From the NCBI GenBank assembly GCA_016125355.1, contig WGLX01000011.1, positions 1-60,263 on the forward strand: a stretch of DNA of 60,263 bases, in the 5' to 3' direction. The notes beneath the pieces are model-generated. The model was not told where the DNA came from and did no database searches. It saw only the letters and a list, made by a program, of their open reading frames with translations. The position numbers were made by a program, and so were the translations under genes. Below, in pieces: positions 1 to 60,263 of this stretch; position 1 is the first letter of the stretch; every line of letters starts with the position of its first letter. The DNA comes from Actinomycetales bacterium. Lineage in GTDB: Bacteria > Actinomycetota > Actinomycetes > S36-B12.

Positions 1-171
1 CCACCGGACAGATCCCGGCAAGGGCACCCGACACGGGGCCAAGCGATTCACGAGTCACAGCGGAGAAGCAGACCAACACCCACCCTGCCAGCCAGCCCCA
101 GGCCAGCCACGCCCAGAATCACAGAAGCGGTTCAACTCGTCGGGGAAGCGGTTCGACTCGTCGGAAGGCGG

Positions 172-1812
172 TTATTCGAACCAGCGGGGGGACTGGGTCT
201 TGGGGGGGAACAGGGTCGCCGACCAGATGACCATCCGGGGCTCCCCCCGCAGATTGGCCTCGTGGGCCCGCTGCAGCGCGGCACCCACGGATGCCACGTC
301 CGACACCGTCTCCACCGTGATGCCGAAGGCCTGCCCGAGGGAGCGCCACTCGGGCACCGCGAGGTCCACGCCGCGCTCGGGATGGCCGAACACCTGCTGG
401 TCGTAGCGGAGCATGCCGTAGCCCGCGTCGTCGACGATCAGCACCGTGACCGGCAGGGACTCCTGGGCCATCGTGGCCAGCTCGCCGAGCGCGAACATCG
501 GCCCGCCGTCGCCGCATACGGCCAGAGTCGGGATCCCGACCGCCGCCGGGCCCATCGCCGCCGGCAGCGCGTACCCCAGCGTGCCCCAGCCCACCGCATG
601 CATGAGCCGTCGCGGTCGCGGCTGGCTGGAGTACCCGCCGATCCAGTAGGCACCGACGGCCATGTCGCAGATCACCGCACCCTCGGCCGGCCAGCCACGC
701 CCCACCTGCTCGACCCACGCGACGGCCTCGGCCGTCCGCGGATCCGCGGCGAGGCGGGCGAGCACCGCCGCCCTCAGCCCCGATACGTCCGTCCACGGCT
801 CGCGGTGGATGACGCTGCGCTCGTCCAGCTCCTGGGCCAGGTCCGACAGGCCCAGCGAGACGTCGGCGGCCACGAGGACGTCGAAGTCCGTGGTGCGCTC
901 GATGACCTCACCCAGCGTCAGTGCCGCGCGCCGCGGAGGCAGGGTCATGCGCCAGTTCTTCGTGTTCATCGCGTCGAAGCCTGAGCCGATGACCAGCAGC
1001 AGGTCTGCGTCGCCCAGGAGGGCGTCGACCTCCGGCTCGTGCACGGGTGCATCGACGAGCAGCGGGTCGCCGGCCAGCAGGCCGCGCCCCGCGTAGCTGG
1101 TGAGGACCGGCGCCCCCAGTCGGTGGGCCAGCGCCCGCGCCTGCTCCTCGGCATCCGCGGCGATGACTCCCGCGCCGAGCCAGAGCACGACGCGCTGCGA
1201 GGTCTGCAGGAGTTCCGCGAGATTGGCGATCTCATGCGGATCGGCCCCCTGCGATGGCAGCCGGGGGATGTGCGGCACGGCGGCCGTCCACTCCTCACCC
1301 AGCACGTCGGTGGGCACGCCCACATAGCTGCCCTGGGGCGGCGGACCCCAGGCGTCGCGCAGGGCGAGCACTGTCGAGGCGATCGCATCCTGACGGTTGC
1401 GGGCAGACCGGGCCGTCGCGCCGAACGCCTCGAACATCGCGCCCTGATCGGGCATCTCATGGAGGATGCCGCGATGCCCTCGGGGGTGCCGCAGCGCCTG
1501 GCCCACTTCGCTCGCCATGACGATGACGGGCGACCCGCTGATGAACGCCTCGCCGAACGCCGTGACGACGTTGGCCGTGCCCGGACCGCTGGTGAGCAGG
1601 GCCGCCGACGGCACCCCCGTGGCCCGGTAGAGCGCATCCGCCGCGTAGCCGGCGGCCTGCTCGTGCCGCACGCCGATGATCCGCGGAGCGATGTCGGAGT
1701 CCACGTCCCAGAAGGGCAGGTTGTGCACGCCGGGGATGCCGAACACCCGCGTGGTGCCGTGCCGCCCGAGCAGCTCCAGCATGGCCCCGGCCACCGACAG
1801 CCCCGCGCTCAT
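172..1812 (-). CDS. ThDP-dependent enzyme of the acetolactate synthase / benzoylformate decarboxylase family
   Basis: 546 residues with the three-domain layout of ThDP enzymes. The N-terminal pyrimidine domain carries the cofactor-activating glutamate in VRHEQAAGY (Glu51). A central Rossmann-like domain lies around residues 200-330. The C-terminal diphosphate-binding domain has CGDGG at 433-437. The Asn usually found about 27 residues after GDG is Asp-Asp here (461-462, VDDAGYGML). Substrate cannot be read from sequence; decarboxylation or carboligation of a 2-keto acid is the family expectation. It is the last gene of a nine-gene minus-strand catabolic operon, with its ATG one base after the stop of the preceding gene, so it probably acts on a product of that pathway. 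Confidence 0.85.
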   Translation of the reverse strand: MSAGLSVAGAMLELLGRHGTTRVFGIPGVHNLPFWDVDSDIAPRIIGVRHEQAAGYAADALYRATGVPSAALLTSGPGTANVVTAFGEAFISGSPVIVMASEVGQALRHPRGHRGILHEMPDQGAMFEAFGATARSARNRQDAIASTVLALRDAWGPPPQGSYVGVPTDVLGEEWTAAVPHIPRLPSQGADPHEIANLAELLQTSQRVVLWLGAGVIAADAEEQARALAHRLGAPVLTSYAGRGLLAGDPLLVDAPVHEPEVDALLGDADLLLVIGSGFDAMNTKNWRMTLPPRRAALTLGEVIERTTDFDVLVAADVSLGLSDLAQELDERSVIHREPWTDVSGLRAAVLARLAADPRTAEAVAWVEQVGRGWPAEGAVICDMAVGAYWIGGYSSQPRPRRLMHAVGWGTLGYALPAAMGPAAVGIPTLAVCGDGGPMFALGELATMAQESLPVTVLIVDDAGYGMLRYDQQVFGHPERGVDLAVPEWRSLGQAFGITVETVSDVASVGAALQRAHEANLRGEPRMVIWSATLFPPKTQSPRWFE

Positions 1813-1813
1813 C

Positions 1814-3361
1814 TCACGCCCTCGCCTCGAACATGCCGAGCAGTGCGGCGATGCCGAGCACGCTGCGCGGCTCGTAGGCCGCGCGCCAGAGCCCGCCGTG
1901 GTTGGCGGCCGCCGCGAACAGGTCCATGGGGTTGGCGAGCACCGTGTCGGGATTGGCGGCGGCGGCCGGATTGCGCAGGTCGTGGACGAGCAGCGCCGCC
2001 ATGAGAGTCGTCGACGTTGCGGGCTCGAACACCTCGACGCCGAACCGGCTCGCCCCTGCGTAGGCGGCCGAGAGCGCCCGGTTCTTGACGACGGAGTGCG
2101 TGCGGGTGGCCGGGGCCAGGTTCAACGAAACGGGGATGCCGTCGGCGCGTGCCACGAGTCCACGCCACCGCTGCAGGCGCTTGGCCAGGGCGTAGTTGGG
2201 TCCCTGCTGGGGGACGAGGGAGTCGTTGATGCCGAACGGCGTCCCGTCGTCGGCCGTGTAGGTGCGCGGGTAGTTGGGCTGGAACTGCTTGAGCAGGCGC
2301 AGGGGCGACTGGAGCAGCCCGCCGAGGCCGCGCGACTCCCAGCGCTCGCGTGAGGCCTCGACCGCTTCGATCGGCACCATGAAGACGTCGGTAGGCGTGG
2401 CGAGGTAGGCGAGCGTGACATCGTCGCGCCGGGAGGTTACCTCGGTCACGAGGGCGTCGGCAGCCATGGACAGCAGCACATGCGCGGCACCGTCGGCATA
2501 GGCGTACATGCCGAGGACGAAGGGCTGCTCGATCTGCTCCAGCCACGTCAGGATCTCGGGTGTGCGCTTGAGCAGGTCGGCCCCCGCCTTCGATGCCACC
2601 GTGGCGTCGTCGTCCGGGTGGACGAAGCCCCCGACGAAGAAGGGCGGATTGCCGTCCGCATCGAGGGCGATCGGGATGCGCAGGGATCCCGCGGTGTTGC
2701 GCGTCGTGTCGATGAGGCGCTGCCACAGGTCGGGCCGGGGAAGGTCGACGGCATGCACGCGCGCTCCCCAGCGCAGCAGCGATCGGGTGGGACCGAGCTC
2801 CGCCCCTGCGCCGAGGACGGCGATGTCGACATCGGAGAGGTCGAGCCAGTCGGGGTTGTCCAGGACGAGGTTCAGCGCCTCGGCGAATCCCGGCTCGGCG
2901 ATGCCCCGGGCGATCCAGACGTCGATCTGGCGTCGTAGGTCGTCGCCGAAGAGCCGGCGACCTCGATAGGGGAGGGTCAGTTCCACCTCGCGAGGCTGGA
3001 GTCCCCGGACGGTGACGGATCCGTAGCCCGGTGCTGTCCAGCGGCGCATCGCCTCCCACAGCAGCGTCTGCTCGCCCTCGCGGGCGAAGATGAAGCGCCG
3101 GTGGGCGGAGTCCAGGCCGTCACGTGACACGGACAGCGCGGCGTTCCCATCCAGGGCGGACGCCAGCGAGATGCTGCGCAGCGGGCCGATGTACCCGCCC
3201 CGCCAGTCCGCCGTGTGCTCGATGCGCGCGGCGACGTCCGGGTCCACGGCCCGGATGCAGTCGGCGAAGATCGCCCGGCCCGTGGCGCTCGTGCTGCGCC
3301 GGCCGTCGCCGCCCTCCGGGAAGGCGACGCCGTCTACCGGCGCGCTAGCGTCCTCGGCCAT
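1814..3361 (-). CDS. conserved hypothetical protein with a Rossmann-like nucleotide-binding motif
   Basis: 515 residues that I cannot place in a characterised family. Around residues 178-210 a beta-strand, the glycine-rich turn GAGAELG (184-190), a helix and a strand ending in VDLPRP resemble a Rossmann site for NAD(P) or SAM; Asp206 sits where a ribose-binding acid is expected. I see no signal peptide or membrane helices. It is tightly packed between a PLP decarboxylase (21-base gap upstream) and a ThDP enzyme (one-base gap downstream), so it should belong to the same pathway. An oxidoreductase or methyltransferase role is inference only. Confidence 0.75.
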   Translation of the reverse strand: MAEDASAPVDGVAFPEGGDGRRSTSATGRAIFADCIRAVDPDVAARIEHTADWRGGYIGPLRSISLASALDGNAALSVSRDGLDSAHRRFIFAREGEQTLLWEAMRRWTAPGYGSVTVRGLQPREVELTLPYRGRRLFGDDLRRQIDVWIARGIAEPGFAEALNLVLDNPDWLDLSDVDIAVLGAGAELGPTRSLLRWGARVHAVDLPRPDLWQRLIDTTRNTAGSLRIPIALDADGNPPFFVGGFVHPDDDATVASKAGADLLKRTPEILTWLEQIEQPFVLGMYAYADGAAHVLLSMAADALVTEVTSRRDDVTLAYLATPTDVFMVPIEAVEASRERWESRGLGGLLQSPLRLLKQFQPNYPRTYTADDGTPFGINDSLVPQQGPNYALAKRLQRWRGLVARADGIPVSLNLAPATRTHSVVKNRALSAAYAGASRFGVEVFEPATSTTLMAALLVHDLRNPAAAANPDTVLANPMDLFAAAANHGGLWRAAYEPRSVLGIAALLGMFEARA

Positions 3362-3382
3362 GTCGCGAGAGTAGCCAATGCC

Positions 3383-4795
3383 TCAGTGCGCCGGACACAG
3401 GTCTCGCCCGAGCTCGGCGGCGACCGCGAGTGTCTCGCGAACGTCGTCGTCGGTCGTGCGGAAATTGGTGAAGCACGGACGCAGCCAGATCTCGCCGTCG
3501 ATCACCGCCGGCGAGAGGTAGACACGGCCGTCCTCCTGGATGGCGCGGCAGAGCGCGGCATTGTGCTCATCCACGTCCGGGCACCCCGGCAGGACGTGCT
3601 GGATGGGTGTGATGCTGAGCTGCGGGGGATGCGCGCGGGTCCGGAACTCGGGATCCGCCGAGGCGAGGTCGTACATCAGCCGAGCCTGCCCGATATTGCG
3701 GTCGATGGCGTCGCGGAACGCCTGTGCGCCGTGGACGCGGAAGGCCAGCCACAGCTTCAGTGCTCGCAGGGGTCGGGAGTACTCGAGGGTGATGTCGACG
3801 GCGTTGAGCTGCTCGTCCTCATGCGGGATGTAGGCCTCGTCGTGCGAGAAGGTGGCCGCCAGGTCGGACATCCGACGCACGAGCACGGCGCTGCAGGCCT
3901 TCGGGACGAACAGCCACTTGTGCGCGTCGACGCTGAGCGAGTCGACGCGATCCAGCCCGGCGAACCGGAAGCCCGACGACGCGGACGCGGCCGCCGGGAG
4001 CCCGTAGGCGCCGTCGACGTGGAGCCAGACTCCGCGGTCGCGGCACACGTCGGCGATGGCGTCGATCGGGTCGACGGCTCCCGTCAGCGTGGTGCCGCCG
4101 GTCGCGACGACAGCGATCGGCGTGACGCCCTCCGCGATGTCCTCGTCGATCTGCCGGGCGAGGTCGACGGGGTCCATGCGTCGCAACTCGTCGATGGCGA
4201 TGTCGCGAACGTTCTCGCGGCCGATGCCGAGCAGCTCCGCGGCCCGGGTCACCGAGTAGTGGGCCTCATCGGAGCAGTACAGCCGGGGGCGACGGCCGCC
4301 CATGCCGGTGGTCCGGCAGCCGGGAAGGGCCCGCTCGCGTGCCGCGGCGAGCGCGGTGATGTTGCTGATCGTGCCGCCGCTGGTGAACGAGCCGGCGCCC
4401 GCGGGGAAGCCGAGGAACTCGGCGAGCCACGCGATCGCCTGCCGGTCGAGGTACGAGGCGGCGCGTGCGTCAAGGGCCAGGTTGATGTCGTACGAGTGGG
4501 CGAGCAGGTCGGCGAGCGCGCCCACCTCCAGGCCGCTGGACCCGATGTAGGCGAGGTAGCGCGGGCGGGCCTGAGCCAGCGAGGTATCGAGGACCTCGGC
4601 GGCCAGGTCGAGGTCCTCGATCACGTCTCCGGGATCGTCGGGCAGCGGCTCCCGCAGGGTCGCGATGAGCTCCGGCGACGGCAGCGCCTCCACCTCGCGG
4701 GCATGGTCGAACTCGTGCCACGCACGTGCCACCAGGCCCGCCGCGTGCTGGAGCGCCTCCTCGCGCCGGGCTCCGAGCTTCAGTCGTCCGGGCAT
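3383..4795 (-). CDS. PLP-dependent group II decarboxylase (aromatic amino acid / glutamate decarboxylase-like)
   Basis: 470 residues. PLP anchors are visible: His179 in DEAHYS for ring stacking, Asp261 in HVDGAYG pairing with the pyridine nitrogen, and Lys293 in DAHKW forming the Schiff base. The family decarboxylates L-amino acids such as tyrosine, DOPA, tryptophan or glutamate, and some members are amine oxidases or aldehyde synthases. The frame stays open upstream to 5278, but that part is antisense to the reductase gene's own frame. The ATG at 4795 lies one base after the reductase stop and gives the normal family length. It could feed amino acids into an amine or arylacetaldehyde route in this operon; the substrate is unproven. 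Confidence 0.88.
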   Translation of the reverse strand: MPGRLKLGARREEALQHAAGLVARAWHEFDHAREVEALPSPELIATLREPLPDDPGDVIEDLDLAAEVLDTSLAQARPRYLAYIGSSGLEVGALADLLAHSYDINLALDARAASYLDRQAIAWLAEFLGFPAGAGSFTSGGTISNITALAAARERALPGCRTTGMGGRRPRLYCSDEAHYSVTRAAELLGIGRENVRDIAIDELRRMDPVDLARQIDEDIAEGVTPIAVVATGGTTLTGAVDPIDAIADVCRDRGVWLHVDGAYGLPAAASASSGFRFAGLDRVDSLSVDAHKWLFVPKACSAVLVRRMSDLAATFSHDEAYIPHEDEQLNAVDITLEYSRPLRALKLWLAFRVHGAQAFRDAIDRNIGQARLMYDLASADPEFRTRAHPPQLSITPIQHVLPGCPDVDEHNAALCRAIQEDGRVYLSPAVIDGEIWLRPCFTNFRTTDDDVRETLAVAAELGRDLCPAH

Positions 4796-4796
4796 G

Positions 4797-5990
4797 TCAC
4801 GCTCCCTCCGCTTGGCTGGCTCGCTCGGCCAGGCGCTTCCGGTACGGGACGAGGTCGGGCGTGCGGTTGATGCCGAGGACCCCGATGAGTCCATCGTCGT
4901 CGCGGTACTCGACGATGCAGTCGGAGTCGACGTCGCCCTCGACCACCTCGACGCTCGTGGCCAGGCCCGGCAGTCCGAACGACTGCAGGCTGATGTCGTA
5001 CTGGTCGGACCAGAAGGACGGCATCGCGGTGAACGGGCCACGATCCGGAGCCTCCCCGAGCAGCAGTGCGGCGAGCGTGCGGCCCGCGCGGCGCCCGGTC
5101 TCCGTCGGCATGTTCCAGTGCTCGATGCGCAGGGGACCAGGCCCGGCAAGGGCGAGCGGGTACCGCGCGATGTCGCCGACCGCCACCACGGGGGCGTCCG
5201 TGCCCTGGACCTGCATCCCGCTGTCCACGAGGACACCGTCGGTGAGGTCCAGCCCGTTGCCGGCCAGCCACTCGACATTCGGCTGCGTCCCGACGGCCTC
5301 CACGATCACGTCCGCCGGCACGATGCGCCCGTCATCGAGCACGGCGGCCTCTGCGGAGTCGACTCCCTCGAAGGCCGTGACGGTGCGTCCGAGGGCGAAC
5401 TCGACGCCATGCTCCTCGTGGCGGCGGCGCATGGCCGCGCCCACCTCCCGGCCGAGCGGCCGGATGAGCGGTTCCTCATCGACGGCCACCAACAGCGCGT
5501 CCGCGCCGAGCGCCCGAGCGGTGGCGGCGACCTCGCAGCCGATGAAGCCGGCGCCCAGCACCACCAGGTGGGAGCCGGGAGCCAGCCGCTGGCGGATGTG
5601 CTCGGCGTCCTCGACCGTTCGCAGCGGGGAGCGACCGCCGGCGGGACCGGGAATCGGCAGGCGTCGTGGCCGAAGGCCGGTCGCAACGACCAGCCCGTCG
5701 AACGGGAGGACGGTGCCGTCGGCCAGCGTCACGGTGCGGCCAGCGAGGTCCGCTCCGGCGACAGGGGAGCCGAGCCGCCACTGCACGTCGTCGACCCCCG
5801 CCTTGCGGCGGAACTCGAGCCCAGCCGGGTCGATGGGGCCGCTCAGGGCCTGCTTCGACAAGGGCGGGCGGTTGTACGGGTGATGCGGCTCCTCGCCGAC
5901 GACGGTGATCTCGCCCGAGTAGCCGGCGGCGCGCAATGACTCCGCGGCACGAAGGCCGCCAAGACCGGCTCCTGCGACGACGACGCCCAA
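4797..5990 (-). CDS. FAD-dependent NAD(P)H:ferredoxin reductase (rhodocoxin/putidaredoxin reductase type)
   Basis: About 397 residues. It has an N-terminal FAD beta-alpha-beta motif (VVVAGAGLGGLRAAESL), the YNRPPLSK segment typical of P450/dioxygenase ferredoxin reductases, a central NAD-binding motif (VVLGAGFIGCEVAA) and a C-terminal FAD contact (VGDIARYPL). It follows the ferredoxin gene and should reduce it to supply electrons to an oxygenase, plausibly one of the three P450s in this window. The start is uncertain. A TTG at 5990, five bases after the ferredoxin stop, puts the FAD motif right at the N-terminus and is preferred. A GTG at 6026 would overlap the ferredoxin gene by 31 bases. 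Confidence 0.87.
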   Translation of the reverse strand: MGVVVAGAGLGGLRAAESLRAAGYSGEITVVGEEPHHPYNRPPLSKQALSGPIDPAGLEFRRKAGVDDVQWRLGSPVAGADLAGRTVTLADGTVLPFDGLVVATGLRPRRLPIPGPAGGRSPLRTVEDAEHIRQRLAPGSHLVVLGAGFIGCEVAATARALGADALLVAVDEEPLIRPLGREVGAAMRRRHEEHGVEFALGRTVTAFEGVDSAEAAVLDDGRIVPADVIVEAVGTQPNVEWLAGNGLDLTDGVLVDSGMQVQGTDAPVVAVGDIARYPLALAGPGPLRIEHWNMPTETGRRAGRTLAALLLGEAPDRGPFTAMPSFWSDQYDISLQSFGLPGLATSVEVVEGDVDSDCIVEYRDDDGLIGVLGINRTPDLVPYRKRLAERASQAEGA

Positions 5991-5995
5991 GGCGG

Positions 5996-6187
5996 CTACT
6001 CGACCGTGATCGCCTGCATGGGGCACACGTCGGCGGCCCGTTCGGCGTCGGCCCTTCGGTCCTCCCCGACCTCTGCCGCGGCGACGCAGGTGTCGCTCTC
6101 ATCGAGCCCGAACAGGTCGTCGGCCTCGAATACGCACTGCCCATAGCCCTGGCACTTGTCGCGATCGACGACGATGCGCACGGTCAC
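5996..6187 (-). CDS. small 3Fe-4S-type ferredoxin of P450 systems
   Basis: 63 residues with the short actinobacterial ferredoxin pattern: first cysteine cluster in DKCQGYGQC and the final Cys-Pro in VCPMQAITVE. Spacing with a non-cysteine residue at the position that would bind a fourth iron is typical of 3Fe-4S ferredoxins that reduce bacterial P450s. The downstream reductase gene completes an NAD(P)H-reductase-ferredoxin chain. No P450 lies in this operon, but one lies at 14137-15396 with the same putative operator, and two more lie further right. Confidence 0.88.
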   Translation of the reverse strand: MTVRIVVDRDKCQGYGQCVFEADDLFGLDESDTCVAAAEVGEDRRADAERAADVCPMQAITVE

Positions 6188-6210
6188 TGCTTCTCCCTCA
6201 AGTCGGCTGC

Positions 6211-7020
6211 TCAGACGGGCGAGGACGTGTCGGTCAGCAGGGTGCCGCCGGCGAACGACGTGCCGACCTCGCAGTAGTACCCGGCGATGATCTCATCGAC
6301 CGGAAGCAAGGTGGCGGGTTCGTCCCAAGGGGAATCGAACAGGCTCAGCTCGGCGTCGCCCTTCCACGGCTGGCCGAGGTCGACGTCGACCCCGCCCATC
6401 GTGATGATCTGCTGGTGCGACATGCCCGCGCCTGGCGTGATGGACGGCATGTAGCGGTGGTGGACCATCTTGTGGGCGTTGACGAACCCGTTCGACTCGG
6501 CGGGTTCGCGCAGCGTCACCTTCGCCGTGGCGAGGCGATGGTCGTACGCGGCCAGAGAGGCGCCGAAAGTGCCGCCCTCGGCGATGCGCGGAGCAGCGAC
6601 GCCGCGGTTGTACGGCCGGGTGACGTAGATGCTGCCCAGCTTCTTCGGGTAGCCCTGGAACCAGCCGCGCCCGATGGCGAAGTCCGTCGTCACCCAGATG
6701 AGGACGCATCGGCTGTAGGTGACGCCCTGGTACTTCGCGCGCACGACGACGAACGCCTCGAGGTACTGCGAGCGCGCCGGATCGAGCAGTTCCTCGCCCC
6801 CCGTGCTGCAGGACTGCCAGTCGGCCCAGATGAACGCGACGGCGCCGGGATCCTCGTTCGCGAGCTCCAGCTCGGTGGGAAGGATGGCCCGCACGTTGGC
6901 GGGATCGGTCCGGTACTCGACGGTGAGCAGGGTCCCCGAGTAGTACCAGGGCATCTCCGGGACCAGCGCGGTGCGGCCGGACTCGGTGTAGGGCGGGAGG
7001 AATCCCTGCGCGTTCGTCAT
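6211..7020 (-). CDS. acetoacetate decarboxylase family protein
   Basis: 269 residues. The segment FQGYPKKLGSIY matches the lysine-pair region of acetoacetate decarboxylases, where the second lysine forms the Schiff base. The ATG overlaps the stop of the upstream fumarylacetoacetase-family gene in an ATGA junction, which fixes the start. Some relatives are aldolase-dehydratases or other beta-keto acid enzymes rather than true acetoacetate decarboxylases. In a ring-cleavage operon it more likely processes a keto-acid intermediate than acetoacetate. Function beyond the family is inference. Confidence 0.85.
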   Translation of the reverse strand: MTNAQGFLPPYTESGRTALVPEMPWYYSGTLLTVEYRTDPANVRAILPTELELANEDPGAVAFIWADWQSCSTGGEELLDPARSQYLEAFVVVRAKYQGVTYSRCVLIWVTTDFAIGRGWFQGYPKKLGSIYVTRPYNRGVAAPRIAEGGTFGASLAAYDHRLATAKVTLREPAESNGFVNAHKMVHHRYMPSITPGAGMSHQQIITMGGVDVDLGQPWKGDAELSLFDSPWDEPATLLPVDEIIAGYYCEVGTSFAGGTLLTDTSSPV

Positions 7021-7901
7021 GCCTGGTCCTTCTGCTCGACGGTCGAGGGGTAGAGGTCCTTCGAGGGCGTGCGGATGCCGCGGAACTCCCAGTCCCCGCC
7101 CATGGCCGTGGAGATGACCTCCTCGCTCTCGGTGGGCTGGGCGCCGCAGTCGTCCCGGATGGGGACCGGGCCCTGCACGATGGTGTTGCTGAGGGTGCCG
7201 AGCCCCTCGACCTCCACCTCGACGACATCCCCGGGGTAGACCGTGCGCGAGAACGCCGGGGTGCCCGAGAAGAGGATGTCGCCGGGCACCAGGGTGATGG
7301 TGCGTGCGATGTCGGCAACGAGGTAGTGCATGTCCCACTCCATCTCGGCGGTCGTCGAGTCCTGCTTGACGACGCCGTTGACGCGGGTCTGGATGCCCTT
7401 GTCGTGGAAGTCCCAACCCGTCACCAGGCCCGGTCCGATCGGGGCGAGGGTGTCGGAGCCCTTCACGCGCAGCATCGAGCCCGCGTCCGTGTCGCGGAAG
7501 TCGTGCAGGCCGTAGTCGTTGCCCACGGTGTAGCCGGCGATGTAGTCGCCGGCCTCGTCGGGTGAGACATTGCGGCAGGTGCGTCCGATCACGATGACGA
7601 TCTCGCCCTCGTAGTTGAGCCACTTGCAGCGCTCCGGCCGGACGACCGCCCCCTTGTGGGAGTTCAGCGCCGTGATCGGCTTGTGGAAGTAGGTCGGCGC
7701 CGCGGGCAGCTTCGTCATGAACTCCTCGGTGCGCGAGGCGTAGTTCAGGTGGACGGCGATGATCTTCGTCGGCTCCACGGGGGGAAGGTGGATGGCGTCC
7801 TCGACGCCGACCACGCGCCCGTCGGGTGCGACCAGCTCGTCGCCGTGTCGCACCACCTGCACAGGCGAGCCCTCGAGGAGGATCCGGCGGTACTCCGTCA
7901 T
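7017..7901 (-). CDS. fumarylacetoacetate hydrolase family protein (HpaG-like isomerase/decarboxylase or hydrolase)
   Basis: 294 residues with the FAH fold. Metal-binding acids lie in LNYEGEIVIVIG, followed by NDYGLHDFRD, the KGSDTLAPIGP segment and the terminal PGDILFSGTP. In homoprotocatechuate degradation this family supplies the bifunctional 5-carboxymethyl-2-hydroxymuconate isomerase / OHED decarboxylase; other members hydrolyse acylpyruvates. The ATG at 7901 overlaps the dioxygenase stop (ATGA), and its neighbours are the matching dioxygenase and semialdehyde dehydrogenase. That context supports a role just after ring fission. The exact reaction cannot be chosen from sequence. Confidence 0.88.
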   Translation of the reverse strand: MTEYRRILLEGSPVQVVRHGDELVAPDGRVVGVEDAIHLPPVEPTKIIAVHLNYASRTEEFMTKLPAAPTYFHKPITALNSHKGAVVRPERCKWLNYEGEIVIVIGRTCRNVSPDEAGDYIAGYTVGNDYGLHDFRDTDAGSMLRVKGSDTLAPIGPGLVTGWDFHDKGIQTRVNGVVKQDSTTAEMEWDMHYLVADIARTITLVPGDILFSGTPAFSRTVYPGDVVEVEVEGLGTLSNTIVQGPVPIRDDCGAQPTESEEVISTAMGGDWEFRGIRTPSKDLYPSTVEQKDQA

Positions 7902-8794
7902 GCAGCAGCTCCCTTTCGTGTCCATCCCGTCTCCGGGCGGTCGAACCACACGTGCACCTGACTGGTGCCGATGGAGTTCTCGTAGTCCCCGTACTGCACG
8001 CCCGGAGCGGCGAAGTCGCGCTCCCCGAGGGCCGCGGCCATCATCAGGTAGTGCGCGAACTTGCCCTCGGGACGCACGGTGAGGAAGTCGTCCATGGTGT
8101 CGAGCACCAGGTCGTGGCGGCCCTCGAAGAACCAGCCCAGCCGCTCGTGGTCCATGTCGCGGGCCTTCTGGCTGATGATGTGCGACGGGTCGCTCGCCTC
8201 ATGCTTCCGCAGCTCCTTGAGCGGGTAGAAGGTGTGCGAGAGCGAGCCGGTGGCGATGATGATGACCTTGCGGTCCACGGCCTCGATGGCCTCCCCGATC
8301 GCCCGGCCCACGCGCAGGAAGTCGTCGGTGTCTCCGGTCTGGCACACGCTCATGGACAGCCACTGCTTGTCCAGCCCCTTGCCGAGGTAGGACCAGAGGT
8401 TGATGGAGGGGTAGTACAGCGGCAGGTAGGGATCGTCGAGCGGAGTGATCCAGGTGCCGTTCGACTCGGCGCGGGCGCCAATGGCCTCGGCCAGTTCGCG
8501 ATCGCCCCGCCACTCGTAGGGAATGCGGCACATGCCGCGGGGCAGCTCCTCCGCGGTGAACAGGCCGGCGCGAAGGTCGTGCGAGGTGACGACGAACTCC
8601 ACGGTGGTGAACCAGTGCGAGTCCAGGACGATCACCGTGTCGTAGTCGAGCGTCTCGAACTTCTCCGCGCGCAGGCGTCGCAACGCGGGGACGAGGGAGA
8701 TCTCCTTGCCCTCGTTGAGCTCGAGCCGCGTCCTCTCGGGAAGCATGATGGTGGGGACATGCGACAGCAGTCCGGCACCCACGACCTCACCCAT
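7898..8794 (-). CDS. class III (LigB-type) extradiol dioxygenase, HpaD-like
   Basis: 298 residues similar along their length to the LigB-fold 3,4-dihydroxyphenylacetate 2,3-dioxygenase of Escherichia coli. The N-terminal SHVPTIML carries an iron-ligand histidine, LDSHWF a second, and ATGSLSHTF the acid-base histidine. Enzymes of this family open catechols next to the diol using Fe(II). The start at 8794 lies two bases after the stop of the aldehyde dehydrogenase gene; the downstream FAH gene overlaps by four bases. The gene set dehydrogenase-dioxygenase-FAH is that of the homoprotocatechuate meta pathway, so a catechol with a short side chain is the likely substrate. Confidence 0.88.
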   Translation of the reverse strand: MGEVVGAGLLSHVPTIMLPERTRLELNEGKEISLVPALRRLRAEKFETLDYDTVIVLDSHWFTTVEFVVTSHDLRAGLFTAEELPRGMCRIPYEWRGDRELAEAIGARAESNGTWITPLDDPYLPLYYPSINLWSYLGKGLDKQWLSMSVCQTGDTDDFLRVGRAIGEAIEAVDRKVIIIATGSLSHTFYPLKELRKHEASDPSHIISQKARDMDHERLGWFFEGRHDLVLDTMDDFLTVRPEGKFAHYLMMAAALGERDFAAPGVQYGDYENSIGTSQVHVWFDRPETGWTRKGAAA

Positions 8795-8796
8795 GA

Positions 8797-10260
8797 CTAC
8801 TCCTTCCACCCGTTCGGTGCGTAGACGGTGTTCTTGACGTCGGCGTAGAAGTCGAAGGACCACACGCCGCCCTCCCGGCCGATGCCGGACTTCTTCGACC
8901 CGCCGAAGGGCGCTGACAGGTCGCGGACGAAGAAGCAGTTGACCCAGATCGTGCCGGCGACGAGGTACCTGCAGAAGTCCTCGGCCCGCTGGCGGTCACC
9001 GCTGACGACGCAGGCCGCCAGTCCGAACTCGGTGCCGTTCGCGAGTTCGAGGCCCTCCTCGTCGGTGTCGAACGTCTGCATGGTGAGGACCGGGCCGAAG
9101 ACCTCCTGGGTGAGGATCTCGCTACCGGCCGGTGCGTCCACGACGAGCGTGGGCCGGAAGTAGTGGCTCCCCAGCTCCGCGTTGACCTCGCCGCCGTAGG
9201 CGATCGTGGCGCCGTCGGCCCGGGCCCGGTCCACGAACCCCTGCACGCGCTCGATGTGCTTGAGGTGGATGTTGGGCCCGATCTGGGTCTCCTCGTCCCG
9301 CGGGTCGCCCTGCCGGATCTGCGCCGCCCGCTCGCGGAACCGCTCGGTGAAGGCGTCGGCGATGCCCCGCTGCACCAGCAGCCGGGTGCCGGCGAGGCAG
9401 ACCTGCCCCGCGTTGTCGTACTGCTCGATGGCCAGATCGACGGCGAGGTCGAGGTCCGCGTCGTCGAGGATCACCGTCGGGCTCTTGCCGCCCAGCTCGA
9501 AGGAGCAGGGCGTGAGGTTGTCGGCTGCGGCGCGGGCGATGACCTTCGCGGTGGGCACCGATCCGGTGAAGCAGATGCGGGCGACGTCGGGATGGGACGT
9601 GAGGGGTGCTCCGGCCTCGGTGCCGAAGCCCTGGACCACGTTGAAGACCCCGTCGGGGAGCCCTGCCTCGTGGGCGAGGTCGGCGAAGTAGGACGCGGTG
9701 AGCGGCGCCCACTCCGGCGGCTTCAGGACGACCGTGTCCCCGGAGGCGAGGGCGGGGCCGATGCGCCAGGTCGCCAGCATCAGCGGGGCGTTCCAGGGCG
9801 TGATGATGACGGCGACGCCGGACGGATCCCAGGACACGTGGTTGGTGTGGCCCCGCGTCTCGAACTCGGGGTGGTGCAACCGGTTGATGGCGTAGTCGGC
9901 GAAGAAGCGGATGTTCATGGCCACCCGGGGCATGACGCCGCGCCGGTGGGAGCGCAGGAGCGAGCCGTTGTCGAGGGTCTCGATCTGCGCCAGTTCCTCG
10001 ACGTGCGCCTCGATCGAGTCCGCGAGACGGAACAGGATCTCGCCGCGCTCCTCGGCGGTCATGCGGGACCAGACGGGGAAGGCGGCCTTGGCGGCGGCGA
10101 CGGCAGCGTCGGCCTCAGCCCGGCCGCCGCGGGAGATGTGCCCGAGCACGCGCCCGTCGACGGGCGACACGGACTCGAAGGTCTCGGCCGAGGCGATGCG
10201 CTGACCGCCGATCCAGTGCCGGGTGTCGACGTCGACGCCGGCGATGGTGATCGTGGACAT
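8797..10260 (-). CDS. NAD(P)-dependent aldehyde dehydrogenase, HpaE-like
   Basis: 487 residues. It has the full ALDH signature: ITPWNAP oxyanion Asn region, catalytic-base Glu in FELGGKSP and nucleophilic Cys in GQVCLAGTR. Position directly before an HpaD-like dioxygenase suggests oxidation of a ring-cleavage semialdehyde (5-carboxymethyl-2-hydroxymuconate semialdehyde in the known pathway). It is the first gene of the operon. A palindrome at 10301-10319, about 41 bases before the ATG, is one of five putative MarR operators. Confidence 0.9.
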   Translation of the reverse strand: MSTITIAGVDVDTRHWIGGQRIASAETFESVSPVDGRVLGHISRGGRAEADAAVAAAKAAFPVWSRMTAEERGEILFRLADSIEAHVEELAQIETLDNGSLLRSHRRGVMPRVAMNIRFFADYAINRLHHPEFETRGHTNHVSWDPSGVAVIITPWNAPLMLATWRIGPALASGDTVVLKPPEWAPLTASYFADLAHEAGLPDGVFNVVQGFGTEAGAPLTSHPDVARICFTGSVPTAKVIARAAADNLTPCSFELGGKSPTVILDDADLDLAVDLAIEQYDNAGQVCLAGTRLLVQRGIADAFTERFRERAAQIRQGDPRDEETQIGPNIHLKHIERVQGFVDRARADGATIAYGGEVNAELGSHYFRPTLVVDAPAGSEILTQEVFGPVLTMQTFDTDEEGLELANGTEFGLAACVVSGDRQRAEDFCRYLVAGTIWVNCFFVRDLSAPFGGSKKSGIGREGGVWSFDFYADVKNTVYAPNGWKE

Positions 10261-10300
10261 GAAGCTCCTACGGGACGGCAGGTGGTCGAGTCATCCTAGG

Positions 10301-10319
10301 TCGTTCGGTTCCAAACGGA
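10301..10319. promoter_or_regulatory. putative MarR operator 1, hpaE-like/puuD-like divergent promoter
   Basis: TCGTTCGGTTCCAAACGGA, with core GTTCGG-TT-CCAAAC, one mismatch from a perfect palindrome. It lies between the divergent genes at 10260 (minus) and 10367 (plus). On the minus strand it falls between a possible -35 (TTTCCG, 10321-10316) and -10 (TAGGAT, 10298-10293). Four more copies of the motif occur at neighbouring genes. Confidence 0.6.
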
Positions 10320-10366
10320 AAGCAGAATGGTCGTGAATAGTGCATCCTGTGCCCGGAGGAGGAGCC

Positions 10367-11059
10367 GTGTCCCGACCTGTCATCGCCGTTCCCGGCCGTT
10401 TCACCGAGTCCGCCAGCGCTCTGCGCTACCGGGGTGTCGTCGCTGCCCGCAAGCTGCTCGAGGCCGTGTGGGCGGCGGGGGGCGATCCGCACGTCCTCCT
10501 CCCGGCCGACGGAGCGGACGCCTTCGACTGGGCGTCCCGGCTGCGGGGGGTCGACGGGGTGCTCCTGCCCGGCGGGGGCGACGTCAACCCGCGCCGCTAC
10601 GGCGGGGACTCGACGCATGTGTCGCTGTACGACGTCGACGAGCTGCAGGACGAGACGGACTTCACCCTGGCCCGGTACGCCCTGGAGCATGGCGTGCCGA
10701 CCCTGGCCGTGTGCCGGGGCCTGCACGTCGTCAACGCCCTGCTGGGCGGCACGCTGGTGATCGACATGGACGTGCACCACCGGCACCACGTGCACGAGGT
10801 CTCCGTGGACGACCCGGCCGACGTGCTGGGCGTGGGCAACCGGCCGATCACCTGCTCGTGCTACCACCACCAGGCGATCGACCAGGTGGCGGAGGGCATT
10901 TCCGTCCTGGGACGTGCCGAGGACGGGGTCGTCGAGGCGGTCTCCATCGAGTCCGCCGGCTGGGCGGCCGGCATCCAGTGGCATCCGGAGGACACCTACG
11001 ACGTCGACCCGGATCAGCTGCTCCCGTTCCGCAAGCTCGTGGCCGAGGCCAGCCGGTAG
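10367..11059 (+). CDS. class I glutamine amidotransferase-like hydrolase, PuuD-type (gamma-glutamyl-GABA hydrolase family)
   Basis: 230 residues, peptidase C26 family. The triad is visible: Cys in LAVCRGLHVVN, and His and Glu in IQWHPED. Relatives hydrolyse gamma-glutamyl-GABA or other gamma-glutamyl amides in polyamine breakdown. The GTG at 10367 is preferred over the upstream GTG at 10340 because GGAGGAGG (10356-10363) sits just before it. It reads away from the ring-cleavage operon and shares its operator region. Two other glutaminase-type hydrolases and two glutamine-synthetase-like ligases lie within 20 kb, consistent with gamma-glutamylated intermediates. Confidence 0.87.
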   Translation: MSRPVIAVPGRFTESASALRYRGVVAARKLLEAVWAAGGDPHVLLPADGADAFDWASRLRGVDGVLLPGGGDVNPRRYGGDSTHVSLYDVDELQDETDFTLARYALEHGVPTLAVCRGLHVVNALLGGTLVIDMDVHHRHHVHEVSVDDPADVLGVGNRPITCSCYHHQAIDQVAEGISVLGRAEDGVVEAVSIESAGWAAGIQWHPEDTYDVDPDQLLPFRKLVAEASR

Positions 11060-11071
11060 TCGGGTGACGCC

Positions 11072-11566
11072 ATGGCCGACCTGAACCGCGCGAACGACCT
11101 GGCACACGTCCCGGACAGCGTCGCCGCCGCCGTGACGGCGTCCTCCGGGCTGGCTGCCGCCTCCGACCCGGGGCCGTTCTTCCACGGCACGAGCGTGCCG
11201 CTCGCCCCGGGTGCCCGGCTGGCCCCGGGGTACCCGTCGAACTACCGTTCCGACGTCCTCATGAACCACATCTACTTCACCGCGCTGAAGGATGGCGCGG
11301 GCCTCGCGGCAGAGATCGCCGTCCTGCTGACCGGCAATCCCACCGCCCACGTGTACCTGATCGAGCCGACCGGTGAGTACGAGAACGACCCGAACGTCAC
11401 CGACAAGAAGTTCCCCGGCAATCCGACCCGCTCCTATCGCTCCGCGCACCCGCTCGTGATCATCAACGAGGTCCACGATTGGGTGCGGCTGACCGACGAG
11501 CAACGCACCATGTGGCGGGAACGTCTCGCTGCCATGACTCCGGACAACGCCCCCATCATCAACTAG
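11072..11566 (+). CDS. arr: rifamycin ADP-ribosyltransferase family protein (Arr)
   Basis: 164 residues. After about 35 poorly conserved residues the sequence follows Arr closely: FFHGT (His38), GYPSNY, NHIYFTAL, then YLIEPTGEYENDP and KKFPGNPTRSYRS. The family transfers ADP-ribose from NAD to the C-23 hydroxyl of rifampicin. The gene starts 12 bases after the puuD-like stop, so it is probably co-transcribed with a catabolic hydrolase, which is unusual for a resistance gene. Whether it protects against a natural rifamycin or modifies something else is unknown. The N-terminal extension compared with short Arr proteins is noted. Confidence 0.88.
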   Translation: MADLNRANDLAHVPDSVAAAVTASSGLAAASDPGPFFHGTSVPLAPGARLAPGYPSNYRSDVLMNHIYFTALKDGAGLAAEIAVLLTGNPTAHVYLIEPTGEYENDPNVTDKKFPGNPTRSYRSAHPLVIINEVHDWVRLTDEQRTMWRERLAAMTPDNAPIIN

Positions 11567-11572
11567 GGGAGG

Positions 11573-12070
11573 TCAGTCCTCCTCGACGGCGGTGACGAGG
11601 GTGCGGAGCATCTCGGCGGCGTCCTCCTTCTGGCCACGGGGCAGGAGCCGGGTGACTTCGCGCTCCTGCGCGTTGATCTGCGGGAAGATCCGCGTGATCA
11701 ACCGCTTGCCGCTCGGGGTCAGCGCTACCAGCACGAGGCGGCCATCCGCGTCGCTCTTGGTGCGCTGCAGGAGGCCGCGCCTCTCCAGCGTCGCGAGCAC
11801 GCCGCTCAGGGTGGCCTTGGAGACGCCGACCTCCTCGGCGACGACCCGGGTCTCCGCGGGTCCCCAGATCCAGGTCACCCACAGGACGACGAAGGCCGTC
11901 CACGTGAGGTCCGCCGGCGTGAGCACCACGCGCTCCATGTGATTGCGCACCGCGTTGGCCGCGCGGAACAGGTTCGACACGACATGCATGGACTCCATGT
12001 CCAGTTCGAGACCGGCGATGCGCGACTCTGCGGCTCGCTCGGTCTCGGCCAACGTGTGTGGTCCGGCCAC
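11573..12070 (-). CDS. MarR family transcriptional regulator
   Basis: 165 residues with a central winged helix-turn-helix: VAEEVGVSKATLSGVLATLE is the recognition helix region, followed by the wing KSDADGRLVLVALT. MarR proteins usually bind palindromes as dimers and release on binding an aromatic ligand. The GTG start at 12070 has GGAGGG just upstream. It lies in the middle of the catabolic island, and a copy of the shared palindrome sits 53 bases upstream of its start, so it is the obvious candidate regulator of itself and of the four other marked promoters. Confidence 0.9.
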   Translation of the reverse strand: MAGPHTLAETERAAESRIAGLELDMESMHVVSNLFRAANAVRNHMERVVLTPADLTWTAFVVLWVTWIWGPAETRVVAEEVGVSKATLSGVLATLERRGLLQRTKSDADGRLVLVALTPSGKRLITRIFPQINAQEREVTRLLPRGQKEDAAEMLRTLVTAVEED

Positions 12071-12122
12071 GGGCCCTCCCTCGATTAGTGGCCGACCCTA
12101 GAGGATTCCGGCGACAGAAGGG

Positions 12123-12140
12123 TCGTTTGGGCCCTAAGAA
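12123..12140. promoter_or_regulatory. putative MarR operator 2, upstream of the marR gene
   Basis: TCGTTTGGGCCCTAAGAA, core GTTTGG-GC-CCTAAG, the weakest palindrome of the set. It overlaps the stop codon of the Rieske-like gene and lies 53-70 bases before the MarR start, where autoregulation would be expected. Confidence 0.5.
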
Positions 12141-13150
12141 CCTTCGGCCGCCCGCAGCGAGGCCACGATCTCGCGGATCTTCAGGCCGACGGCGTCCGCA
12201 TTGACGTTGACCTCGGGGCCCGGCCCGTCGATGTCGAGGACGTCCTGCACGATCTCCATGGCATCGATCACGCGGTCGTAGTAGTCGGTGAAGATGCTGT
12301 CGAGGTACTGGTCCACCGCCCGGTTCCCCAGCGCGAAGTCGCGGCTCACCGCCCAGAGGAGGCGGCTGCTGGACTCGTCGATCGGCGTGACCAGCTGGGT
12401 GAAGCGCAGTCGCACCCAGCTGCCGTCCTCGCCCTGCGCGTCCCAGTGGTCGACCCACACGGCCGGTGAAGGGAAGAAGCCGGACTGCTCCGTGCGATAC
12501 GGCGCATCGAGGGGGCAGCCCACGATCTCGGCCTGCCATGCGGGCAGGGGCGCGGGCGGGAAGTCGCGATGCAGGGAGACCGAGGTCTCGCTCACCACGA
12601 CGTCCAGAGGCGGGGGCGCCGTGTCGAGGACCGCCGGCGCGATCTCGGGTGCGACGAAGGGCACCTGTGTCACGTCGGCGAAGTTCTCGTGCAGGAGCAG
12701 GAAGGACGCCAGGACCTCCTCCTCCCCGGACACCGTCGACCATGAGTCGCTGTCCAGCCAGGGCAGCTCGGGGATCCGGTGCAGTGCGGCGCGCCCGGGC
12801 TCGCCGAGCCAGACCCAGACGAGGCCATCGGACTCACGCACCGGGTACGAGACGACGCGGGCGCCATAGGGCACGTGCGGCTGGGTTGGCACCGAGACGC
12901 AGGCCCCATCGGGCCCGAAGACGAATCCGCAGAGGCCACAGCGCACGGTGTCGCCGATGAGCTCACCCGCGCTGAGCGGGTAGGCGCGGTGGGCGCAGCG
13001 GTCCTCGAGGGCGACGGCGACGCCGTCCACCGTGCGGAAGAGCACGAGCGGGAGTCCCGCGGCGCGGATCGGCAGGAGTTCGCGGTCGACCTCGTCGGAC
13101 GTGGCGGGTGCGTACCAGCAGTCGCGCGGGATCGCAGGGGGTGTCTTCAT
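12134..13150 (-). CDS. Rieske-type oxygenase-like protein with degenerate metal sites
   Basis: 338 residues resembling the single-component oxygenases of the vanillate demethylase group: N-terminal Rieske domain (about 10-110), then a catalytic-like domain. The first Rieske motif is intact (Cys52, His54 in RCAHRAYPLS). In the second, RCGLCGF, Cys71 is present but the expected histidine is Cys74. In the mononuclear-iron motif ENFADVTQVPFVA, Asp159 is kept while the two expected histidines are Gln162 and Ala167. The reading frame is intact and operonic, so this looks like a deliberate loss rather than decay. Normal hydroxylation by this protein is unlikely. It ends an operon with a P450 and an iron-sulfur flavoprotein reductase. 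Confidence 0.85.
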   Translation of the reverse strand: MKTPPAIPRDCWYAPATSDEVDRELLPIRAAGLPLVLFRTVDGVAVALEDRCAHRAYPLSAGELIGDTVRCGLCGFVFGPDGACVSVPTQPHVPYGARVVSYPVRESDGLVWVWLGEPGRAALHRIPELPWLDSDSWSTVSGEEEVLASFLLLHENFADVTQVPFVAPEIAPAVLDTAPPPLDVVVSETSVSLHRDFPPAPLPAWQAEIVGCPLDAPYRTEQSGFFPSPAVWVDHWDAQGEDGSWVRLRFTQLVTPIDESSSRLLWAVSRDFALGNRAVDQYLDSIFTDYYDRVIDAMEIVQDVLDIDGPGPEVNVNADAVGLKIREIVASLRAAEGS

Positions 13151-13161
13151 CCTCGGCTCCC

Positions 13162-14133
13162 TCAGAGGTCGAGCGTCAGTCGGCCGGACCGGCAGCGGGA
13201 CACGCAGATCATGATGGTCTCGTTGCTGGCCTTCTCCTCGTCGTTGAGGACGGAATCGCGGTGGTCGACGTCACCGTCGATCACCACCGTCTCGCAGGTG
13301 CCGCAGATGCCCTCGTGGCAGGAGCCCAGCACACTGATGCCGTGGTCCTGCACGGCATCGAAGATCGAGCGGTCGGCGGGGACCGTGATCGTGATCCCGG
13401 TGCGGGCCAGCTCGACCTCGAACTCGGTGTCGACCGCCCCTTCGGTGGCCTTGGCGGCGAACCGCTCGAGGTGGAGGCTGCCGGGCGGCCATGACCCGCA
13501 GCGCTGCTCGACCGCGCCCAGCAGGCCCTCGGGTCCGCACGTGTAGACCAGCGTGCCCGGACGCGGTGTGCCGAGCCGCTCGTCCAGTGCGGAAGTCATG
13601 AGCGCGACGTCATTGCCGGGCAGGAGGGTCACGCGGTCGCCGTACTTCGTGAGCTCCGGAAGGAATGCCATCGAAGCCTCGCTGCGGCCGCCGTAGAGCA
13701 GCGACCACTCGGCTCCGGCCGCCTCGGCCTCGGCGATCATCGGCAGCATAGGGGTGATCCCGATGCCGCCCGCGATGAACACATAGCGGGGCGAGGCCAC
13801 GAGGGGGAAGTGGTTGCGGGGGCCGCGGATGCGGATCACGCTGCCGTTCTGGACGCTCTCGTGGACGAAGCGCGACCCGCCTCGGCTGTCGGGAGCGTTG
13901 AGGATCCCGACGGTGAAGCGCTGGCTGTCCGCCGGCGAGCCGCAGAGCGAGTACTGGCGGGTGATCTCCGGGGTCAGGATGAGGTCGATGTGCGCACCCG
14001 GGGTCCACTCCGGCAGCGGCTCGCCGTCAGGGTGGACCAGGGTGACCGTCACGACGTCCTCGGCGACGGTCTCGTACGACTCGACGACGAGGTCGCTCTC
14101 GAACTCCCGGAGCCTGGTCTCGGTCTCCGTCAT
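13162..14133 (-). CDS. phthalate dioxygenase reductase-type flavoprotein with C-terminal plant-type [2Fe-2S] domain
   Basis: 323 residues in the order flavin domain (RQYSLCGSP, about 67-75), NAD domain (GGIGITPM, then YTCGPEGLL), and ferredoxin domain with CHEGICGTCE plus the distal Cys near MICVSRC. The family moves electrons from NAD(P)H to Rieske oxygenases, and some members serve P450s. It sits three bases after the P450 gene and 11 bases before the Rieske-like gene. Since the Rieske-like protein lacks catalytic ligands, the P450 may be the true electron acceptor. Confidence 0.9.
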   Translation of the reverse strand: MTETETRLREFESDLVVESYETVAEDVVTVTLVHPDGEPLPEWTPGAHIDLILTPEITRQYSLCGSPADSQRFTVGILNAPDSRGGSRFVHESVQNGSVIRIRGPRNHFPLVASPRYVFIAGGIGITPMLPMIAEAEAAGAEWSLLYGGRSEASMAFLPELTKYGDRVTLLPGNDVALMTSALDERLGTPRPGTLVYTCGPEGLLGAVEQRCGSWPPGSLHLERFAAKATEGAVDTEFEVELARTGITITVPADRSIFDAVQDHGISVLGSCHEGICGTCETVVIDGDVDHRDSVLNDEEKASNETIMICVSRCRSGRLTLDL

Positions 14134-14136
14134 CGG

Positions 14137-15396
14137 CTACTTGGCCTTGATCCGGACGGGGAAGCGCTTGACTCCGTTGACGAAGTTGCTGCGCACCCGC
14201 TCGATCTCGCCGGTCTGCTCGATGGAGGCCAGCCGGGGGAGCAGCTCCTCGAAGAGGATCCGGATCTCCAGGCGTGCGAGGTTCGCCCCCAGGCAGGTGT
14301 GCGGCCCCTTCCCGAAGGTCATGTGGTCGTTCGGGAAGCGGGTGAGGTCGAGGTCGTAAGGGTTGTCGAACTTCTGCGGGTCGCGGTTGCCGGCCGCGAA
14401 CCACGTGACGATCTTGTCGCCGGCCTTCACCGTCTTGCCGTGCAGCTCGACGTCGCGCGTGGCGGTGCGCCGGAAGTGGTAGACCGGGGATGCGTAGCGG
14501 ATGAGCTCCTCGACCATGCTTTGCGACTTGTCCATGTTGTCGAGGAAGTACTGCATCTGATCGGGGTTGTCCATGAGCGCCTTCATCGACAGCGTCATGG
14601 CCTGGCGCGTGGTCTCGTTGCCGGCGACGACGAGCAGCAGGAAGTAGTTGTCGAAGTCGGTGTCGGACAGCGGGATCCCGTCCTCGGGGAGCCGGTTGAC
14701 CAGCTTGCTGACCAGGTCGTCCCCGTCGCCGCCGCGGCGCTGCTTGGCCAGCTCGCGTCCGTACTCGAAGACCTCGAGCGAGACCGGGTTGCGGAAGGGC
14801 AGGTGCTTGTACTTCTGGGCCTCATCGCTGTCGACGAGCACCTTGGAGAGCTCCGGATCGGAGAAGCCGACGATGGTGTTGCCCCATTCGATCAGCGTCG
14901 GGGTCATCTCGTCGGGCACGTCGAGCAGGCGGGCGAGCACGTTGATGGGGAAGTCGGCGGCGATGGCCTCGACGAAGTCGACGTCCTCCTTCTCAAGGGC
15001 CAGGTCGATCGACGTGCGGGCAAGTCCGCGGAGGAAGTCCTCATATCGGCGGAGCTGGGCCACGCTGAAGTCGCGGGCGAGCAGCTTGCGGAGCGCTTGG
15101 TGGCGGGTGCCGTCGCTCTCCAGGATGGAGCGGCGCAGGTCCTGGAACTCCTCGGGCGGCTCCTCGAGGTTCGTGAACTTCGTCGACGTGAACGTGTCCG
15201 AGTCCTTGTCGACCATCTCGATGTCGTCGTACTGGACGACGGACCAGAATCCGTGCCCGTCGCTGTGCAGCTCGTCCTGCCAGTGCAGCGGGTCCTCGTT
15301 GCGGAGGGTCTCGAACATCCCCCACGCCTCGTTGTGGACGAAGTAGTCCAGGTTGGTCAGGTCGACGTCCGCGAGGGGAATGGGAGTGGGTTGCAT
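14137..15396 (-). CDS. cytochrome P450
   Basis: 419 residues. The I-helix oxygen-binding motif is VAGNETTR, the K-helix ExxR is EELIRY, and the haem-binding loop is FGKGPHTCLG with thiolate Cys368. The C-terminus SNFVNGVKRFPV is shared with the P450 at 25662-26900 and resembles CYP125/142-type enzymes, though the substrate cannot be assigned. First gene of the P450-reductase-Rieske-like operon. A perfect copy of the putative MarR operator lies 35-53 bases upstream, directly after a plausible -10. Confidence 0.92.
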   Translation of the reverse strand: MQPTPIPLADVDLTNLDYFVHNEAWGMFETLRNEDPLHWQDELHSDGHGFWSVVQYDDIEMVDKDSDTFTSTKFTNLEEPPEEFQDLRRSILESDGTRHQALRKLLARDFSVAQLRRYEDFLRGLARTSIDLALEKEDVDFVEAIAADFPINVLARLLDVPDEMTPTLIEWGNTIVGFSDPELSKVLVDSDEAQKYKHLPFRNPVSLEVFEYGRELAKQRRGGDGDDLVSKLVNRLPEDGIPLSDTDFDNYFLLLVVAGNETTRQAMTLSMKALMDNPDQMQYFLDNMDKSQSMVEELIRYASPVYHFRRTATRDVELHGKTVKAGDKIVTWFAAGNRDPQKFDNPYDLDLTRFPNDHMTFGKGPHTCLGANLARLEIRILFEELLPRLASIEQTGEIERVRSNFVNGVKRFPVRIKAK

Positions 15397-15430
15397 GGAT
15401 TCTCCAGACGGGATGGGAGGACGTGGCGAA

Positions 15431-15449
15431 TCGTTCGGGTCCGAACGGA
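15431..15449. promoter_or_regulatory. putative MarR operator 3 (perfect palindrome), P450 operon
   Basis: TCGTTCGGGTCCGAACGGA. The core GTTCGG-GT-CCGAAC has perfectly complementary arms. It covers the expected transcription start of the P450 operon, just downstream of the -10 at 15456-15451, a position suited to repression. Confidence 0.65.
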
Positions 15450-15450
15450 C

Positions 15451-15480
15451 AGGCTAGATAGCCGATCGGCGGCGGGTCAA
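15451..15480 (-). promoter_or_regulatory. candidate sigma-70 promoter of the P450 operon
   Basis: On the minus strand TTGACC (15480-15475) and TAGCCT (15456-15451) are separated by 18 bases. The putative MarR operator begins at 15449, immediately downstream. Confidence 0.5.
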
Positions 15481-15524
15481 GCGAAATGGGGAAACCCGTC
15501 GCCTCGACGGCAGCGATGGGGTCG

Positions 15525-16235
15525 TCACGGCGAGTGGGTGGCCACCCGGTCGATGAACGCGTCGACGAGCGTGTGGGCACGACGCGCCGCGTCCTCGCCC
15601 TCGGCGAGGGTGTGCTGGTAGAGGATGTCCGGGTCCTGGCCGTCGGCCTCCGCACCGGCGCGACCGCCGTTCTCCAGCCAGCCTTGGAGGCCGGCCGCCG
15701 TCAGCTCGGGGTGGAACTGCACGGCGAGGTTGCGTCGGAGCACGAACGCCTGCGAGGCCACGGAGTTCCGCGCGATCTCGCGGGCCTCGGGCGGGACCTG
15801 CCATCGGTCGTAGTGCCAGTGGAACCACGGGCCGGGCCCCACGAGGTCGGGTTCCTGGCTCCAGATCGGTGTCCACCCGATCTCCGGCTTGGGGGCCCGA
15901 GCCACCGATCCCCCGTGGGCGCGGGCCAGGAGCTGGCCGCCGAAGCAGATGCCGAACACCGGGACGCCGAACTCGTCGGCCTCCCTCAGCCATTCGATCT
16001 CGGGAAGGAGCCAGTTGCCGATGGTCTCGTCGTCCCACGCCCCCCAGGGGGCACCCATCACGACGAGCGCGTCGAAGCCGCGGGGGTCGGGGAAGCTGTA
16101 GGGCTGGTTCGGCGTGTGGAAGTTCTCCGGGGCCACCACGATCTCCTCCACCACCGCGTAGCCGCGGTGGGCGAACCGCTCCGCCACCGGGCCGGGTGGA
16201 CTGACGTGGTCATGCTGCAGGAACAGTGCGCGCAA
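15525..16235 (-). CDS. class I glutamine amidotransferase-like hydrolase
   Basis: 236 residues with a GMP-synthase-like glutaminase fold. The nucleophile elbow is GICFGGQLLA, and VQFHPE supplies His and Glu. Standalone proteins of this type hydrolyse gamma-glutamyl amides or peptides. It is divergent from a glutamine-synthetase-like ligase (start 16362), the pairing seen in aniline and alkylamine catabolism where one enzyme forms and the other removes the gamma-glutamyl amide. It resembles the hydrolase at 29323-30021, which also partners a glutamine-synthetase-like gene. Substrate unknown. Confidence 0.85.
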   Translation of the reverse strand: MRALFLQHDHVSPPGPVAERFAHRGYAVVEEIVVAPENFHTPNQPYSFPDPRGFDALVVMGAPWGAWDDETIGNWLLPEIEWLREADEFGVPVFGICFGGQLLARAHGGSVARAPKPEIGWTPIWSQEPDLVGPGPWFHWHYDRWQVPPEAREIARNSVASQAFVLRRNLAVQFHPELTAAGLQGWLENGGRAGAEADGQDPDILYQHTLAEGEDAARRAHTLVDAFIDRVATHSP

Positions 16236-16293
16236 GGCTCAACCTCCGACGTGGCAATTGGGGGATCCCTTCCCCCGAGGGGCAAGGAGGTCC

Positions 16294-16326
16294 TAGTATC
16301 CACAAAATCGTTGGGGTCCGAATGAC
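16294..16326. promoter_or_regulatory. candidate -10 and putative MarR operator 4, glutamine-synthetase-like gene
   Basis: TAGTAT at 16294-16299 is a good -10; no clear -35 is visible. Nine bases after it lies TCGTTGGGGTCCGAATGAC (16308-16326), core GTTGGG-GT-CCGAAT, again over the expected transcription start and about 36 bases before the ATG. Confidence 0.55.
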
Positions 16327-16361
16327 TCTTGTCGGATCCGCCATCCATCGCAAGGAGACTC

Positions 16362-17720
16362 ATGCTTCACGATCTGGCCGAGACCCGCCGCATTCTGGAG
16401 ACCCAGGACATCGACGTCGTCCGACTGATCTTCCCCGACATCCTCGGGATCACCCGATCCAAGGACCTCCTCGTCTCGCAGATCGAGCGCGCGGCGGCCC
16501 ACGGTCCGGCGTTCTGCCAGGGCACCTGGGTGACCACGACGCGCGGCGGCGTCCTCGACGCCGGCGCCGGGACCGGCAGCATCGAGGATGGCCTGCCGGA
16601 CATGGTCTCCAAGCTCGACACCGACACGATCCGCCCGATTCCGTGGCTGCCCGGTGTCGCCTACGCCATCGCGGACATCGACAATCCCGACGGGTCTCGC
16701 AGCACCATCGCCCCTCGCGCCGTTCTCCGTTCCGTGCTGGACGAGTACGACAAGGAGGGCCTGATCCCGGTCTGCGGGCCGGAGCTCGAGTTCTACATCG
16801 CCCAGCGCACCGACGACGGCTGGGCTCGCTGCATCGACAAGACCGGACGGGTCTACATGACCGGTGCCCTCGTCGACCCCGCGGGTCACTACCTGCACCT
16901 CCTGCGGATGCTCGACCAGCTCAACGTGGGGGCGTTCGCCGGCAACCACGAGTTCTCTCCCTCGCAGTACGAGATCAACCTGTGGCACAGCGAGGCCATG
17001 GACGCAGCCGACCGCACGTTCCTCTTCAAGACTGCCGTCAAGGACGTCCTCGCCGAGCGCGGCGTCCTCGGCACCTTCCTCGGCAAGCCCTGGAACGACG
17101 AGGGCGGCAGCGGGTTCCACCTGCACTTCTCCGTGACCGATCCCAGCGGCATGAACAAGATGCACGACGGTGGCGCGGGTCTGTCGGAGGTTGCCCTGCA
17201 GATGATCGCGGGCGTCATCGAGCACGCCCCCGCCATCGCCGCCTTCACCAACCCCACCGTCAACGCCTACAAGCGCCTCGGGCCCGACACCCTCGCGCCC
17301 TACCGGTCCAACTGGGGCTACGACAACCGCTCCACGATGCTGCGCATCCCGCCGGAGCGGGGACAGGGGACCAGGCTCGAGCTCCGCATCGGTGACGGGA
17401 CGGCCAACCCGTACATCGTCCTGGCGGTCGTCCTTGCCGCGGCCCTCGACGGCGTCCGCCGCGGACTCACCCCGCCGCCGGCGGCCGAGGGCTGGGCCTA
17501 CGAGGACGAGAGCAGCCCGGTGCTGCCGATGACGCTGCGCGAGGCCCTGGATGCCCTCGAGGCGGACGGTGGCCTGCGCCACCTCCTTCCGAGCGACTTC
17601 ATCGACGTCTTCGTGACGATGAAGCGCGACGAGGCCGACCGGTACGACGCCGAGGTCGAGGATCCGTCCACCCGCGACACGACCCGCTGGGAGCTCGAGG
17701 AGTACATCGAGGACCTGTAG
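16362..17720 (+). CDS. glutamine synthetase-like gamma-glutamyl amine ligase
   Basis: 452 residues with GS catalytic-domain signatures: CGPELEFY (metal-binding acids), NHEFSPSQYEIN, GFHLHFSV, NPTVNAYKRL and TRLELRIGDG. The ATG at 16362 follows AAGGAG and is preferred over an in-frame TTG at 16329, which lies close to the operator. GS-like proteins outside nitrogen assimilation ligate glutamate to polyamines, ethanolamine, alkylamines or aniline. The divergent glutaminase-type hydrolase (15525-16235), the PuuD-like gene and a permease under the same putative operator support an amine substrate over ammonia. Confidence 0.88.
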   Translation: MLHDLAETRRILETQDIDVVRLIFPDILGITRSKDLLVSQIERAAAHGPAFCQGTWVTTTRGGVLDAGAGTGSIEDGLPDMVSKLDTDTIRPIPWLPGVAYAIADIDNPDGSRSTIAPRAVLRSVLDEYDKEGLIPVCGPELEFYIAQRTDDGWARCIDKTGRVYMTGALVDPAGHYLHLLRMLDQLNVGAFAGNHEFSPSQYEINLWHSEAMDAADRTFLFKTAVKDVLAERGVLGTFLGKPWNDEGGSGFHLHFSVTDPSGMNKMHDGGAGLSEVALQMIAGVIEHAPAIAAFTNPTVNAYKRLGPDTLAPYRSNWGYDNRSTMLRIPPERGQGTRLELRIGDGTANPYIVLAVVLAAALDGVRRGLTPPPAAEGWAYEDESSPVLPMTLREALDALEADGGLRHLLPSDFIDVFVTMKRDEADRYDAEVEDPSTRDTTRWELEEYIEDL

Positions 17721-17755
17721 TCGGGCGCCCGCCCCGCATACGCGACGATGGGCGG

Positions 17756-18601
17756 GTGTCGACCTACCTGCTGACCTTCCGCTGCCAGGACGCGCCGGGG
17801 ATCATCCACGCCGTGTCGGGCGCCCTGCTCGAGGTGGGTGCCAACGTGCTCGAGCAGGCCCAGTTCACCGACCAGGACAGCGGGCTGTTCGCCATGAGGA
17901 CGCGCTTCGAGGCGCCCGACCAGCAGCCGGAGTCGATCCGGCAGGTCGTCCTCGAGCAGGCGGGCCGCTTCGATCCGGTGATCGCCGTGAGAGCCGAGAC
18001 CCAGCGACGGCGCGCCCTGGTGATGGTGTCACGGCAGGACCACTGCCTCGTGGACCTGCTCTACCGATACGAGATCGGCGAGCTGGACGTCGAGATTCCC
18101 CTGGTGGTGTCCAACCATGAGGACTGCCGCGGCGTCGCCGAGCGGCACGGCATCCCCTTCGTCGTGCTCCCGGTGACGCCGGAGACGAAGTCCGACCAGG
18201 AGCAGAGGCTGCTCGAGCTGGTGCGCGAGCACGAGGTCGACGTGGTCGTGCTCGCCCGGTACATGCAGGTGCTCAGCGACAGCCTCTGTGCGGAGCTGCC
18301 CGGCCGCATCATCAACATCCATCACTCCTTCCTTCCGGGGTTCAAGGGCGCCCGCCCGTACCACCAGGCACATGCCCGCGGGGTGAAGCTCATCGGGGCC
18401 ACGGCGCACTTCGTCACGGCGGACCTGGACGAGGGGCCGATCATCGAGCAGGGAGTGGAGCGCGTGGACCACTCCGCGACGCCGGAGGCCCTCGCCGAGA
18501 TCGGCCGCGACGTGGAGCGCCTCGTGCTGGCGCGAGCCGTCCGGCTGTTCGCGGAGGATCGCATCGTCCTCGACGGCGCGAGGACCATCGTCTTCCGCTG
18601 A
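17756..18601 (+). CDS. purU: formyltetrahydrofolate deformylase
   Basis: 281 residues. It has an N-terminal ACT domain (about 1-85) and a C-terminal formyltransferase-like domain with INIHHSFLPGF and GATAHFV, which carry the Asn and His of the active site, plus Asp in DLDEGPI. It hydrolyses 10-formyl-THF to formate and THF. It starts 35 bases after the GS-like gene with a GTG. In such clusters PurU can recycle one-carbon units released by O- or N-demethylation, so its presence hints that a methylated substrate is demethylated here, perhaps by a P450. Confidence 0.92.
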   Translation: MSTYLLTFRCQDAPGIIHAVSGALLEVGANVLEQAQFTDQDSGLFAMRTRFEAPDQQPESIRQVVLEQAGRFDPVIAVRAETQRRRALVMVSRQDHCLVDLLYRYEIGELDVEIPLVVSNHEDCRGVAERHGIPFVVLPVTPETKSDQEQRLLELVREHEVDVVVLARYMQVLSDSLCAELPGRIINIHHSFLPGFKGARPYHQAHARGVKLIGATAHFVTADLDEGPIIEQGVERVDHSATPEALAEIGRDVERLVLARAVRLFAEDRIVLDGARTIVFR

Positions 18602-18630
18602 GTGACGCCGCCGAAGGGCGTGAGCGGGGA

Positions 18631-19800
18631 CTACCAGGTGGCGTGGAGCGTGGCGGGTGCCCGGAACTCCCAGCCACGGAAGGACACGTCGTGGGCGGGA
18701 TCGAGGGCCATGGCGGGGAGGGCCTCGACGAGGGTGCGCAGGGCGATCCGCTCCTGTCCTCGGGCGAAGGCGTGACCGGCGCAGAAGTGCGGTCCGTAGC
18801 CGAAGGCGGCGTTGGGCCGTCGTTCCCGTCGGATGTCGAACAGGTCCGGATCGTCGAACTCGGCCTCGTCGCGGCAGGCGCTTGCCACCACGGCGCCGAC
18901 GGCTGATCCGGCCGGGATGACCGTGCCGGCGACCTCGACGTCGATCACCGCCTGACGGGTCTGGGTGCCGATGGGCGCCACCCAGCGCAGCCCCTCGTGG
19001 ACGGCGTCGTCCCAGCGCTCCGGCTCGGCGCGCACGAGATCCATCTGGTCGGGGTCGGCGAGCAGCCCGTAGAGGCATGACCCGGCGCCGTGCCCGGGCT
19101 CCTGCATCCCGCCCAGGATGATCACCTTGAGGGAGGGGAGCACCTCCTCGATGGCCCGCATACGCCCCACCGTGAGCATCGAGGCGATGGTCGAGCCGTC
19201 GGGCTTGTCGCGCAGGATCTCCATGAGGGGACGCAGCTCGGCATCGATGCGGCGGGCCGTGTCGTCGCTGATGCGCTGCTTCTCCGGGTCGTTCTCGAAG
19301 TTGATGGCACCCATCGCCAGGCCGTGGAACCAGTCTTGCAGGGTCTCGGCGGACAGGTGCCCCAGCCCGAGGACGGCCTCGAGGCTGAGCACCGAGATCG
19401 GCTCGAAGTAGGCGGTCATGAGGTCGGCTCGCCGCTCGGGCCGGGCCAACAAGGATGCCAGCGCGGCGTCGGCGATGGGGGAGACGAGGTCGTCGATGTA
19501 GCCGGCCACCACCCGTGGCTTGTAGGTGGCGTCGAGGCTGCGCCGCAGGTCGAGGTGGCGCTCGCCGTCGACGGTGAGGATGGTGGGGCCGCCGAACGAC
19601 CGGTCCAGGGGCGAGCTGTCGACATGCGCCGAGAAGAGCTCGGGGTGCGTGGTGACGAACTCGACGTCCGCGGCCCGGGTCACCAGCCACAGGTTGACGC
19701 ATGGCACCCACGCGGCGGGCTCCTCCGCCCGGAGGCGGGCGTAGATGGGGTAGGGATCCGCCTCCAGCTCCTCGACGGTGATGGTCTCCGCGAAGGTCAC
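18631..19800 (-). CDS. cytochrome P450 with an atypical I-helix motif
   Basis: 389 residues. ExxR is in HEGLRW and the haem loop is FGYGPHFCAG (Cys340). The I-helix segment reads LGGMQEPGHGAG, so the conserved acid-threonine pair (usually ET) is Glu-Pro; the threonine that helps deliver protons to bound oxygen is missing. Such QEP-type P450s exist in actinobacteria, but the chemistry is often undefined. The GTG start overlaps the stop of the upstream luciferase-like gene, so the two are co-transcribed. Confidence 0.88.
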   Translation of the reverse strand: MTFAETITVEELEADPYPIYARLRAEEPAAWVPCVNLWLVTRAADVEFVTTHPELFSAHVDSSPLDRSFGGPTILTVDGERHLDLRRSLDATYKPRVVAGYIDDLVSPIADAALASLLARPERRADLMTAYFEPISVLSLEAVLGLGHLSAETLQDWFHGLAMGAINFENDPEKQRISDDTARRIDAELRPLMEILRDKPDGSTIASMLTVGRMRAIEEVLPSLKVIILGGMQEPGHGAGSCLYGLLADPDQMDLVRAEPERWDDAVHEGLRWVAPIGTQTRQAVIDVEVAGTVIPAGSAVGAVVASACRDEAEFDDPDLFDIRRERRPNAAFGYGPHFCAGHAFARGQERIALRTLVEALPAMALDPAHDVSFRGWEFRAPATLHATW

Positions 19801-20732
19801 GGCCCGAATGCTGCCACGCGCTCCATTACCTCGCGGCAGAACGCGGCATGCTGCCCGCGGTCGTCGATGAAGATGGACGGCTTGATCGCGAAGGTCGTGA
19901 AGCCGAGCGACTGCTGGCGTGGGATCTCCTCCAGGGCCTCGGGCAGCGGGGCGACGGAGTGGTCGTCCGGGAATGCCACGCGCGTGCCTCCGACGAGCTC
20001 GAAGTCGTCGGTCGACCGGCCCGCGTCCTGCAATGCGCTGCGCAGGTTCGCGATGTCCTCCTCATCCACGCGACCGACGGGGTGGAAGCCGCGGCCGTAC
20101 CGGACCAGCCGCTCGACCACCTTGCCGTGCACGCGCTCGCCCCCGAACCACATCGTCGGTCCTTCGGGGCGCCAGGGCTTCGGCTCGAGGTACACGTGGT
20201 CGAAGGAGAAGAACTCGCCGTGGTGGGTGACCGGGGACCGGGACCACACCTGCGACCAGATCGAGAGCTGCTCGTCGAGGATCCGCCCTCGCCTCGTGAA
20301 CGGGACGCCCAGGGCGTCGTACTCGTCGCGATGCCAGCTGACGGTGGGCTGGATGACCAGTCGGCCTTCGCTCAGCAGGTCGAGGCCTGCGAGGTCGTGG
20401 GCCAGCACCAGCGGGTGCCGCAGGGGGGCGATGAGGGCGATCGCCCCGATGCGGATGCGCGTCGTGGCCGCGGCGATGGCGCTCAGCAGGACGAGATTGG
20501 ACGGCCAGGGGGTGGCCGGGTCCTGGTTACCAGGCATCGCATAGTCCCGGGGGTTGGCCATCCGACCCTGGTCGCCGGCACTCGGGCCGAGGAGCACGTG
20601 ATCGCTCACCATCACCATGTCGAAGCCGGCATCCTCGGCCTCCTGGGCCATGCGGACCAGTCCGCGCAGGTCGCGCGGATCCGTCATGGTCCAGTTCTCG
20701 GTCAGGACACTCACCATGCGTGGAGTGGACAT
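19797..20732 (-). CDS. luciferase-like (LLM class) flavin/F420-dependent oxidoreductase
   Basis: 311 residues forming a TIM-barrel LLM protein. Visible landmarks are the N-terminal strand with VLTENW, the SDHVLLG turn, TRIRIGAIALIAPLRHP, and the Trp-rich MWFGGERVHGK segment. Members use F420 or FMNH2 for oxidation or monooxygenation. The start is placed at 20732 (MSTPRMV); the frame is open further upstream without support. It is divergent from the APC permease and precedes a P450 by overlap. Confidence 0.85.
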   Translation of the reverse strand: MSTPRMVSVLTENWTMTDPRDLRGLVRMAQEAEDAGFDMVMVSDHVLLGPSAGDQGRMANPRDYAMPGNQDPATPWPSNLVLLSAIAAATTRIRIGAIALIAPLRHPLVLAHDLAGLDLLSEGRLVIQPTVSWHRDEYDALGVPFTRRGRILDEQLSIWSQVWSRSPVTHHGEFFSFDHVYLEPKPWRPEGPTMWFGGERVHGKVVERLVRYGRGFHPVGRVDEEDIANLRSALQDAGRSTDDFELVGGTRVAFPDDHSVAPLPEALEEIPRQQSLGFTTFAIKPSIFIDDRGQHAAFCREVMERVAAFGP

Positions 20733-20871
20733 GGGCGGAGCGTAATCGGGTGCGCAGGCCCCCGGCAGCATCGAGGAATGCCGCGAGGGGAGTGATCACG
20801 TTTAGTTCGCAATTCCGGGACATTTGACGAAAGTGCTTGCGGAGCAGCCACGGTTGCGGGACTCTTTGCCA

Positions 20872-20889
20872 TCGTTTGGCCCCGTACGA
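20872..20889. promoter_or_regulatory. putative MarR operator 5, APC permease promoter
   Basis: TCGTTTGGCCCCGTACGA, core GTTTGG-CC-CCGTAC, outer arms TCGT/ACGA. It lies 32-49 bases before the permease ATG in the divergent region between the luciferase-like gene and the permease. It is a weaker match than sites 1, 3 and 4. Confidence 0.45.
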
Positions 20890-20920
20890 CCTGCCCCCGA
20901 CCATCCCCCGTGGAGGAAGC

Positions 20921-22492
20921 ATGTCCCAAAGGGAGAATCTCCCGAAGTCCGATCAGGTGCTGGGCGCACCTGATACGGAGACGCCCGACACCACGCTGAG
21001 GCGCGGCACTCTCGGCCTCGCCGGCATCATCTTCTTCGTCGTCGCAGCGGCCGCGCCGCTGGCCGGCATGACCGGAGCCTTCCCGGTGGCCGTGGCCATC
21101 GGCAACGGCGCCGCGGCTGCCGGAATGTACGTCGCGGTCGGCGTCATCCTCCTGCTGTTCAGCGTCGGCTACGCCACAATGAGCCACTACGTCACGAACA
21201 CCGGCGCGTTCTTCGCGTACGTGGGACGTGGCCTGGGCATTGTGCCGGGCGTGGGCTCGGCCGCGGTGTCGGTGCTCGCGTACCTGGCCGTGCAGTGGGC
21301 TGTCCTCGGCTTCCTCTCCTTCCAGATGTCGTACCAGTTCGAGGCGAAGTTCGGGATCTCCCTGCCCTGGTGGCTCTACGGCATCGTGCTGATGATCATC
21401 GTGTGGGCGCTCTCCGCGCTGTCGGTCGACATCGGCGCCAAGGTCCTCGGCGTCTTCCTGACCATCGAGCTCATCGCCCTGATCGTCGTCGGCGCCGCTG
21501 CGATCTTCGACGGCGGCCCGGACGGCCCCAACTTCACGGCCTCCTTCAGCCCCAACGAGATCTTCGCCGGCGGCCTGATCGGCGGCGCAGGCATCGCGTT
21601 CTCGTTCGCCCTCGCGTCGTACATCGGCTTCGAGGCGACCGCCATCTACGGCGAGGAGTCGAAGAACCCGAAGCGCAACGTGCCCTTGGCGACCTACATC
21701 TCGGTCATCCTCATCACCGCGATCTTCGCCTTCGTCGGCTTCGGCCTGGTGACCGGCCTCGGCGCCACGGACATCCAGAACAAGGTCTTCGAGATCACGG
21801 CGGTCGACGGCGTGCCGCTCGCCGATCCGTCGGCCATGCTGTTCGGCCTCACGACCCAGTTCGTCGGCTCGTGGCTGACGGAGCTGTTCGGCTGGATCGT
21901 CCTCACGTCCCTGTTCGCGGCGCTCCTCGCCTTCCAGAACAGCGCCGCGCGCTACCTGTTCTCGATGGGTCGCGCAGGCGTCCTGACCAAGAAGCTGGAC
22001 CGCACGAACAGCCGCCAGGCGCCGCACGTGGCCACGACCGTCGTCGGCATCCTCGGCATCGTCCTGATCGTGGTCGGCGTCATCTTCAACTGGGACCCGA
22101 TCCTGAACATCTTCTACTGGTTCTCCGCCGTCGCCGTCATCGCGATCGTCTTCACCGAGATCCTCGTGAGCCTCGCGGTGATCGTGTACTTCCGGCGGAC
22201 CAAGGAGGACACCCGGCTGTGGCACACGATGATCGCGCCTATCCTCGCGATCATCGGCCTCGGCATCGGCGAGATCATGCTCATGGCCCGCTTCAACCTG
22301 TTCGCAGGGACGGCACCGGATCCGAGCATGTGTCCGGGCGATGCCGGATCCGGGTGTGGACCGTTCGAACTCAACGGCCTGGGATGGTTCCTGGTCCTGC
22401 TGCCCTACCTGTTCTTCATCATCGGACTCATCCTGGGTGCGGTCCGGCGTGACAAGGAGAACTACGACGCGGTGCACAACTTCGTCAGCTGA
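20921..22492 (+). CDS. APC superfamily amino acid/amine permease
   Basis: 523 residues with about 12 hydrophobic segments. The first begins near residue 30 with GTLGLAGIIFFVVAAAAPL, and the APC feature AFSFALASYIGFEATAIYGEE lies near the middle. Members exchange or import amino acids, polyamines or GABA across the membrane. The ATG at 20921 follows GGAGGAAGC, the best ribosome site in the region. Putative MarR operator 5 lies just upstream, linking transport to the amine-ligase and ring-cleavage genes. A long palindromic terminator follows. Confidence 0.9.
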   Translation: MSQRENLPKSDQVLGAPDTETPDTTLRRGTLGLAGIIFFVVAAAAPLAGMTGAFPVAVAIGNGAAAAGMYVAVGVILLLFSVGYATMSHYVTNTGAFFAYVGRGLGIVPGVGSAAVSVLAYLAVQWAVLGFLSFQMSYQFEAKFGISLPWWLYGIVLMIIVWALSALSVDIGAKVLGVFLTIELIALIVVGAAAIFDGGPDGPNFTASFSPNEIFAGGLIGGAGIAFSFALASYIGFEATAIYGEESKNPKRNVPLATYISVILITAIFAFVGFGLVTGLGATDIQNKVFEITAVDGVPLADPSAMLFGLTTQFVGSWLTELFGWIVLTSLFAALLAFQNSAARYLFSMGRAGVLTKKLDRTNSRQAPHVATTVVGILGIVLIVVGVIFNWDPILNIFYWFSAVAVIAIVFTEILVSLAVIVYFRRTKEDTRLWHTMIAPILAIIGLGIGEIMLMARFNLFAGTAPDPSMCPGDAGSGCGPFELNGLGWFLVLLPYLFFIIGLILGAVRRDKENYDAVHNFVS

Positions 22493-22502
22493 ACCACGGC
22501 AT

Positions 22503-22542
22503 GTGCGTGGGGCCCGGTCCGATCGGACCGGGCCCCACGCAC
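22503..22542. terminator. 40-base perfect palindrome, bidirectional terminator
   Basis: The left arm starts GTGCGTGGGGCCC and the right arm is its exact complement: 18 base pairs around GATC, itself a palindrome. It lies between the convergent permease and arsC genes, so it can end both transcripts. There is no T-tract, as is common in high-GC actinobacteria. Confidence 0.8.
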
Positions 22543-22565
22543 GTCCAGCCTCCCGCCGGCGCGGG

Positions 22566-22979
22566 TCAGGGCGTGGGGGAGATGCCCAGGTCGTCGAGCA
22601 GGGCCAGGACCCGACTGCGGATCTCGTCGCGGATCGGGCGCACGGCGGCCACGCCCTGGCCCGCGGGGTCGTCCAGCACCCAGTCCTCGTAGCGCTTGCC
22701 GGGGAAGAAGGGACAGGCGTCTCCGCAGCCCATGGTGACCACGACGTCCGACGCCTGTACGGCCTCCGTGGTGAGCACCTTGGGGATCTCGGCCCGGATG
22801 TCGATGCCCTCCTCCAGCATGGCCTCCACGACAGCGGGGTTGACCGAGTCCGCGGGCGCGGACCCGGCCGAGCGGACCTCCACCGCCCCGGCCGACAGGT
22901 GCGTGAGGTAGGCGGCGGCCATCTGCGAGCGGCCGGCATTGTGCACGCAGACGAACAGGACGGACGGCTTCTCGATCAT
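22566..22979 (-). CDS. arsC: arsenate reductase, low-molecular-weight phosphatase type
   Basis: 137 residues. The N-terminal P-loop FVCVHNAGRS holds the nucleophilic Cys and the Arg; a second redox pair lies in TMGCGDACP, and DDP supplies the general acid. It reduces arsenate to arsenite with thioredoxin or mycothiol. The ATG overlaps the Acr3 stop (ATGA), so arsC is the last gene of the ars operon. Confidence 0.93.
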   Translation of the reverse strand: MIEKPSVLFVCVHNAGRSQMAAAYLTHLSAGAVEVRSAGSAPADSVNPAVVEAMLEEGIDIRAEIPKVLTTEAVQASDVVVTMGCGDACPFFPGKRYEDWVLDDPAGQGVAAVRPIRDEIRSRVLALLDDLGISPTP

Positions 22980-24079
22980 GCGGGCTCCCGAACGCGAACG
23001 GTGGGTGACGGCCACGACCAGCGTCGGCGCAGCCAGAGCGAGACATAGACGAGGCCGACCAGGGCGGGCACCTCGATGAGCGGGCCGATGACGCCGGTCA
23101 GGGCCTGCCCGCTGGTCACGCCCCAGACGCCGATGGACACGGCGATGGCGAGCTCGAAGTTGTTGCCGGCCGCCGTGAACGCCACGGTCGCGGATCGTGC
23201 GTACGGCAGCCCCATCGCACGACTGGCGACCATCGCGGTGAACCACATCACCGCGAAGTAGATGAGCAACGGGACCGCGATCAAGGCGACGCTTGCGGGG
23301 TCGGAGGTGATCGCATCGCCTTGGAGGGCGAACATGACGACGATCGTGAACAGCAGGCCGTAGAGGGCGATCGGCGCGATCCTCGGGGCGAAGCGGGTGT
23401 CGTACCAGTCACGGCCCTTGCGGGCCACGCCCACCCGGCGGGTGAGGAAGCCGAGGGCAAGCGGGATCCCGAGGAAGACGAGGACCGCCTTGGTGATGTC
23501 CCACGTGGAGAACTGCACGTCCTGGGTGTCGAGGCCCAGCCACCCCGGCAGTATGGCCAGGTAGAAGGTGCCCAGCAGCGCGTAGGCGAGGATCTGGAAC
23601 ACCGAGTTGATCGCCACCAGCAGGGCGCCCGCCTCGCGGTCCCCGCAGGCGAGGTCGTTCCAGATGAGCACCATCGCGATGCAGCGAGCGAGGCCGATGA
23701 CGATCAGGCCGGTGCGGAACGCCGGGTAGTCGGCCAGGAAGACCCAGGCGAGGACGAACATGAGCAGCGGCCCGACGAGCCAGTTCAGGACGAGGGACAG
23801 CCACAGCATGCGCCGGTCGCCGGCGAGGTGGCCGATCTCCTCGTACTTCACCCGGGCGAGGACGGGGTACATCATCGCGAACAGCCCCACGGCGATGAGC
23901 AGGCTGGTGTTGTCGACCGTGACGGCGTCGAGGGCTCCCTGCAGCCCGGGAACGACGCGTCCGAGGACGAGGCCGGCCGCCATGGCGAGGACGATCCACA
24001 GCGGGAGGAACCGGTCGAGCGTCGAGAGGCGCCCGATGACCTCGGTCTCGGTGGCGTCGCGCGGGTCGGTGGCGGTCAT
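22976..24079 (-). CDS. acr3: arsenite efflux permease of the ACR3 family
   Basis: 367 residues with about ten transmembrane helices. The ACR3 signature GLARCIAMVLIWNDLACGD includes the conserved cysteine in helix 4 required for arsenite transport; FTAAGNNFELAIAV is the other conserved helix. The start at 24079 overlaps the upstream stop by four bases. It exports the arsenite formed by ArsC. Confidence 0.93.
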   Translation of the reverse strand: MTATDPRDATETEVIGRLSTLDRFLPLWIVLAMAAGLVLGRVVPGLQGALDAVTVDNTSLLIAVGLFAMMYPVLARVKYEEIGHLAGDRRMLWLSLVLNWLVGPLLMFVLAWVFLADYPAFRTGLIVIGLARCIAMVLIWNDLACGDREAGALLVAINSVFQILAYALLGTFYLAILPGWLGLDTQDVQFSTWDITKAVLVFLGIPLALGFLTRRVGVARKGRDWYDTRFAPRIAPIALYGLLFTIVVMFALQGDAITSDPASVALIAVPLLIYFAVMWFTAMVASRAMGLPYARSATVAFTAAGNNFELAIAVSIGVWGVTSGQALTGVIGPLIEVPALVGLVYVSLWLRRRWSWPSPTVRVREPA

Positions 24080-24546
24080 GCGGATGCGGGGGACGAGCAG
24101 CACGCGCTCCCGGAGTCATCGGCTGCCAGCGGGAGGCTGGTCCTCGCCCCGGCGGCCGATTCGGGGTTGTCGTCCTTGACGACGTACACCTCCCAGGGGG
24201 CACCCGCCGGGTCGTGGACCCAGACCTTGTCCTGGAGTGCGTAGCAGCAGGTCGTGTCCGTCTCGTCGAGCGTGGTCAGTCCCGCGGTCGCGAGGCGGGA
24301 CGCGGCCGCCGTGACGGCATCGGCGGTGAACACCTCGACGCCGAGGTGGTTGAGGGCGCCGGCGGTGCCGCTGCCGCGCTCCGAGTCCGGGACCTCGATG
24401 AGGACGAGCTTGAGGGGCGGGTCCTCGATGGCGAAGTTGGCGTAGCCGGGACGCCGCTTGTACGGCCCGGTGCCGAACAGCGTCGTGTAGAACGTGACGC
24501 TCGCCTCGAGGTCGGACACGTTCAGGGCCAACTGCACTCGCGACAT
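24076..24546 (-). CDS. ArsI/CadI-type vicinal oxygen chelate protein
   Basis: 156 residues with the glyoxalase/VOC fold. The diagnostic segment DTTCCYALQDKVWV carries the vicinal cysteine pair that binds As(III) in ArsI C-As lyases and is shared with mycobacterial cadmium-induced CadI; His in NHLGVEV and Glu in WEVYV are candidate Fe(II) ligands. ArsI cleaves methyl- or aryl-arsenic bonds. A further CC pair sits near the C-terminus (SGSACCSS). First gene of the operon, divergent from arsR. Confidence 0.87.
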   Translation of the reverse strand: MSRVQLALNVSDLEASVTFYTTLFGTGPYKRRPGYANFAIEDPPLKLVLIEVPDSERGSGTAGALNHLGVEVFTADAVTAAASRLATAGLTTLDETDTTCCYALQDKVWVHDPAGAPWEVYVVKDDNPESAAGARTSLPLAADDSGSACCSSPASA

Positions 24547-24563
24547 GGCGCTCTCCCCATCGA

Positions 24564-24603
24564 CATTCATCGATATGGAAGGTAGCATCCGGATCGATGG
24601 ATG
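24564..24603. promoter_or_regulatory. putative ArsR operator, divergent ars promoter
   Basis: CATTCATCGAT (24564-24574) and ATCGATGGATG (24593-24603) form an 11-base inverted repeat with one mismatch and an 18-base spacer. It spans the start region of arsR and the promoter of the ars operon, the expected site for ArsR. Confidence 0.6.
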
Positions 24604-24974
24604 TCGATACGAACGTGCGCCCGACCGCCACCGGCCTGCTCCCGCTGGCGGAGGTGACTGCCGGCCCGGCGTGCTGCCCGAGCGGGCTGTCCGAGCCCAT
24701 CGACCGAGATACCGCCGAGGAGCTCGCCCGGCTGCTGAAGGCCGTGGCGGATCCGGCCCGCCTCCAGCTGCTGTCGCTCCTGCGTTCCCGCGAGGACTGC
24801 GCGGCCTGCGTCTGCGACCTCACTGAGCCGCTCGGGCTCTCGCAGCCCACCGTGTCGCATCACCTCAAGGTCCTCGTGGAGGCCGGCATCCTGTCGCGGG
24901 AGAAGCGCGGCTACTGGACCTGGTACTCGATCGTGCCGACTCGCCTCGGCGAGCTGGCCGCCGTCCTGGCGTAG
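24597..24974 (+). CDS. arsR: ArsR/SmtB family metalloregulator
   Basis: 125 residues. The winged helix is LGLSQPTVSHHLKVLVEAG, preceded by the metal site CAACVCDL in the DNA-binding helix, the classic arsenite-sensing CxC-type motif. An extra N-terminal Cys pair (PACCPSG, about 25-29) could add a third thiol ligand. It represses in the absence of arsenite. It is divergent from the ars operon, over a near-perfect inverted repeat. No good ribosome site precedes the ATG, so the start is moderately certain. Confidence 0.9.
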   Translation: MDVDTNVRPTATGLLPLAEVTAGPACCPSGLSEPIDRDTAEELARLLKAVADPARLQLLSLLRSREDCAACVCDLTEPLGLSQPTVSHHLKVLVEAGILSREKRGYWTWYSIVPTRLGELAAVLA

Positions 24975-24984
24975 GGGGTCCGGC

Positions 24985-25665
24985 TCACGGAGTGAGCGCA
25001 CGATCGAAGGCGAGTCGCGCGATGTCCTTGTCGCCATGCACCTCGAGGGCATCCAGCGGGAGGCGGCGCCACAGGGCGAGCAGGAGGTCGCTGGGGCTGC
25101 CGCTGATCTCCGCGGCGATGCGGTCGCCGAGGTCATACGCCGGACCACCCGGAAGGGCGATGCGCACGCCATCGGCCACCGCGGTCATGCGCTCGAGCCG
25201 CACCTGGCGAGGGAGCATGACCGTGAACACCTCATCGATGCCGTCGCGAGCGAGGGCATCGTCGATCGGCTCGGGTACGCCGAGCGCCGTCTGCGCGTCC
25301 CAGAGGTGCACGGTCGTCTCCTGCGCCTGCCGCCGGTGCCAGAAGCCCACCGTGCGCGGCTTGGGGCCGAAGTGCCACGTGGGCGCAGCGGGATCGGAGT
25401 CGCCTAGCACGGTGACGAGGGATCGGTGGATGTCCTGCAGCCAGGCGGCGAGAGCGTCGTCGGGGACGGCCTCCTCCCGCTTCTCGACGTAGGCACTCGC
25501 CTCGACGCAGGAGCGGGCCCACTCCCACACCCGGCCAAGGTGGCCGGCCAGATCCCGGACCGCCCAGTCCGGACAGCAGGGGACGGGAGCATCGAGATCG
25601 GCTCGGGCCACGACGTCGATGAACCGCGGCCCCTTGTCGTCGAGGACGGTGAGGTAGTCGATCAC
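24985..25665 (-). CDS. DinB-like / maleylpyruvate isomerase-family protein
   Basis: 226 residues. The N-terminal four-helix domain has candidate metal-binding histidines in DLAGHLGRVWEW and AQETTVHLWDA, as in mycothiol-dependent maleylpyruvate isomerase; a C-terminal domain follows. Such proteins in actinobacteria are mostly mycothiol-linked transferases of unknown substrate. The GTG start overlaps the P450 stop in a GTGA junction, placing it last in the ADH-P450 operon. It might conjugate or isomerise a reactive P450 product; this is inference. Confidence 0.78.
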   Translation of the reverse strand: MIDYLTVLDDKGPRFIDVVARADLDAPVPCCPDWAVRDLAGHLGRVWEWARSCVEASAYVEKREEAVPDDALAAWLQDIHRSLVTVLGDSDPAAPTWHFGPKPRTVGFWHRRQAQETTVHLWDAQTALGVPEPIDDALARDGIDEVFTVMLPRQVRLERMTAVADGVRIALPGGPAYDLGDRIAAEISGSPSDLLLALWRRLPLDALEVHGDKDIARLAFDRALTP

Positions 25666-26900
25666 CCTGCCGAGACTAGGGCAGGGAAGGCCGCGATCCC
25701 GTTGACGAAGTTCGAATTGGTCCGCGCGATCGGTCCGGCCTGCTCGAAGCGGATGCCCTGCTTGACCATCTCCTCAAGCAGCACGCGGATCTCCATGCGG
25801 GCCAGCGGGGCGCCGAGGCAGTGGTGCGGCCCCTTGGCCCCGAAGGCGACGTGCGGCGGCCGGATCGGACGGGTGATGTCGAAGCGCAGCGGATCGACGA
25901 ACTCCGTCTCGTCGAAGTTGGCTGAGCAGTAGTAGATGACGACCTTGTCGTTCTCCCTGATGGGCACTCCGGCCAGCTCCGTGTCGCGCGTGGCAGTGCG
26001 GCGCATGTGCAGGACGGGAGTGGCGTAGCGGATGATCTCCTCGACCGCGTTCTCGATGAGCTCGGGGCGCGAGTACAGCAGGTCGAGCTGGTCCGGGTTG
26101 TCGATGAAGGCCTTGATCCCGTTGCTGATCGCCGTGCGGGTGGTCTCGTTGCCGGCGAACACGAGCACGTGGAACATGTTCTTGAAGTCGTAGTCGGAGA
26201 GGGCCTCGCCCTCGTAGCGTGCCTCCACGAGGGTGGTCACGAGGTCGTCCTGGGGGTTGCGGGTGCGCTCCTCGCGCATGGCGCGCCCGTACTCGAAGAG
26301 GGCATGCGACGCCGGAGCGCTGAAGGGGAGCAGCTCGAGGGGCGTGGTGTTGCCGTAGGCGTCCGCCGGCACACCCGTGGAATCGATGAGCTCGTCCGAC
26401 CATTGCACGAGCATGTCCGCGTCCTCCTCGGGCACGCCCAGGATGTTGACGATGACGCGGATCGGCAGTGGGGCGCTGATGCTCTTCACGATGTCGACGG
26501 AGCCCTGCTCGGCGGCGGTGCTCAGCAGTCGTGTGGCGATCTCGCGGGTGACCTCCTCGTAGCCCTTCACCTTGTGGCTGGTGAAGGCAGGCATGCCGAG
26601 CCTGCGCAGGCGGATGTGGTCGGGCCGGTCCGTGTCGATGATCGACCGGCGCGCGTTCATCTGCTCCTCGGTGAGGTCGGGCAGGTTCGTCATGCCGCGG
26701 GCGCTGGAGTACGTGTCCGGATCCCGCGTCACCGTGACCAGGTCCTGGTAGCGCGTGACGGCCCAGAACGGCCGCCCCGCATACCGGCGCTCGGCGATGG
26801 GCTCCGTGCGTCGCAGCTCCGCGAAGACCTCGTGCGGGATGCCGTTCGCGTACAGGGCGGGATCGGTGATGTCGACGACGGCATCGGGCGACGTGGTCAT
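25662..26900 (-). CDS. cytochrome P450, CYP125/142-like
   Basis: 412 residues. The I-helix has VFAGNETTRTA, ExxR is in EEIIRYATPV, and the haem loop is GAKGPHHCLG (Cys361). The C-terminus SNFVNGIAAFPAL matches the pattern of the P450 at 14137-15396, so the two are probably paralogues in one broad family. The ATG at 26900 overlaps the alcohol dehydrogenase stop (ATGA), which rules out the longer open frame upstream. Substrate not assignable. Confidence 0.92.
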   Translation of the reverse strand: MTTSPDAVVDITDPALYANGIPHEVFAELRRTEPIAERRYAGRPFWAVTRYQDLVTVTRDPDTYSSARGMTNLPDLTEEQMNARRSIIDTDRPDHIRLRRLGMPAFTSHKVKGYEEVTREIATRLLSTAAEQGSVDIVKSISAPLPIRVIVNILGVPEEDADMLVQWSDELIDSTGVPADAYGNTTPLELLPFSAPASHALFEYGRAMREERTRNPQDDLVTTLVEARYEGEALSDYDFKNMFHVLVFAGNETTRTAISNGIKAFIDNPDQLDLLYSRPELIENAVEEIIRYATPVLHMRRTATRDTELAGVPIRENDKVVIYYCSANFDETEFVDPLRFDITRPIRPPHVAFGAKGPHHCLGAPLARMEIRVLLEEMVKQGIRFEQAGPIARTNSNFVNGIAAFPALVSAG

Positions 26901-27871
26901 GAGGTTCCTCCGGGCGTGATGACGAAGCGGCCGGACACGTCGCCGTGGTGCAGCCGATCGTGGGCGGTGGGGATGTCGTCGAGGCCGATGACCTCGATGG
27001 GGGAGTGGAGCGGGTGCTGCTGGGCCAGGGCGACCATGTCGCGCATCTGGTCGAGCGTGCCCCACACCGAGGTCATGAAGCGCGCCTCGTGCGGGACGGC
27101 GCCGAAGCCGAACGGGATGGTGCCGCCGTACAGCCCGACGACCACCACGATGCCCTGCCGGCGCACATGGTCGCGCGCCGTCACCAACGTGGGCTCGGCC
27201 CCGACGAAGTCGATCACGGCCGTGTAGTCGCCCTCGACCTCTCCGGGCGCCACGGCGGCATCCGCTCCGAGGCGTAGCGCCACCTCGCGCTTGTCGGTCG
27301 ACGCATCGACGACGGTCACCGAGGCGTCGGATCGCGCCTTGAGCCACTGCAGCCCGAACTGGCCCAGGCCACCGGCCCCGATCACCAGCGCACGCGGATC
27401 CGACGCGGTGCGCAGCGCCTCCAGCGTGTGGTCGACGGCGCGGTAGGCGGTGAGGCCGCCGCACGCGAGGGGAGCCGCATGGGCGGGATCGAGGTCGCCC
27501 AGGGGCACGAGGTACGCCTCATCGGGCACGGCCATCCGCTCGGCGTACCCACCGTCACGCAGCAGGCCCGCCTCCGTGGCGTTCGGGCAGATCATCTCCT
27601 GGCCCGAGGAGCAGGCCCAGCAGTCGGGTCGTCGGCAGCCCCAGCACGCATACACGAGCACCGGTCCCAGGCGGGGATGCAGGGCGGCCACCTCGTGGCC
27701 GAGGATCACCGGGAGGGCGGTCGGGTAGTCGCCCGCAGCCGCGTGCAGGTCCGAGTGGCAGATCCCGCAGGCGAGCACGTCGACGACCGCCCCGCCCTCG
27801 GGAGCGACCGGTTCGGGCACGTCCTGAAGGGCCAGGGGCTCTCCGGGCGAGGTGAGGACGACGGCGCGCAT
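26897..27871 (-). CDS. zinc-dependent medium-chain alcohol dehydrogenase
   Basis: 324 residues. Catalytic zinc ligands lie in CGICHSDLH and GHE. A cysteine cluster for structural zinc is present in unusual spacing (CWGCRRPDCWACSSGQEMIC). The NAD(P) Rossmann motif is VIGAGGLGQFG, and VVDAS with an acidic residue suggests NAD. It is the first gene of an operon with a P450 and a DinB-like protein, so it probably oxidises the alcohol made by hydroxylation. It is divergent from the GS-like gene at 27976. Confidence 0.9.
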   Translation of the reverse strand: MRAVVLTSPGEPLALQDVPEPVAPEGGAVVDVLACGICHSDLHAAAGDYPTALPVILGHEVAALHPRLGPVLVYACWGCRRPDCWACSSGQEMICPNATEAGLLRDGGYAERMAVPDEAYLVPLGDLDPAHAAPLACGGLTAYRAVDHTLEALRTASDPRALVIGAGGLGQFGLQWLKARSDASVTVVDASTDKREVALRLGADAAVAPGEVEGDYTAVIDFVGAEPTLVTARDHVRRQGIVVVVGLYGGTIPFGFGAVPHEARFMTSVWGTLDQMRDMVALAQQHPLHSPIEVIGLDDIPTAHDRLHHGDVSGRFVITPGGTS

Positions 27872-27934
27872 GGCTTGCCTTCCGATCGGGCCGGGATGCG
27901 TATGCCGAATCCGCGGACGGTGACCCCTTCAGAG

Positions 27935-27950
27935 ACTACATTTATCAAGT
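27935..27950. promoter_or_regulatory. putative GntR/FCD operator A
   Basis: ACTACATTTATCAAGT, an AT-rich island with weak dyad symmetry between the divergent alcohol dehydrogenase and GS-like genes. The decamer CATTTATCAA recurs at 32349-32358 in the other divergent promoter of this module. Confidence 0.45.
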
Positions 27951-27975
27951 ATCCGAGATGTCTGCAGGAGGTTCG

Positions 27976-29322
27976 ATGGAGTCGTGGGATCCGACCGAGC
28001 GCGATCGGGTGGCGGCCCTGTGCGAGGAGCATGGCGTGCACACGGTGGAGTGCGTCATCGTGGACACGTGGGGCATCCCCCGGGGGAAGCGCGTCCCCGT
28101 GCGGCAGTTCCTGCGCGGCTCGGGCTTCCACATCGCCAACGTCATCTACACCTGGGACCCGACCTGCTTCATCTTCGCCACCCCCTGGGTCGATGAGGAG
28201 GACGGCTTCCCCGACATGCACGCGGTGCCGGACCTTGCGAGCTTCCGCATCGCCGGCTGGACCGACGGCGTCGCGATCGTCATGTGCGACACCTACGACA
28301 CCGTCACCCACGAGCCCGTCGCGATGGACTCGCGCCGGATGCTCAAGCGTCAGGTGCAGCGCGCTGCGGATCTCGGATACGACATCGACGCGGCCACCGA
28401 GCTCGAGTGCCACTTCTTCAAGGACAACTGGCAGCCCCTGTACGACGACATCGACTGCTACTCGATCTACCGCGGCTTCGAGATGGAGCCGTTCATGCTC
28501 GACATCCGCGAGTCCCTGCGGAAGACGGGTATCGAGGTCGAGGCCACCAACGTGGAGTACGGCCCGGGCCAGACGGAGATCAACCTCCGCTACGGACCCG
28601 TGATGGACATGGCCGATCACACCGTGTACTTCAAGTACATCGTCCGGCTCGTGGCCCGCCGGCACGGCCTGCGGGTGACCTTCATGGCCAAGCCGTACCT
28701 GCTGGAGGCCGGCAACGGCATGCACGTGCACCAGTCGCTGCTCAAGGACGGGCGCAACGTGTTCGCCACGACCGACGAGGACAGCGTGCTCGGGAACAGC
28801 GTCATGCGGCGGTACCTGACTGGCCTGCTCGCCCACCACAAGGAACTGCAGCTGGTCATGACACCCTCCATCAGCGGGTACAAGCGTGTCCAGGACTACT
28901 CGTTCTCGCCGACGCAGGTCACCTGGGGACTCGACCACCGGTTGGTGGGCGTTCGGTCCATCGTCGGCTCCGGGAGCGGCAACCGGCTCGAGGCGCGCTG
29001 GGCGGCGGCGGACGCGAACCCGTATCTCGTGCTCGCCGGGTGCATCGGCGCGGGTCTCGATGGCCTCGAGAACGACTACGAGCTGATGCCGCAGGTGATC
29101 GGCGATCCGCACGCCGACGACTCCTGGGAACGCCTCCCGGGCAGCCTCGACGGCGCCATCGCCAACTTCGACACCCCGTTCAACCGCAGCGTGTTCGGCG
29201 ACGACTTCGTCGAGAACTTCCTCGTCATGCAGCGTCGAGAATCCCAGGAGTTCGCGGAGCACGCGGACCAGGGCGAGGACGTCAGCGAATGGGAGATCCG
29301 TCGCTACCGGGCGGTCATGTAG
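27976..29322 (+). CDS. glutamine synthetase-like gamma-glutamyl ligase (second copy)
   Basis: 448 residues. GS signatures are TELECHFF, GPGQTEINLRY, NGMHVHQSL, PSISGYKRV and NRLEARWAAADANPYL. The ATG at 27976 sits four bases after AGGAGG (27966-27971), so it is preferred over the ATG at 27958. It is clearly distinct from the GS-like protein at 16362-17720. It is followed without a gap by a glutaminase-type hydrolase, then a CoA transferase, which points to gamma-glutamylation of an amine that is later processed as an acid or CoA thioester. Confidence 0.88.
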   Translation: MESWDPTERDRVAALCEEHGVHTVECVIVDTWGIPRGKRVPVRQFLRGSGFHIANVIYTWDPTCFIFATPWVDEEDGFPDMHAVPDLASFRIAGWTDGVAIVMCDTYDTVTHEPVAMDSRRMLKRQVQRAADLGYDIDAATELECHFFKDNWQPLYDDIDCYSIYRGFEMEPFMLDIRESLRKTGIEVEATNVEYGPGQTEINLRYGPVMDMADHTVYFKYIVRLVARRHGLRVTFMAKPYLLEAGNGMHVHQSLLKDGRNVFATTDEDSVLGNSVMRRYLTGLLAHHKELQLVMTPSISGYKRVQDYSFSPTQVTWGLDHRLVGVRSIVGSGSGNRLEARWAAADANPYLVLAGCIGAGLDGLENDYELMPQVIGDPHADDSWERLPGSLDGAIANFDTPFNRSVFGDDFVENFLVMQRRESQEFAEHADQGEDVSEWEIRRYRAVM

Positions 29323-30021
29323 GTGGCGCATCTCCTGCTGATCAGCCACGAGCCGGAGGCGGCACCTGCCGTGGTCGGGCAGGTGCTGCGTGAGCGCGGG
29401 CACGACGTGACCCTCCACGTCGTGCTGGCCGATCCGCAGCAGCCCGACACCGACTATCCCGATCCCGCGGACTTCGACGCGGTCATGGCGTTCGGCTCCT
29501 TCGCGAACGCCTATGACGAGGCGGCCCGCCCCTGGGTCGAACCGGAGATCGCCCTCATACGCAAGCTCGTCGACGACGATGTCCCGTACCTGGGCGTCTG
29601 TTTCGGTGGCCAACTGCTCGCGGAGACACTCGGCGGGCATGTGGAGCGGGCCCCCGAGCACGATCAGGAGATCGGCCTCGTCACCTTCGACGAGGACGAC
29701 CGATCGCCCATCCCCGGAGGACCCTGGTTCACGTGGCATGAGGACCGGATGGTCTTGCCCGACGACGTCGAGGTCCTGGCGCACAACGGCAAGGCGCCGC
29801 AGCTGTTCCGGCACGGTCGCGCCGCGGGGACCCAGTTCCACCCGGAGGCGAATGTCGACCTCGTGCAGTCCTGGATCCGCATCGGTCCGGACCACGTCCC
29901 GGCGCACGCGACCGGGGGCCAGCTGCTGCAGGACCTGGAGATCCACGAACCCGTCCTGCGGGCCAACTGCGAGCGGCTCGTCGACTGGTTCCTCAGCGAG
30001 GTTGCGGGGCTCGAGTCGTGA
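29323..30021 (+). CDS. class I glutamine amidotransferase-like hydrolase (third copy)
   Basis: 232 residues with GVCFGGQLLAETLGG (nucleophile) and TQFHPE (His, Glu). It starts with GTG directly after the stop of the GS-like gene, an arrangement that implies translational coupling and matched function: removal of the glutamyl group after the amine carrier has been oxidised. It is a relative of the hydrolase at 15525-16235. Confidence 0.87.
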   Translation: MAHLLLISHEPEAAPAVVGQVLRERGHDVTLHVVLADPQQPDTDYPDPADFDAVMAFGSFANAYDEAARPWVEPEIALIRKLVDDDVPYLGVCFGGQLLAETLGGHVERAPEHDQEIGLVTFDEDDRSPIPGGPWFTWHEDRMVLPDDVEVLAHNGKAPQLFRHGRAAGTQFHPEANVDLVQSWIRIGPDHVPAHATGGQLLQDLEIHEPVLRANCERLVDWFLSEVAGLES

Positions 30022-31187
30022 CCGCACCCCTGGACGGCATCATCGTGGTCTCGCTGGAGCAGGCCATCTCGGCGCCGTTCGCGACGCGCCAACTGGCTGA
30101 CCTGGGCGCCACCGTCATCAAGGTGGAGCGCCCCGGCGGGGACTTCGCCCGCCACTATGACTCGGTCGTCAACGGGGAATCGGCGTTCTTCGTCTGGGCG
30201 AACCGCGGCAAGCAGTCCATCGAACTCGATGTGAAGGACCCGGCGGACGCCGCCACCTTCCGTGGCCTCGTCGCGGGCTGCGATGTCTTCATGCACAACC
30301 TGTCGCCTCGCGCGGCTGCGGCGCTCGGGATCGATGCACCCACGCTGCACGCGCAGTACCCGCGGCTGATCGCCGTGGAGATCTCCGGATTCGGCCCGGA
30401 CGGCCCGCGCACCGATGACAAGGCCTACGACCTCGGCATCCAGGCGGAGGCCGGCGTGTTCTCCGTGACCGGAACGGGGGAGATGAGCAAGGTCGGGTTC
30501 TCCGTGGCCGACATCTGCGCCGGGATGTATGCGATGTCGAGCGTCCTCGCGGCGCTGGTCCGCCGGGATCGCACCGGCGAGGGGGCAGCCGTGCAGGTGT
30601 CGATGCTCGAGGCGCTGGCCGAATGGATGTCCGCCCCGCTCTACGCTGCCACCTACGGCGGTGGGCAGGGGCCGCGCACAGGGCGCCGGCACCACGCGAT
30701 CGCGCCCTACGGCACCTTCCGCCTCTCCGACGGCAGCACGCTGCTCATCGCCGTGCAGAGCGACGCCGAGTGGCGCAGCATGGCCGATCACCTCATGGGG
30801 GACGCCGCGCTCGGCACCGACCCGCGCTTCGCCACGAATGCCCAGCGGATCGCGAACGTCGACGAGCTGGAGTCGCTGGTCAATGCCCGCCTGGCCGACC
30901 TGTCCGCCGACGATGCTCGGGAGCGGCTGGCCGTCGGTCGGATAGCCCATGCGCGCGTGAACGACCTGAAGGGCCTGTGGGAGCACGAGCAGCTGCGCGC
31001 ACGGGGCCGGTTCGTTCCGGTGTCGACGCCGAGCGGGGATGTCGAGCTGCTCGCGCCCCCGTGGGGGATCAGCGAGACCCCGCCGGCGGGTAACCGGGTC
31101 CCGGCGCTCGACGAGCACGATGATGCGATGGTCGCGCGGGTCCTGGCCCGCGGACGCGATCGCCAGTCCGCATCGGGCGGTCAGTAG
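30018..31187 (+). CDS. CaiB/BaiF family III CoA transferase
   Basis: 389 residues. It opens with the family pattern GIIVVSLEQAISAPFATRQLADLGA and KVERPGGDFAR; the catalytic Asp is expected in DKAYDLGIQAEAG. It transfers CoA between carboxylic acids. The GTG overlaps the preceding stop (GTGA). Together with the facing acyl-CoA dehydrogenase it suggests that the acid product of the amine route is activated and oxidised as a CoA ester. The 3' end overlaps that dehydrogenase gene by seven bases. Confidence 0.9.
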   Translation: MTAPLDGIIVVSLEQAISAPFATRQLADLGATVIKVERPGGDFARHYDSVVNGESAFFVWANRGKQSIELDVKDPADAATFRGLVAGCDVFMHNLSPRAAAALGIDAPTLHAQYPRLIAVEISGFGPDGPRTDDKAYDLGIQAEAGVFSVTGTGEMSKVGFSVADICAGMYAMSSVLAALVRRDRTGEGAAVQVSMLEALAEWMSAPLYAATYGGGQGPRTGRRHHAIAPYGTFRLSDGSTLLIAVQSDAEWRSMADHLMGDAALGTDPRFATNAQRIANVDELESLVNARLADLSADDARERLAVGRIAHARVNDLKGLWEHEQLRARGRFVPVSTPSGDVELLAPPWGISETPPAGNRVPALDEHDDAMVARVLARGRDRQSASGGQ

Positions 31188-32335
31188 GACTTGGGCAGGC
31201 CGAGGACATGCTGACCCAGGTAGGCGAGCACGAGGTTGTTGTTGATGGGTGCCACCTGGTAGAGCCGCGTCTCGCGGAACTTCCGTTCGACGTCGTACTC
31301 GACCGCGAAGCCGAACCCGCCATGGGCATCGATGGACGCGTTCGCCGCAGCCCACGAGGCCTCCGAGGCCAGCAGCTTGGCCATGTTCGCTTCTGCGGCG
31401 CACGACACCCCCGCGTCGAACTTCGACGCGGCATCGAAGCGCACCAGGTTCGCCGCGCACAGCTGCGCGTAGGCCTTGGCCAGCGGGAACTGAACTCCCT
31501 GGTTGGCGCCGATGGGGCCGCCGAACACCTCGCGCTGGTTGGCGTAGGCCACCGCCCGCTCGAGGAGGAAGCGCCCGTCGCCGATGCACTCCGAGGCGAT
31601 GAGGATGCGCTCGGCGTTCATGCCGTCAAGGATGTAGCGGAAGCCTCTGCCCTCCTCGCCGATGAGCGAGTCGGCGGGGATGAGCACGTCGTCGAAGAAC
31701 ACCTCGGTGGTGTTGTGGTTCATCATCGTCGGGATCGGCTTGATGGTCAGGCCCGGAAGGTCGCGCATGTCGAAGATGAAGACGGACAGTCCCTCGGTCT
31801 TCTTGGCGACGTCGTCGTAGGGCGTCGTGCGGGCCAGCAGGATCATGAGGTCGGAGTAGAGCGCCCGGGACGTCCAGATCTTCTGCCCGTTGATGCGCCA
31901 GCCCTCGGGCACGCGCTCGGCGCGCGTGCGGATACGAGTGGTCTCCGATCCGGCGCCGGGCTCGGTGACGCCGAACGCCTGGAGACGGAGACTGCCGTCC
32001 GCAATGCCGGGCAGGTAGCGCTGCTTCTGCTCCTCGCTGCCGTGCCGCAGGAGGGTGCCCATGATGTACATCTGCGCGTGGCACGCCGAGGGGTTGCCAC
32101 CCGATGCCGAGATCTCCTCGAGGATCACGGAGGCCTCGGTGATCGTGGCGCCCCCACCGCCGTACTCCTCGGGGACGAGGGCACCGAGGAAGCCGGCCTC
32201 CGTCAGCGCGGCGACGAACTCCTCGGGGTAGCGGTCGGGCTCGAGGCCGCGCCAGTAGGCACCGTCGAAGCGCTCGACGACCTCCCGCACTCCTGCGCGC
32301 AGGTCGTCATACTCGGAATTCTGGATCAGGTCCAC
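31181..32335 (-). CDS. acyl-CoA dehydrogenase
   Basis: 384 residues with FAD and substrate motifs FGVTEPGAGSET, NGQKIWTSRAL, GEEGRGFRYILDGMN and the C-terminal DAHGGFGFAVEYDVER. The usual catalytic YEGT near the C-terminus is replaced by RLYQVAPINNNLVLAYLG, a variant seen in some actinobacterial FadE proteins in which the base must lie elsewhere. The GTG start lies six bases from a candidate GntR operator. It is convergent with the CoA transferase. Confidence 0.9.
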   Translation of the reverse strand: MDLIQNSEYDDLRAGVREVVERFDGAYWRGLEPDRYPEEFVAALTEAGFLGALVPEEYGGGGATITEASVILEEISASGGNPSACHAQMYIMGTLLRHGSEEQKQRYLPGIADGSLRLQAFGVTEPGAGSETTRIRTRAERVPEGWRINGQKIWTSRALYSDLMILLARTTPYDDVAKKTEGLSVFIFDMRDLPGLTIKPIPTMMNHNTTEVFFDDVLIPADSLIGEEGRGFRYILDGMNAERILIASECIGDGRFLLERAVAYANQREVFGGPIGANQGVQFPLAKAYAQLCAANLVRFDAASKFDAGVSCAAEANMAKLLASEASWAAANASIDAHGGFGFAVEYDVERKFRETRLYQVAPINNNLVLAYLGQHVLGLPKSY

Positions 32336-32340
32336 GGCCC

Positions 32341-32360
32341 ATTTGTATCATTTATCAAAT
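32341..32360. promoter_or_regulatory. putative GntR/FCD operator B
   Basis: ATTTGTATCATTTATCAAAT, with outer arms ATTTG/CAAAT, lies between the divergent acyl-CoA dehydrogenase and aldehyde dehydrogenase genes. It contains CATTTATCAA, also present in site A. The GntR gene is the second gene of the operon it would control. Confidence 0.5.
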
Positions 32361-32378
32361 CGCGATGAGGAGCACTTG

Positions 32379-33863
32379 ATGACGACGACCACCCCCGACT
32401 GGCGCGCCCTGGCCGGTTCCGTGAGCTACCCGACCGGGCTGCTGATCGACGGGACGTGGGAGGCGGGGTCGGCCCGGCACGAGGTGGTCAGCCCCATCGA
32501 CGGACAGGTCGTGACCGATGTCGCGTTCGCCGATGCCGCCGACGTCGACCGCGCGGTCGCCTCGGCACGCGCGGCCTTCGCCGATCGCCGCTGGGCGGGG
32601 ATGGCGCCCGCCGATCGCAAGGACGTCCTCGTCCGGTGGGCGCACCTCGTCAACGAGCACGCCGAGCAGCTCGCCGTCCTGACGGCGCTGGAGATGGGCA
32701 AGCCCGCGCGTGAGGCGAAGGCGATCGACGTGCGCGCCTGCCATCGCACGCTGCGGTGGTACGGGGAGGCGATCGACAAGGTCCTCGACGAGATCCCCAA
32801 GGTGCCGGACACCTCGTGGGCGCTCATCGAGCGGGAGCCGGCCGGCGTGGTCGGTGCCATCACCCCGTGGAACTTCCCGCTCACCCTCGAGACGTGGAAG
32901 ATCGCTCCCGCGCTGGCCGTCGGGTGCTCGGTAGTGCTCAAGCCGGCCGAGCTCTCCCCGCTCACGGCCCTGTACGTCGCGCAGCTCGGCCTCGAGGCCG
33001 GCCTGCCCGAGGGTGTTCTCAACGTGGTCAACGGCGGCGGCGCCACGGCCGGTGCCGCGCTGGCAGGGCACATGGACGTCGACATCATCACGTTCACGGG
33101 ATCGACCGCGACGGGCCGGGCGATCATGACCGCCGCCGCCCAGTCCAACATGAAGCGGCCGTACCTCGAGCTCGGCGGCAAGGGCGCCAACATCGTCTTC
33201 CCGGACGCCGACCTCGACAAGGCGGCCGCCGCCGCGGCCTGGGCCGTCACCTACAACGCGGGCCAGATGTGCACGGCGGGCTCACGCCTCGTGGTCCACG
33301 AGTCCGTCAAGGACGATGTCCTGGCGAAGGTCCTCGACGCCATGGCGGGGCTGCAGCCCGACAACCCGCTCAACGACGATGCCCCGATCGGCGCGATCGC
33401 CAGCGCCCGTCAACTCGACACGGTCCACGGGATCGTCACGGAGGGGCTGGCGGACGGGGGGCGGCTGCTCGTCGGCGGCGCTCCCGTCCTCACGGAGACC
33501 GGCGGCTCGTACTACCCGCCGACGGTCGTCGACGAACTCCGACCGGAGTCCCTGCTGGCGCAGAAGGAGGTCTTCGGGCCGGTCCTCTCGGTGCTGACGT
33601 TCAGCTCCGACGAGGAGGCCGTGACCATCGGCAACGCCACCAACTACGGTCTCGCGTCGGCGGTCTGGACCAACGACCTCGGCCGGGCGCGTCGGACATC
33701 GAAGGGCCTGCAGATGGGCACGGTGTGGGTCAACTGCTACGAGGAGGGCGACCTCACCGTCCCCTTCGGCGGGGTGAAGCAGTCCGGCTTCGGCAGCGAC
33801 AAGTCGTTGCACGCCATGGACAAGTTCACCAACCTCAAGACCACCTGGATCGAGCTGGCGTGA
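32379..33863 (+). CDS. aldehyde dehydrogenase, PuuC-like
   Basis: 494 residues. It has ITPWNFPL, base Glu in LELGGKGAN, nucleophile Cys in GQMCTAGSR, and the NAD site FTGSTATGRA. GAGGAG at 32367-32372 supports the ATG at 32379. In polyamine catabolism this family oxidises gamma-glutamyl-gamma-aminobutyraldehyde; given the GS-like and glutaminase-like neighbours, an amino- or glutamylamino-aldehyde is a reasonable substrate. Confidence 0.9.
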   Translation: MTTTTPDWRALAGSVSYPTGLLIDGTWEAGSARHEVVSPIDGQVVTDVAFADAADVDRAVASARAAFADRRWAGMAPADRKDVLVRWAHLVNEHAEQLAVLTALEMGKPAREAKAIDVRACHRTLRWYGEAIDKVLDEIPKVPDTSWALIEREPAGVVGAITPWNFPLTLETWKIAPALAVGCSVVLKPAELSPLTALYVAQLGLEAGLPEGVLNVVNGGGATAGAALAGHMDVDIITFTGSTATGRAIMTAAAQSNMKRPYLELGGKGANIVFPDADLDKAAAAAAWAVTYNAGQMCTAGSRLVVHESVKDDVLAKVLDAMAGLQPDNPLNDDAPIGAIASARQLDTVHGIVTEGLADGGRLLVGGAPVLTETGGSYYPPTVVDELRPESLLAQKEVFGPVLSVLTFSSDEEAVTIGNATNYGLASAVWTNDLGRARRTSKGLQMGTVWVNCYEEGDLTVPFGGVKQSGFGSDKSLHAMDKFTNLKTTWIELA

Positions 33864-34531
33864 CAGCCGAAACCGAGCGCCTGCGTCGTCGGCCCAACCT
33901 CGCCGACGAGGTCGCCACGCACCTGCGCTCGGCGATCCTCTCCGGCGAGCTGAAGCCGGGTGCACGGGTGGACCAGGACGCCATCGCGGAGGAGCTCGGC
34001 GTGAGCCGGCTGCCGGTTCGCGAGGCCCTCATCTCCCTGGACCGCGAGGGACTCGTGCACACCATTCCCCGCAAGGGCTCCTACGTCTCCCGGGTGGATC
34101 GGGCGGACATCGCGGATCACTACCTGATCTTCGGCCAGGTGGCCGGGCTGGCGGCGGCGCGAGCCGTCGCCCGGCTCGACGACGAGGGCCTGGAGGCACT
34201 CCTGGACCTCCACCAGCGGATGATGTCCGCCGACAGCCTCGTCGAGCAGCAGCGGCTGAACCATGAGTTCCACCGGACCATCAACCGCGCGGCGGGGAGC
34301 CAGCGCATGATGAGCATGCTGCAACTGCTGTCCCGCTCGCTGCCCATGCCCTACCAGGACTTCCCTCCGGAGTGGCTCGACGAGGCGAACCGCCAGCACA
34401 AGGACATCGTCGATGCGTTTCGTCGACGTGACACCCTGGCCGCGCAGCGGGCCATGGAGCAGCACATCAACGCCAGCGCACGACACGCGATCGAGGTGCT
34501 CGAGCGCCTCGACTTCTTCGAGGACGAGTAG
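33860..34531 (+). CDS. GntR family regulator, FCD subfamily
   Basis: 223 residues. An N-terminal winged helix (about 15-75: LADEVATHLRSAILSGEL, ELGVSRLPVREALISLD) is followed by an all-helical FCD ligand domain with candidate metal ligands in NHEFHRTIN, NRQHKDI and MEQHIN. FCD regulators respond to small organic acids. The GTG start overlaps the aldehyde dehydrogenase stop. It is the natural candidate to bind the paired CATTTATCAA sites. Confidence 0.92.
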   Translation: MTAETERLRRRPNLADEVATHLRSAILSGELKPGARVDQDAIAEELGVSRLPVREALISLDREGLVHTIPRKGSYVSRVDRADIADHYLIFGQVAGLAAARAVARLDDEGLEALLDLHQRMMSADSLVEQQRLNHEFHRTINRAAGSQRMMSMLQLLSRSLPMPYQDFPPEWLDEANRQHKDIVDAFRRRDTLAAQRAMEQHINASARHAIEVLERLDFFEDE

Positions 34532-34539
34532 GCGAGGTC

Positions 34540-36012
34540 ATGGATCGACACCTTCACTGGATCAACGGCGCACGGACCGCACCGGTCACCGGCGAATTCC
34601 TGCCCACGCTGGACCCGATGACCGCGCAGCCCTGGGCGGAGATCGCGCGTGGCAGTGCCGCGGACGTCGAGGCAGCGGCGGCGGCCGCACAGGCGGCGTT
34701 CCCGGCGTGGCGGGCGGCCGGCCCCACGCGGCGGGCCGATGTGATCTGGCGGCTCGGCGACCTGATCGCCGAGCACGCCGACGAGCTCGCGGCCCTGGAG
34801 GCGCGTGATGCCGGGAAGGTCGTGCGCGAGGTGAGGGGCCAGATGCTCTCACTGCGGGCCTGGTACCACTACTACGCCTCGCTCGCGTACCAGACCGAGG
34901 GCCGCACGATTCCGCAGGACCGCGCCAGCCTCACCGTCTACACGCAGCGCATCCCGTTCGGCGTGGTGGGCGTCATCCCGGCCTTCAACTCTCCGATGCT
35001 CCTCGGCGGCATGGGCCTGGCGCCCGCGCTCGCCGCGGGCAACACCGTCGTCGTCAAGCCTCCGGAGGTCAACTCCCTCTCGCTGCTGCGGCTCGGTGAG
35101 CTGGCGCAGGAGGCCGGCCTCCCGGACGGCTGCCTGAACATCGTCACCGGATACGGCCAGGAGGCCGGCGATGCCGTGGTGGCGCATCCGTCTGTCCGCA
35201 AGGTGTGGTTCACCGGCGGTCCGGAGAGCGCTCGGTTCGTGGCGGCGCGGGCCGCCGAGCACCTGAAGCCCCTCGTGCTGGAGCTCGGCGGCAAGAGCGC
35301 CAACATCTTCTTCGACGACGTGCGCGTCGACGACGTGGTCAACGGCGTGATCGCCGGGATCTTCGCGGCCGCGGGCCAGACCTGCGTGGCGGGATCGCGG
35401 CTGCTCGTGCAGGACGGCGTCGCCGATGAGCTCGTCGAGAAGATCGCCGCCCGGGCGCGGACGATCAAGCTCGGTGACCCGACCTCGGAGGACACCGAGA
35501 TGGGCCCGATGTCGCAGGAGAAGATCCTTGCCGGGGTCCGCAGCCGCGTGGACGAGGCGGTGGGCGAGGGAGCCCAGCTCATCTACGGCGGCGACGAGGC
35601 CGATCGCCCGGACCACGGATGGTTCTACGCACCCACCGTCCTCGACCGCGTCACCAACGACATGTCGGTGGCCCGCAATGAGCTCTTCGGGCCGGTGCTC
35701 TCGGTGATCCGCTTCTCCGATGAGACCGAGGCCGTCTCGATCGCCAACGACTCTCCCTTCGCGCTCGCTGCCGGCGTCTGGACCCGCGACCTCGGACGTG
35801 CGCACCGCGTCGCCGGGGCGCTCGACACCGGCACGGTGTGGGTGAACATGTACCGGGCGCTGCAGTTCGCCACGCCCTTCGGCGGCAACAAGCTGTCCGG
35901 CTACGGCCGGGAGAACGGCATGGACGGCTTCGCGGAGTTCACCCAGCCCAAGGGCGTCTGGGTGGAGTCGAGTGACGAGCCGGTGGGCGACCCGTTCGTG
36001 CTGCGCGCCTGA
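34540..36012 (+). CDS. aldehyde dehydrogenase
   Basis: 490 residues. Features are IPAFNSPML (oxyanion Asn), LVLELGGKSAN (base Glu), GQTCVAGSR (nucleophile) and NELFGPVLSV. It starts eight bases after the GntR stop and closes the operon. It is not closely similar to the aldehyde dehydrogenase at 32379, so two different aldehydes are probably handled. The stop codon shares a 13-base palindrome with the facing gene's stop. Confidence 0.9.
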   Translation: MDRHLHWINGARTAPVTGEFLPTLDPMTAQPWAEIARGSAADVEAAAAAAQAAFPAWRAAGPTRRADVIWRLGDLIAEHADELAALEARDAGKVVREVRGQMLSLRAWYHYYASLAYQTEGRTIPQDRASLTVYTQRIPFGVVGVIPAFNSPMLLGGMGLAPALAAGNTVVVKPPEVNSLSLLRLGELAQEAGLPDGCLNIVTGYGQEAGDAVVAHPSVRKVWFTGGPESARFVAARAAEHLKPLVLELGGKSANIFFDDVRVDDVVNGVIAGIFAAAGQTCVAGSRLLVQDGVADELVEKIAARARTIKLGDPTSEDTEMGPMSQEKILAGVRSRVDEAVGEGAQLIYGGDEADRPDHGWFYAPTVLDRVTNDMSVARNELFGPVLSVIRFSDETEAVSIANDSPFALAAGVWTRDLGRAHRVAGALDTGTVWVNMYRALQFATPFGGNKLSGYGRENGMDGFAEFTQPKGVWVESSDEPVGDPFVLRA

Positions 36013-36013
36013 G

Positions 36014-36448
36014 TCAGGCCTGCAGGGCGTCGACGACCTTCTGGATGCGTCGCGCCCGGGTCTCGGGCTTCTTCGCGTCCTCGACCGAGCGCACGTGCTC
36101 CTTGCGGTGCGTGTACGCGAGGTCGTCGAAGGCCTTGGCGACGCCGGCAGCTGCAAGGGCGTTCGCCAGGTCGTCCGGCACGGCGACCGTCCGCTCCGCG
36201 GTGTCGACGGCGATGTCGACGTCATAGGCCGAGCCGGGGACCAGCCCGCCCTCGCGCATCTCGGCGTTCACGACGGTCATCCACTGCCCGCGGTAGACGG
36301 ACACGCTGGTGCGGAAGAGACGACCGCCGTACGTGATGGCGAGCATGACCCGTGCGCGCCCGGGCTCACCGCGGATGGCGTCGACCTGCTCCTGGGTCAT
36401 GATGATGGTCGCCGTGGTCCTGCCGGTGGCGATCACGTCAACCGTCAT
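36014..36448 (-). CDS. DUF1905 / YdeI-OmdA domain protein
   Basis: 144 residues. An N-terminal DUF1905 beta-barrel (VMLAITYGGRLFRTSVSVY) is followed by the helical YdeI/OmdA-type tail with DDLANALAAAGVAKAFDDL and HRKEHVRSVEDAKKPETR. The family is poorly characterised; some homologues confer bacteriocin or antimicrobial protection. A GTG two codons upstream (36454) is an alternative start. Its 3' end meets the aldehyde dehydrogenase gene with a one-base gap. Confidence 0.82.
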   Translation of the reverse strand: MTVDVIATGRTTATIIMTQEQVDAIRGEPGRARVMLAITYGGRLFRTSVSVYRGQWMTVVNAEMREGGLVPGSAYDVDIAVDTAERTVAVPDDLANALAAAGVAKAFDDLAYTHRKEHVRSVEDAKKPETRARRIQKVVDALQA

Positions 36449-36496
36449 GTGCACGGACGCAGGCTAGCCGTAGGGCGCGACGTCCCGATACCCCTT

Positions 36497-36555
36497 GTGC
36501 TGCGTCAGTTGTTGAGCTCCGGCGGGTGTCTGGACCTCAACAACTGACGCAGCAC
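36497..36555. repeat. palindromic intergenic repeat, copy 1 (perfect 20-base arms)
   Basis: GTGCTGCGTCAGTTGTTGAG (36497-36516) pairs exactly with the complement at 36536-36555 across a 19-base loop. A second, diverged copy lies at 54567-54623. It sits between the DUF1905 and EamA genes and could also act as a transcription terminator or RNA stabiliser. Confidence 0.85.
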
Positions 36556-36561
36556 GACGGG

Positions 36562-37524
36562 CTATTCGCGGTAGCGCTCTGCCAGGTAGACCCCGGCCAG
36601 CACGGTGAAGGCACCGACGATCTGCACCGGGGAGAGCGCCTCGCCGAGGGCCACCCAGGCGATCAGGCTGGCCACCAGCGGCTCCGTCATGCCGATGACC
36701 GAGGCCTGGGACGCGCGGATGTGCTGCAGGGACACGACGATCAGCCAGAAGGGGACCACCGTGCCGAGCACGACCATGGACGTGCACAGCAGCCAGATCG
36801 GCACCGCGGGGCCGTCCTCCCCGAGGGGGTAGCCGGACCCACCGAGCTCGGCCCACGGGAACGACCACCAGGGCTGGACGATGGCCCAGAAGAGCGAGGC
36901 CGCGGCGAAGCCCCACATCGTCATCGAGACCGGATCCCGCGGTTCGGGACGTTGGACGAGCGCGTCGCCCACGAGGAAGTACAGGGCGAGCGCGGCGGCA
37001 GCGCCGAAGGCCGCGGCGACACCGAGGCCGTTGAGGGTGAATCCCTGCCAGATCTCGGCGACGAGGGCCAGGCCCACGAGCGCGACGACAAGGCCGAGCC
37101 AGACGATCCTCGGTGTCCGGTGATGCAGGCCGAAGCGGAACCACAGCGCCACCATGATCGGGGCGGTGAACTCGATGAGGAGCGCCACCCCGACCGGCAG
37201 GAGGGCGATGGCGACGAAGTACAGGTACTGCGTCATGGCGACGCCGAGGACGCCGTAGGCGAGCAGCGGCCAGATCTCGTCGCGCCGGACTCGCAGGCGC
37301 TGCGGCCGGGTCAGGGCGACGACGACGAGGAGGATCAGGAAGGCCGCGGTGACCCGAAGCTGCGACAGCCGCGACGGCTCGATCCCCGTGAGCAGGATCG
37401 ACTTCGAGACCGTTCCGTTGAGGGCGAAGAGGGTGGCCGCGACGAGGTACAGGACGTAGCCGGTGGCGGGGTGCCGCGTGCGGGCGAGTGCTACGCCCGG
37501 GAGCGGTTCGGCGAGATCGCTCAC
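36562..37524 (-). CDS. EamA/DMT family transporter
   Basis: 320 residues with ten predicted membrane helices in two EamA repeats (for example YVLYLVAATLFALNGTVSK near residue 25 and VIGMTEPLVASLIAWVALGE near the C-terminus). The family exports amino acids or other metabolites; substrate unknown. The GTG start overlaps the glgM stop (GTGA). Confidence 0.9.
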   Translation of the reverse strand: MSDLAEPLPGVALARTRHPATGYVLYLVAATLFALNGTVSKSILLTGIEPSRLSQLRVTAAFLILLVVVALTRPQRLRVRRDEIWPLLAYGVLGVAMTQYLYFVAIALLPVGVALLIEFTAPIMVALWFRFGLHHRTPRIVWLGLVVALVGLALVAEIWQGFTLNGLGVAAAFGAAAALALYFLVGDALVQRPEPRDPVSMTMWGFAAASLFWAIVQPWWSFPWAELGGSGYPLGEDGPAVPIWLLCTSMVVLGTVVPFWLIVVSLQHIRASQASVIGMTEPLVASLIAWVALGEALSPVQIVGAFTVLAGVYLAERYRE

Positions 37525-38684
37525 CCTCGGAGGGCGGACTCGTACACGGCGACGGTCTGCTCGGCGATGGCATCCCAGCCGAAGTCGCTCACGGCGCGGG
37601 CTCGTCCGGCCCGGCCCATCTGGCGTGCGCGCGCCGGGTCCTGGGCCAGGTCGTTGACCGCGTCGGCGAACGCGTGCTCGAAGGCCCGGGGCTCGCTCGG
37701 GTCATAGGGGACCAGCAGTCCGGTCTCGCCGTCGACGACGACCTCGGGGATGCCGCCGACGGCCGAGGCGACGACGGCCGTCTCGCACGCCATCGCCTCC
37801 AGGTTGACGATGCCGAGCGGCTCGTAGATCGACGGGCAGGTGAATGCGAGCGCGTGGCTGAAGAGCTGGATCAGTCGGGGCCGCGGCACCTGCTCCTGGA
37901 CCCACACGACGCTCGAGTCGCCGCGCTCCGCCCGGAGCAGGTCGACCGCCGCGGAGGTCTCCTCGCCGATCTCCTTGGTGTCCGGCGACGAGGCGCACAG
38001 CACGAGCTGGACGTCGTCGTCGAACCTCCGCGCCGCATTGACGAGGTGGACGATGCCCTTCTGCCGGGTGATGCGGCCGACGAAGAGCACGTACGGACGA
38101 CGCTGGTCGATTCCGAGCTCGGTGACGGCGCTGGTGTCGGCGTCATGGTGGTAGACGCCGGTGTCGATGCCGTTGTGCACCACCATCACCTTGTCCGGGT
38201 CCACCTGGGGGTAGGCGGTGAGGACGTCGTCGCGCATGCCGTGGCTGACGGCGATGATCCGGTCGGCCGCCTCGTAGGCGGTGCGCTCCACCCAGGACGA
38301 GACGCGGTAGCCACCGCCGAGCTGCTCCTCCTTCCACGGGCGGAGCGGCTCGAGTGAGTGGGCGGTGAGCACGTGCGGCACCCCGTGCAGGAGGTGGCCG
38401 ATGTGGCCCGCCAGGTTGGCGTACCAGGTGTGCGAGTGGAGCAGGTCGACACCTTCCGTGGCCGCGACGATCTCGAGGTCGACACCGAGCGTCTGGATGG
38501 CGGCATTCGCGCCGAGGAGCGAGGCCGGCACGGCGTGCGCGACGGCGTCGGCGCGCGGCTCGCCGAAGCAGTGGACATCCACGTCGATGAGCCGGTGGAG
38601 CTGTTCCGCCAGGTGCTCGACATGCACGCCCGCCCCTCCGTAGATGTCGGGCGGCCATTCCTTCGTCAGCATTCCCACGCGCAC
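37521..38684 (-). CDS. glgM: alpha-maltose-1-phosphate synthase / glycogen synthase (GT4)
   Basis: 387 residues. It has the GT5/GT4-like N-terminus KEWPPDIYGGAGVHVEHL, LLHSHTWYAN, and the C-terminal nucleotide-sugar site PSIYEPLGIVNLEAMACE. The actinobacterial enzyme joins ADP-glucose to glucose-1-phosphate. The GTG at 38684 (VRVGMLTK) matches the conserved N-terminus of the family and lies seven bases after a TAGGCT -10, so the message is probably leaderless; the ATG two codons upstream is the alternative. Divergent from glgC, as in mycobacteria. Confidence 0.92.
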   Translation of the reverse strand: MRVGMLTKEWPPDIYGGAGVHVEHLAEQLHRLIDVDVHCFGEPRADAVAHAVPASLLGANAAIQTLGVDLEIVAATEGVDLLHSHTWYANLAGHIGHLLHGVPHVLTAHSLEPLRPWKEEQLGGGYRVSSWVERTAYEAADRIIAVSHGMRDDVLTAYPQVDPDKVMVVHNGIDTGVYHHDADTSAVTELGIDQRRPYVLFVGRITRQKGIVHLVNAARRFDDDVQLVLCASSPDTKEIGEETSAAVDLLRAERGDSSVVWVQEQVPRPRLIQLFSHALAFTCPSIYEPLGIVNLEAMACETAVVASAVGGIPEVVVDGETGLLVPYDPSEPRAFEHAFADAVNDLAQDPARARQMGRAGRARAVSDFGWDAIAEQTVAVYESALRG

Positions 38685-38752
38685 GGGCATGAGCCTAGAC
38701 GGGTTGGCGCCAAGCCGATACGTGGCCGCGGGAGTCGGGCTAGGGTCTAGTC

Positions 38753-39976
38753 GTGGCCACTGATCCGCACGTGCTCGCCATGGTCCTCGCCGGCGGCGAG
38801 GGCAAGCGCCTCATGCCGCTCACGGCCGACCGGGCCAAGCCGGCGGTGCCCTTCGGAGGCTCCTACCGGCTCGTGGACTTCGTCCTGTCCAACCTGATCA
38901 ACGCCGGGCTGCGACGCGTGTGCGTCCTCACCCAGTACAAGTCGCACAGCCTGGACCGGCACATCACGCAGACCTGGACGCTGTCCGGACTGCTGGGCGA
39001 CTACGTCACCCCGGTGCCGGCTCAGCAGCGGCTGGGCCCGCGCTGGTACACCGGGAGTGCGGACGCGATCTACCAGAGCCTGAACCTCGTGTACGACGAG
39101 AACCCCGACATCGTCGTCGTCTTCGGCGCCGACCACGTGTACCGCATGGACCCGATGCAGATGGTCCGTGCGCACCTCGAGAGCGGCGCGGGCGTCACCG
39201 TGGCCGGCATCCGCATGCCCCGGTCGACCGCCCACCAGTTCGGCATCATCCAGACCGCACCGGACGGCCACCGGATCGCCAAGTTCCTCGAGAAGCCGGC
39301 CGATCCGCCCGGGATCCCCGGCGACGAGGACAACAGCTACGTCTCGATGGGCAACTACGTGTTCACCACCGAGGCCCTGCTGGAGGCCCTGCGGGCCGAT
39401 GCGGCCGATCCCGCCTCCGTGCACGACATGGGCGGCAACATCATCCCGCTGCTCACCGAGCAGGGACAGGCGTTCGTCTACGACTTCAACGAGAACGTCG
39501 TGCCGGGTGCGACGGCCCGTGACGAGGGTTACTGGCGCGACGTCGGGACCCTCGACAGCTATCACGACGCGCACATGGACCTGGTGTCCGTCCATCCGAT
39601 CTTCAACCTGTACAACCGCCGGTGGCCGATCCTGACCAACCTGCCGTCCCTGCCGCCCGCGAAGTTCGTCGAGGGCGGCAACGCCCACGAGTCGATGGTG
39701 GGTGCGGGCACGATCATCTCGGGCGCCCATGTGCGCACGTCCGTGCTCGCGACGAGCGTGTACGTCGATGCCGGGGCGTACGTCGAGGGCAGCGTGCTGA
39801 TGCCCGGCGTGCGCATCGGCCGCAACGCCGTCGTTCGGCGGGCCATCCTCGACAAGGGTGCGGTCATCCCCGACGGCGCGCAGATCGGCGTCGACCTCGA
39901 CCGTGACCGCGGGCTCTACACCGTCAGCGACGGCGGGGTGGTCTGCCTCGGCAAGGGCGTGACCGCAGAGGTCTGA
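38753..39976 (+). CDS. glgC: glucose-1-phosphate adenylyltransferase
   Basis: 407 residues. Signatures are [16 protein letters not shown] (nucleotidyl transfer), [31 protein letters not shown], and a C-terminal left-handed beta-helix ([22 protein letters not shown]). It makes ADP-glucose for GlgM. The GTG follows TAGGGT (38741-38746) by six bases with no ribosome site, a leaderless arrangement. Confidence 0.95.
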
Positions 39977-39978
39977 CC

Positions 39979-40917
39979 TCAGTCGGCGGTCAGGTGGGCC
40001 AGGGTGTGCCGCTCGACCCCGACGACCTGCACCGTGCCGTCCTCGCCGAACGACCGGTGCACCACGAGGAAGCCGCTGGTCGGCAGCTTCGGGTCCCAGA
40101 TGCCGCGCCACCGGCGATCCTCCGGATCCACGCCGAGGGCGCTGGCGACCGTGTCGAGGATCGCGGGCATGACGGGACGGTGCGAGCACACCACGAGCGG
40201 CTCGGGCGCCAGGGCGAGGCCCGCCGCCGCCTCCGCGGCGGCTACCGGATCGTCGTCGAAGCCCTCCTCGCTGAGCGTCGGAGCATCGATGACCTTCGTC
40301 TCGGTGTGCTTGGCGAAGCGCTTCACGGTGTCGTGGCAGCGACGGGAGGGACTGGAGTGGACCTGCGTGATGCCGAAGGCATCCAGCAGCGGCACGAGTG
40401 CCTTGCTGTGCGAGCGCCCCTTCCCGCTCAGCGGGCGCTCGGAGTCCACCTTGCCGTCGAACTGCGATCGCTTGAGTGCCTGGGAGTGCCGCAGGATCAC
40501 CAGGGGCACGGTGTCCGGCAGCGACGTGGCGGCCGCGACCAGCTGGCTCTCGGACGCGTACGTCAACTGCCCAGGTGCCTCGCCGACCGGCAGCCAGAGC
40601 ACTTCGTCGACCTCGTCGTCGGGTGCGAAGCCCACTTCCTCCCGTACCCGCGCCCGCCAGTAGCTCACGACCTTGGGCCGACTTCCGACGCTGTAGGACT
40701 GCAGCGGCAGGGGCGCCTGCAGCACGGGTGTGTAGCCCGACTCCTCGTCGCACTCGCGGACGGCGGCGGCGAGCACGTGCTCCCCGGCGTCGAGCTTGCC
40801 CTTCGGCAGCGACCAGTCCTTGCGCCCCGGGCGATGGACGAGCAGGAACTCCTCCCCGTCCGACGTCTCCCTGAGGAGAACCACCCCCGCCGCCCTGATC
40901 GGCGTTGACGCTCCCAT
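39979..40917 (-). CDS. mutT1: MutT1-type Nudix hydrolase with histidine phosphatase domain
   Basis: 312 residues. The N-terminal Nudix box GKLDAGEHVLAAAVRECDEE is near residues 40-60; the C-terminal phosphoglycerate-mutase-like domain begins with LVILRHSQA, where RHG has become RHS, as in mycobacterial MutT1. Mycobacterial MutT1 cleaves 8-oxo-dGTP, then diadenosine polyphosphates. The order ppk1-CHAD-mutT1 is conserved with mycobacteria (ppk1-mutT1). Confidence 0.92.
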   Translation of the reverse strand: MGASTPIRAAGVVLLRETSDGEEFLLVHRPGRKDWSLPKGKLDAGEHVLAAAVRECDEESGYTPVLQAPLPLQSYSVGSRPKVVSYWRARVREEVGFAPDDEVDEVLWLPVGEAPGQLTYASESQLVAAATSLPDTVPLVILRHSQALKRSQFDGKVDSERPLSGKGRSHSKALVPLLDAFGITQVHSSPSRRCHDTVKRFAKHTETKVIDAPTLSEEGFDDDPVAAAEAAAGLALAPEPLVVCSHRPVMPAILDTVASALGVDPEDRRWRGIWDPKLPTSGFLVVHRSFGEDGTVQVVGVERHTLAHLTAD

Positions 40918-40919
40918 CG

Positions 40920-42458
40920 TCAGTCGACCCCTGCCTTGCGGGCACTGCGCCGGGCCTTCGGCCAGAGCTCCTCGAACCGGAACCGGTCCAGGACCTCCTG
41001 CTCGGCCTCGTACTCGTGCAGGATGCCCAGCGACATGCCGGTCGCCCCGTCCACATCGCCGTGCTCGGACAGCTCACGGAGGACGGTCTGCGCGACGTGC
41101 GCGTCCTGGTGCTCCCCGAGCATCTCGGTCACCTCGGACATGCGCTCGGCATAGCGGGCCATCTCACGGCCGAAGATCGGTGCCACCGACTCCGCGGCGT
41201 ACCGCGCCCGCTTCGCCTTGATCCGGGCGGCATGCCAGGTGATGCTCGGGCCGTCGATCTCGAGGGCCTCGATCGACCGGCGCAGCCGCTTCCAGGTGCG
41301 GGCCACGAGAGGGAGCAGGACGTCCGCGCACGGGGCATAGGCATCGTCCGTCACCGGTGGGTCGATGGCCGCGCTCATGAGGTCGTCGACGAGCTGCTGA
41401 TGACGATCGCTGCGCAGGGCGGCGAGGGCACTGGAACGTGCGGCGGCGAGGCGTGCCTTCAGGAGGGGATCGATCGCGGCCCGGCAGCGTTCGCCATCGG
41501 CGGGGTCGTCGAGCTGCCCGGCGTGGTCGTCCAGCCGCATGAGCATGACCTCGGTGTCGCGGATCGCGCCCAGCTCGCTCGCCATCCACTTGAGCTCCTC
41601 ACGCAGCCGCGCGTCGGCGTCGGGCTCGATCAGCGGGGCGAAGGTCCCGAGGGCACTGCGGATGCGCCGCGCCGCCACCCGCATCTGGTGCACGGAGTCC
41701 GGAAGGTCGCGACGCACGCCGATGTCGGCCATCAGCAGATGCCGCACGTGCTTGGCGAGCACGGCGCGGATGGCGTCGACGGCCAGGCCATCCGGATCCG
41801 GGATCGGCCACTCGGGCACGTCCGGCGGCTCCGCCGTCCGGGGGCCGAGGGCGCCGGCCGCCTTGCTCACCGAGCTCGCCTCCGCTCCCAGGGCGAGCAG
41901 CACGTCGGAGACTCGGGACATCAGCTCTGCGGTCCGCTCATCATCGGCGTCGATCGCCTCGACCTCGACCTCCCGGAACACGGTCACGGTGCGACCGTCA
42001 CGCAGCACGGAGACGATGTCGTCGACCACTTCGACGAGGGGCCGGCCATCCTCGTCGCGCAGGAGGTGGGGTGCACGCTCGGTCTGCAGCGTGACGACGG
42101 GCTGCACGGCCTGCTCGCGCAGGAGCGGCGACACCACCTCGATCAGGGCACCGGGCACGGCACCGGTTGCTCCTGCGTCGAGGGGCAGCCGGATCTCATC
42201 CCGCGTCGTGCCGTCTGCGCCGGCGACGGGAAGCTTCATGTGCCAGCCCTCGTCCGACCCGCCTTCGCGACGGCGCAGGGTGATGCCCCAGCGGAACAGC
42301 GTGAGCTCGGCGGTGTCGTGGTAGACCGCCCGCATCGTGAACGGCTCGACGACCTCGACGGACGTGACCACGCCCGCAGCCTCGAAGTCAGGCAGGTCGA
42401 ACATCGCGTGGACGCGGAACTTGCGCTCCACCTCACGGTGCGTGGTCGGGGTGGTCAC
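40920..42458 (-). CDS. CYTH-CHAD fusion protein (polyphosphate-associated)
   Basis: 512 residues. The N-terminal CYTH domain carries the EVERKF acidic-basic motif of triphosphate tunnel enzymes (residues 9-14). The C-terminal CHAD domain from about 215 is rich in basic helices ([31 protein letters not shown]). CHAD domains bind polyphosphate granules and CYTH domains hydrolyse triphosphate-type substrates. The GTG start overlaps the ppk1 stop, so synthesis and binding or cleavage of polyphosphate are co-expressed. Confidence 0.92.
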
Positions 42459-44584
42459 GGAGCGAAGAGCCTCTTCTTCTTCAGGGCGATGAGGGACTCC
42501 TGGTAGTCACGCAGTCGCTCGCCGCCGTCATTGACGAGGTGACGCGTCCACGTGCCATCGGGCTCGAGCGACCAGGAGGACGTCCGTGCGTCGAAGGCGA
42601 AGTCGAACAGCGCCTCGACATCGGCGACCTCCTCGGGGTCGACGAGGCTGACCAGCGTCTCGACGCGTCGGTCGAGGTTGCGGTGCATGAGGTCCGCTGA
42701 GCCGATCCACACCTCGCGGTTGCCACCGTTCTCGAAGCAGTACGCCCGCGAATGCTCCAGGAAGCGGCCGAGGATGCTGATGACCCGGACGTTCTCGCTC
42801 ACGCCAGGGACACCGGGCCGGATGGCGCAGATGCCCCGGACCCACACGTCGACGGGGACTCCCGCCTGCGAGGCCCGGTAGAGGGCGTCGATGACCTCCT
42901 CATCGACCACCGAGTTGCACTTGAAGCGGATGCCCGCCGGCCGTCCGTCCCGATGGTGGGCCACCTCGCGCTCGATGCGCTCGACCAGCCCCGTCCTCAC
43001 CGAGTGAGGGGCGACGAGAAACCGATGGTAGTTGGTGTTCATCGAGTAGCCGGAGAGCACGTTGAACAGGTTCGAGACGTCCTCGCCGACCGCCGGGTCG
43101 CACGTGAGGAGTCCGAAGTCCTCGTACAGGCGTGCGGTCTTCGGGTGGTAGTTGCCCGTGCCCACGTGGCAGTAGCGCCGCAGCTGGTCGCCGTCGTCGC
43201 GCACCACCATCGAGAGCTTGGAGTGCGTCTTGAGCCCGACGAGGCCGTACACGACGTGGACGCCGGCCTCCTCGAGCTTCCGCGCCCACTCGATGTTGTT
43301 CTGCTCGTCGAACCGGGCCTTGATCTCGACGAGGGCCAGCACCTGCTTGCCGGCCTGCGCCGCGGCGATGAGGGCATCGACGATGGGCGAGTCGCCGGAG
43401 GTCCGGTAGAGGGTCTGCTTGATGGCGAGCACGTTCGGGTCGAGCGCCGCCTGCTCCAGGAAGAGCTGGACACTGGTCGAGAACGAGTCGTAGGGATGGT
43501 GCAGCAGGACGTCGTGCTCGCGCATGACCGCGAGGACGTCGGGCGCCGAGGCGGTCTCCACCTCCGTCAGCTGGGCGGACGTGCGCGGGACGAAGGTGCG
43601 CTGCTTGAGATCGGGACGGTCCAGTCCGTACAGCGTCCAGAGCCCGGTGAGGTCGAGCGGGCCGGGCAGGCGGAAGACCTCCTGCTCGCTGATGCCCAGC
43701 TCGTCGATGAGGAGCTCGAGGACGTGGGGGTCGATCGACTCCTCGACCTCCAGGCGTACGGGCGGCCCGAACCGTCGGCGCATGAGCTCGCGCTCCAGCG
43801 CCTTGAGCAGGTTCTCGGCGTCGTCCTCCTCGACCTCGACATCCTCGTTGCGCGTGACCCGGAAGGCGTGCGTCTGCTGGATCTCCATGCCCGGGAAGAG
43901 CTCGTCGAGATGCGCGGCGATGATGTCCTCGAGGGGGACGAAGCGCGAGGGGCTGACCTCGACGAAGCGGGGGAGCAGCGGCGGCACCTTCACGCGGGCG
44001 AACAGCTCGGTGCCGGTGACCGGATTGCGCACCACGACGGCCAGGTTCAGCGAGAGCCCGCTGATGTAGGGGAAGGGATGGGAGGGATCCACGGCCAGGG
44101 GCGTCAGGACGGGGAAGACCTTCGCGTGGAAGAACAGCTCGACCTCGGCCTTCTCCGCCGGCGTGAGCTCATCGAAGTGCAGCAGCGCGATGCCGTCCTG
44201 CGTGAGGTGGGGCAGGACCTCCTGCTTGAACAGCCGGGCCTGCTCGAGCTGCAGTTCATGCGACTTCGCCCAGATGTTCTCCAGCACCTCGCGGGGCGTG
44301 TACCCGCTGGCGGCGCGGACTGCGATCCCCGTCGCGATGCGGCGCTTGAGGCCGGCCACCCGGACCATGAAGAACTCGTCGAGGTTGCTCGCGAAGATGG
44401 CCACGAACTTGGCGCGGTCGAGGACGGGCAGCGTGGGGTCCTCGGCGAGCTCGAGGACCCGCTGGTTGAACGCGAGCCAGGACAGCTCGCGGTCGAGGAA
44501 TCGGTCCGTCGGCAGGGCCGCGGCGAGGTCCTCGGACTCCCCCGTCGGTGTCTCGACCACGTCGGTCGGGTTGGGATCGTGCAT
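42455..44584 (-). CDS. ppk1: polyphosphate kinase 1
   Basis: 709 residues. It has the N-terminal [36 protein letters not shown], and the phosphohistidine site [31 protein letters not shown] lies near the C-terminus. It polymerises ATP gamma-phosphate into polyphosphate. The ATG at 44584 is chosen; an in-frame GTG two codons upstream is possible. The frame continues open further upstream but leaves the family there. Confidence 0.95.
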
Positions 44585-44649
44585 GGTCACGCTCGATGTT
44601 CCCACACATAGGTAAACGGTTGCGAGGGAACGGATGAGCCGCCGGGCCG

Positions 44650-45576
44650 TCAGCGACGGAAGAGCACGTCCGTGTCCCAGCGGGCGAAGCCGAGGCCCTC
44701 GTACAGCTGTATTGCTGGAAGGTTGCTGGCGTCGACGTAGAGCATCGCCTGGCTGAGATCCAGCGACCTCAGATGGTGCAGTCCGGCCAGGGTGAGGGCG
44801 CGGCCGAGGCCGTGCCCGCGCTCGGACGGATCCACGCCGACGACGTAGACCTCGCCGATGGGCGGGTGGTGATGGCCGTCCGACAGCGTCTCCGCCCCGT
44901 GCACCTTGGTCCAGTGGAATCCCACGAGCCGGGTGCCGCGCCAGGCCATGAGGAAGCCGTCCGACGAGAACCACGGCTCGTGCAGCCGGAGGTCGAGGTC
45001 CGCCAGCTCCCAGCTGCCCTGGTCCGGGAGCTTGGCGAAGGCCCGTCGGTTGAGGTCGAGCCACGCCGTCTCGTCCTCACCCACGCGGAACGGCCGGATC
45101 TCGACGCCGGTCGGCATGGCGACACGGGGCAGCGGGGCATAGAGGGATCGGCGCATCTGCCAGAGCACCCTCGAGCGGGTGAAGCCGAGGCTGGCGGCCA
45201 GTTCGGTCGCGCCGGTCTGCTCGCCGTGTGCCCACAGGCGCAGCCGACCGTCGGGCGAGGCGTCGATGAGCACCTCGACGAGGTGGCGGCCGAGGCCATG
45301 CCGACGGTCTCGGGGATCCACGGCGATCTCGGCGCTGGACCCCTCCACCGCATCGGTGGGGTCGAGGTGGGCGTAGCCGGCCACGTAGCCCTCGGGCGAG
45401 CGCGCGACGATGTGCACGCCGCGCTCGTCGCCGCCCCGCTTGAGGTGGAGCCAGACGTGCTCGGAGAGCGGGCGGAGGCCGTCATGCTCGGTGCAGCGGT
45501 CGGACAGGGCGACAACTTCGCGGATGTCCGCCTCGGACAGGGCGTCGAGGATCTCGAGGGCGAAGCCAGCCGACAT
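44650..45576 (-). CDS. mshD: mycothiol acetyltransferase
   Basis: 308 residues forming two tandem GNAT domains with acetyl-CoA loops [13 protein letters not shown] and [17 protein letters not shown]. The C-terminus [22 protein letters not shown] is typical of MshD, which acetylates Cys-GlcN-Ins in the last step of mycothiol synthesis. It starts 15 bases after the glnR stop. Confidence 0.93.
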
Positions 45577-45590
45577 CGCCCCGGCCTCGA

Positions 45591-46322
45591 TCAGTTGAGC
45601 AGCTCGGCCGCGTCGTCGGCCAAGGTCGCCTGCGTCGAGGCGTCGGTGCCCTCGGGGACGAACCGGTAGCCCACGTTGCGGACGGTGCCGATCAGGCCCT
45701 CGTGCTCGACGCCGAGCTTGGCGCGAAGCCGACGGACATGGACGTCGACGGTGCGCGTGCCGCCGAAGTAGTCGTAGCCCCAGACCTCCTGCAGCAGTAC
45801 CGCGCGGGTGAAGACCCGACCCGGGTGCTGCGCGAGGAACTTCAGCAGCTCGAACTCCTTGAAGGTCAGGTCGAGGGAGCGGCCGCGCAGCTTCGCCGTG
45901 TAGGTGGCCTCGTCGATGTGCAGCTCCCCGCTGCGGATCTCCTCCGGCTCGTTGGCCGTGGTGCCGGTCGTCTCCTGGATGCGCGAGACCGCCAGGCGCA
46001 GGCGCGCCTCGACCTCGGCAGGGGAGGCGGTGTCGACGAGGACGTCGTCCATGCCCCAGTCCCACTGGAGCGCGGCGAGGCCACCCTCGGTGGTCACGAG
46101 GATGACGGGCACGTCGACGCCGGTCTGGCGGATCAGGCGGGTCAGTCCACGGACGGCGGGCAGGTCGCGGCGTCCGTCGACGAGGAGGGCGTCGCAGCTG
46201 GGCGCCTGGAGCAGGGCGGTTGCCTCGGCCGGCAGCGTGCGGATGTGGTGGGCGAGCAGGCCCAGGGCCGGCAGCACCTCGGCGGAGGGCTCCATGGCGC
46301 GCGTGAGGAGCAGCAGCCGCAT
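45591..46322 (-). CDS. glnR: GlnR, OmpR-family nitrogen regulator
   Basis: 243 residues closely following Streptomyces Gln[21 protein letters not shown] at the N-terminus, [13 protein letters not shown] around Asp49, [18 protein letters not shown], and the winged helix [17 protein letters not shown] with [15 protein letters not shown]. GlnR is an orphan regulator with an atypical receiver that does not need phosphorylation. It controls glnA, amt and other nitrogen genes, so it may also influence the amine-ligase modules of this window, though I identified no GlnR box. Confidence 0.93.
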
Positions 46323-46514
46323 GGCAGACCTCCGCTCGCTTGTCGCGCACCTGAGCGCGCGCTGTTCACCTCGCGTCGTGCCTCAGGGTACCGGGCCGCG
46401 CCGATCCCTCCCATGCTGCGTCCCGTGGGACCGGGTCATGCCCGCTTTGTCCCTCCGCGACGGGCGCAGCATCGGCATGGGCCATCCGCTCAGGAGGTGG
46501 AGCAGAATGCCGCC

Positions 46515-47303
46515 GTGATCGAGTACCGCACCCTGACCACGAGCGACGGCGTGGCCATCCACGCGCTGCACGAGCCGTGGCCCGGTCCGCGGCGGGACCT
46601 GTGCTTCGTGGTCGTCCACGGGTTCACGGGCAACAGCGGCCAGGAGAAGGTCCGCAAGGTCATCGATCGGCTGCGCGCCTTCGGCGGCATCATCGCCCTC
46701 GACCTGCGGGGACACGGCAAGTCGGGCGGCCAGACCACGGTCGGCGACGACGAGATCCACGACGTCCACGCGGCCGTGGCCTGGGCGCGGGAGCTCGGCT
46801 ACGAGCGGGTCGTGCTGGTGGGCTTCTCGCTCGGCGGGGCGGTGGTGCTGCGCGCCGGGGCCCTCGCGCCAGCAGGCTGCACCGTCGACGGCGTGGTCAG
46901 CGTGAGCGCCCCCGCCTTCTGGTACTACCGCGGCACTCGGGTGATGCGCGGCCTGCACTGGCTGGTCGAGACCAGGCCGGGACGTGTGCTGCTGCGGGCC
47001 CGCGGCACGCGCGTCAGCGGCCGGGGCTGGCCCGAGCCCCTGCCGGTGGCTCCCTATGAGGCGGCCGGTCGGCTGCCCTCGATCCCGCTGCTCGTGGTGC
47101 ACGGCGACGTGGACCGCTACTTCCCGATGGAGCATCCGCGCGCAATCTATGCCTCGGCCTCGGAGGCGGGCGTGCCCGCTGAACTGTGGGAGATCCCCGG
47201 CCTCGGTCACGCCGAATCGGCCATCACGACCGAACTGCTCGACCGCATCGGCGCATGGGCCCGGGAATGCGTCGTCGGCGTCCCGGGTTCAGGAAGGACA
47301 TGA
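46515..47303 (+). CDS. alpha/beta hydrolase
   Basis: 262 residues. It has the oxyanion region VVVHGFTGNSG, nucleophile elbow VGFSLGGAV, acid in VHGDVDRYFP and His in GLGHAES. It may be an esterase or lipase-like enzyme; substrate unknown. The GTG at 46515 is preceded by AGGAGG but at a long distance, so the start is moderately certain. The downstream thioredoxin gene overlaps by ATGA. Confidence 0.85.
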   Translation: MIEYRTLTTSDGVAIHALHEPWPGPRRDLCFVVVHGFTGNSGQEKVRKVIDRLRAFGGIIALDLRGHGKSGGQTTVGDDEIHDVHAAVAWARELGYERVVLVGFSLGGAVVLRAGALAPAGCTVDGVVSVSAPAFWYYRGTRVMRGLHWLVETRPGRVLLRARGTRVSGRGWPEPLPVAPYEAAGRLPSIPLLVVHGDVDRYFPMEHPRAIYASASEAGVPAELWEIPGLGHAESAITTELLDRIGAWARECVVGVPGSGRT

Positions 47304-47827
47304 CCGGCTTGTGGGTGCTCGTCGTCGCGCTGATCGTCGCGACGGGGCTCGGCCTGTGGTACCAGCGGGTGAACGGGCGGATCAGGGAGGCAGGCGTGCA
47401 GGACCCCCAGGCCACGAGGTCGTCCGGCCTCCCGCAGGCGTCGGACGACGACCCGCCAGCCAGCATCGAGGCGGATGCGCCCTCGGCCCAGGCCGTCGCC
47501 CTGAGCGAGGCGCTCGACGGCCGGCTCGGCGACCGCGCCACGATGGTGCAGTTCTCCAGCGCCTTCTGCCAGCCCTGTCGGGCCACCCGGCGCATCCTCG
47601 AGGAGGTGTCGGCCATGGTCCCCGGCGTCAACCACGTGGAACTGGACGCCGAGGAGAACCTCGACCTGGTCCGCGAGCTGGACATCCGGCGCACGCCCAC
47701 GGTGCTGTTCCTCGACGCCCGCGGAGAGATCCGGAAGCATGCCAGCGGCCAGCCCCGGAAGGCCGACGTGATCGCCGCGCTCGGCGACCTCATGCCGGAC
47801 TCCGGCACCCCCGACTTCGAGATCTGA
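47300..47827 (+). CDS. membrane-anchored thioredoxin-like protein
   Basis: 175 residues. Residues 4-20 form an N-terminal hydrophobic anchor. After a low-complexity linker comes a thioredoxin domain (about 78-165) with active site SAFCQPCRATRR and the cis-proline in RRTPTVLF. The anchor suggests a membrane-bound thiol reductase. It pairs with the DUF4395 gene downstream, a recurrent actinobacterial combination linked to sulfur metabolism. Confidence 0.9.
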   Translation: MTGLWVLVVALIVATGLGLWYQRVNGRIREAGVQDPQATRSSGLPQASDDDPPASIEADAPSAQAVALSEALDGRLGDRATMVQFSSAFCQPCRATRRILEEVSAMVPGVNHVELDAEENLDLVRELDIRRTPTVLFLDARGEIRKHASGQPRKADVIAALGDLMPDSGTPDFEI

Positions 47828-47829
47828 CC

Positions 47830-47889
47830 GCTGCGAACCTTTCGCAGCAACCTCCCCCTCGTTGCTGCGCCACCCGCCGCGCTGCGGCG
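47830..47889 (+). promoter_or_regulatory. leader with mutually exclusive hairpins upstream of the DUF4395 gene
   Basis: Hairpin A pairs GCTGCGAA (47830-47837) with TTCGCAGC (47841-47848). Hairpin B pairs GCAGCAAC (47844-47851) with GTTGCTGC (47861-47868). A and B share 47844-47848, so only one can form. Hairpin C pairs CGCCGC (47875-47880) with GCGGCG (47884-47889). The layout resembles an attenuator; A could also just be the terminator of the thioredoxin gene. Confidence 0.5.
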
Positions 47890-47931
47890 TCGTCGAGCCG
47901 ACCTACCGTTCGTGGACCCGAAGGAGGAGCC

Positions 47932-48399
47932 ATGTCCAAGATGGAGCCCCACGTGAACGCCCCCGTACGACCGCGCCCGAAGGTAGACCCGCGCGGGCCG
48001 CGCTTCGGAGCCGCCGTGACCACCGTGGTCCTGGCCCTCGCCCTGGTGCTCGTCGGCTCGACGCTGGGGACCGTCCTGATCGCCTGGCAGACCCTGGTCT
48101 TCGCCCTCGGTGCCCTTGTCGGACTGCAGGCCCAGCCCTACGGCTGGCTGTTCCGCGTGCTGGTCCGGCCGCGCCTGTCACCCCCCGCGGAGCTCGAGGA
48201 CGCGGCACCCCCGCGTTTCGCCCAGGCCGTCGGGCTCGTCTTCGCCGTCGTCGCGCTCGTCGCCGCCCTGGCCGGGGCCACGGTGGTCGCGACCATCGCC
48301 ATCGCCTTCGCGCTGATCGCCGCCTTCCTGAATGCGGTGTTCGCATTCTGCCTCGGCTGCGAGATGTACCTCATGCTCGCCCGGCTGCGCCGCAGCTAG
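47932..48399 (+). CDS. DUF4395 membrane protein
   Basis: 155 residues with about four membrane helices. RGPRFGAAVTTVVLALALVL opens the first, and the last contains the AFCLGCEMYLML cysteine pair typical of DUF4395. AAGGAGGAG directly precedes the ATG. DUF4395 genes commonly accompany thioredoxin or rhodanese genes and may move electrons or sulfur across the membrane; function unproven. A 104-base structured leader separates it from the thioredoxin gene. Confidence 0.88.
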   Translation: MSKMEPHVNAPVRPRPKVDPRGPRFGAAVTTVVLALALVLVGSTLGTVLIAWQTLVFALGALVGLQAQPYGWLFRVLVRPRLSPPAELEDAAPPRFAQAVGLVFAVVALVAALAGATVVATIAIAFALIAAFLNAVFAFCLGCEMYLMLARLRRS

Positions 48400-48430
48400 C
48401 GCGCTCGGTCGCGTTGACTAGGCTGCTGCC

Positions 48431-48532
48431 ATGGTCGAGGTCATGTACACCGGGCTCCTGGTCATCGCACTGGCTGCCGCCGGCTGGTTCGGGTTCTACG
48501 TCATCTACCGGCTGTTCAAGGGCCAGGGCTAG
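48431..48532 (+). CDS. small single-span membrane protein (33 residues)
   Basis: The translation is one hydrophobic helix (YTGLLVIALAAAGWFGFY) followed by a short basic tail ending VIYRLFKGQG. Support comes from context: TAGGCT (48419-48424) lies six bases before the ATG, a leaderless promoter as in four other genes here, and the stop TAG abuts the ATG of the nitrobindin gene, implying coupled translation. Function unknown. Confidence 0.65.
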   Translation: MVEVMYTGLLVIALAAAGWFGFYVIYRLFKGQG

Positions 48533-49075
48533 ATGCTCGCCCCTGACGGATCGGGGGTCGAGGTACCGGAGGAGCTCGCGCACCTGTCGTGGCTCATCGG
48601 GCGCTGGGTCGGGGTCGGCACCGGGCAGTACCCCACCGTCGCGGACTTCCGGTTCGGCCAGGAGGTCGTGCTCAGCACCGACGGCCGGCCCTTCCTCAGC
48701 TACCTCTCCCGCAGCTGGCTCCTGGACGACGAGGGCGAGCGGGTCCGCCCGCTGGGCACCGAGGCCGGCTTCTGGCGGCCCCGACCCGACAATGAGGTCG
48801 AGATGACCCTCGCCCACCCGACCGGCTACGCCGAGCTCTGGTACGGCAAGGTCGAGGTCACGGGTATCGAGAATGCGGTGATCACGGGAGCGCGGGCCGA
48901 GCTGCGCACGGACGCCGTGCTGCGGACGCGTTCCTCCAAGGACTACAGCCAGGGGCATCGGCTCTACGGCCTGGTCAATGAGAAGCTGCTGTGGACCTTC
49001 GACATGGCGGCCGTGGGTGAGGAGCTCGGCAACCACTTGGCGGCATCCCTGTCCCGAGCCGACGGCGAGGCGTGA
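48533..49075 (+). CDS. nitrobindin-like haem-binding beta-barrel protein
   Basis: 180 residues. The family landmark LSWLIGRWVGVGTGQYPTV is near residue 20. The C-terminal MAAVGEELGNHLAASL contains the histidine expected to ligate haem. Nitrobindins bind ferric haem and react with nitric oxide or isomerise peroxynitrite. It lies between a tiny membrane protein and a Fur regulator, with near-zero spacing. Confidence 0.88.
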   Translation: MLAPDGSGVEVPEELAHLSWLIGRWVGVGTGQYPTVADFRFGQEVVLSTDGRPFLSYLSRSWLLDDEGERVRPLGTEAGFWRPRPDNEVEMTLAHPTGYAELWYGKVEVTGIENAVITGARAELRTDAVLRTRSSKDYSQGHRLYGLVNEKLLWTFDMAAVGEELGNHLAASLSRADGEA

Positions 49076-49079
49076 CGGG

Positions 49080-49526
49080 ATGACCGAGGACTGGGAGGCA
49101 CGGCTGCGCGAGCGCGGGTTCCGGATCACCCCGCAGCGCCAGCTGGTCCTGGAGGCCGTCGAGACGCTGCGTCATGCGACCCCGGAGGAGATCCTGGCGG
49201 AGGTGCAGCGCACGGCGACAGGCGTCAACCTCTCCACCGTGTACCGCACGCTTGAGGTCCTTGAGGATGTCGGCCTCGTGACGCACGCCCACATCGGTCA
49301 CGGGCCGCCGACGTACCACGCCGTCGAGGAGCATGTGCACATCCACCTGGTGTGCGACCGCTGCAAGAAGGTCGAGAGCGTTCCCTCCGAGGTGGCCGAG
49401 GACTTCGTACGGTGCCTGGAGGACCAGTACGGCTTCCGCACCGACATCTCCCACGTGTCCGTGCACGGCCTGTGCGACTCGTGCAAGAACCGCGCCTTCG
49501 AGCCCGAGGCGGACGACCTGCTGTGA
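49080..49526 (+). CDS. Fur family metalloregulator
   Basis: 148 residues. The winged helix is ERGFRITPQRQLVLEAVE and GVNLSTVYRTLEVLEDVGL. Metal and structural sites include YHAVEEHVHIHLVC and two CxxC pairs (CDRC, CDSC) for structural zinc. Fur, Zur or Nur identity cannot be decided from sequence alone. It starts four bases after the nitrobindin stop, and the YgfZ gene overlaps its end. Confidence 0.9.
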   Translation: MTEDWEARLRERGFRITPQRQLVLEAVETLRHATPEEILAEVQRTATGVNLSTVYRTLEVLEDVGLVTHAHIGHGPPTYHAVEEHVHIHLVCDRCKKVESVPSEVAEDFVRCLEDQYGFRTDISHVSVHGLCDSCKNRAFEPEADDLL

Positions 49527-50554
49527 CCGGCGCGGCCGTCCCCCCGCCCACCACCTGGCCCGACCAGGGGGTGCCGTGGCACTTCGGTGATCCCCTGCGC
49601 GAGCAGCGACACCTGCTCGCCGGCTCGGCGGCGGTCGACCTGGGTAATCGTGGCGTCGTCACCGTCACCGGCCCGGACCGCCTCACGTGGCTCACCGACT
49701 TGACGACGCAGGTCCTGACCGGCCTGGGGCCCGGTGACTCGGCCCTGGCCCTCATCCTGAGCCCGCACGGGCACGTCGAGCACGAGCTGCACGTCATCGA
49801 CGACGGCTCCACCACGTGGCTGATCGTGGCCCCCGGCACGGCGCCCGAGGTGGTCAGGTACCTGCAGTCGATGCAGTTCCTGCTCCGGGTCGAGGTGGCC
49901 GACCGCACGGACGACATGGCGGTGGTGTGGGAGCCGCAGGGCGAGCCCGCCGAGGGGCTGCCGACCTGGCTCGAGCCGGCCGACTTCGCGGGGACCGGCC
50001 ACGTCGAGGCGGGCAGCGATCGTGGCGGCGACGCCGGCAAGTACGTGTCCGAGCGCCCTGACGGGCTGACGGGCCGCGAGGTGATCGTGCCGCGCGGTGC
50101 CGCTGCTGCACGGATCGAGGAGCGGCCGGAACGGGCGGGAACCTGGGCCCTCGAGGCGCTGCGGATCGCGGCCGCCGTTCCCCGACTCGGGCTGGAGACC
50201 GACCACCGCACCCTCCCGCATGAGGTGGGCTGGATCGGACCAGCGGTCCACCTGGCCAAGGGCTGCTACCGCGGTCAGGAGGCGGTCGCGCGCGTGCACA
50301 ACCTCGGCAGCCCGCCGCGGCGACTCGTCCTGCTGCACCTCGACGGCGGGGAGGAGCGGCTCCCCGTGCATGGCGATCCGGTACGCCTCGGTGATCGCGA
50401 GGTGGGCTGGATCGGGTCCGCCGCTTGGCACCACGAGCTCGGCCCCATCGCCACCGGCATCGTCAAGCGGAGCACGGACGCTGGGGCGACGCTCACCGTC
50501 GCGTGCGCCGACGGCGACCTCGCCGCGACGCAGCAGGTGGTCGTTCGGGCCTAA
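49523..50554 (+). CDS. ygfZ: YgfZ/GcvT-like folate-binding Fe-S cluster protein
   Basis: 343 residues. The diagnostic signature KGCYRGQEAVARVHNLG is near residue 250, with the tetrahydrofolate-binding barrel before it. YgfZ (IBA57 in mitochondria) supports maturation or repair of certain Fe-S enzymes. The GTG overlaps the Fur stop (GTGA). Fitting in a locus with a metalloregulator and a haem protein. Confidence 0.92.
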   Translation: MTGAAVPPPTTWPDQGVPWHFGDPLREQRHLLAGSAAVDLGNRGVVTVTGPDRLTWLTDLTTQVLTGLGPGDSALALILSPHGHVEHELHVIDDGSTTWLIVAPGTAPEVVRYLQSMQFLLRVEVADRTDDMAVVWEPQGEPAEGLPTWLEPADFAGTGHVEAGSDRGGDAGKYVSERPDGLTGREVIVPRGAAAARIEERPERAGTWALEALRIAAAVPRLGLETDHRTLPHEVGWIGPAVHLAKGCYRGQEAVARVHNLGSPPRRLVLLHLDGGEERLPVHGDPVRLGDREVGWIGSAAWHHELGPIATGIVKRSTDAGATLTVACADGDLAATQQVVVRA

Positions 50555-50564
50555 AGGCACGAAA

Positions 50565-50608
50565 GGCTCTCGACTTGCTCTCGCAATGCTCTCGATTTGC
50601 TCTCGCAT
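50565..50608 (+). repeat. four tandem 11-base repeats upstream of a GNAT gene
   Basis: Units GGCTCTCGACT, TGCTCTCGCAA, TGCTCTCGATT and TGCTCTCGCAT (50565-50608) keep GCTCTCG at exact 11-base spacing, one helical turn. They end 43 bases before the GNAT start and look like a multi-site operator or an iteron-like binding array. Confidence 0.75.
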
Positions 50609-50650
50609 GTGCTACGTTCCGCGGCGGGGCTCGATCCTTTGGGGGGATAC

Positions 50651-51163
50651 ATGAGCATTGCCGTTCCTTCGGCATGGCCAGACGAGGTGTCGATACGACC
50701 TGCCGTGAAGGCTGACATTCCGCGCCTAGCCCAGGTCTTCGTGGCGTCCCAGCGCGCCTACGGGAACTCGGTCGATCACAGTGGCGTCACCGTCGATCGT
50801 GTCATGGCGTGGATGCTTAACGCCTTGGTGCTGGACGAGATCTGGGCTCTCAAGGTGGGGGGCGATCCGGTCGGCCTATTCGCCCTCACCAATCGAGAGC
50901 TCGACATCCTCGACGTTCGCCCGGACATGCGGCGCCTGGGCTATGGAGCCAGGCTCATGGAAGCCGCGAAGGTCCAGCGACCCCAAGGCCTCATTGCGAA
51001 GGTCGGCCGCAACCGTGGCATCGCCCGGTCATTCGTGACGCGACAGGGGTTTCGGTCGACCGGGGAGTGGGAGGGCGACGTCGAGGTCCTTGAGTGGCGT
51101 CGCGACCCGATCGCGCCCGCTGGGAGGCACAAGGGCGGTCTCACACTTCTAGCAGGATCGTGA
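50651..51163 (+). CDS. GNAT family acetyltransferase, probably accessory
   Basis: 170 residues with a GNAT core: beta-strand [15 protein letters not shown], then [20 protein letters not shown] for acetyl-CoA binding and [15 protein letters not shown] at the end. Base composition and codon choice appear less GC-rich than the flanking core genes, suggesting later acquisition. GGGGGGA precedes the ATG. Its 3' end overlaps the facing dtd gene by 23 bases. Substrate unknown. Confidence 0.82.
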
Positions 51164-51605
51164 TCGGTCCGTCGTTCGTAAGCGTGACCCTCATGTCCGC
51201 GCCGAAGATGCCGGTCGACACCTCTGCCCCCCGCTCGCGCAGCCGCTCGACGACGGCGTCGACGAGGGGTTCGGCGACCGGCCGGGGAGCCGCCGCGTCC
51301 CACGTGGGGCGTCGGCCCTTGCGCGTCTCGCCATAGAGGGTGAACTGGCTGATGACCAGCAGCGGCAGGCCGAGGTCGGATGCCGACAGCTCCCGGGCGT
51401 CGGGCAGGTCACGTCCGGGCGGTGCGTGCTCGCGATCGAAGATGCGCAGGTCGTAGACCTTGTCCGCCAGACGATGCGCGGTGGCGAGGGAGTCGTTGTG
51501 CGTGACCCCGACAAGGACGACGAGCCCGGGACCCGTGAAACTGCCCACGACGCTTCCGGCGACCGCCACGGAACCGTCCCAAGATCGCTGCACCACCGCT
51601 CGCAC
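51141..51605 (-). CDS. dtd: D-aminoacyl-tRNA deacylase
   Basis: 154 residues. The conserved N-terminus VRAVVQRS starts at a GTG (51605). The catalytic [15 protein letters not shown] and the C-terminal [12 protein letters not shown] with the cis-Gly-Pro are present. It removes D-amino acids from tRNA. An in-frame ATG at 51629 would add eight residues not typical of the family. Confidence 0.93.
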
Positions 51606-51631
51606 GAGGTCCAGCGTGCCATCATGCATCG

Positions 51632-52588
51632 GTGGTCAACGACGCCCCCGCCATCCTCGCGACATACACCCGCAGCGGATTCCGGGAGGGAGTGCATGTC
51701 GGCCATGCCGTGGTCGTGAGCCCGGACGGGTCCGTGCTGCACGCCTGGGGTGATCCCTATCACGAGATCTTCCCCCGGTCGTCGAACAAGCCGGCGCAGG
51801 CCACGGCGATGGTGCGGCACGGCCTGGACCTGCCGACCCATCTGCTCGCCCTCGCGGCCGCGTCGCACAGTGGGGAGCGGTTCCACCTCGCCGGGGTCCG
51901 CGAGATCCTCGACGGTGCCGGGCTGCCTGAGTCGGCCCTGCAGACGCCCCCGGACTTCCCCCTCGATCCGGCGGAACGCGACGCGTGGATCGCTGACGAC
52001 CGACGTGAGGTCCCGGTCGCGATGAACTGCTCGGGCAAGCACGCGGCGATGCTCGCCACCTGCGTGATCAACGGCTGGCCGACCGACACCTACCGAGACC
52101 CCGAGCATCCCTTGCAGGCCTCCATCCGCTGGCAGGTCGAGGCCCTGGCGGGGGAGGGAGTCAACCATGTGGGCGTCGACGGCTGTGGGGCGCCCGTGTT
52201 CTCCCTCACCATTGCCGGCCTGGCCAGGTCGATGTCGCGCTCGGTGCAGGAGGACGCGGATCAACCTGCCCGCCGCGTGGTCGATGCGATGCGCGCCTTT
52301 CCGGACTTCGTCGGCGGGGCCGCACGGGACGTCACCCACTTCATGCAGGCCGTGCCCGGGCTGGTCGCCAAGGACGGTGCGGAGGGGGTGTACGTGGCCG
52401 CCCTGTCCGATGGGATCGGCATCGCGCTCAAGGTCGAGGATGGCTCCGACCGGGCGCGGCAGGTGGCCCTGGCGCAGATCCTCATCGGCCTGGGCGTCGA
52501 CGGCGGTGCTCTGGAGGCGCTCCGCGTTCTTCCGGTGCGCGGCCGCGGGGAGGTCGTGGGCGAGGTGGCCTCGCCGCTGAATGTCTGA
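51632..52588 (+). CDS. L-asparaginase II family protein (Rhizobium etli AnsA type)
   Basis: 318 residues. [13 protein letters not shown] and [12 protein letters not shown] carry the Ser-Lys pairs characteristic of this thermolabile asparaginase family, with [12 protein letters not shown] contributing a zinc-site cysteine. It hydrolyses asparagine to aspartate. It starts with GTG, divergent from dtd; no strong ribosome site is visible. Confidence 0.9.
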
Positions 52589-52607
52589 CGTGCGCTAGCG
52601 GCTGCTA

Positions 52608-52646
52608 GCAAGTACGTTTGCAATTGCAAGCACGTTGGTCCACACT
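52608..52646 (+). promoter_or_regulatory. promoter and probable autoregulatory operator of the XRE gene
   Basis: Direct repeats GCAAGTACGTT (52608-52618) and GCAAGCACGTT (52626-52636) flank the palindrome TTGCAATTGCAA (52618-52629). TTGCAA (52618-52623) and CACACT (52641-52646) are 17 bases apart, and the ATG is six bases after the -10, so the transcript is probably leaderless. Confidence 0.5.
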
Positions 52647-52652
52647 GGGGGC

Positions 52653-53072
52653 ATGACACGGATCGACGTGAGCGGCCTCGGGTCGTTCATCCGGGAGCAG
52701 CGCGATCAGGCGCAGATGTCCCTTCGTCAATTGGCCCAGGCCGCCAATGTGTCGAATCCCTACCTCAGCCAGGTGGAGCGCGGCCTGCGTCGACCCAGCG
52801 CCGAGATCCTCGGCCGCATCGCGTCGGGGCTGCGCATCTCCGCGGAGACCCTCTACGTGCAGGCCGGCATCCTCGACCAGCGGGACGGCGACGAGACCGT
52901 GACCACGGCGATCGCCGCCGACCAGACCCTCACCGAGCGGCAGCGCAGCACGCTGCTGCAGATCTACGCGGCCTTCCAGGCCGAGAACCGGGCGCAGGCG
53001 GAGACCGCCGCCGACGCCACCGCCGAAGCCCCCCTCGTCGACGACGGGGAGAACCGAGAGGAACAGCAATGA
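52653..53072 (+). CDS. XRE family regulator of the hbhA-like locus
   Basis: 139 residues. An N-terminal helix-turn-helix (FIREQRDQAQMSLRQLAQAA, VSNPYLSQVERGLRRPSAE) is followed by an acidic, Ala-rich tail. It matches the position and type of mycobacterial Rv0474, which precedes hbhA (Rv0475). The next gene overlaps by ATGA. Confidence 0.9.
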   Translation: MTRIDVSGLGSFIREQRDQAQMSLRQLAQAANVSNPYLSQVERGLRRPSAEILGRIASGLRISAETLYVQAGILDQRDGDETVTTAIAADQTLTERQRSTLLQIYAAFQAENRAQAETAADATAEAPLVDDGENREEQQ

Positions 53073-53572
53073 CCAGCGAGCAGACGCCCGCCAACCCGAC
53101 TGCCCGGGTGAAGAAGACGTCGAAGAAGGCTGCCACCGCAGCCAAGAGCACGACGACGAAGGCGGCCAGCGCCGCCAAGTCGACCACGGCCAAGGCCGCC
53201 ACCGCGGCGAAGGCCACGACCGCCCGCGTGACCGCCACCCAGGGTCACACCTTCCACCTGCCGACCTTCTCGGTCCCGACCATCGACCTGCGCAAGGTCG
53301 ACGTCCGCAGCCGCGAGCTGCCCAAGGTCGAGATGCACACCGTCACCCTGCCGGACATCACGATCCCCGAGGTGAAGCTGCCCGAGGTCAAGCTTCCGGA
53401 GATGAAGCGCCCCGACGTGAAGCTGCCGGAGATGAAGCTGCCCGAGGTCAAGGTGCCGGACGTTGCCGCGCTGAGCACCCAGGCGCGGGAGCGGCTCTCC
53501 GACACGGCCAAGACCGTTCGTGGTGGCGTCAGCCACACCGTCACCCTCGTCCGCGAGGCCGTTGGCGTCTGA
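53069..53572 (+). CDS. Lys/Ala-rich repeat protein at the hbhA position
   Basis: 167 residues. Residues 20-52 are three 11-residue histone-like repeats (KAATAAKSTTT, KAASAAKSTTA, KAATAAKATTA). Residues 94-133 are eight five-residue repeats: LPDIT, IPEVK, LPEVK, LPEMK, RPDVK, LPEMK, LPEVK, VPDVA. A short helix follows. In M. tuberculosis this position holds heparin-binding hemagglutinin, whose Lys-rich repeats are C-terminal; here the order is reversed and the PEVK-like block is new. It has no signal peptide. DNA-, polyphosphate- or glycan-binding is possible. Confidence 0.88.
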   Translation: MTSEQTPANPTARVKKTSKKAATAAKSTTTKAASAAKSTTAKAATAAKATTARVTATQGHTFHLPTFSVPTIDLRKVDVRSRELPKVEMHTVTLPDITIPEVKLPEVKLPEMKRPDVKLPEMKLPEVKVPDVAALSTQARERLSDTAKTVRGGVSHTVTLVREAVGV

Positions 53573-53630
53573 CCCAGGACTGTCGGCGTTCGTGCCGACC
53601 GAGCGCCCGTTGAACCCGGGACGCTGAGCA

Positions 53631-53663
53631 CGTGGGGCCGCCCCCTCTGGGGGCGGCCCCACG
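53631..53663. terminator. strong hairpin terminator
   Basis: CGTGGGGCCGCCCCC (53631-53645) pairs perfectly with 53649-53663 across a three-base loop TCT. It lies 59 bases after the repeat-protein stop. There is no T-tract. Confidence 0.85.
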
Positions 53664-53729
53664 TCGCCTCTCGGGATCTCGAGGGGGAGGCGGCGTGCCC
53701 TCCGACCCGCTCTGCATTACCGTGAATGG

Positions 53730-54017
53730 GTGTTCTCGACCCTGCAGGACTTCGTCTTCCTGGCGCTCTGGCTGGTCACGCTGGTGATCAAGGGCGCCGC
53801 CTTCATCGACTGCCTGCGCCGTCCGGCCGCCGCCTTCCCGGCGATCGGCCGCCAGACCAAGGTGCTGTGGCTGATCCTCACCGGTCTCGCGGCGGGGACG
53901 GGGATCTTCCCCTCGCTGGCCCTGAACCTCATCGGCATCGCCGGCGTCGTGGTGGCCCTGATCTACCTGTTCGACCTCCGGCCGAAGATCATCGACATCA
54001 CCTCGAGCCGCTGGTGA
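53730..54017 (+). CDS. DUF2516 small membrane protein
   Basis: 95 residues with three hydrophobic segments (FVFLALWLVTLVIKGAAF, VLWLILTGLAAGTGIF, IAGVVVALIYLFDL), matching Rv0476 in the mycobacterial hbhA locus. The GTG follows TACCGT (53718-53723) by six bases, a leaderless start. The macrodomain gene overlaps its stop. Confidence 0.87.
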   Translation: MFSTLQDFVFLALWLVTLVIKGAAFIDCLRRPAAAFPAIGRQTKVLWLILTGLAAGTGIFPSLALNLIGIAGVVVALIYLFDLRPKIIDITSSRW

Positions 54018-54544
54018 CCCTGGTCGTCGAGGCAGTCCGCGGCGACATCACCCGTCAGCAGGTTGACGCCATCGTCAATGCGGCCAACTCCTCCCTGCTG
54101 GGGGGCGGTGGCGTCGACGGGGCCATCCATCGGGCCGCCGGACCCACACTCCTCGAGGAGTGCCGGCGACTGCGGGAGACCAGCCTCGTCGAAGGCCTTC
54201 CGACCGGCCAGTCGATCGCGACCGGAGCGGGCGCTCTGCCGGCACGATGGGTCATCCACACGGTGGGCCCGCGTCGATGGGAGCATGCGGATGGCGGCGC
54301 CGCGCTGCTGGGCTCGTGCCATCGCACCTGCCTCGACGCCGCCATCGGGGTGGGGGCGCGCACGGTCGCCGTACCGGCCATCTCCTGTGGCGCCTTCGGG
54401 TTTGAGCCGGCCGAGGCGGCGCCGATCGCCGTGGCCGCGGTCCGCGACTGGGCCTCGCATCAAGGCGGCATCGACCTCGTGCGCTTCGTCCTCTTCGACG
54501 ACGACGCCCTGGACGCCTTCATGCGGACGATCAACGTCCCGTAG
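54014..54544 (+). CDS. macrodomain protein (ADP-ribose/OAADPr hydrolase type)
   Basis: 176 residues. The macrodomain core is complete: GDITRQQVDAIVNAANSSLL, GGGGVDGAIHRAAGP and the later AVPAISCGAFGFEP. Bacterial homologues remove ADP-ribose from proteins or O-acetyl-ADP-ribose. The window also encodes an ADP-ribosyltransferase-fold protein (Arr, 11072), but over 40 kb away. The GTG overlaps the DUF2516 stop. Confidence 0.92.
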   Translation: MTLVVEAVRGDITRQQVDAIVNAANSSLLGGGGVDGAIHRAAGPTLLEECRRLRETSLVEGLPTGQSIATGAGALPARWVIHTVGPRRWEHADGGAALLGSCHRTCLDAAIGVGARTVAVPAISCGAFGFEPAEAAPIAVAAVRDWASHQGGIDLVRFVLFDDDALDAFMRTINVP

Positions 54545-54566
54545 TCCGGGATCCGGAGCCCCGGTT

Positions 54567-54623
54567 TGCTGCGTCAGTAGTTGAGGACTTCCAGCGCTCA
54601 GAACCCCGACGACTGACGCAGCA
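54567..54623. repeat. palindromic intergenic repeat, copy 2
   Basis: TGCTGCGTCAGTAGTTGAG (54567-54585) and CCCGACGACTGACGCAGCA (54605-54623) form an imperfect stem with three mismatches and a 19-base loop. Arm sequence and the trailing GACGGG match the copy at 36497-36555. It lies between convergent genes and may also terminate both. Confidence 0.8.
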
Positions 54624-54632
54624 TGACGGGTG

Positions 54633-55364
54633 TCAGCCCTCGAGGGAGATCCGGATGCGGCGGAACCCCTTGCCCTTGTTCTCCACCTTGAGCACCCTCA
54701 TCGGGCCGATCTGACGGGTGCTGGCCACGTGGGTCCCGCCATCGGCCTGCACGTCGAGGCCCTTGATGTCGACGATACGCACGATCTCGATGCCGGGCGG
54801 CAGCAGGTTCGTGGCCGTTCGGATGATGTCGGGGATCGCGAAGGCGTCGTCGCGCGGCAGTTCATAGGCCTCGATGGCCCGGTCGGCGGAGACCTCGACA
54901 TTGCAGGCGACCTCGACGGCCTCCTTGAATCCGGGGGGCACCTCGTCGAGGTTGAAGTCGAGCCGACCCGTGAGCGGATCCATGTTCGAGCCGGTCACCA
55001 GCGCGCCGAAGTCCCGGAACACGACACCGGATAGCAGGTGCAGCCCGGAGTGCGTGCGCATCAGCGCGGTGCGGCGGTCGTCCTCGATGGCACCCTGGAC
55101 CGCCGTTCCGGCCGCTGGGAGCGGATCCCCCTCGGCCGGGACGAGGTGGAGGTCGTCGCCCCGGCGCACGTCGACGATCCGCGTCTGGACACCGCCCCAC
55201 AGCAGCACGCCGTGATCCGGCGGCTGGCCACCGCCGCCCGGGTAGAAGGCCGACCGATCGAGGACGATGCCCTGCTCGGGATCGCTGAACAGCACGGTGG
55301 CGGTCCACTCCCGAAGGGTGGAGTCCTCCAGCTCGAGCCGATGGGTCCTGCCCGGAGCCCCCAC
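54633..55364 (-). CDS. alanyl-tRNA editing protein (AlaX-like)
   Basis: 243 residues, equivalent to the editing domain of alanyl-tRNA synthetase. FYPGGGGQPPDHG and HSGLHLLSG (first two zinc histidines) are present, then ADGGTHVASTRQIG, where the usual Cys of CxxxH is Asp. It deacylates Ser- or Gly-tRNA(Ala). The GTG at 55364 follows the gpm stop by two bases. Confidence 0.85.
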   Translation of the reverse strand: MGAPGRTHRLELEDSTLREWTATVLFSDPEQGIVLDRSAFYPGGGGQPPDHGVLLWGGVQTRIVDVRRGDDLHLVPAEGDPLPAAGTAVQGAIEDDRRTALMRTHSGLHLLSGVVFRDFGALVTGSNMDPLTGRLDFNLDEVPPGFKEAVEVACNVEVSADRAIEAYELPRDDAFAIPDIIRTATNLLPPGIEIVRIVDIKGLDVQADGGTHVASTRQIGPMRVLKVENKGKGFRRIRISLEG

Positions 55365-55366
55365 GA

Positions 55367-56134
55367 CTACTTCTTGCCCTGTGCCGCGACGGCGGCAGCC
55401 GCCTCGGCGGCCGCCTCCGGGTCGAGGTACTCCCCGCCGGGCACGACCGGCCGCATGCTCTCGTCCAGGCGGTACACCAGCGGGATGCCGGTGGGGATGT
55501 TCAGGCCCGCGATGTCGGCATCCGAGATGCCGTCGAGGTGCTTGACGAGGGCGCGCAGCGAATTGCCGTGCGCGGCCACGAGAACGGTCTTTCCGGCTCG
55601 CAGGTCCTCGCTGACGATCACGTCCTCCCAGTAGGGGATCAGCCGCGTGACCACGTCGGCGAGGCACTCCGTGGCGGGTCGTGCCTCCGGCGGCAGGGCG
55701 GCATAGCGCGGGTCGTGGGTCTGGGCCCACGGATCCTCGGGATCGATGGGCGGCGGGGGGACGTCATAGGAACGGCGCCAGAGCATGAACTGCTCCTCGC
55801 CGAACGCGTCCAGCGTCTCCTTCTTGTTCTTGCCCTGCAGGGCGCCGTAGTGCCGCTCGTTGAGCCGCCAGTTCCGGCGCACCGGGATCCACAGCCGATC
55901 GCAGGCCTCGAGCGCCAGCTGGGAGGTCTTGATGGCCCGCTTGAGCAGGGAGGTGTGGAGGACGTCGGGCAGCAGTCCGGCCTCCTTGAGCAGCTCACCG
56001 CCGCGGCGTGCCTCGCCCATGCCCTTCTCGTTGAGGTCGACGTCGACCCAGCCGGTGAACAGGTTCTTGGCATTCCACTCGCTCTCGCCGTGGCGGAGCA
56101 GGATCAGGGTGTACGGAGCTGCGGCGTTGGTCAT
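55367..56134 (-). CDS. gpmA: 2,3-bisphosphoglycerate-dependent phosphoglycerate mutase
   Basis: 255 residues. It has the phosphohistidine motif [36 protein letters not shown] and [13 protein letters not shown]. It interconverts 3- and 2-phosphoglycerate. The order mshA-ybjN-gpm-(phoU)-senX3-regX3 is conserved with mycobacteria. The C-terminus is an Ala-rich tail. Confidence 0.95.
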
Positions 56135-56156
56135 GGCGCCATCCTGCCGCACCGCG

Positions 56157-56705
56157 TCAGGCGTCGGGCGACGAGTCCGTGGGCAGGGCGGTCGGGCGCG
56201 GCCGGTCATCGGGTGGATCGGCGAGGTGCGCGAATGCCGCGAGATTCGCCGTCGACTCCCCGCGGGACAGGCGCCACTGCCACTCGCGCCGGATCGCGGT
56301 GGCGAAACCGAGTTCGAGGATGGTGTTGAAGGATCCGTCCGAGTACTCGAGTACTGATCCGAGCAGTCGGTCGACCTCCTGCGGGGTGACGGCGACGAGG
56401 GGGAGACGACCGACCAGGTAGATGTCACCCAACTGGTCGATCGCGAACGAGACCGCGAACATCCGGCGGTTGCGCTCCAGCAGCCACCGGTGGACCGCGT
56501 CGGCGTTCTCATCGGGGTGGCGGGCCACGAACGCGTTGACGGTGAGGGCGTGCTCGCCCACGGCCAGCACGGTGGTGGTGCGCAGCTTGCGCTCACCGGG
56601 CAGGGTGACGACGAAGGTGCCGGGTGACGCCTCCTCCCAGTCGAGGCCGGAGTCGCCCAGCCACGAGGTGATGACCTCGCATGCGGCGGCCGCCGCGCCG
56701 GTCAT
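56157..56705 (-). CDS. YbjN domain protein
   Basis: 182 residues of YbjN/T3SS-chaperone-like fold: [48 protein letters not shown]. It matches the mycobacterial gene between mshA and gpm1 (Rv0487). Function unknown. Its ATG overlaps the mshA stop by four bases. Confidence 0.9.
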
Positions 56706-58012
56706 GAGGAGGAGGCGGCCAGGCGGGAGCGCGCCGACTCGTTGGCCAGTGCGGCCGAGTAGCTCGACAGCAGACCCGCGGTGGTGGCGGCCCAGCCGAA
56801 AGCGGCGGCATGCATGTGGGCGCCGGCGCTGAGCTCCTGGCGGAACCGGGGCTGGCTGGTGATCGAGCTGATCGCGCTCGCGAAGGCCCGGGGATCGTGG
56901 CTGTCGACGAGCAGGCCGCTGACGTGGTCGTCCACGGCCGTGCGCAGCCCTCCCACGGCGGCGGCCACGACGGGAGTGCCGGATGCCTGCGACTCGACCG
57001 CGACGAGTCCGAAGGACTCGGAGTGGGAGGGGACGACCGTCACGTCGGCGGCGCGGTACCAGTCGGCGAGCTTCTCGCGGTCACTCGGTGGCTCGAAGCG
57101 CGTGATGTCGGAGATGCCGAGGGTACGGGCGAGATCGATCAGGGCCGTCGGCCGGGCGAGGCCGTTTCCCGACGGGCCGCCGCACACCACGACCCTGAGC
57201 CGGGAGCGCAGCCCGGGATCCCGGACCAGCATCTCGGCGGCGGCGCGGAGCAGGACGTCGGGAGCCTTGAGCGGCTGGATCCGCCCGACGAACAGCAGCA
57301 CGATGGCGTCCTCGGGCACGCCGTGGCGGCGGCGTGCGGCAGATCGGTCGCCGGGACGGAAGAGGTCGAGGTCGACGCCGGGGTGCACGATGTCGACGTC
57401 GTCCGGGTCGGCGCCGTACAGGTCGACCAGTTCGTGGGCCTCGTCGCAGGTGTTGGCGATGAGGCGATCGGCGGCATCGACCACCTGCTCCTCGCCGATG
57501 ACCCGGCTGGCGGGCTCGGGGGTGTCGCCCTCGGCGAGATCGCGGTTCTTGACCTTGGCCATGGTGTGCATGGAGTGCACCAGCGGGACGTTCCACCGCT
57601 CCGAGGCGAGCCAGCCCACCTGACCGGACAGCCAGTAGTGGGAGTGGATCAGGTCGTACCAGCCCTCGGGACGGGCCGCCTCGGCGCGCATGACGCTCGC
57701 GGTCACAGCGCAGAGCTGGCCGGGGAGGTCCTGCTTCAGCAGCCCCTCGAACGGGCCGGCCGTGACATGGCGGACGGTGACTCCGGGCGTCATCTCCACG
57801 GAAGGCGGCAGGGCCGAGGACGTGGCGCGCGTGAAGATCTCCACCTCGACGCCGGCCTCGGCCAGCCTTCGGGAGGTCTCCACGACGTAGACGTTCATGC
57901 CCCCGGCATCACCCGTGCCCGGCTGGTCCAGCGGTGAGGTGTGGATGGACAGCACAGCGATCCGGCGCGGACGGGGGGTGCGTCGCAGGTCGATCAGCGA
58001 AGGCACCGTCAT
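56702..58012 (-). CDS. mshA: D-inositol-3-phosphate glycosyltransferase
   Basis: 436 residues, GT4 family. It has [47 protein letters not shown] and the C-terminal [17 protein letters not shown]. It joins UDP-GlcNAc to inositol-3-phosphate, the first step of mycothiol synthesis. GGGAGG precedes the ATG. With mshD it confirms mycothiol as the major thiol. Confidence 0.95.
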
Positions 58013-58137
58013 GCTTCGCCTCCCCTCGACCGATCGTGACCTGGCGTACGACGCGGATACCGTGCAGCGGCCGCGCCCCTGTCAGCCGCCAACGTCCTCG
58101 CAGTCTGGCCTATTCCGGGAGGTTCGGCCAGTCGGTC

Positions 58138-58797
58138 TCAGTCGAGCGACACCCCGACGTAGGGGGTGCCCGTCACCATCGTGACCACACGACGGGCCAC
58201 GGAGACGGCGTGATCGGCGTACCGCTCGTAGTAGCGGGACAGGAGCGTGACGTCGATGGCTGCTTCCACCCCATGCGACCAGCCCGGCGTCAGGACGATG
58301 GTGAACAGCTCACGGTGGAGTCGGTCCATGTCGGCGTCGTGACGGGCGATATCCGCCGTCAGGTTGACGTTCCTCGTGGCGATCACGGCACCGGTCTTCG
58401 ACACGATGGCCTCGGCGAGCCCACCCATCTCGGCGAAGGTGCCGCGCAGCTCCGTGGGGATGGACAGGCGCGGGTAGCGCAGGCGTGCCTGCTTCGCCAC
58501 GTGCTCGGCGAGGTCTCCCATGCGCTCGAGGGACGAGGCGATCTTCAGGGAGCCGATGAGACCCGGCAGGTCGAGCTGCGTCCGGGGGGTCGTCGCCATG
58601 AGCTCCATGCAGCGGTCCTCGATATCGCTGGACAGGATGTCGACCTGGGCGTCCGCGGCGATGACCGACTCCGCCTGTGTCAGGTCGGCATCGAGGAGGG
58701 CCTGGGTGGCCCGGTTCATGGCGGAGCCGACGAGTCGTGTCATCTGCACGAGATCGTCGTTGACGGCCAGGACGCCGTCGCTCATCGAGGACTCCAT
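58138..58797 (-). CDS. phoU: phosphate signalling protein PhoU
   Basis: 219 residues, two three-helix bundles with E/DxxxD metal motifs (RMGDLAEHVAKQA, RYYERYADHAVSVAR). The ATG at 58797 gives the normal N-terminal length before VQMTRLVGSAM. PhoU links the phosphate transporter to the SenX3-RegX3 kinase system. It is divergent from senX3 across a set of 11-base Pho-box-like repeats. Confidence 0.93.
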   Translation of the reverse strand: MESSMSDGVLAVNDDLVQMTRLVGSAMNRATQALLDADLTQAESVIAADAQVDILSSDIEDRCMELMATTPRTQLDLPGLIGSLKIASSLERMGDLAEHVAKQARLRYPRLSIPTELRGTFAEMGGLAEAIVSKTGAVIATRNVNLTADIARHDADMDRLHRELFTIVLTPGWSHGVEAAIDVTLLSRYYERYADHAVSVARRVVTMVTGTPYVGVSLD

Positions 58798-58866
58798 CAC
58801 ACTCCCTATCCGACGCATTGCGTCGACCTGCGGAGGGTAGCCCCTCGACGAGTAACGTCCGAATGC

Positions 58867-58910
58867 CCCGGGTGAATGGGAGGCAGCCGGGGGATGAACA
58901 GCGGGTGCCC
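58867..58910 (-). promoter_or_regulatory. Pho-box-like array of four 11-base direct repeats
   Basis: Read on the minus strand: GGGCACCCGCT, GTTCATCCCCC, GGCTGCCTCCC and ATTCACCCGGG (58910 to 58867), near the GTTCACC-plus-four pattern of PhoP/RegX3 sites. It lies 70 bases before the phoU start in the phoU-senX3 intergenic region, where Streptomyces PhoP is known to bind. Confidence 0.55.
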
Positions 58911-58991
58911 AGCGCAGAATCCTTCGTGAATCATCGCCCTCCAAGGGGCTGCGTGGATCGGGGACCCCTGAGGCACGCCTATCCTTCAGGA

Positions 58992-60128
58992 GTGCCTCGC
59001 CACGTGACTGAGCCGTCGACGAAGCCGGCTGCCCGGACCCCCGGGGTCGTCCAACCTGACGTCCCGGACGAGGTCATCCGCGTCCTCAATGTGCTCCCCT
59101 CGGCCTCGATGGTGGTGGCCCCCGACGGCTCCGTGCTCCGCTGCAACGCGCGGGCGACCGGACTGGGCCTGGTCAGTCGCAGCTCCGTGACGATTCCGGA
59201 TATCCGTCACCTCATCGAGCGGGTCGTCGAAGACGGCCACGCTCGCGAGCAGGAGATGCGGGTGCGTCGCCCACCGCTCGGCCGTGAGCTTCTTGAGCTC
59301 CGCGTACGGGTCGCCCCGCTGGGCACCGGTGCGATCCTCATCCTCATCGACGACCTTGCCGAGGAGCGGCGCGTCGACGTCGTGCGCCGGGACTTCGTGG
59401 CGAACGTCAGCCATGAGCTCAAGACACCTGTCGGCGCGCTTGCGCTGCTCGCCGAGGCGGTGCTGGCGGCCAGCGACGATCCGGAGCAGGTGCGCCACTT
59501 CGCCGAACGCATGCAGGTGGAGGCCTCACGCCTGAGCCACCTCGTCCAGGACGTCATCGATCTGTCGCGGCTGCAGGGGGACGACCCCATGACGCGCGCC
59601 GAGGTGGTCGACGTCGACGAGCTCGTCCGACGGGCCATCGACGAGGTGCGGACGCTTGCCGGACGCCAGGACATCGAACTGCTGACCGGGGACCCCTGCG
59701 GGGCGCTGGTCTACGGAGACGAGCGCCAGCTCCTCGCGGCGCTGCGCAACCTGCTCGCGAATGCGATCTCGTACTCACCGAGTCACACGCGGGTCGCCGT
59801 CGGCACACGGCAGGTCGACCAGGTCGTCGAGATCGCCGTCAAGGACCAGGGCATCGGCATCGCGCCGAACGACGTGGACCGGGTGTTCGAGCGCTTCTAC
59901 CGGGTCGACCCTGCGCGCTCGCGGGTGACCGGGGGGACGGGCCTGGGCCTGGCGATCGTGAAGCACGTGAGCCAGAACCATGGGGGCGAGTGCACGGTGT
60001 GGTCGGAACCGGGTGTTGGCTCGACGTTCACCATCCGGTTGCCCGAGTACCAGCCCTCGTCGTCCTCTGTCGACCGGGCGATCGATCTCGATGCCACGGA
60101 CAGCGCGTCTGGAGAGGATCAGGCATGA
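58992..60128 (+). CDS. senX3: SenX3-like sensor histidine kinase without membrane segments
   Basis: 378 residues. PAS-like domain (about 25-125: LPSASMVVAPDGSVLRCNAR), then the H-box DFVANVSHELKTPVGAL, N-box LLANAISYSP, and G-boxes DQGIGIA and GGTGLGLAI. Canonical SenX3 has two N-terminal membrane helices; none is visible here, either after the start or in the in-frame upstream sequence. The GTG at 58992 is six bases after TATCCT, so leaderless; GTG 59004 is the alternative. The regX3 start overlaps its stop. Confidence 0.9.
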   Translation: MPRHVTEPSTKPAARTPGVVQPDVPDEVIRVLNVLPSASMVVAPDGSVLRCNARATGLGLVSRSSVTIPDIRHLIERVVEDGHAREQEMRVRRPPLGRELLELRVRVAPLGTGAILILIDDLAEERRVDVVRRDFVANVSHELKTPVGALALLAEAVLAASDDPEQVRHFAERMQVEASRLSHLVQDVIDLSRLQGDDPMTRAEVVDVDELVRRAIDEVRTLAGRQDIELLTGDPCGALVYGDERQLLAALRNLLANAISYSPSHTRVAVGTRQVDQVVEIAVKDQGIGIAPNDVDRVFERFYRVDPARSRVTGGTGLGLAIVKHVSQNHGGECTVWSEPGVGSTFTIRLPEYQPSSSSVDRAIDLDATDSASGEDQA

Positions 60129-60263
60129 CTCGGATCATGGTGGTGGAGGACGAGGAGTCGTTCTCGGAGGCCCTGAGCTTCATGCTCAAGCGTGAGGGCT
60201 ACGAGGTCGAGGTCGCGGCCGACGGGGCCGCTGCCCTGGACATGTTCGACCAGCGGGGGGCTG
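60125..60263 (+). CDS. regX3: RegX3-like response regulator, cut by the window end
   Basis: 46 codons only: TRIMVVEDEESFSEALSFML with the acidic pair of a receiver domain, then REGYEVEVAADGAAALD. It overlaps the senX3 stop (ATGA). With SenX3 it controls the phosphate-starvation response. Confidence 0.9.
   Translation, partial: MTRIMVVEDEESFSEALSFMLKREGYEVEVAADGAAALDMFDQRGA

Follow-up and report, generated by a model that had tools for sequence, protein, structure and literature searches.

What does a protein of the Rieske oxygenase family do when it has lost ligands of both of its metal centers, and what keeps its gene next to that of a cytochrome P450? These questions are raised by the window (the whole stretch of DNA analyzed here, 60,263 nucleotides), in which such a gene closes an operon ordered P450, reductase, Rieske-like gene, with gaps of 3 nt (P450/reductase) and 11 nt (reductase/Rieske-like gene). 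An earlier note on this DNA had described the gene as intact and part of this operon, and its 338-codon open frame and the short gaps bear this out. The operon and the residues considered below are as follows:

14137..15396, (-) strand: cytochrome P450, CYP125/CYP124-like, operon gene 1 (Pfam p450)
13162..14133, (-) strand: NAD(P)H flavin and plant-type [2Fe-2S] reductase of the PDR/VanB type (Pfam Fer2, NAD_binding_1)
12134..13150, (-) strand: Rieske-oxygenase-like protein without the oxygenase ligands, 338 aa, operon gene 3 (intact ORF, Pfam, homologs)
12989..12997, (-) strand: first Rieske loop, Cys52-x-His54, invariant in 9/9 CHCC sequences
12929..12940, (-) strand: second Rieske loop, Cys71-x-x-Cys74 (CGLC; usually CxxH), invariant in 9/9 CHCC sequences and in two incomplete orthologs
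12650..12676, (-) strand: remnant of the mononuclear iron motif, Asp159 (bridging), Gln162, and Ala167 (sequence, ortholog alignment)
12269..12271, (-) strand: Val294, replacing the third iron ligand, Asp (alignment)

Family membership and ligand residues

Pfam detected a Rieske domain (PF00355, 8.5e-14) and a VanA_C domain (PF19112, 5.7e-22) in the 338-aa protein, both above the cut-off, and the nearest solved structure by sequence was that of dicamba monooxygenase (3gb4, 2.8e-23). The AlphaFold model (pLDDT 88.9), in which the Rieske and the catalytic domain are likewise both present, gave dicamba monooxygenase as its top fold match as well (3gob, TM 0.83, 25% identity). Judged by its sequence, the gene encodes a member of the vanillate/dicamba-demethylase-type (VanA/dicamba) Rieske oxygenase family, which it resembles in the full-length match, in both domains, in the fold, and in the adjoining VanB/PDR-type reductase. 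However, one of the four Rieske ligands is changed, and all three iron ligands are lost.

The Rieske ligand set consists of Cys52, His54, Cys71, and Cys74 (hereafter CHCC), that is, of three Cys and one His arranged as C-x-H and C-x2-C instead of the usual C-x-H/C-x2-H, while the 2-His-1-carboxylate iron site is replaced by Gln162, Ala167, and Val294. The CGLC motif and the exchange of two iron-binding histidines for Gln162 and Ala167 had been claimed in the earlier note, and the codons read from the window agree with it: TGC for Cys74 (12931-12929), CAG for Gln162 (12667-12665), and GCA for Ala167 (12652-12650). The third lost iron ligand, at Val294, is an addition to that account. Asp159, cited there as the residue of the mononuclear-iron motif that is kept, is indeed retained, but its counterpart in the D-x2-H-x4-H motif is the Asp whose role in dicamba monooxygenase is to bridge the two metal centers and not to bind the iron.

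Position 294 is Val in 13/13 sequences of the branch that contains the window protein and Asp in 44/45 demethylase sequences, with a gap in the remaining one. The phmmer alignment to dicamba monooxygenase is gapped near this position and would pair Asp292 with the third ligand instead; unlike Val294, residue 292 varies among orthologs. When eight positions were scored (four Rieske ligands, the bridging Asp, and three iron ligands), 43/45 demethylase and outgroup sequences were canonical throughout, and the two others had Tyr at 167 (L011) or a gap at the last position. The L011 protein (1375-2409, (-) strand) is of the demethylase type and carries its Tyr in place of the second iron His, all other ligands being canonical.

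Fixation of the ligand changes and structure of the clade

The CHCC set together with Gln/Ala occurs in 11/11 orthologous genomes (60-69% identity, two sequences incomplete), i.e., the window, G084, G007, G011, G009, G082 (partial), G077 (masked stretch), G909, L035 (a Nocardioides MAG), G825, and G191, the last with the iron-motif variant DVTQIPVLA, and the frame is open in nine of nine complete orthologs. Conservation among homologs and a possible wrong base were among the checks that the earlier note had put forward for these residues; the first came out in its favor, and identical residues across 11/11 genomes speak strongly against a base error.

The CHCC proteins form a group (support 100/99) within a 13-row branch (100/98), and both values are the same whether the ligand columns are included in the tree or not. 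This branch lies inside a clade of 26 sequences, supported at 100/98 in a 41-row tree and at 95/94 in a 38-row tree built without the ligand columns. L033 (taken as the same record as L126), L034 (partial), and L031 (masked stretch) were left out before the trees were built. The 41-row tree contained 15 of the 45 demethylase and outgroup sequences (13 chosen loci and two L056 genes), and the 38-row tree contained 12, the long branches of the second L056 gene, L057, and L080 having been removed. L056 itself (5947-8113) is an unannotated tandem pair of Rieske oxygenase genes on a Paraburkholderia hospita plasmid, the first of which is the closest outgroup of the clade in both trees.

Across the 13-row branch, ten sequences have Ala and three have Asp at position 167, and nine have Gln and four have His at position 162. 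On this alignment the oxygenase site is lost from the entire branch, the CHCC proteins being one of the outcomes inside it. In the four other sequences of the branch the Rieske ligands are broken too, the sets being CHDH (G872), CHST (G312), and DHSS (G208, G868). His54 and Asp159 are retained even in the DHSS sequences, so that the invariance of these two residues is no evidence of metal.

Elsewhere in the clade, the iron site is altered in ten sister sequences, nine of which retain all four Rieske ligands, which suggests that electron transfer may still matter in these nine proteins. Their first iron His is changed to Asp or Asn (G463, G702; G475, G842, G880, G450, and a Tsukamurella plasmid) or to Tyr (the second copy of G415 and a M. 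paragordonae plasmid); the first copy of G415 combines Asp at this position with Ser at one Rieske Cys. Fully canonical ligands are present in G477, G718, and G654. The Tsukamurella record bears the label "aromatic ring-hydroxylating dioxygenase subunit alpha," which, if the role proposed below is right, would be an example of how annotation can mislead on function. Asp at the first iron His (an Asp, His, Asp set) was seen in the Rieske oxygenase-like proteins L062, L118, and L064, which possibly still bind iron with altered chemistry.

The distribution of the clade is patchy. Members were found in 7/166 genomes of the window's order (E <= 1e-30; 16 more had the demethylase type only), in 11/394 genomes of the class (a twelfth match, G370, was a demethylase), in 1/396 genomes of a phylum draw (E <= 1e-90, with the best 5 candidates per genome scored), and in 7/249, 7/196, 2/198, and 1/1 genomes of further draws, all of these draws overlapping one another. 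With three members as queries, 527, 511, and 554 plasmid records were matched, of which the best 30, 8, and 12 were inspected; five plasmid regions were examined, and two of them, from Tsukamurella tyrosinosolvens and Mycobacterium paragordonae, carried clade members. Viral spread was considered and rejected, as a single scan of viral contigs brought up no relative and PHROGs assigned no family to the gene. Another candidate that we dismissed was a paralog doing the oxygenase work in the window's genome, where E <= 0.001 yielded just two weak matches of partial length (31% and 39%).

Linkage to the P450 and the reductase

The P450 (14137-15396) has CYP125MRCA (8vxi) as its nearest solved chain. 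Among solved chains, the reductase is most similar to the terminal parts of two long P450 chains, 6kbh and 6laa, presumably self-sufficient CYP116B enzymes, and then to phthalate dioxygenase reductase (2pia). In the window the P450 and the phthalate-family reductase are separate genes of one operon, from which we infer that they are partners.

A P450 profile was run on the ORFs around 28 clade loci (26 tree rows, L031, and L034) and around 22 demethylase loci with flanks of 6-10 kb, picked by hand among lower-scoring matches as controls. A P450 with its midpoint within 5 kb was present in 26/28 clade loci and in 0/22 controls; this count replaces earlier ones made with 1.5 kb flanks, which were unable to show absence of a P450. 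One of the two misses, L030, is a contig of 3.2 kb, and in the same genome a second contig has a 78% P450 fragment at its edge; in the other miss, G208, the P450 ortholog (61%) is on a different contig. The match in G654 is weak and 3.8 kb off. Throughout the 13-row branch and in its two incomplete members, the P450s are 60-78% identical to that of the window. The reductase directly precedes the Rieske-like gene in 28/28 clade loci, whereas in the controls it lies downstream, within 2 kb in 19/22 and at 5.7 kb in one, the search having found none in the remaining two. The lasting company of a P450, which the earlier note had asked of the homologs, is thus observed in nearly the whole clade. 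Since members with intact ligands also adjoin a P450 (G477 and G718, and more weakly G654), the clade forms a graded series.

In five sister sequences (L054, L063, L065, L121, and L122), the P450 and the reductase form one open frame. In L054 (3479-7011), as in the four others, the fusion of a P450 with a phthalate-family reductase is directly followed by a Rieske protein; these Rieske proteins have intact cluster ligands and Asn at the first iron His.

Selection on the gene and on its domains

NG86 estimates of dN/dS for nine pairs, rough at the present GC content and taken from hand-picked pairs that share members, gave 0.22-0.45 for the Rieske-like gene, against 0.18-0.47 for the reductase; the Rieske-like gene had the higher value in 7/9 comparisons with the reductase and in 7/7 with the P450. 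It is under purifying selection, yet it is the least constrained of the three genes of the operon. For the DHSS pair (L060, L123), the values were 0.25 for the Rieske-like gene vs 0.40 for the reductase, and the model of a DHSS member (pLDDT 91.1) has the helices and strands in the same order as the window protein.

These data bear on another explanation of the locus, namely a decaying oxygenase remnant or a sequencing error. Loss of ligands in several ways across the clade and the fast evolution of the Rieske-like gene, the fastest of the three in most pairs, would fit decay, but nine complete orthologs with open frames, dN/dS well below 1, CHCC and Gln/Ala states fixed over 11 genomes, and a conserved gene order make this explanation very improbable, and we rejected it. 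The statement of the earlier note that the gene carries no sign of decay therefore stands, with the reservation that it evolves faster than the P450 gene.

The two domains are not equally constrained. In the P450-linked clade, the ratio of Rieske to catalytic divergence was 0.83 for CHCC proteins (n = 9), 0.77 for ligand-broken (n = 4), 0.89 for iron-broken (n = 8), and 0.75 for canonical ones (n = 3), covering 24 of the 26 clade sequences (L066 and L055 fell in no group). In two demethylase groups of 15 and 11 sequences (26 of 45), the Rieske domain is the faster one, with ratios of 1.35 and 1.42. The three canonical P450-linked members show an equal shift, and hence it is not peculiar to the metal-poor forms. 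Relative constraint thus sits more on the domain expected to dock with partners, whether or not the Rieske cluster ligands are present.

This shift also affects the idea, related to the ligand-sensing role raised in the earlier note, that the old cavity binds an aromatic substrate and delivers it to the P450 or gates this enzyme. Retention of both domains is in line with it, as are a mean identity of 64% in the catalytic domain of CHCC sequences and 14 residues (among them W205, W232, D234, Y290, and Y291) that are invariant in the 13 branch sequences, absent from the 26 demethylase sequences, mostly located in the catalytic domain, and putatively lining the cavity. However, within the clade it is the catalytic domain that evolves faster, opposite to the demethylases, and a direct sign of ligand binding is missing. 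We consider substrate binding as the main function improbable.

Probable metal binding at the CHCC site

A change from His to Cys requires two base changes, and the loops of Rieske proteins are similar to those of rubredoxin and zinc ribbons. What such a change may do is illustrated by the Rieske ferredoxin ARF of Sulfolobus solfataricus, in which, according to the part of PMC2946596 considered here, the second-loop exchange His64Cys gave a low-potential [2Fe-2S] site, the exchange of the first His for Cys failed, and a triple-changed protein took a rubredoxin-like mononuclear site. The 3Cys-1His set proposed in the earlier note is chemically sensible in this light, as it matches the second-loop His64Cys exchange. 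ARF His64Cys is, though, a laboratory mutant of a ferredoxin, whereas the set of the window protein is natural, fixed, and carried by a full oxygenase scaffold.

One reading of the site is that the protein is an obligate relay, i.e., a ferredoxin-like 3Cys-1His [2Fe-2S] protein through which the P450 receives the electrons of the reductase. It would account for four ligand positions invariant in 11/11 orthologs, for a two-base change that hit the sole single substitution reported to keep the cluster in the archaeal scaffold (same part of PMC2946596), for the retention, by tree parsimony, of C52, H54, and C71 along the CHCC lineage, sisters having lost at least C71, and for CHCH being retained in nine of ten sister sequences with an altered iron site. 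On the other hand, (i) ligand-broken sisters have an orthologous P450 (60-63%) and reductase and no usable Rieske ligand set, (ii) a plant-type [2Fe-2S] domain is already part of the reductase, which is similar to the reductase portion of fused P450 chains, (iii) reductase and P450 are one chain in the five sister sequences mentioned above, and (iv) a fused P450 with such a reductase works alone (PMC11889516, in the part considered). An obligate relay is therefore unlikely. Of the service to the P450 suggested in the earlier note, the lasting link to P450 and reductase was confirmed, but electron transfer that requires the cluster found no support as stated there, sisters with similar neighbors having lost Rieske ligands.

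At the other extreme, Cys52, His54, Cys71, and Cys74 might hold a structural zinc or no metal at all, the protein being a pure scaffold. Sisters devoid of the Rieske ligand set exist, His54 persists in DHSS sequences so that invariance need not mean metal, and the mononuclear site of the triple-changed archaeal protein points the same way; the exact C, H, C, C set in every ortholog found and the [2Fe-2S] cluster of the single His64Cys variant (PMC2946596, same part) point the other way. We regard this reading as a little less probable than the relay, and a [2Fe-2S] cluster in the CHCC proteins as having slightly better than even chances.

Proposed role of the protein

The explanation that we favor, and consider probable, is that the Rieske-like protein is a pseudo-oxygenase which now acts as an accessory docking component, the third one, of a P450 system; the other readings partly overlap with it, and their likelihoods need not add up to certainty. 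A VanA/dicamba-type oxygenase subunit would have stopped activating oxygen and become a helper of the P450 and its PDR-type reductase. The Rieske domain, as the more constrained part, is most likely what docks with the reductase, the P450, or both, and the old iron pocket has perhaps been refilled by Val294, Tyr290, and Tyr291. A metal is probably still bound at the CHCC site. The best candidate is a low-potential [2Fe-2S] cluster, which would tune electrons or pass them on; a structural zinc is less likely. The function shared by the whole branch cannot, however, depend on the cluster, because the ligand-less sisters still adjoin the same kind of reductase and, in three of four cases, lie near the P450, and one pair of them is under selection; on the simplest reading it would be docking, gating, or substrate handling. 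Operon linkage is not proof of a complex, and complex formation, like metal content, pocket refilling, and an effect on P450 turnover, is something that we infer from the comparisons above.

If this explanation is true, bacterial P450 systems have an extra protein component, and a third protein might benefit P450s for which a reductase is believed to suffice. The clade would also offer a natural series leading from a complete oxygenase to a cluster-only partner and on to a cluster-free one, in which the noncatalytic contribution of the Rieske domain and the role of a 3Cys-1His set in the Rieske fold could be probed.

Comparison with known systems

The locus shares features with several described systems. 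Compared with VanA/dicamba-type demethylase loci, it has a P450 in the operon, and its reductase is upstream, not downstream. It resembles the self-sufficient CYP116B/P450RhF enzymes in the reductase, which is nearest to the ends of 6kbh and 6laa, and in the P450-reductase fusions of the sister loci, but differs from them in having a separate CYP125/124-like P450 and reductase and a Rieske-oxygenase-like third protein. In the part of PMC11889516 considered here, a fused CYP116B in which a phthalate-family reductase supplies the P450 is described to work without a third protein, Rieske-like or other, with 86% coupling on 2-hydroxyphenylacetate.

The logic of an oxygenase homolog retained as the helper of a neighboring enzyme is, we assume, also that of the P450-derived glycosyltransferase activators of TIGR04515. 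Only this logic is shared, as fold and partner are different and it is the P450 fold that serves as the helper there. NEET proteins have a CDGSH-type motif and a fold other than Rieske. The comparison with mitoNEET drawn in the earlier note holds for the 3Cys-1His ligand type (PMC8463382, in the part considered) but not beyond it, as the CDGSH-type motif is missing, no CDG occurs in the window protein, and the fold matches found were Rieske oxygenases, with no sign of relationship to the NEET/CDGSH family.

A search of the open-access literature, a weak test since most subscription journals lie outside it, gave, among the titles and abstract openings covered, no paper on a ligand-less, P450-linked Rieske oxygenase. 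In the part of a 2025 review of Rieske oxygenases considered here (PMC12445004), the Rieske set is 2Cys-2His, no self-sufficient Rieske oxygenase is known, and a Rieske oxygenase partnered with a P450 is not mentioned. The parts of the system are thus of known kinds, their combination did not turn up in the open-access literature searched, and there is a fair chance that it represents a new kind of P450 system. The fuller proposal is more tentative, its chances lying somewhat below even: a new three-component P450 system of actinobacteria with a rebuilt Rieske partner, a 3Cys-1His cluster that would be the first natural one on the scaffold of a Rieske oxygenase, and cluster-free sister branches, so that the change of a catalyst into a redox partner and then into a plain scaffold could be traced in living proteins.

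Neighboring genes and a possible pathway

The genes around the operon recur, in differing arrangements, at the 12 loci of the branch whose flanks reach 5 kb or more on at least one side, some of which end before the neighbors could appear:

7898..8863, (-) strand: LigB-type extradiol dioxygenase, HpaD-like (8/12 loci; below the NCBI cut-off)
8797..10260, (-) strand: HpaE-like aldehyde dehydrogenase (9/12 loci at >=60% identity; below the NCBI equivalog cut-off)
10340..11059, (+) strand: PuuD-like gamma-glutamyl hydrolase (10/12 loci)
11573..12070, (-) strand: MarR/HpaR-like regulator (12/12 loci)
15525..16235, (-) strand: class I glutamine amidotransferase-like protein (8/12 of these longer loci)
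16329..17720, (+) strand: glutamine-synthetase-like ligase, perhaps a gamma-glutamyl-amine synthetase (11/12 loci)

This gene content suggests a pathway of aromatic amine breakdown via gamma-glutamylation, because of the glutamine-synthetase-like, amidotransferase-like, and PuuD-like neighbors, and via ring cleavage of a homoprotocatechuate-like catechol, because of the HpaD-, HpaE-, and HpaG-like genes, all of which score below the NCBI equivalog cut-offs. By extension from these neighbors, the P450 may hydroxylate or demethylate an aromatic amine-type compound of the pathway.

Several other genes of the window were also observed. Near the catechol pathway genes, 3383-5278 (-) encodes a pyridoxal-dependent decarboxylase-like protein of 631 aa, and for its first ~230 residues Pfam gave nothing at E <= 1e-8. 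A homolog of the rifampin ADP-ribosyltransferase Arr (11072-11566, (+) strand), which lies between the PuuD-like gene and the MarR gene, scores 124.9 bits vs an NCBI equivalog cut-off of 130. A second P450 (18631-19800, (-) strand), a distant relative of the first with 24% identity in the aligned part, adjoins a luciferase-like F420-type oxidoreductase, and a second glutamine-synthetase-like ligase (27958-29322, (+) strand) is located about 10 kb from the first.
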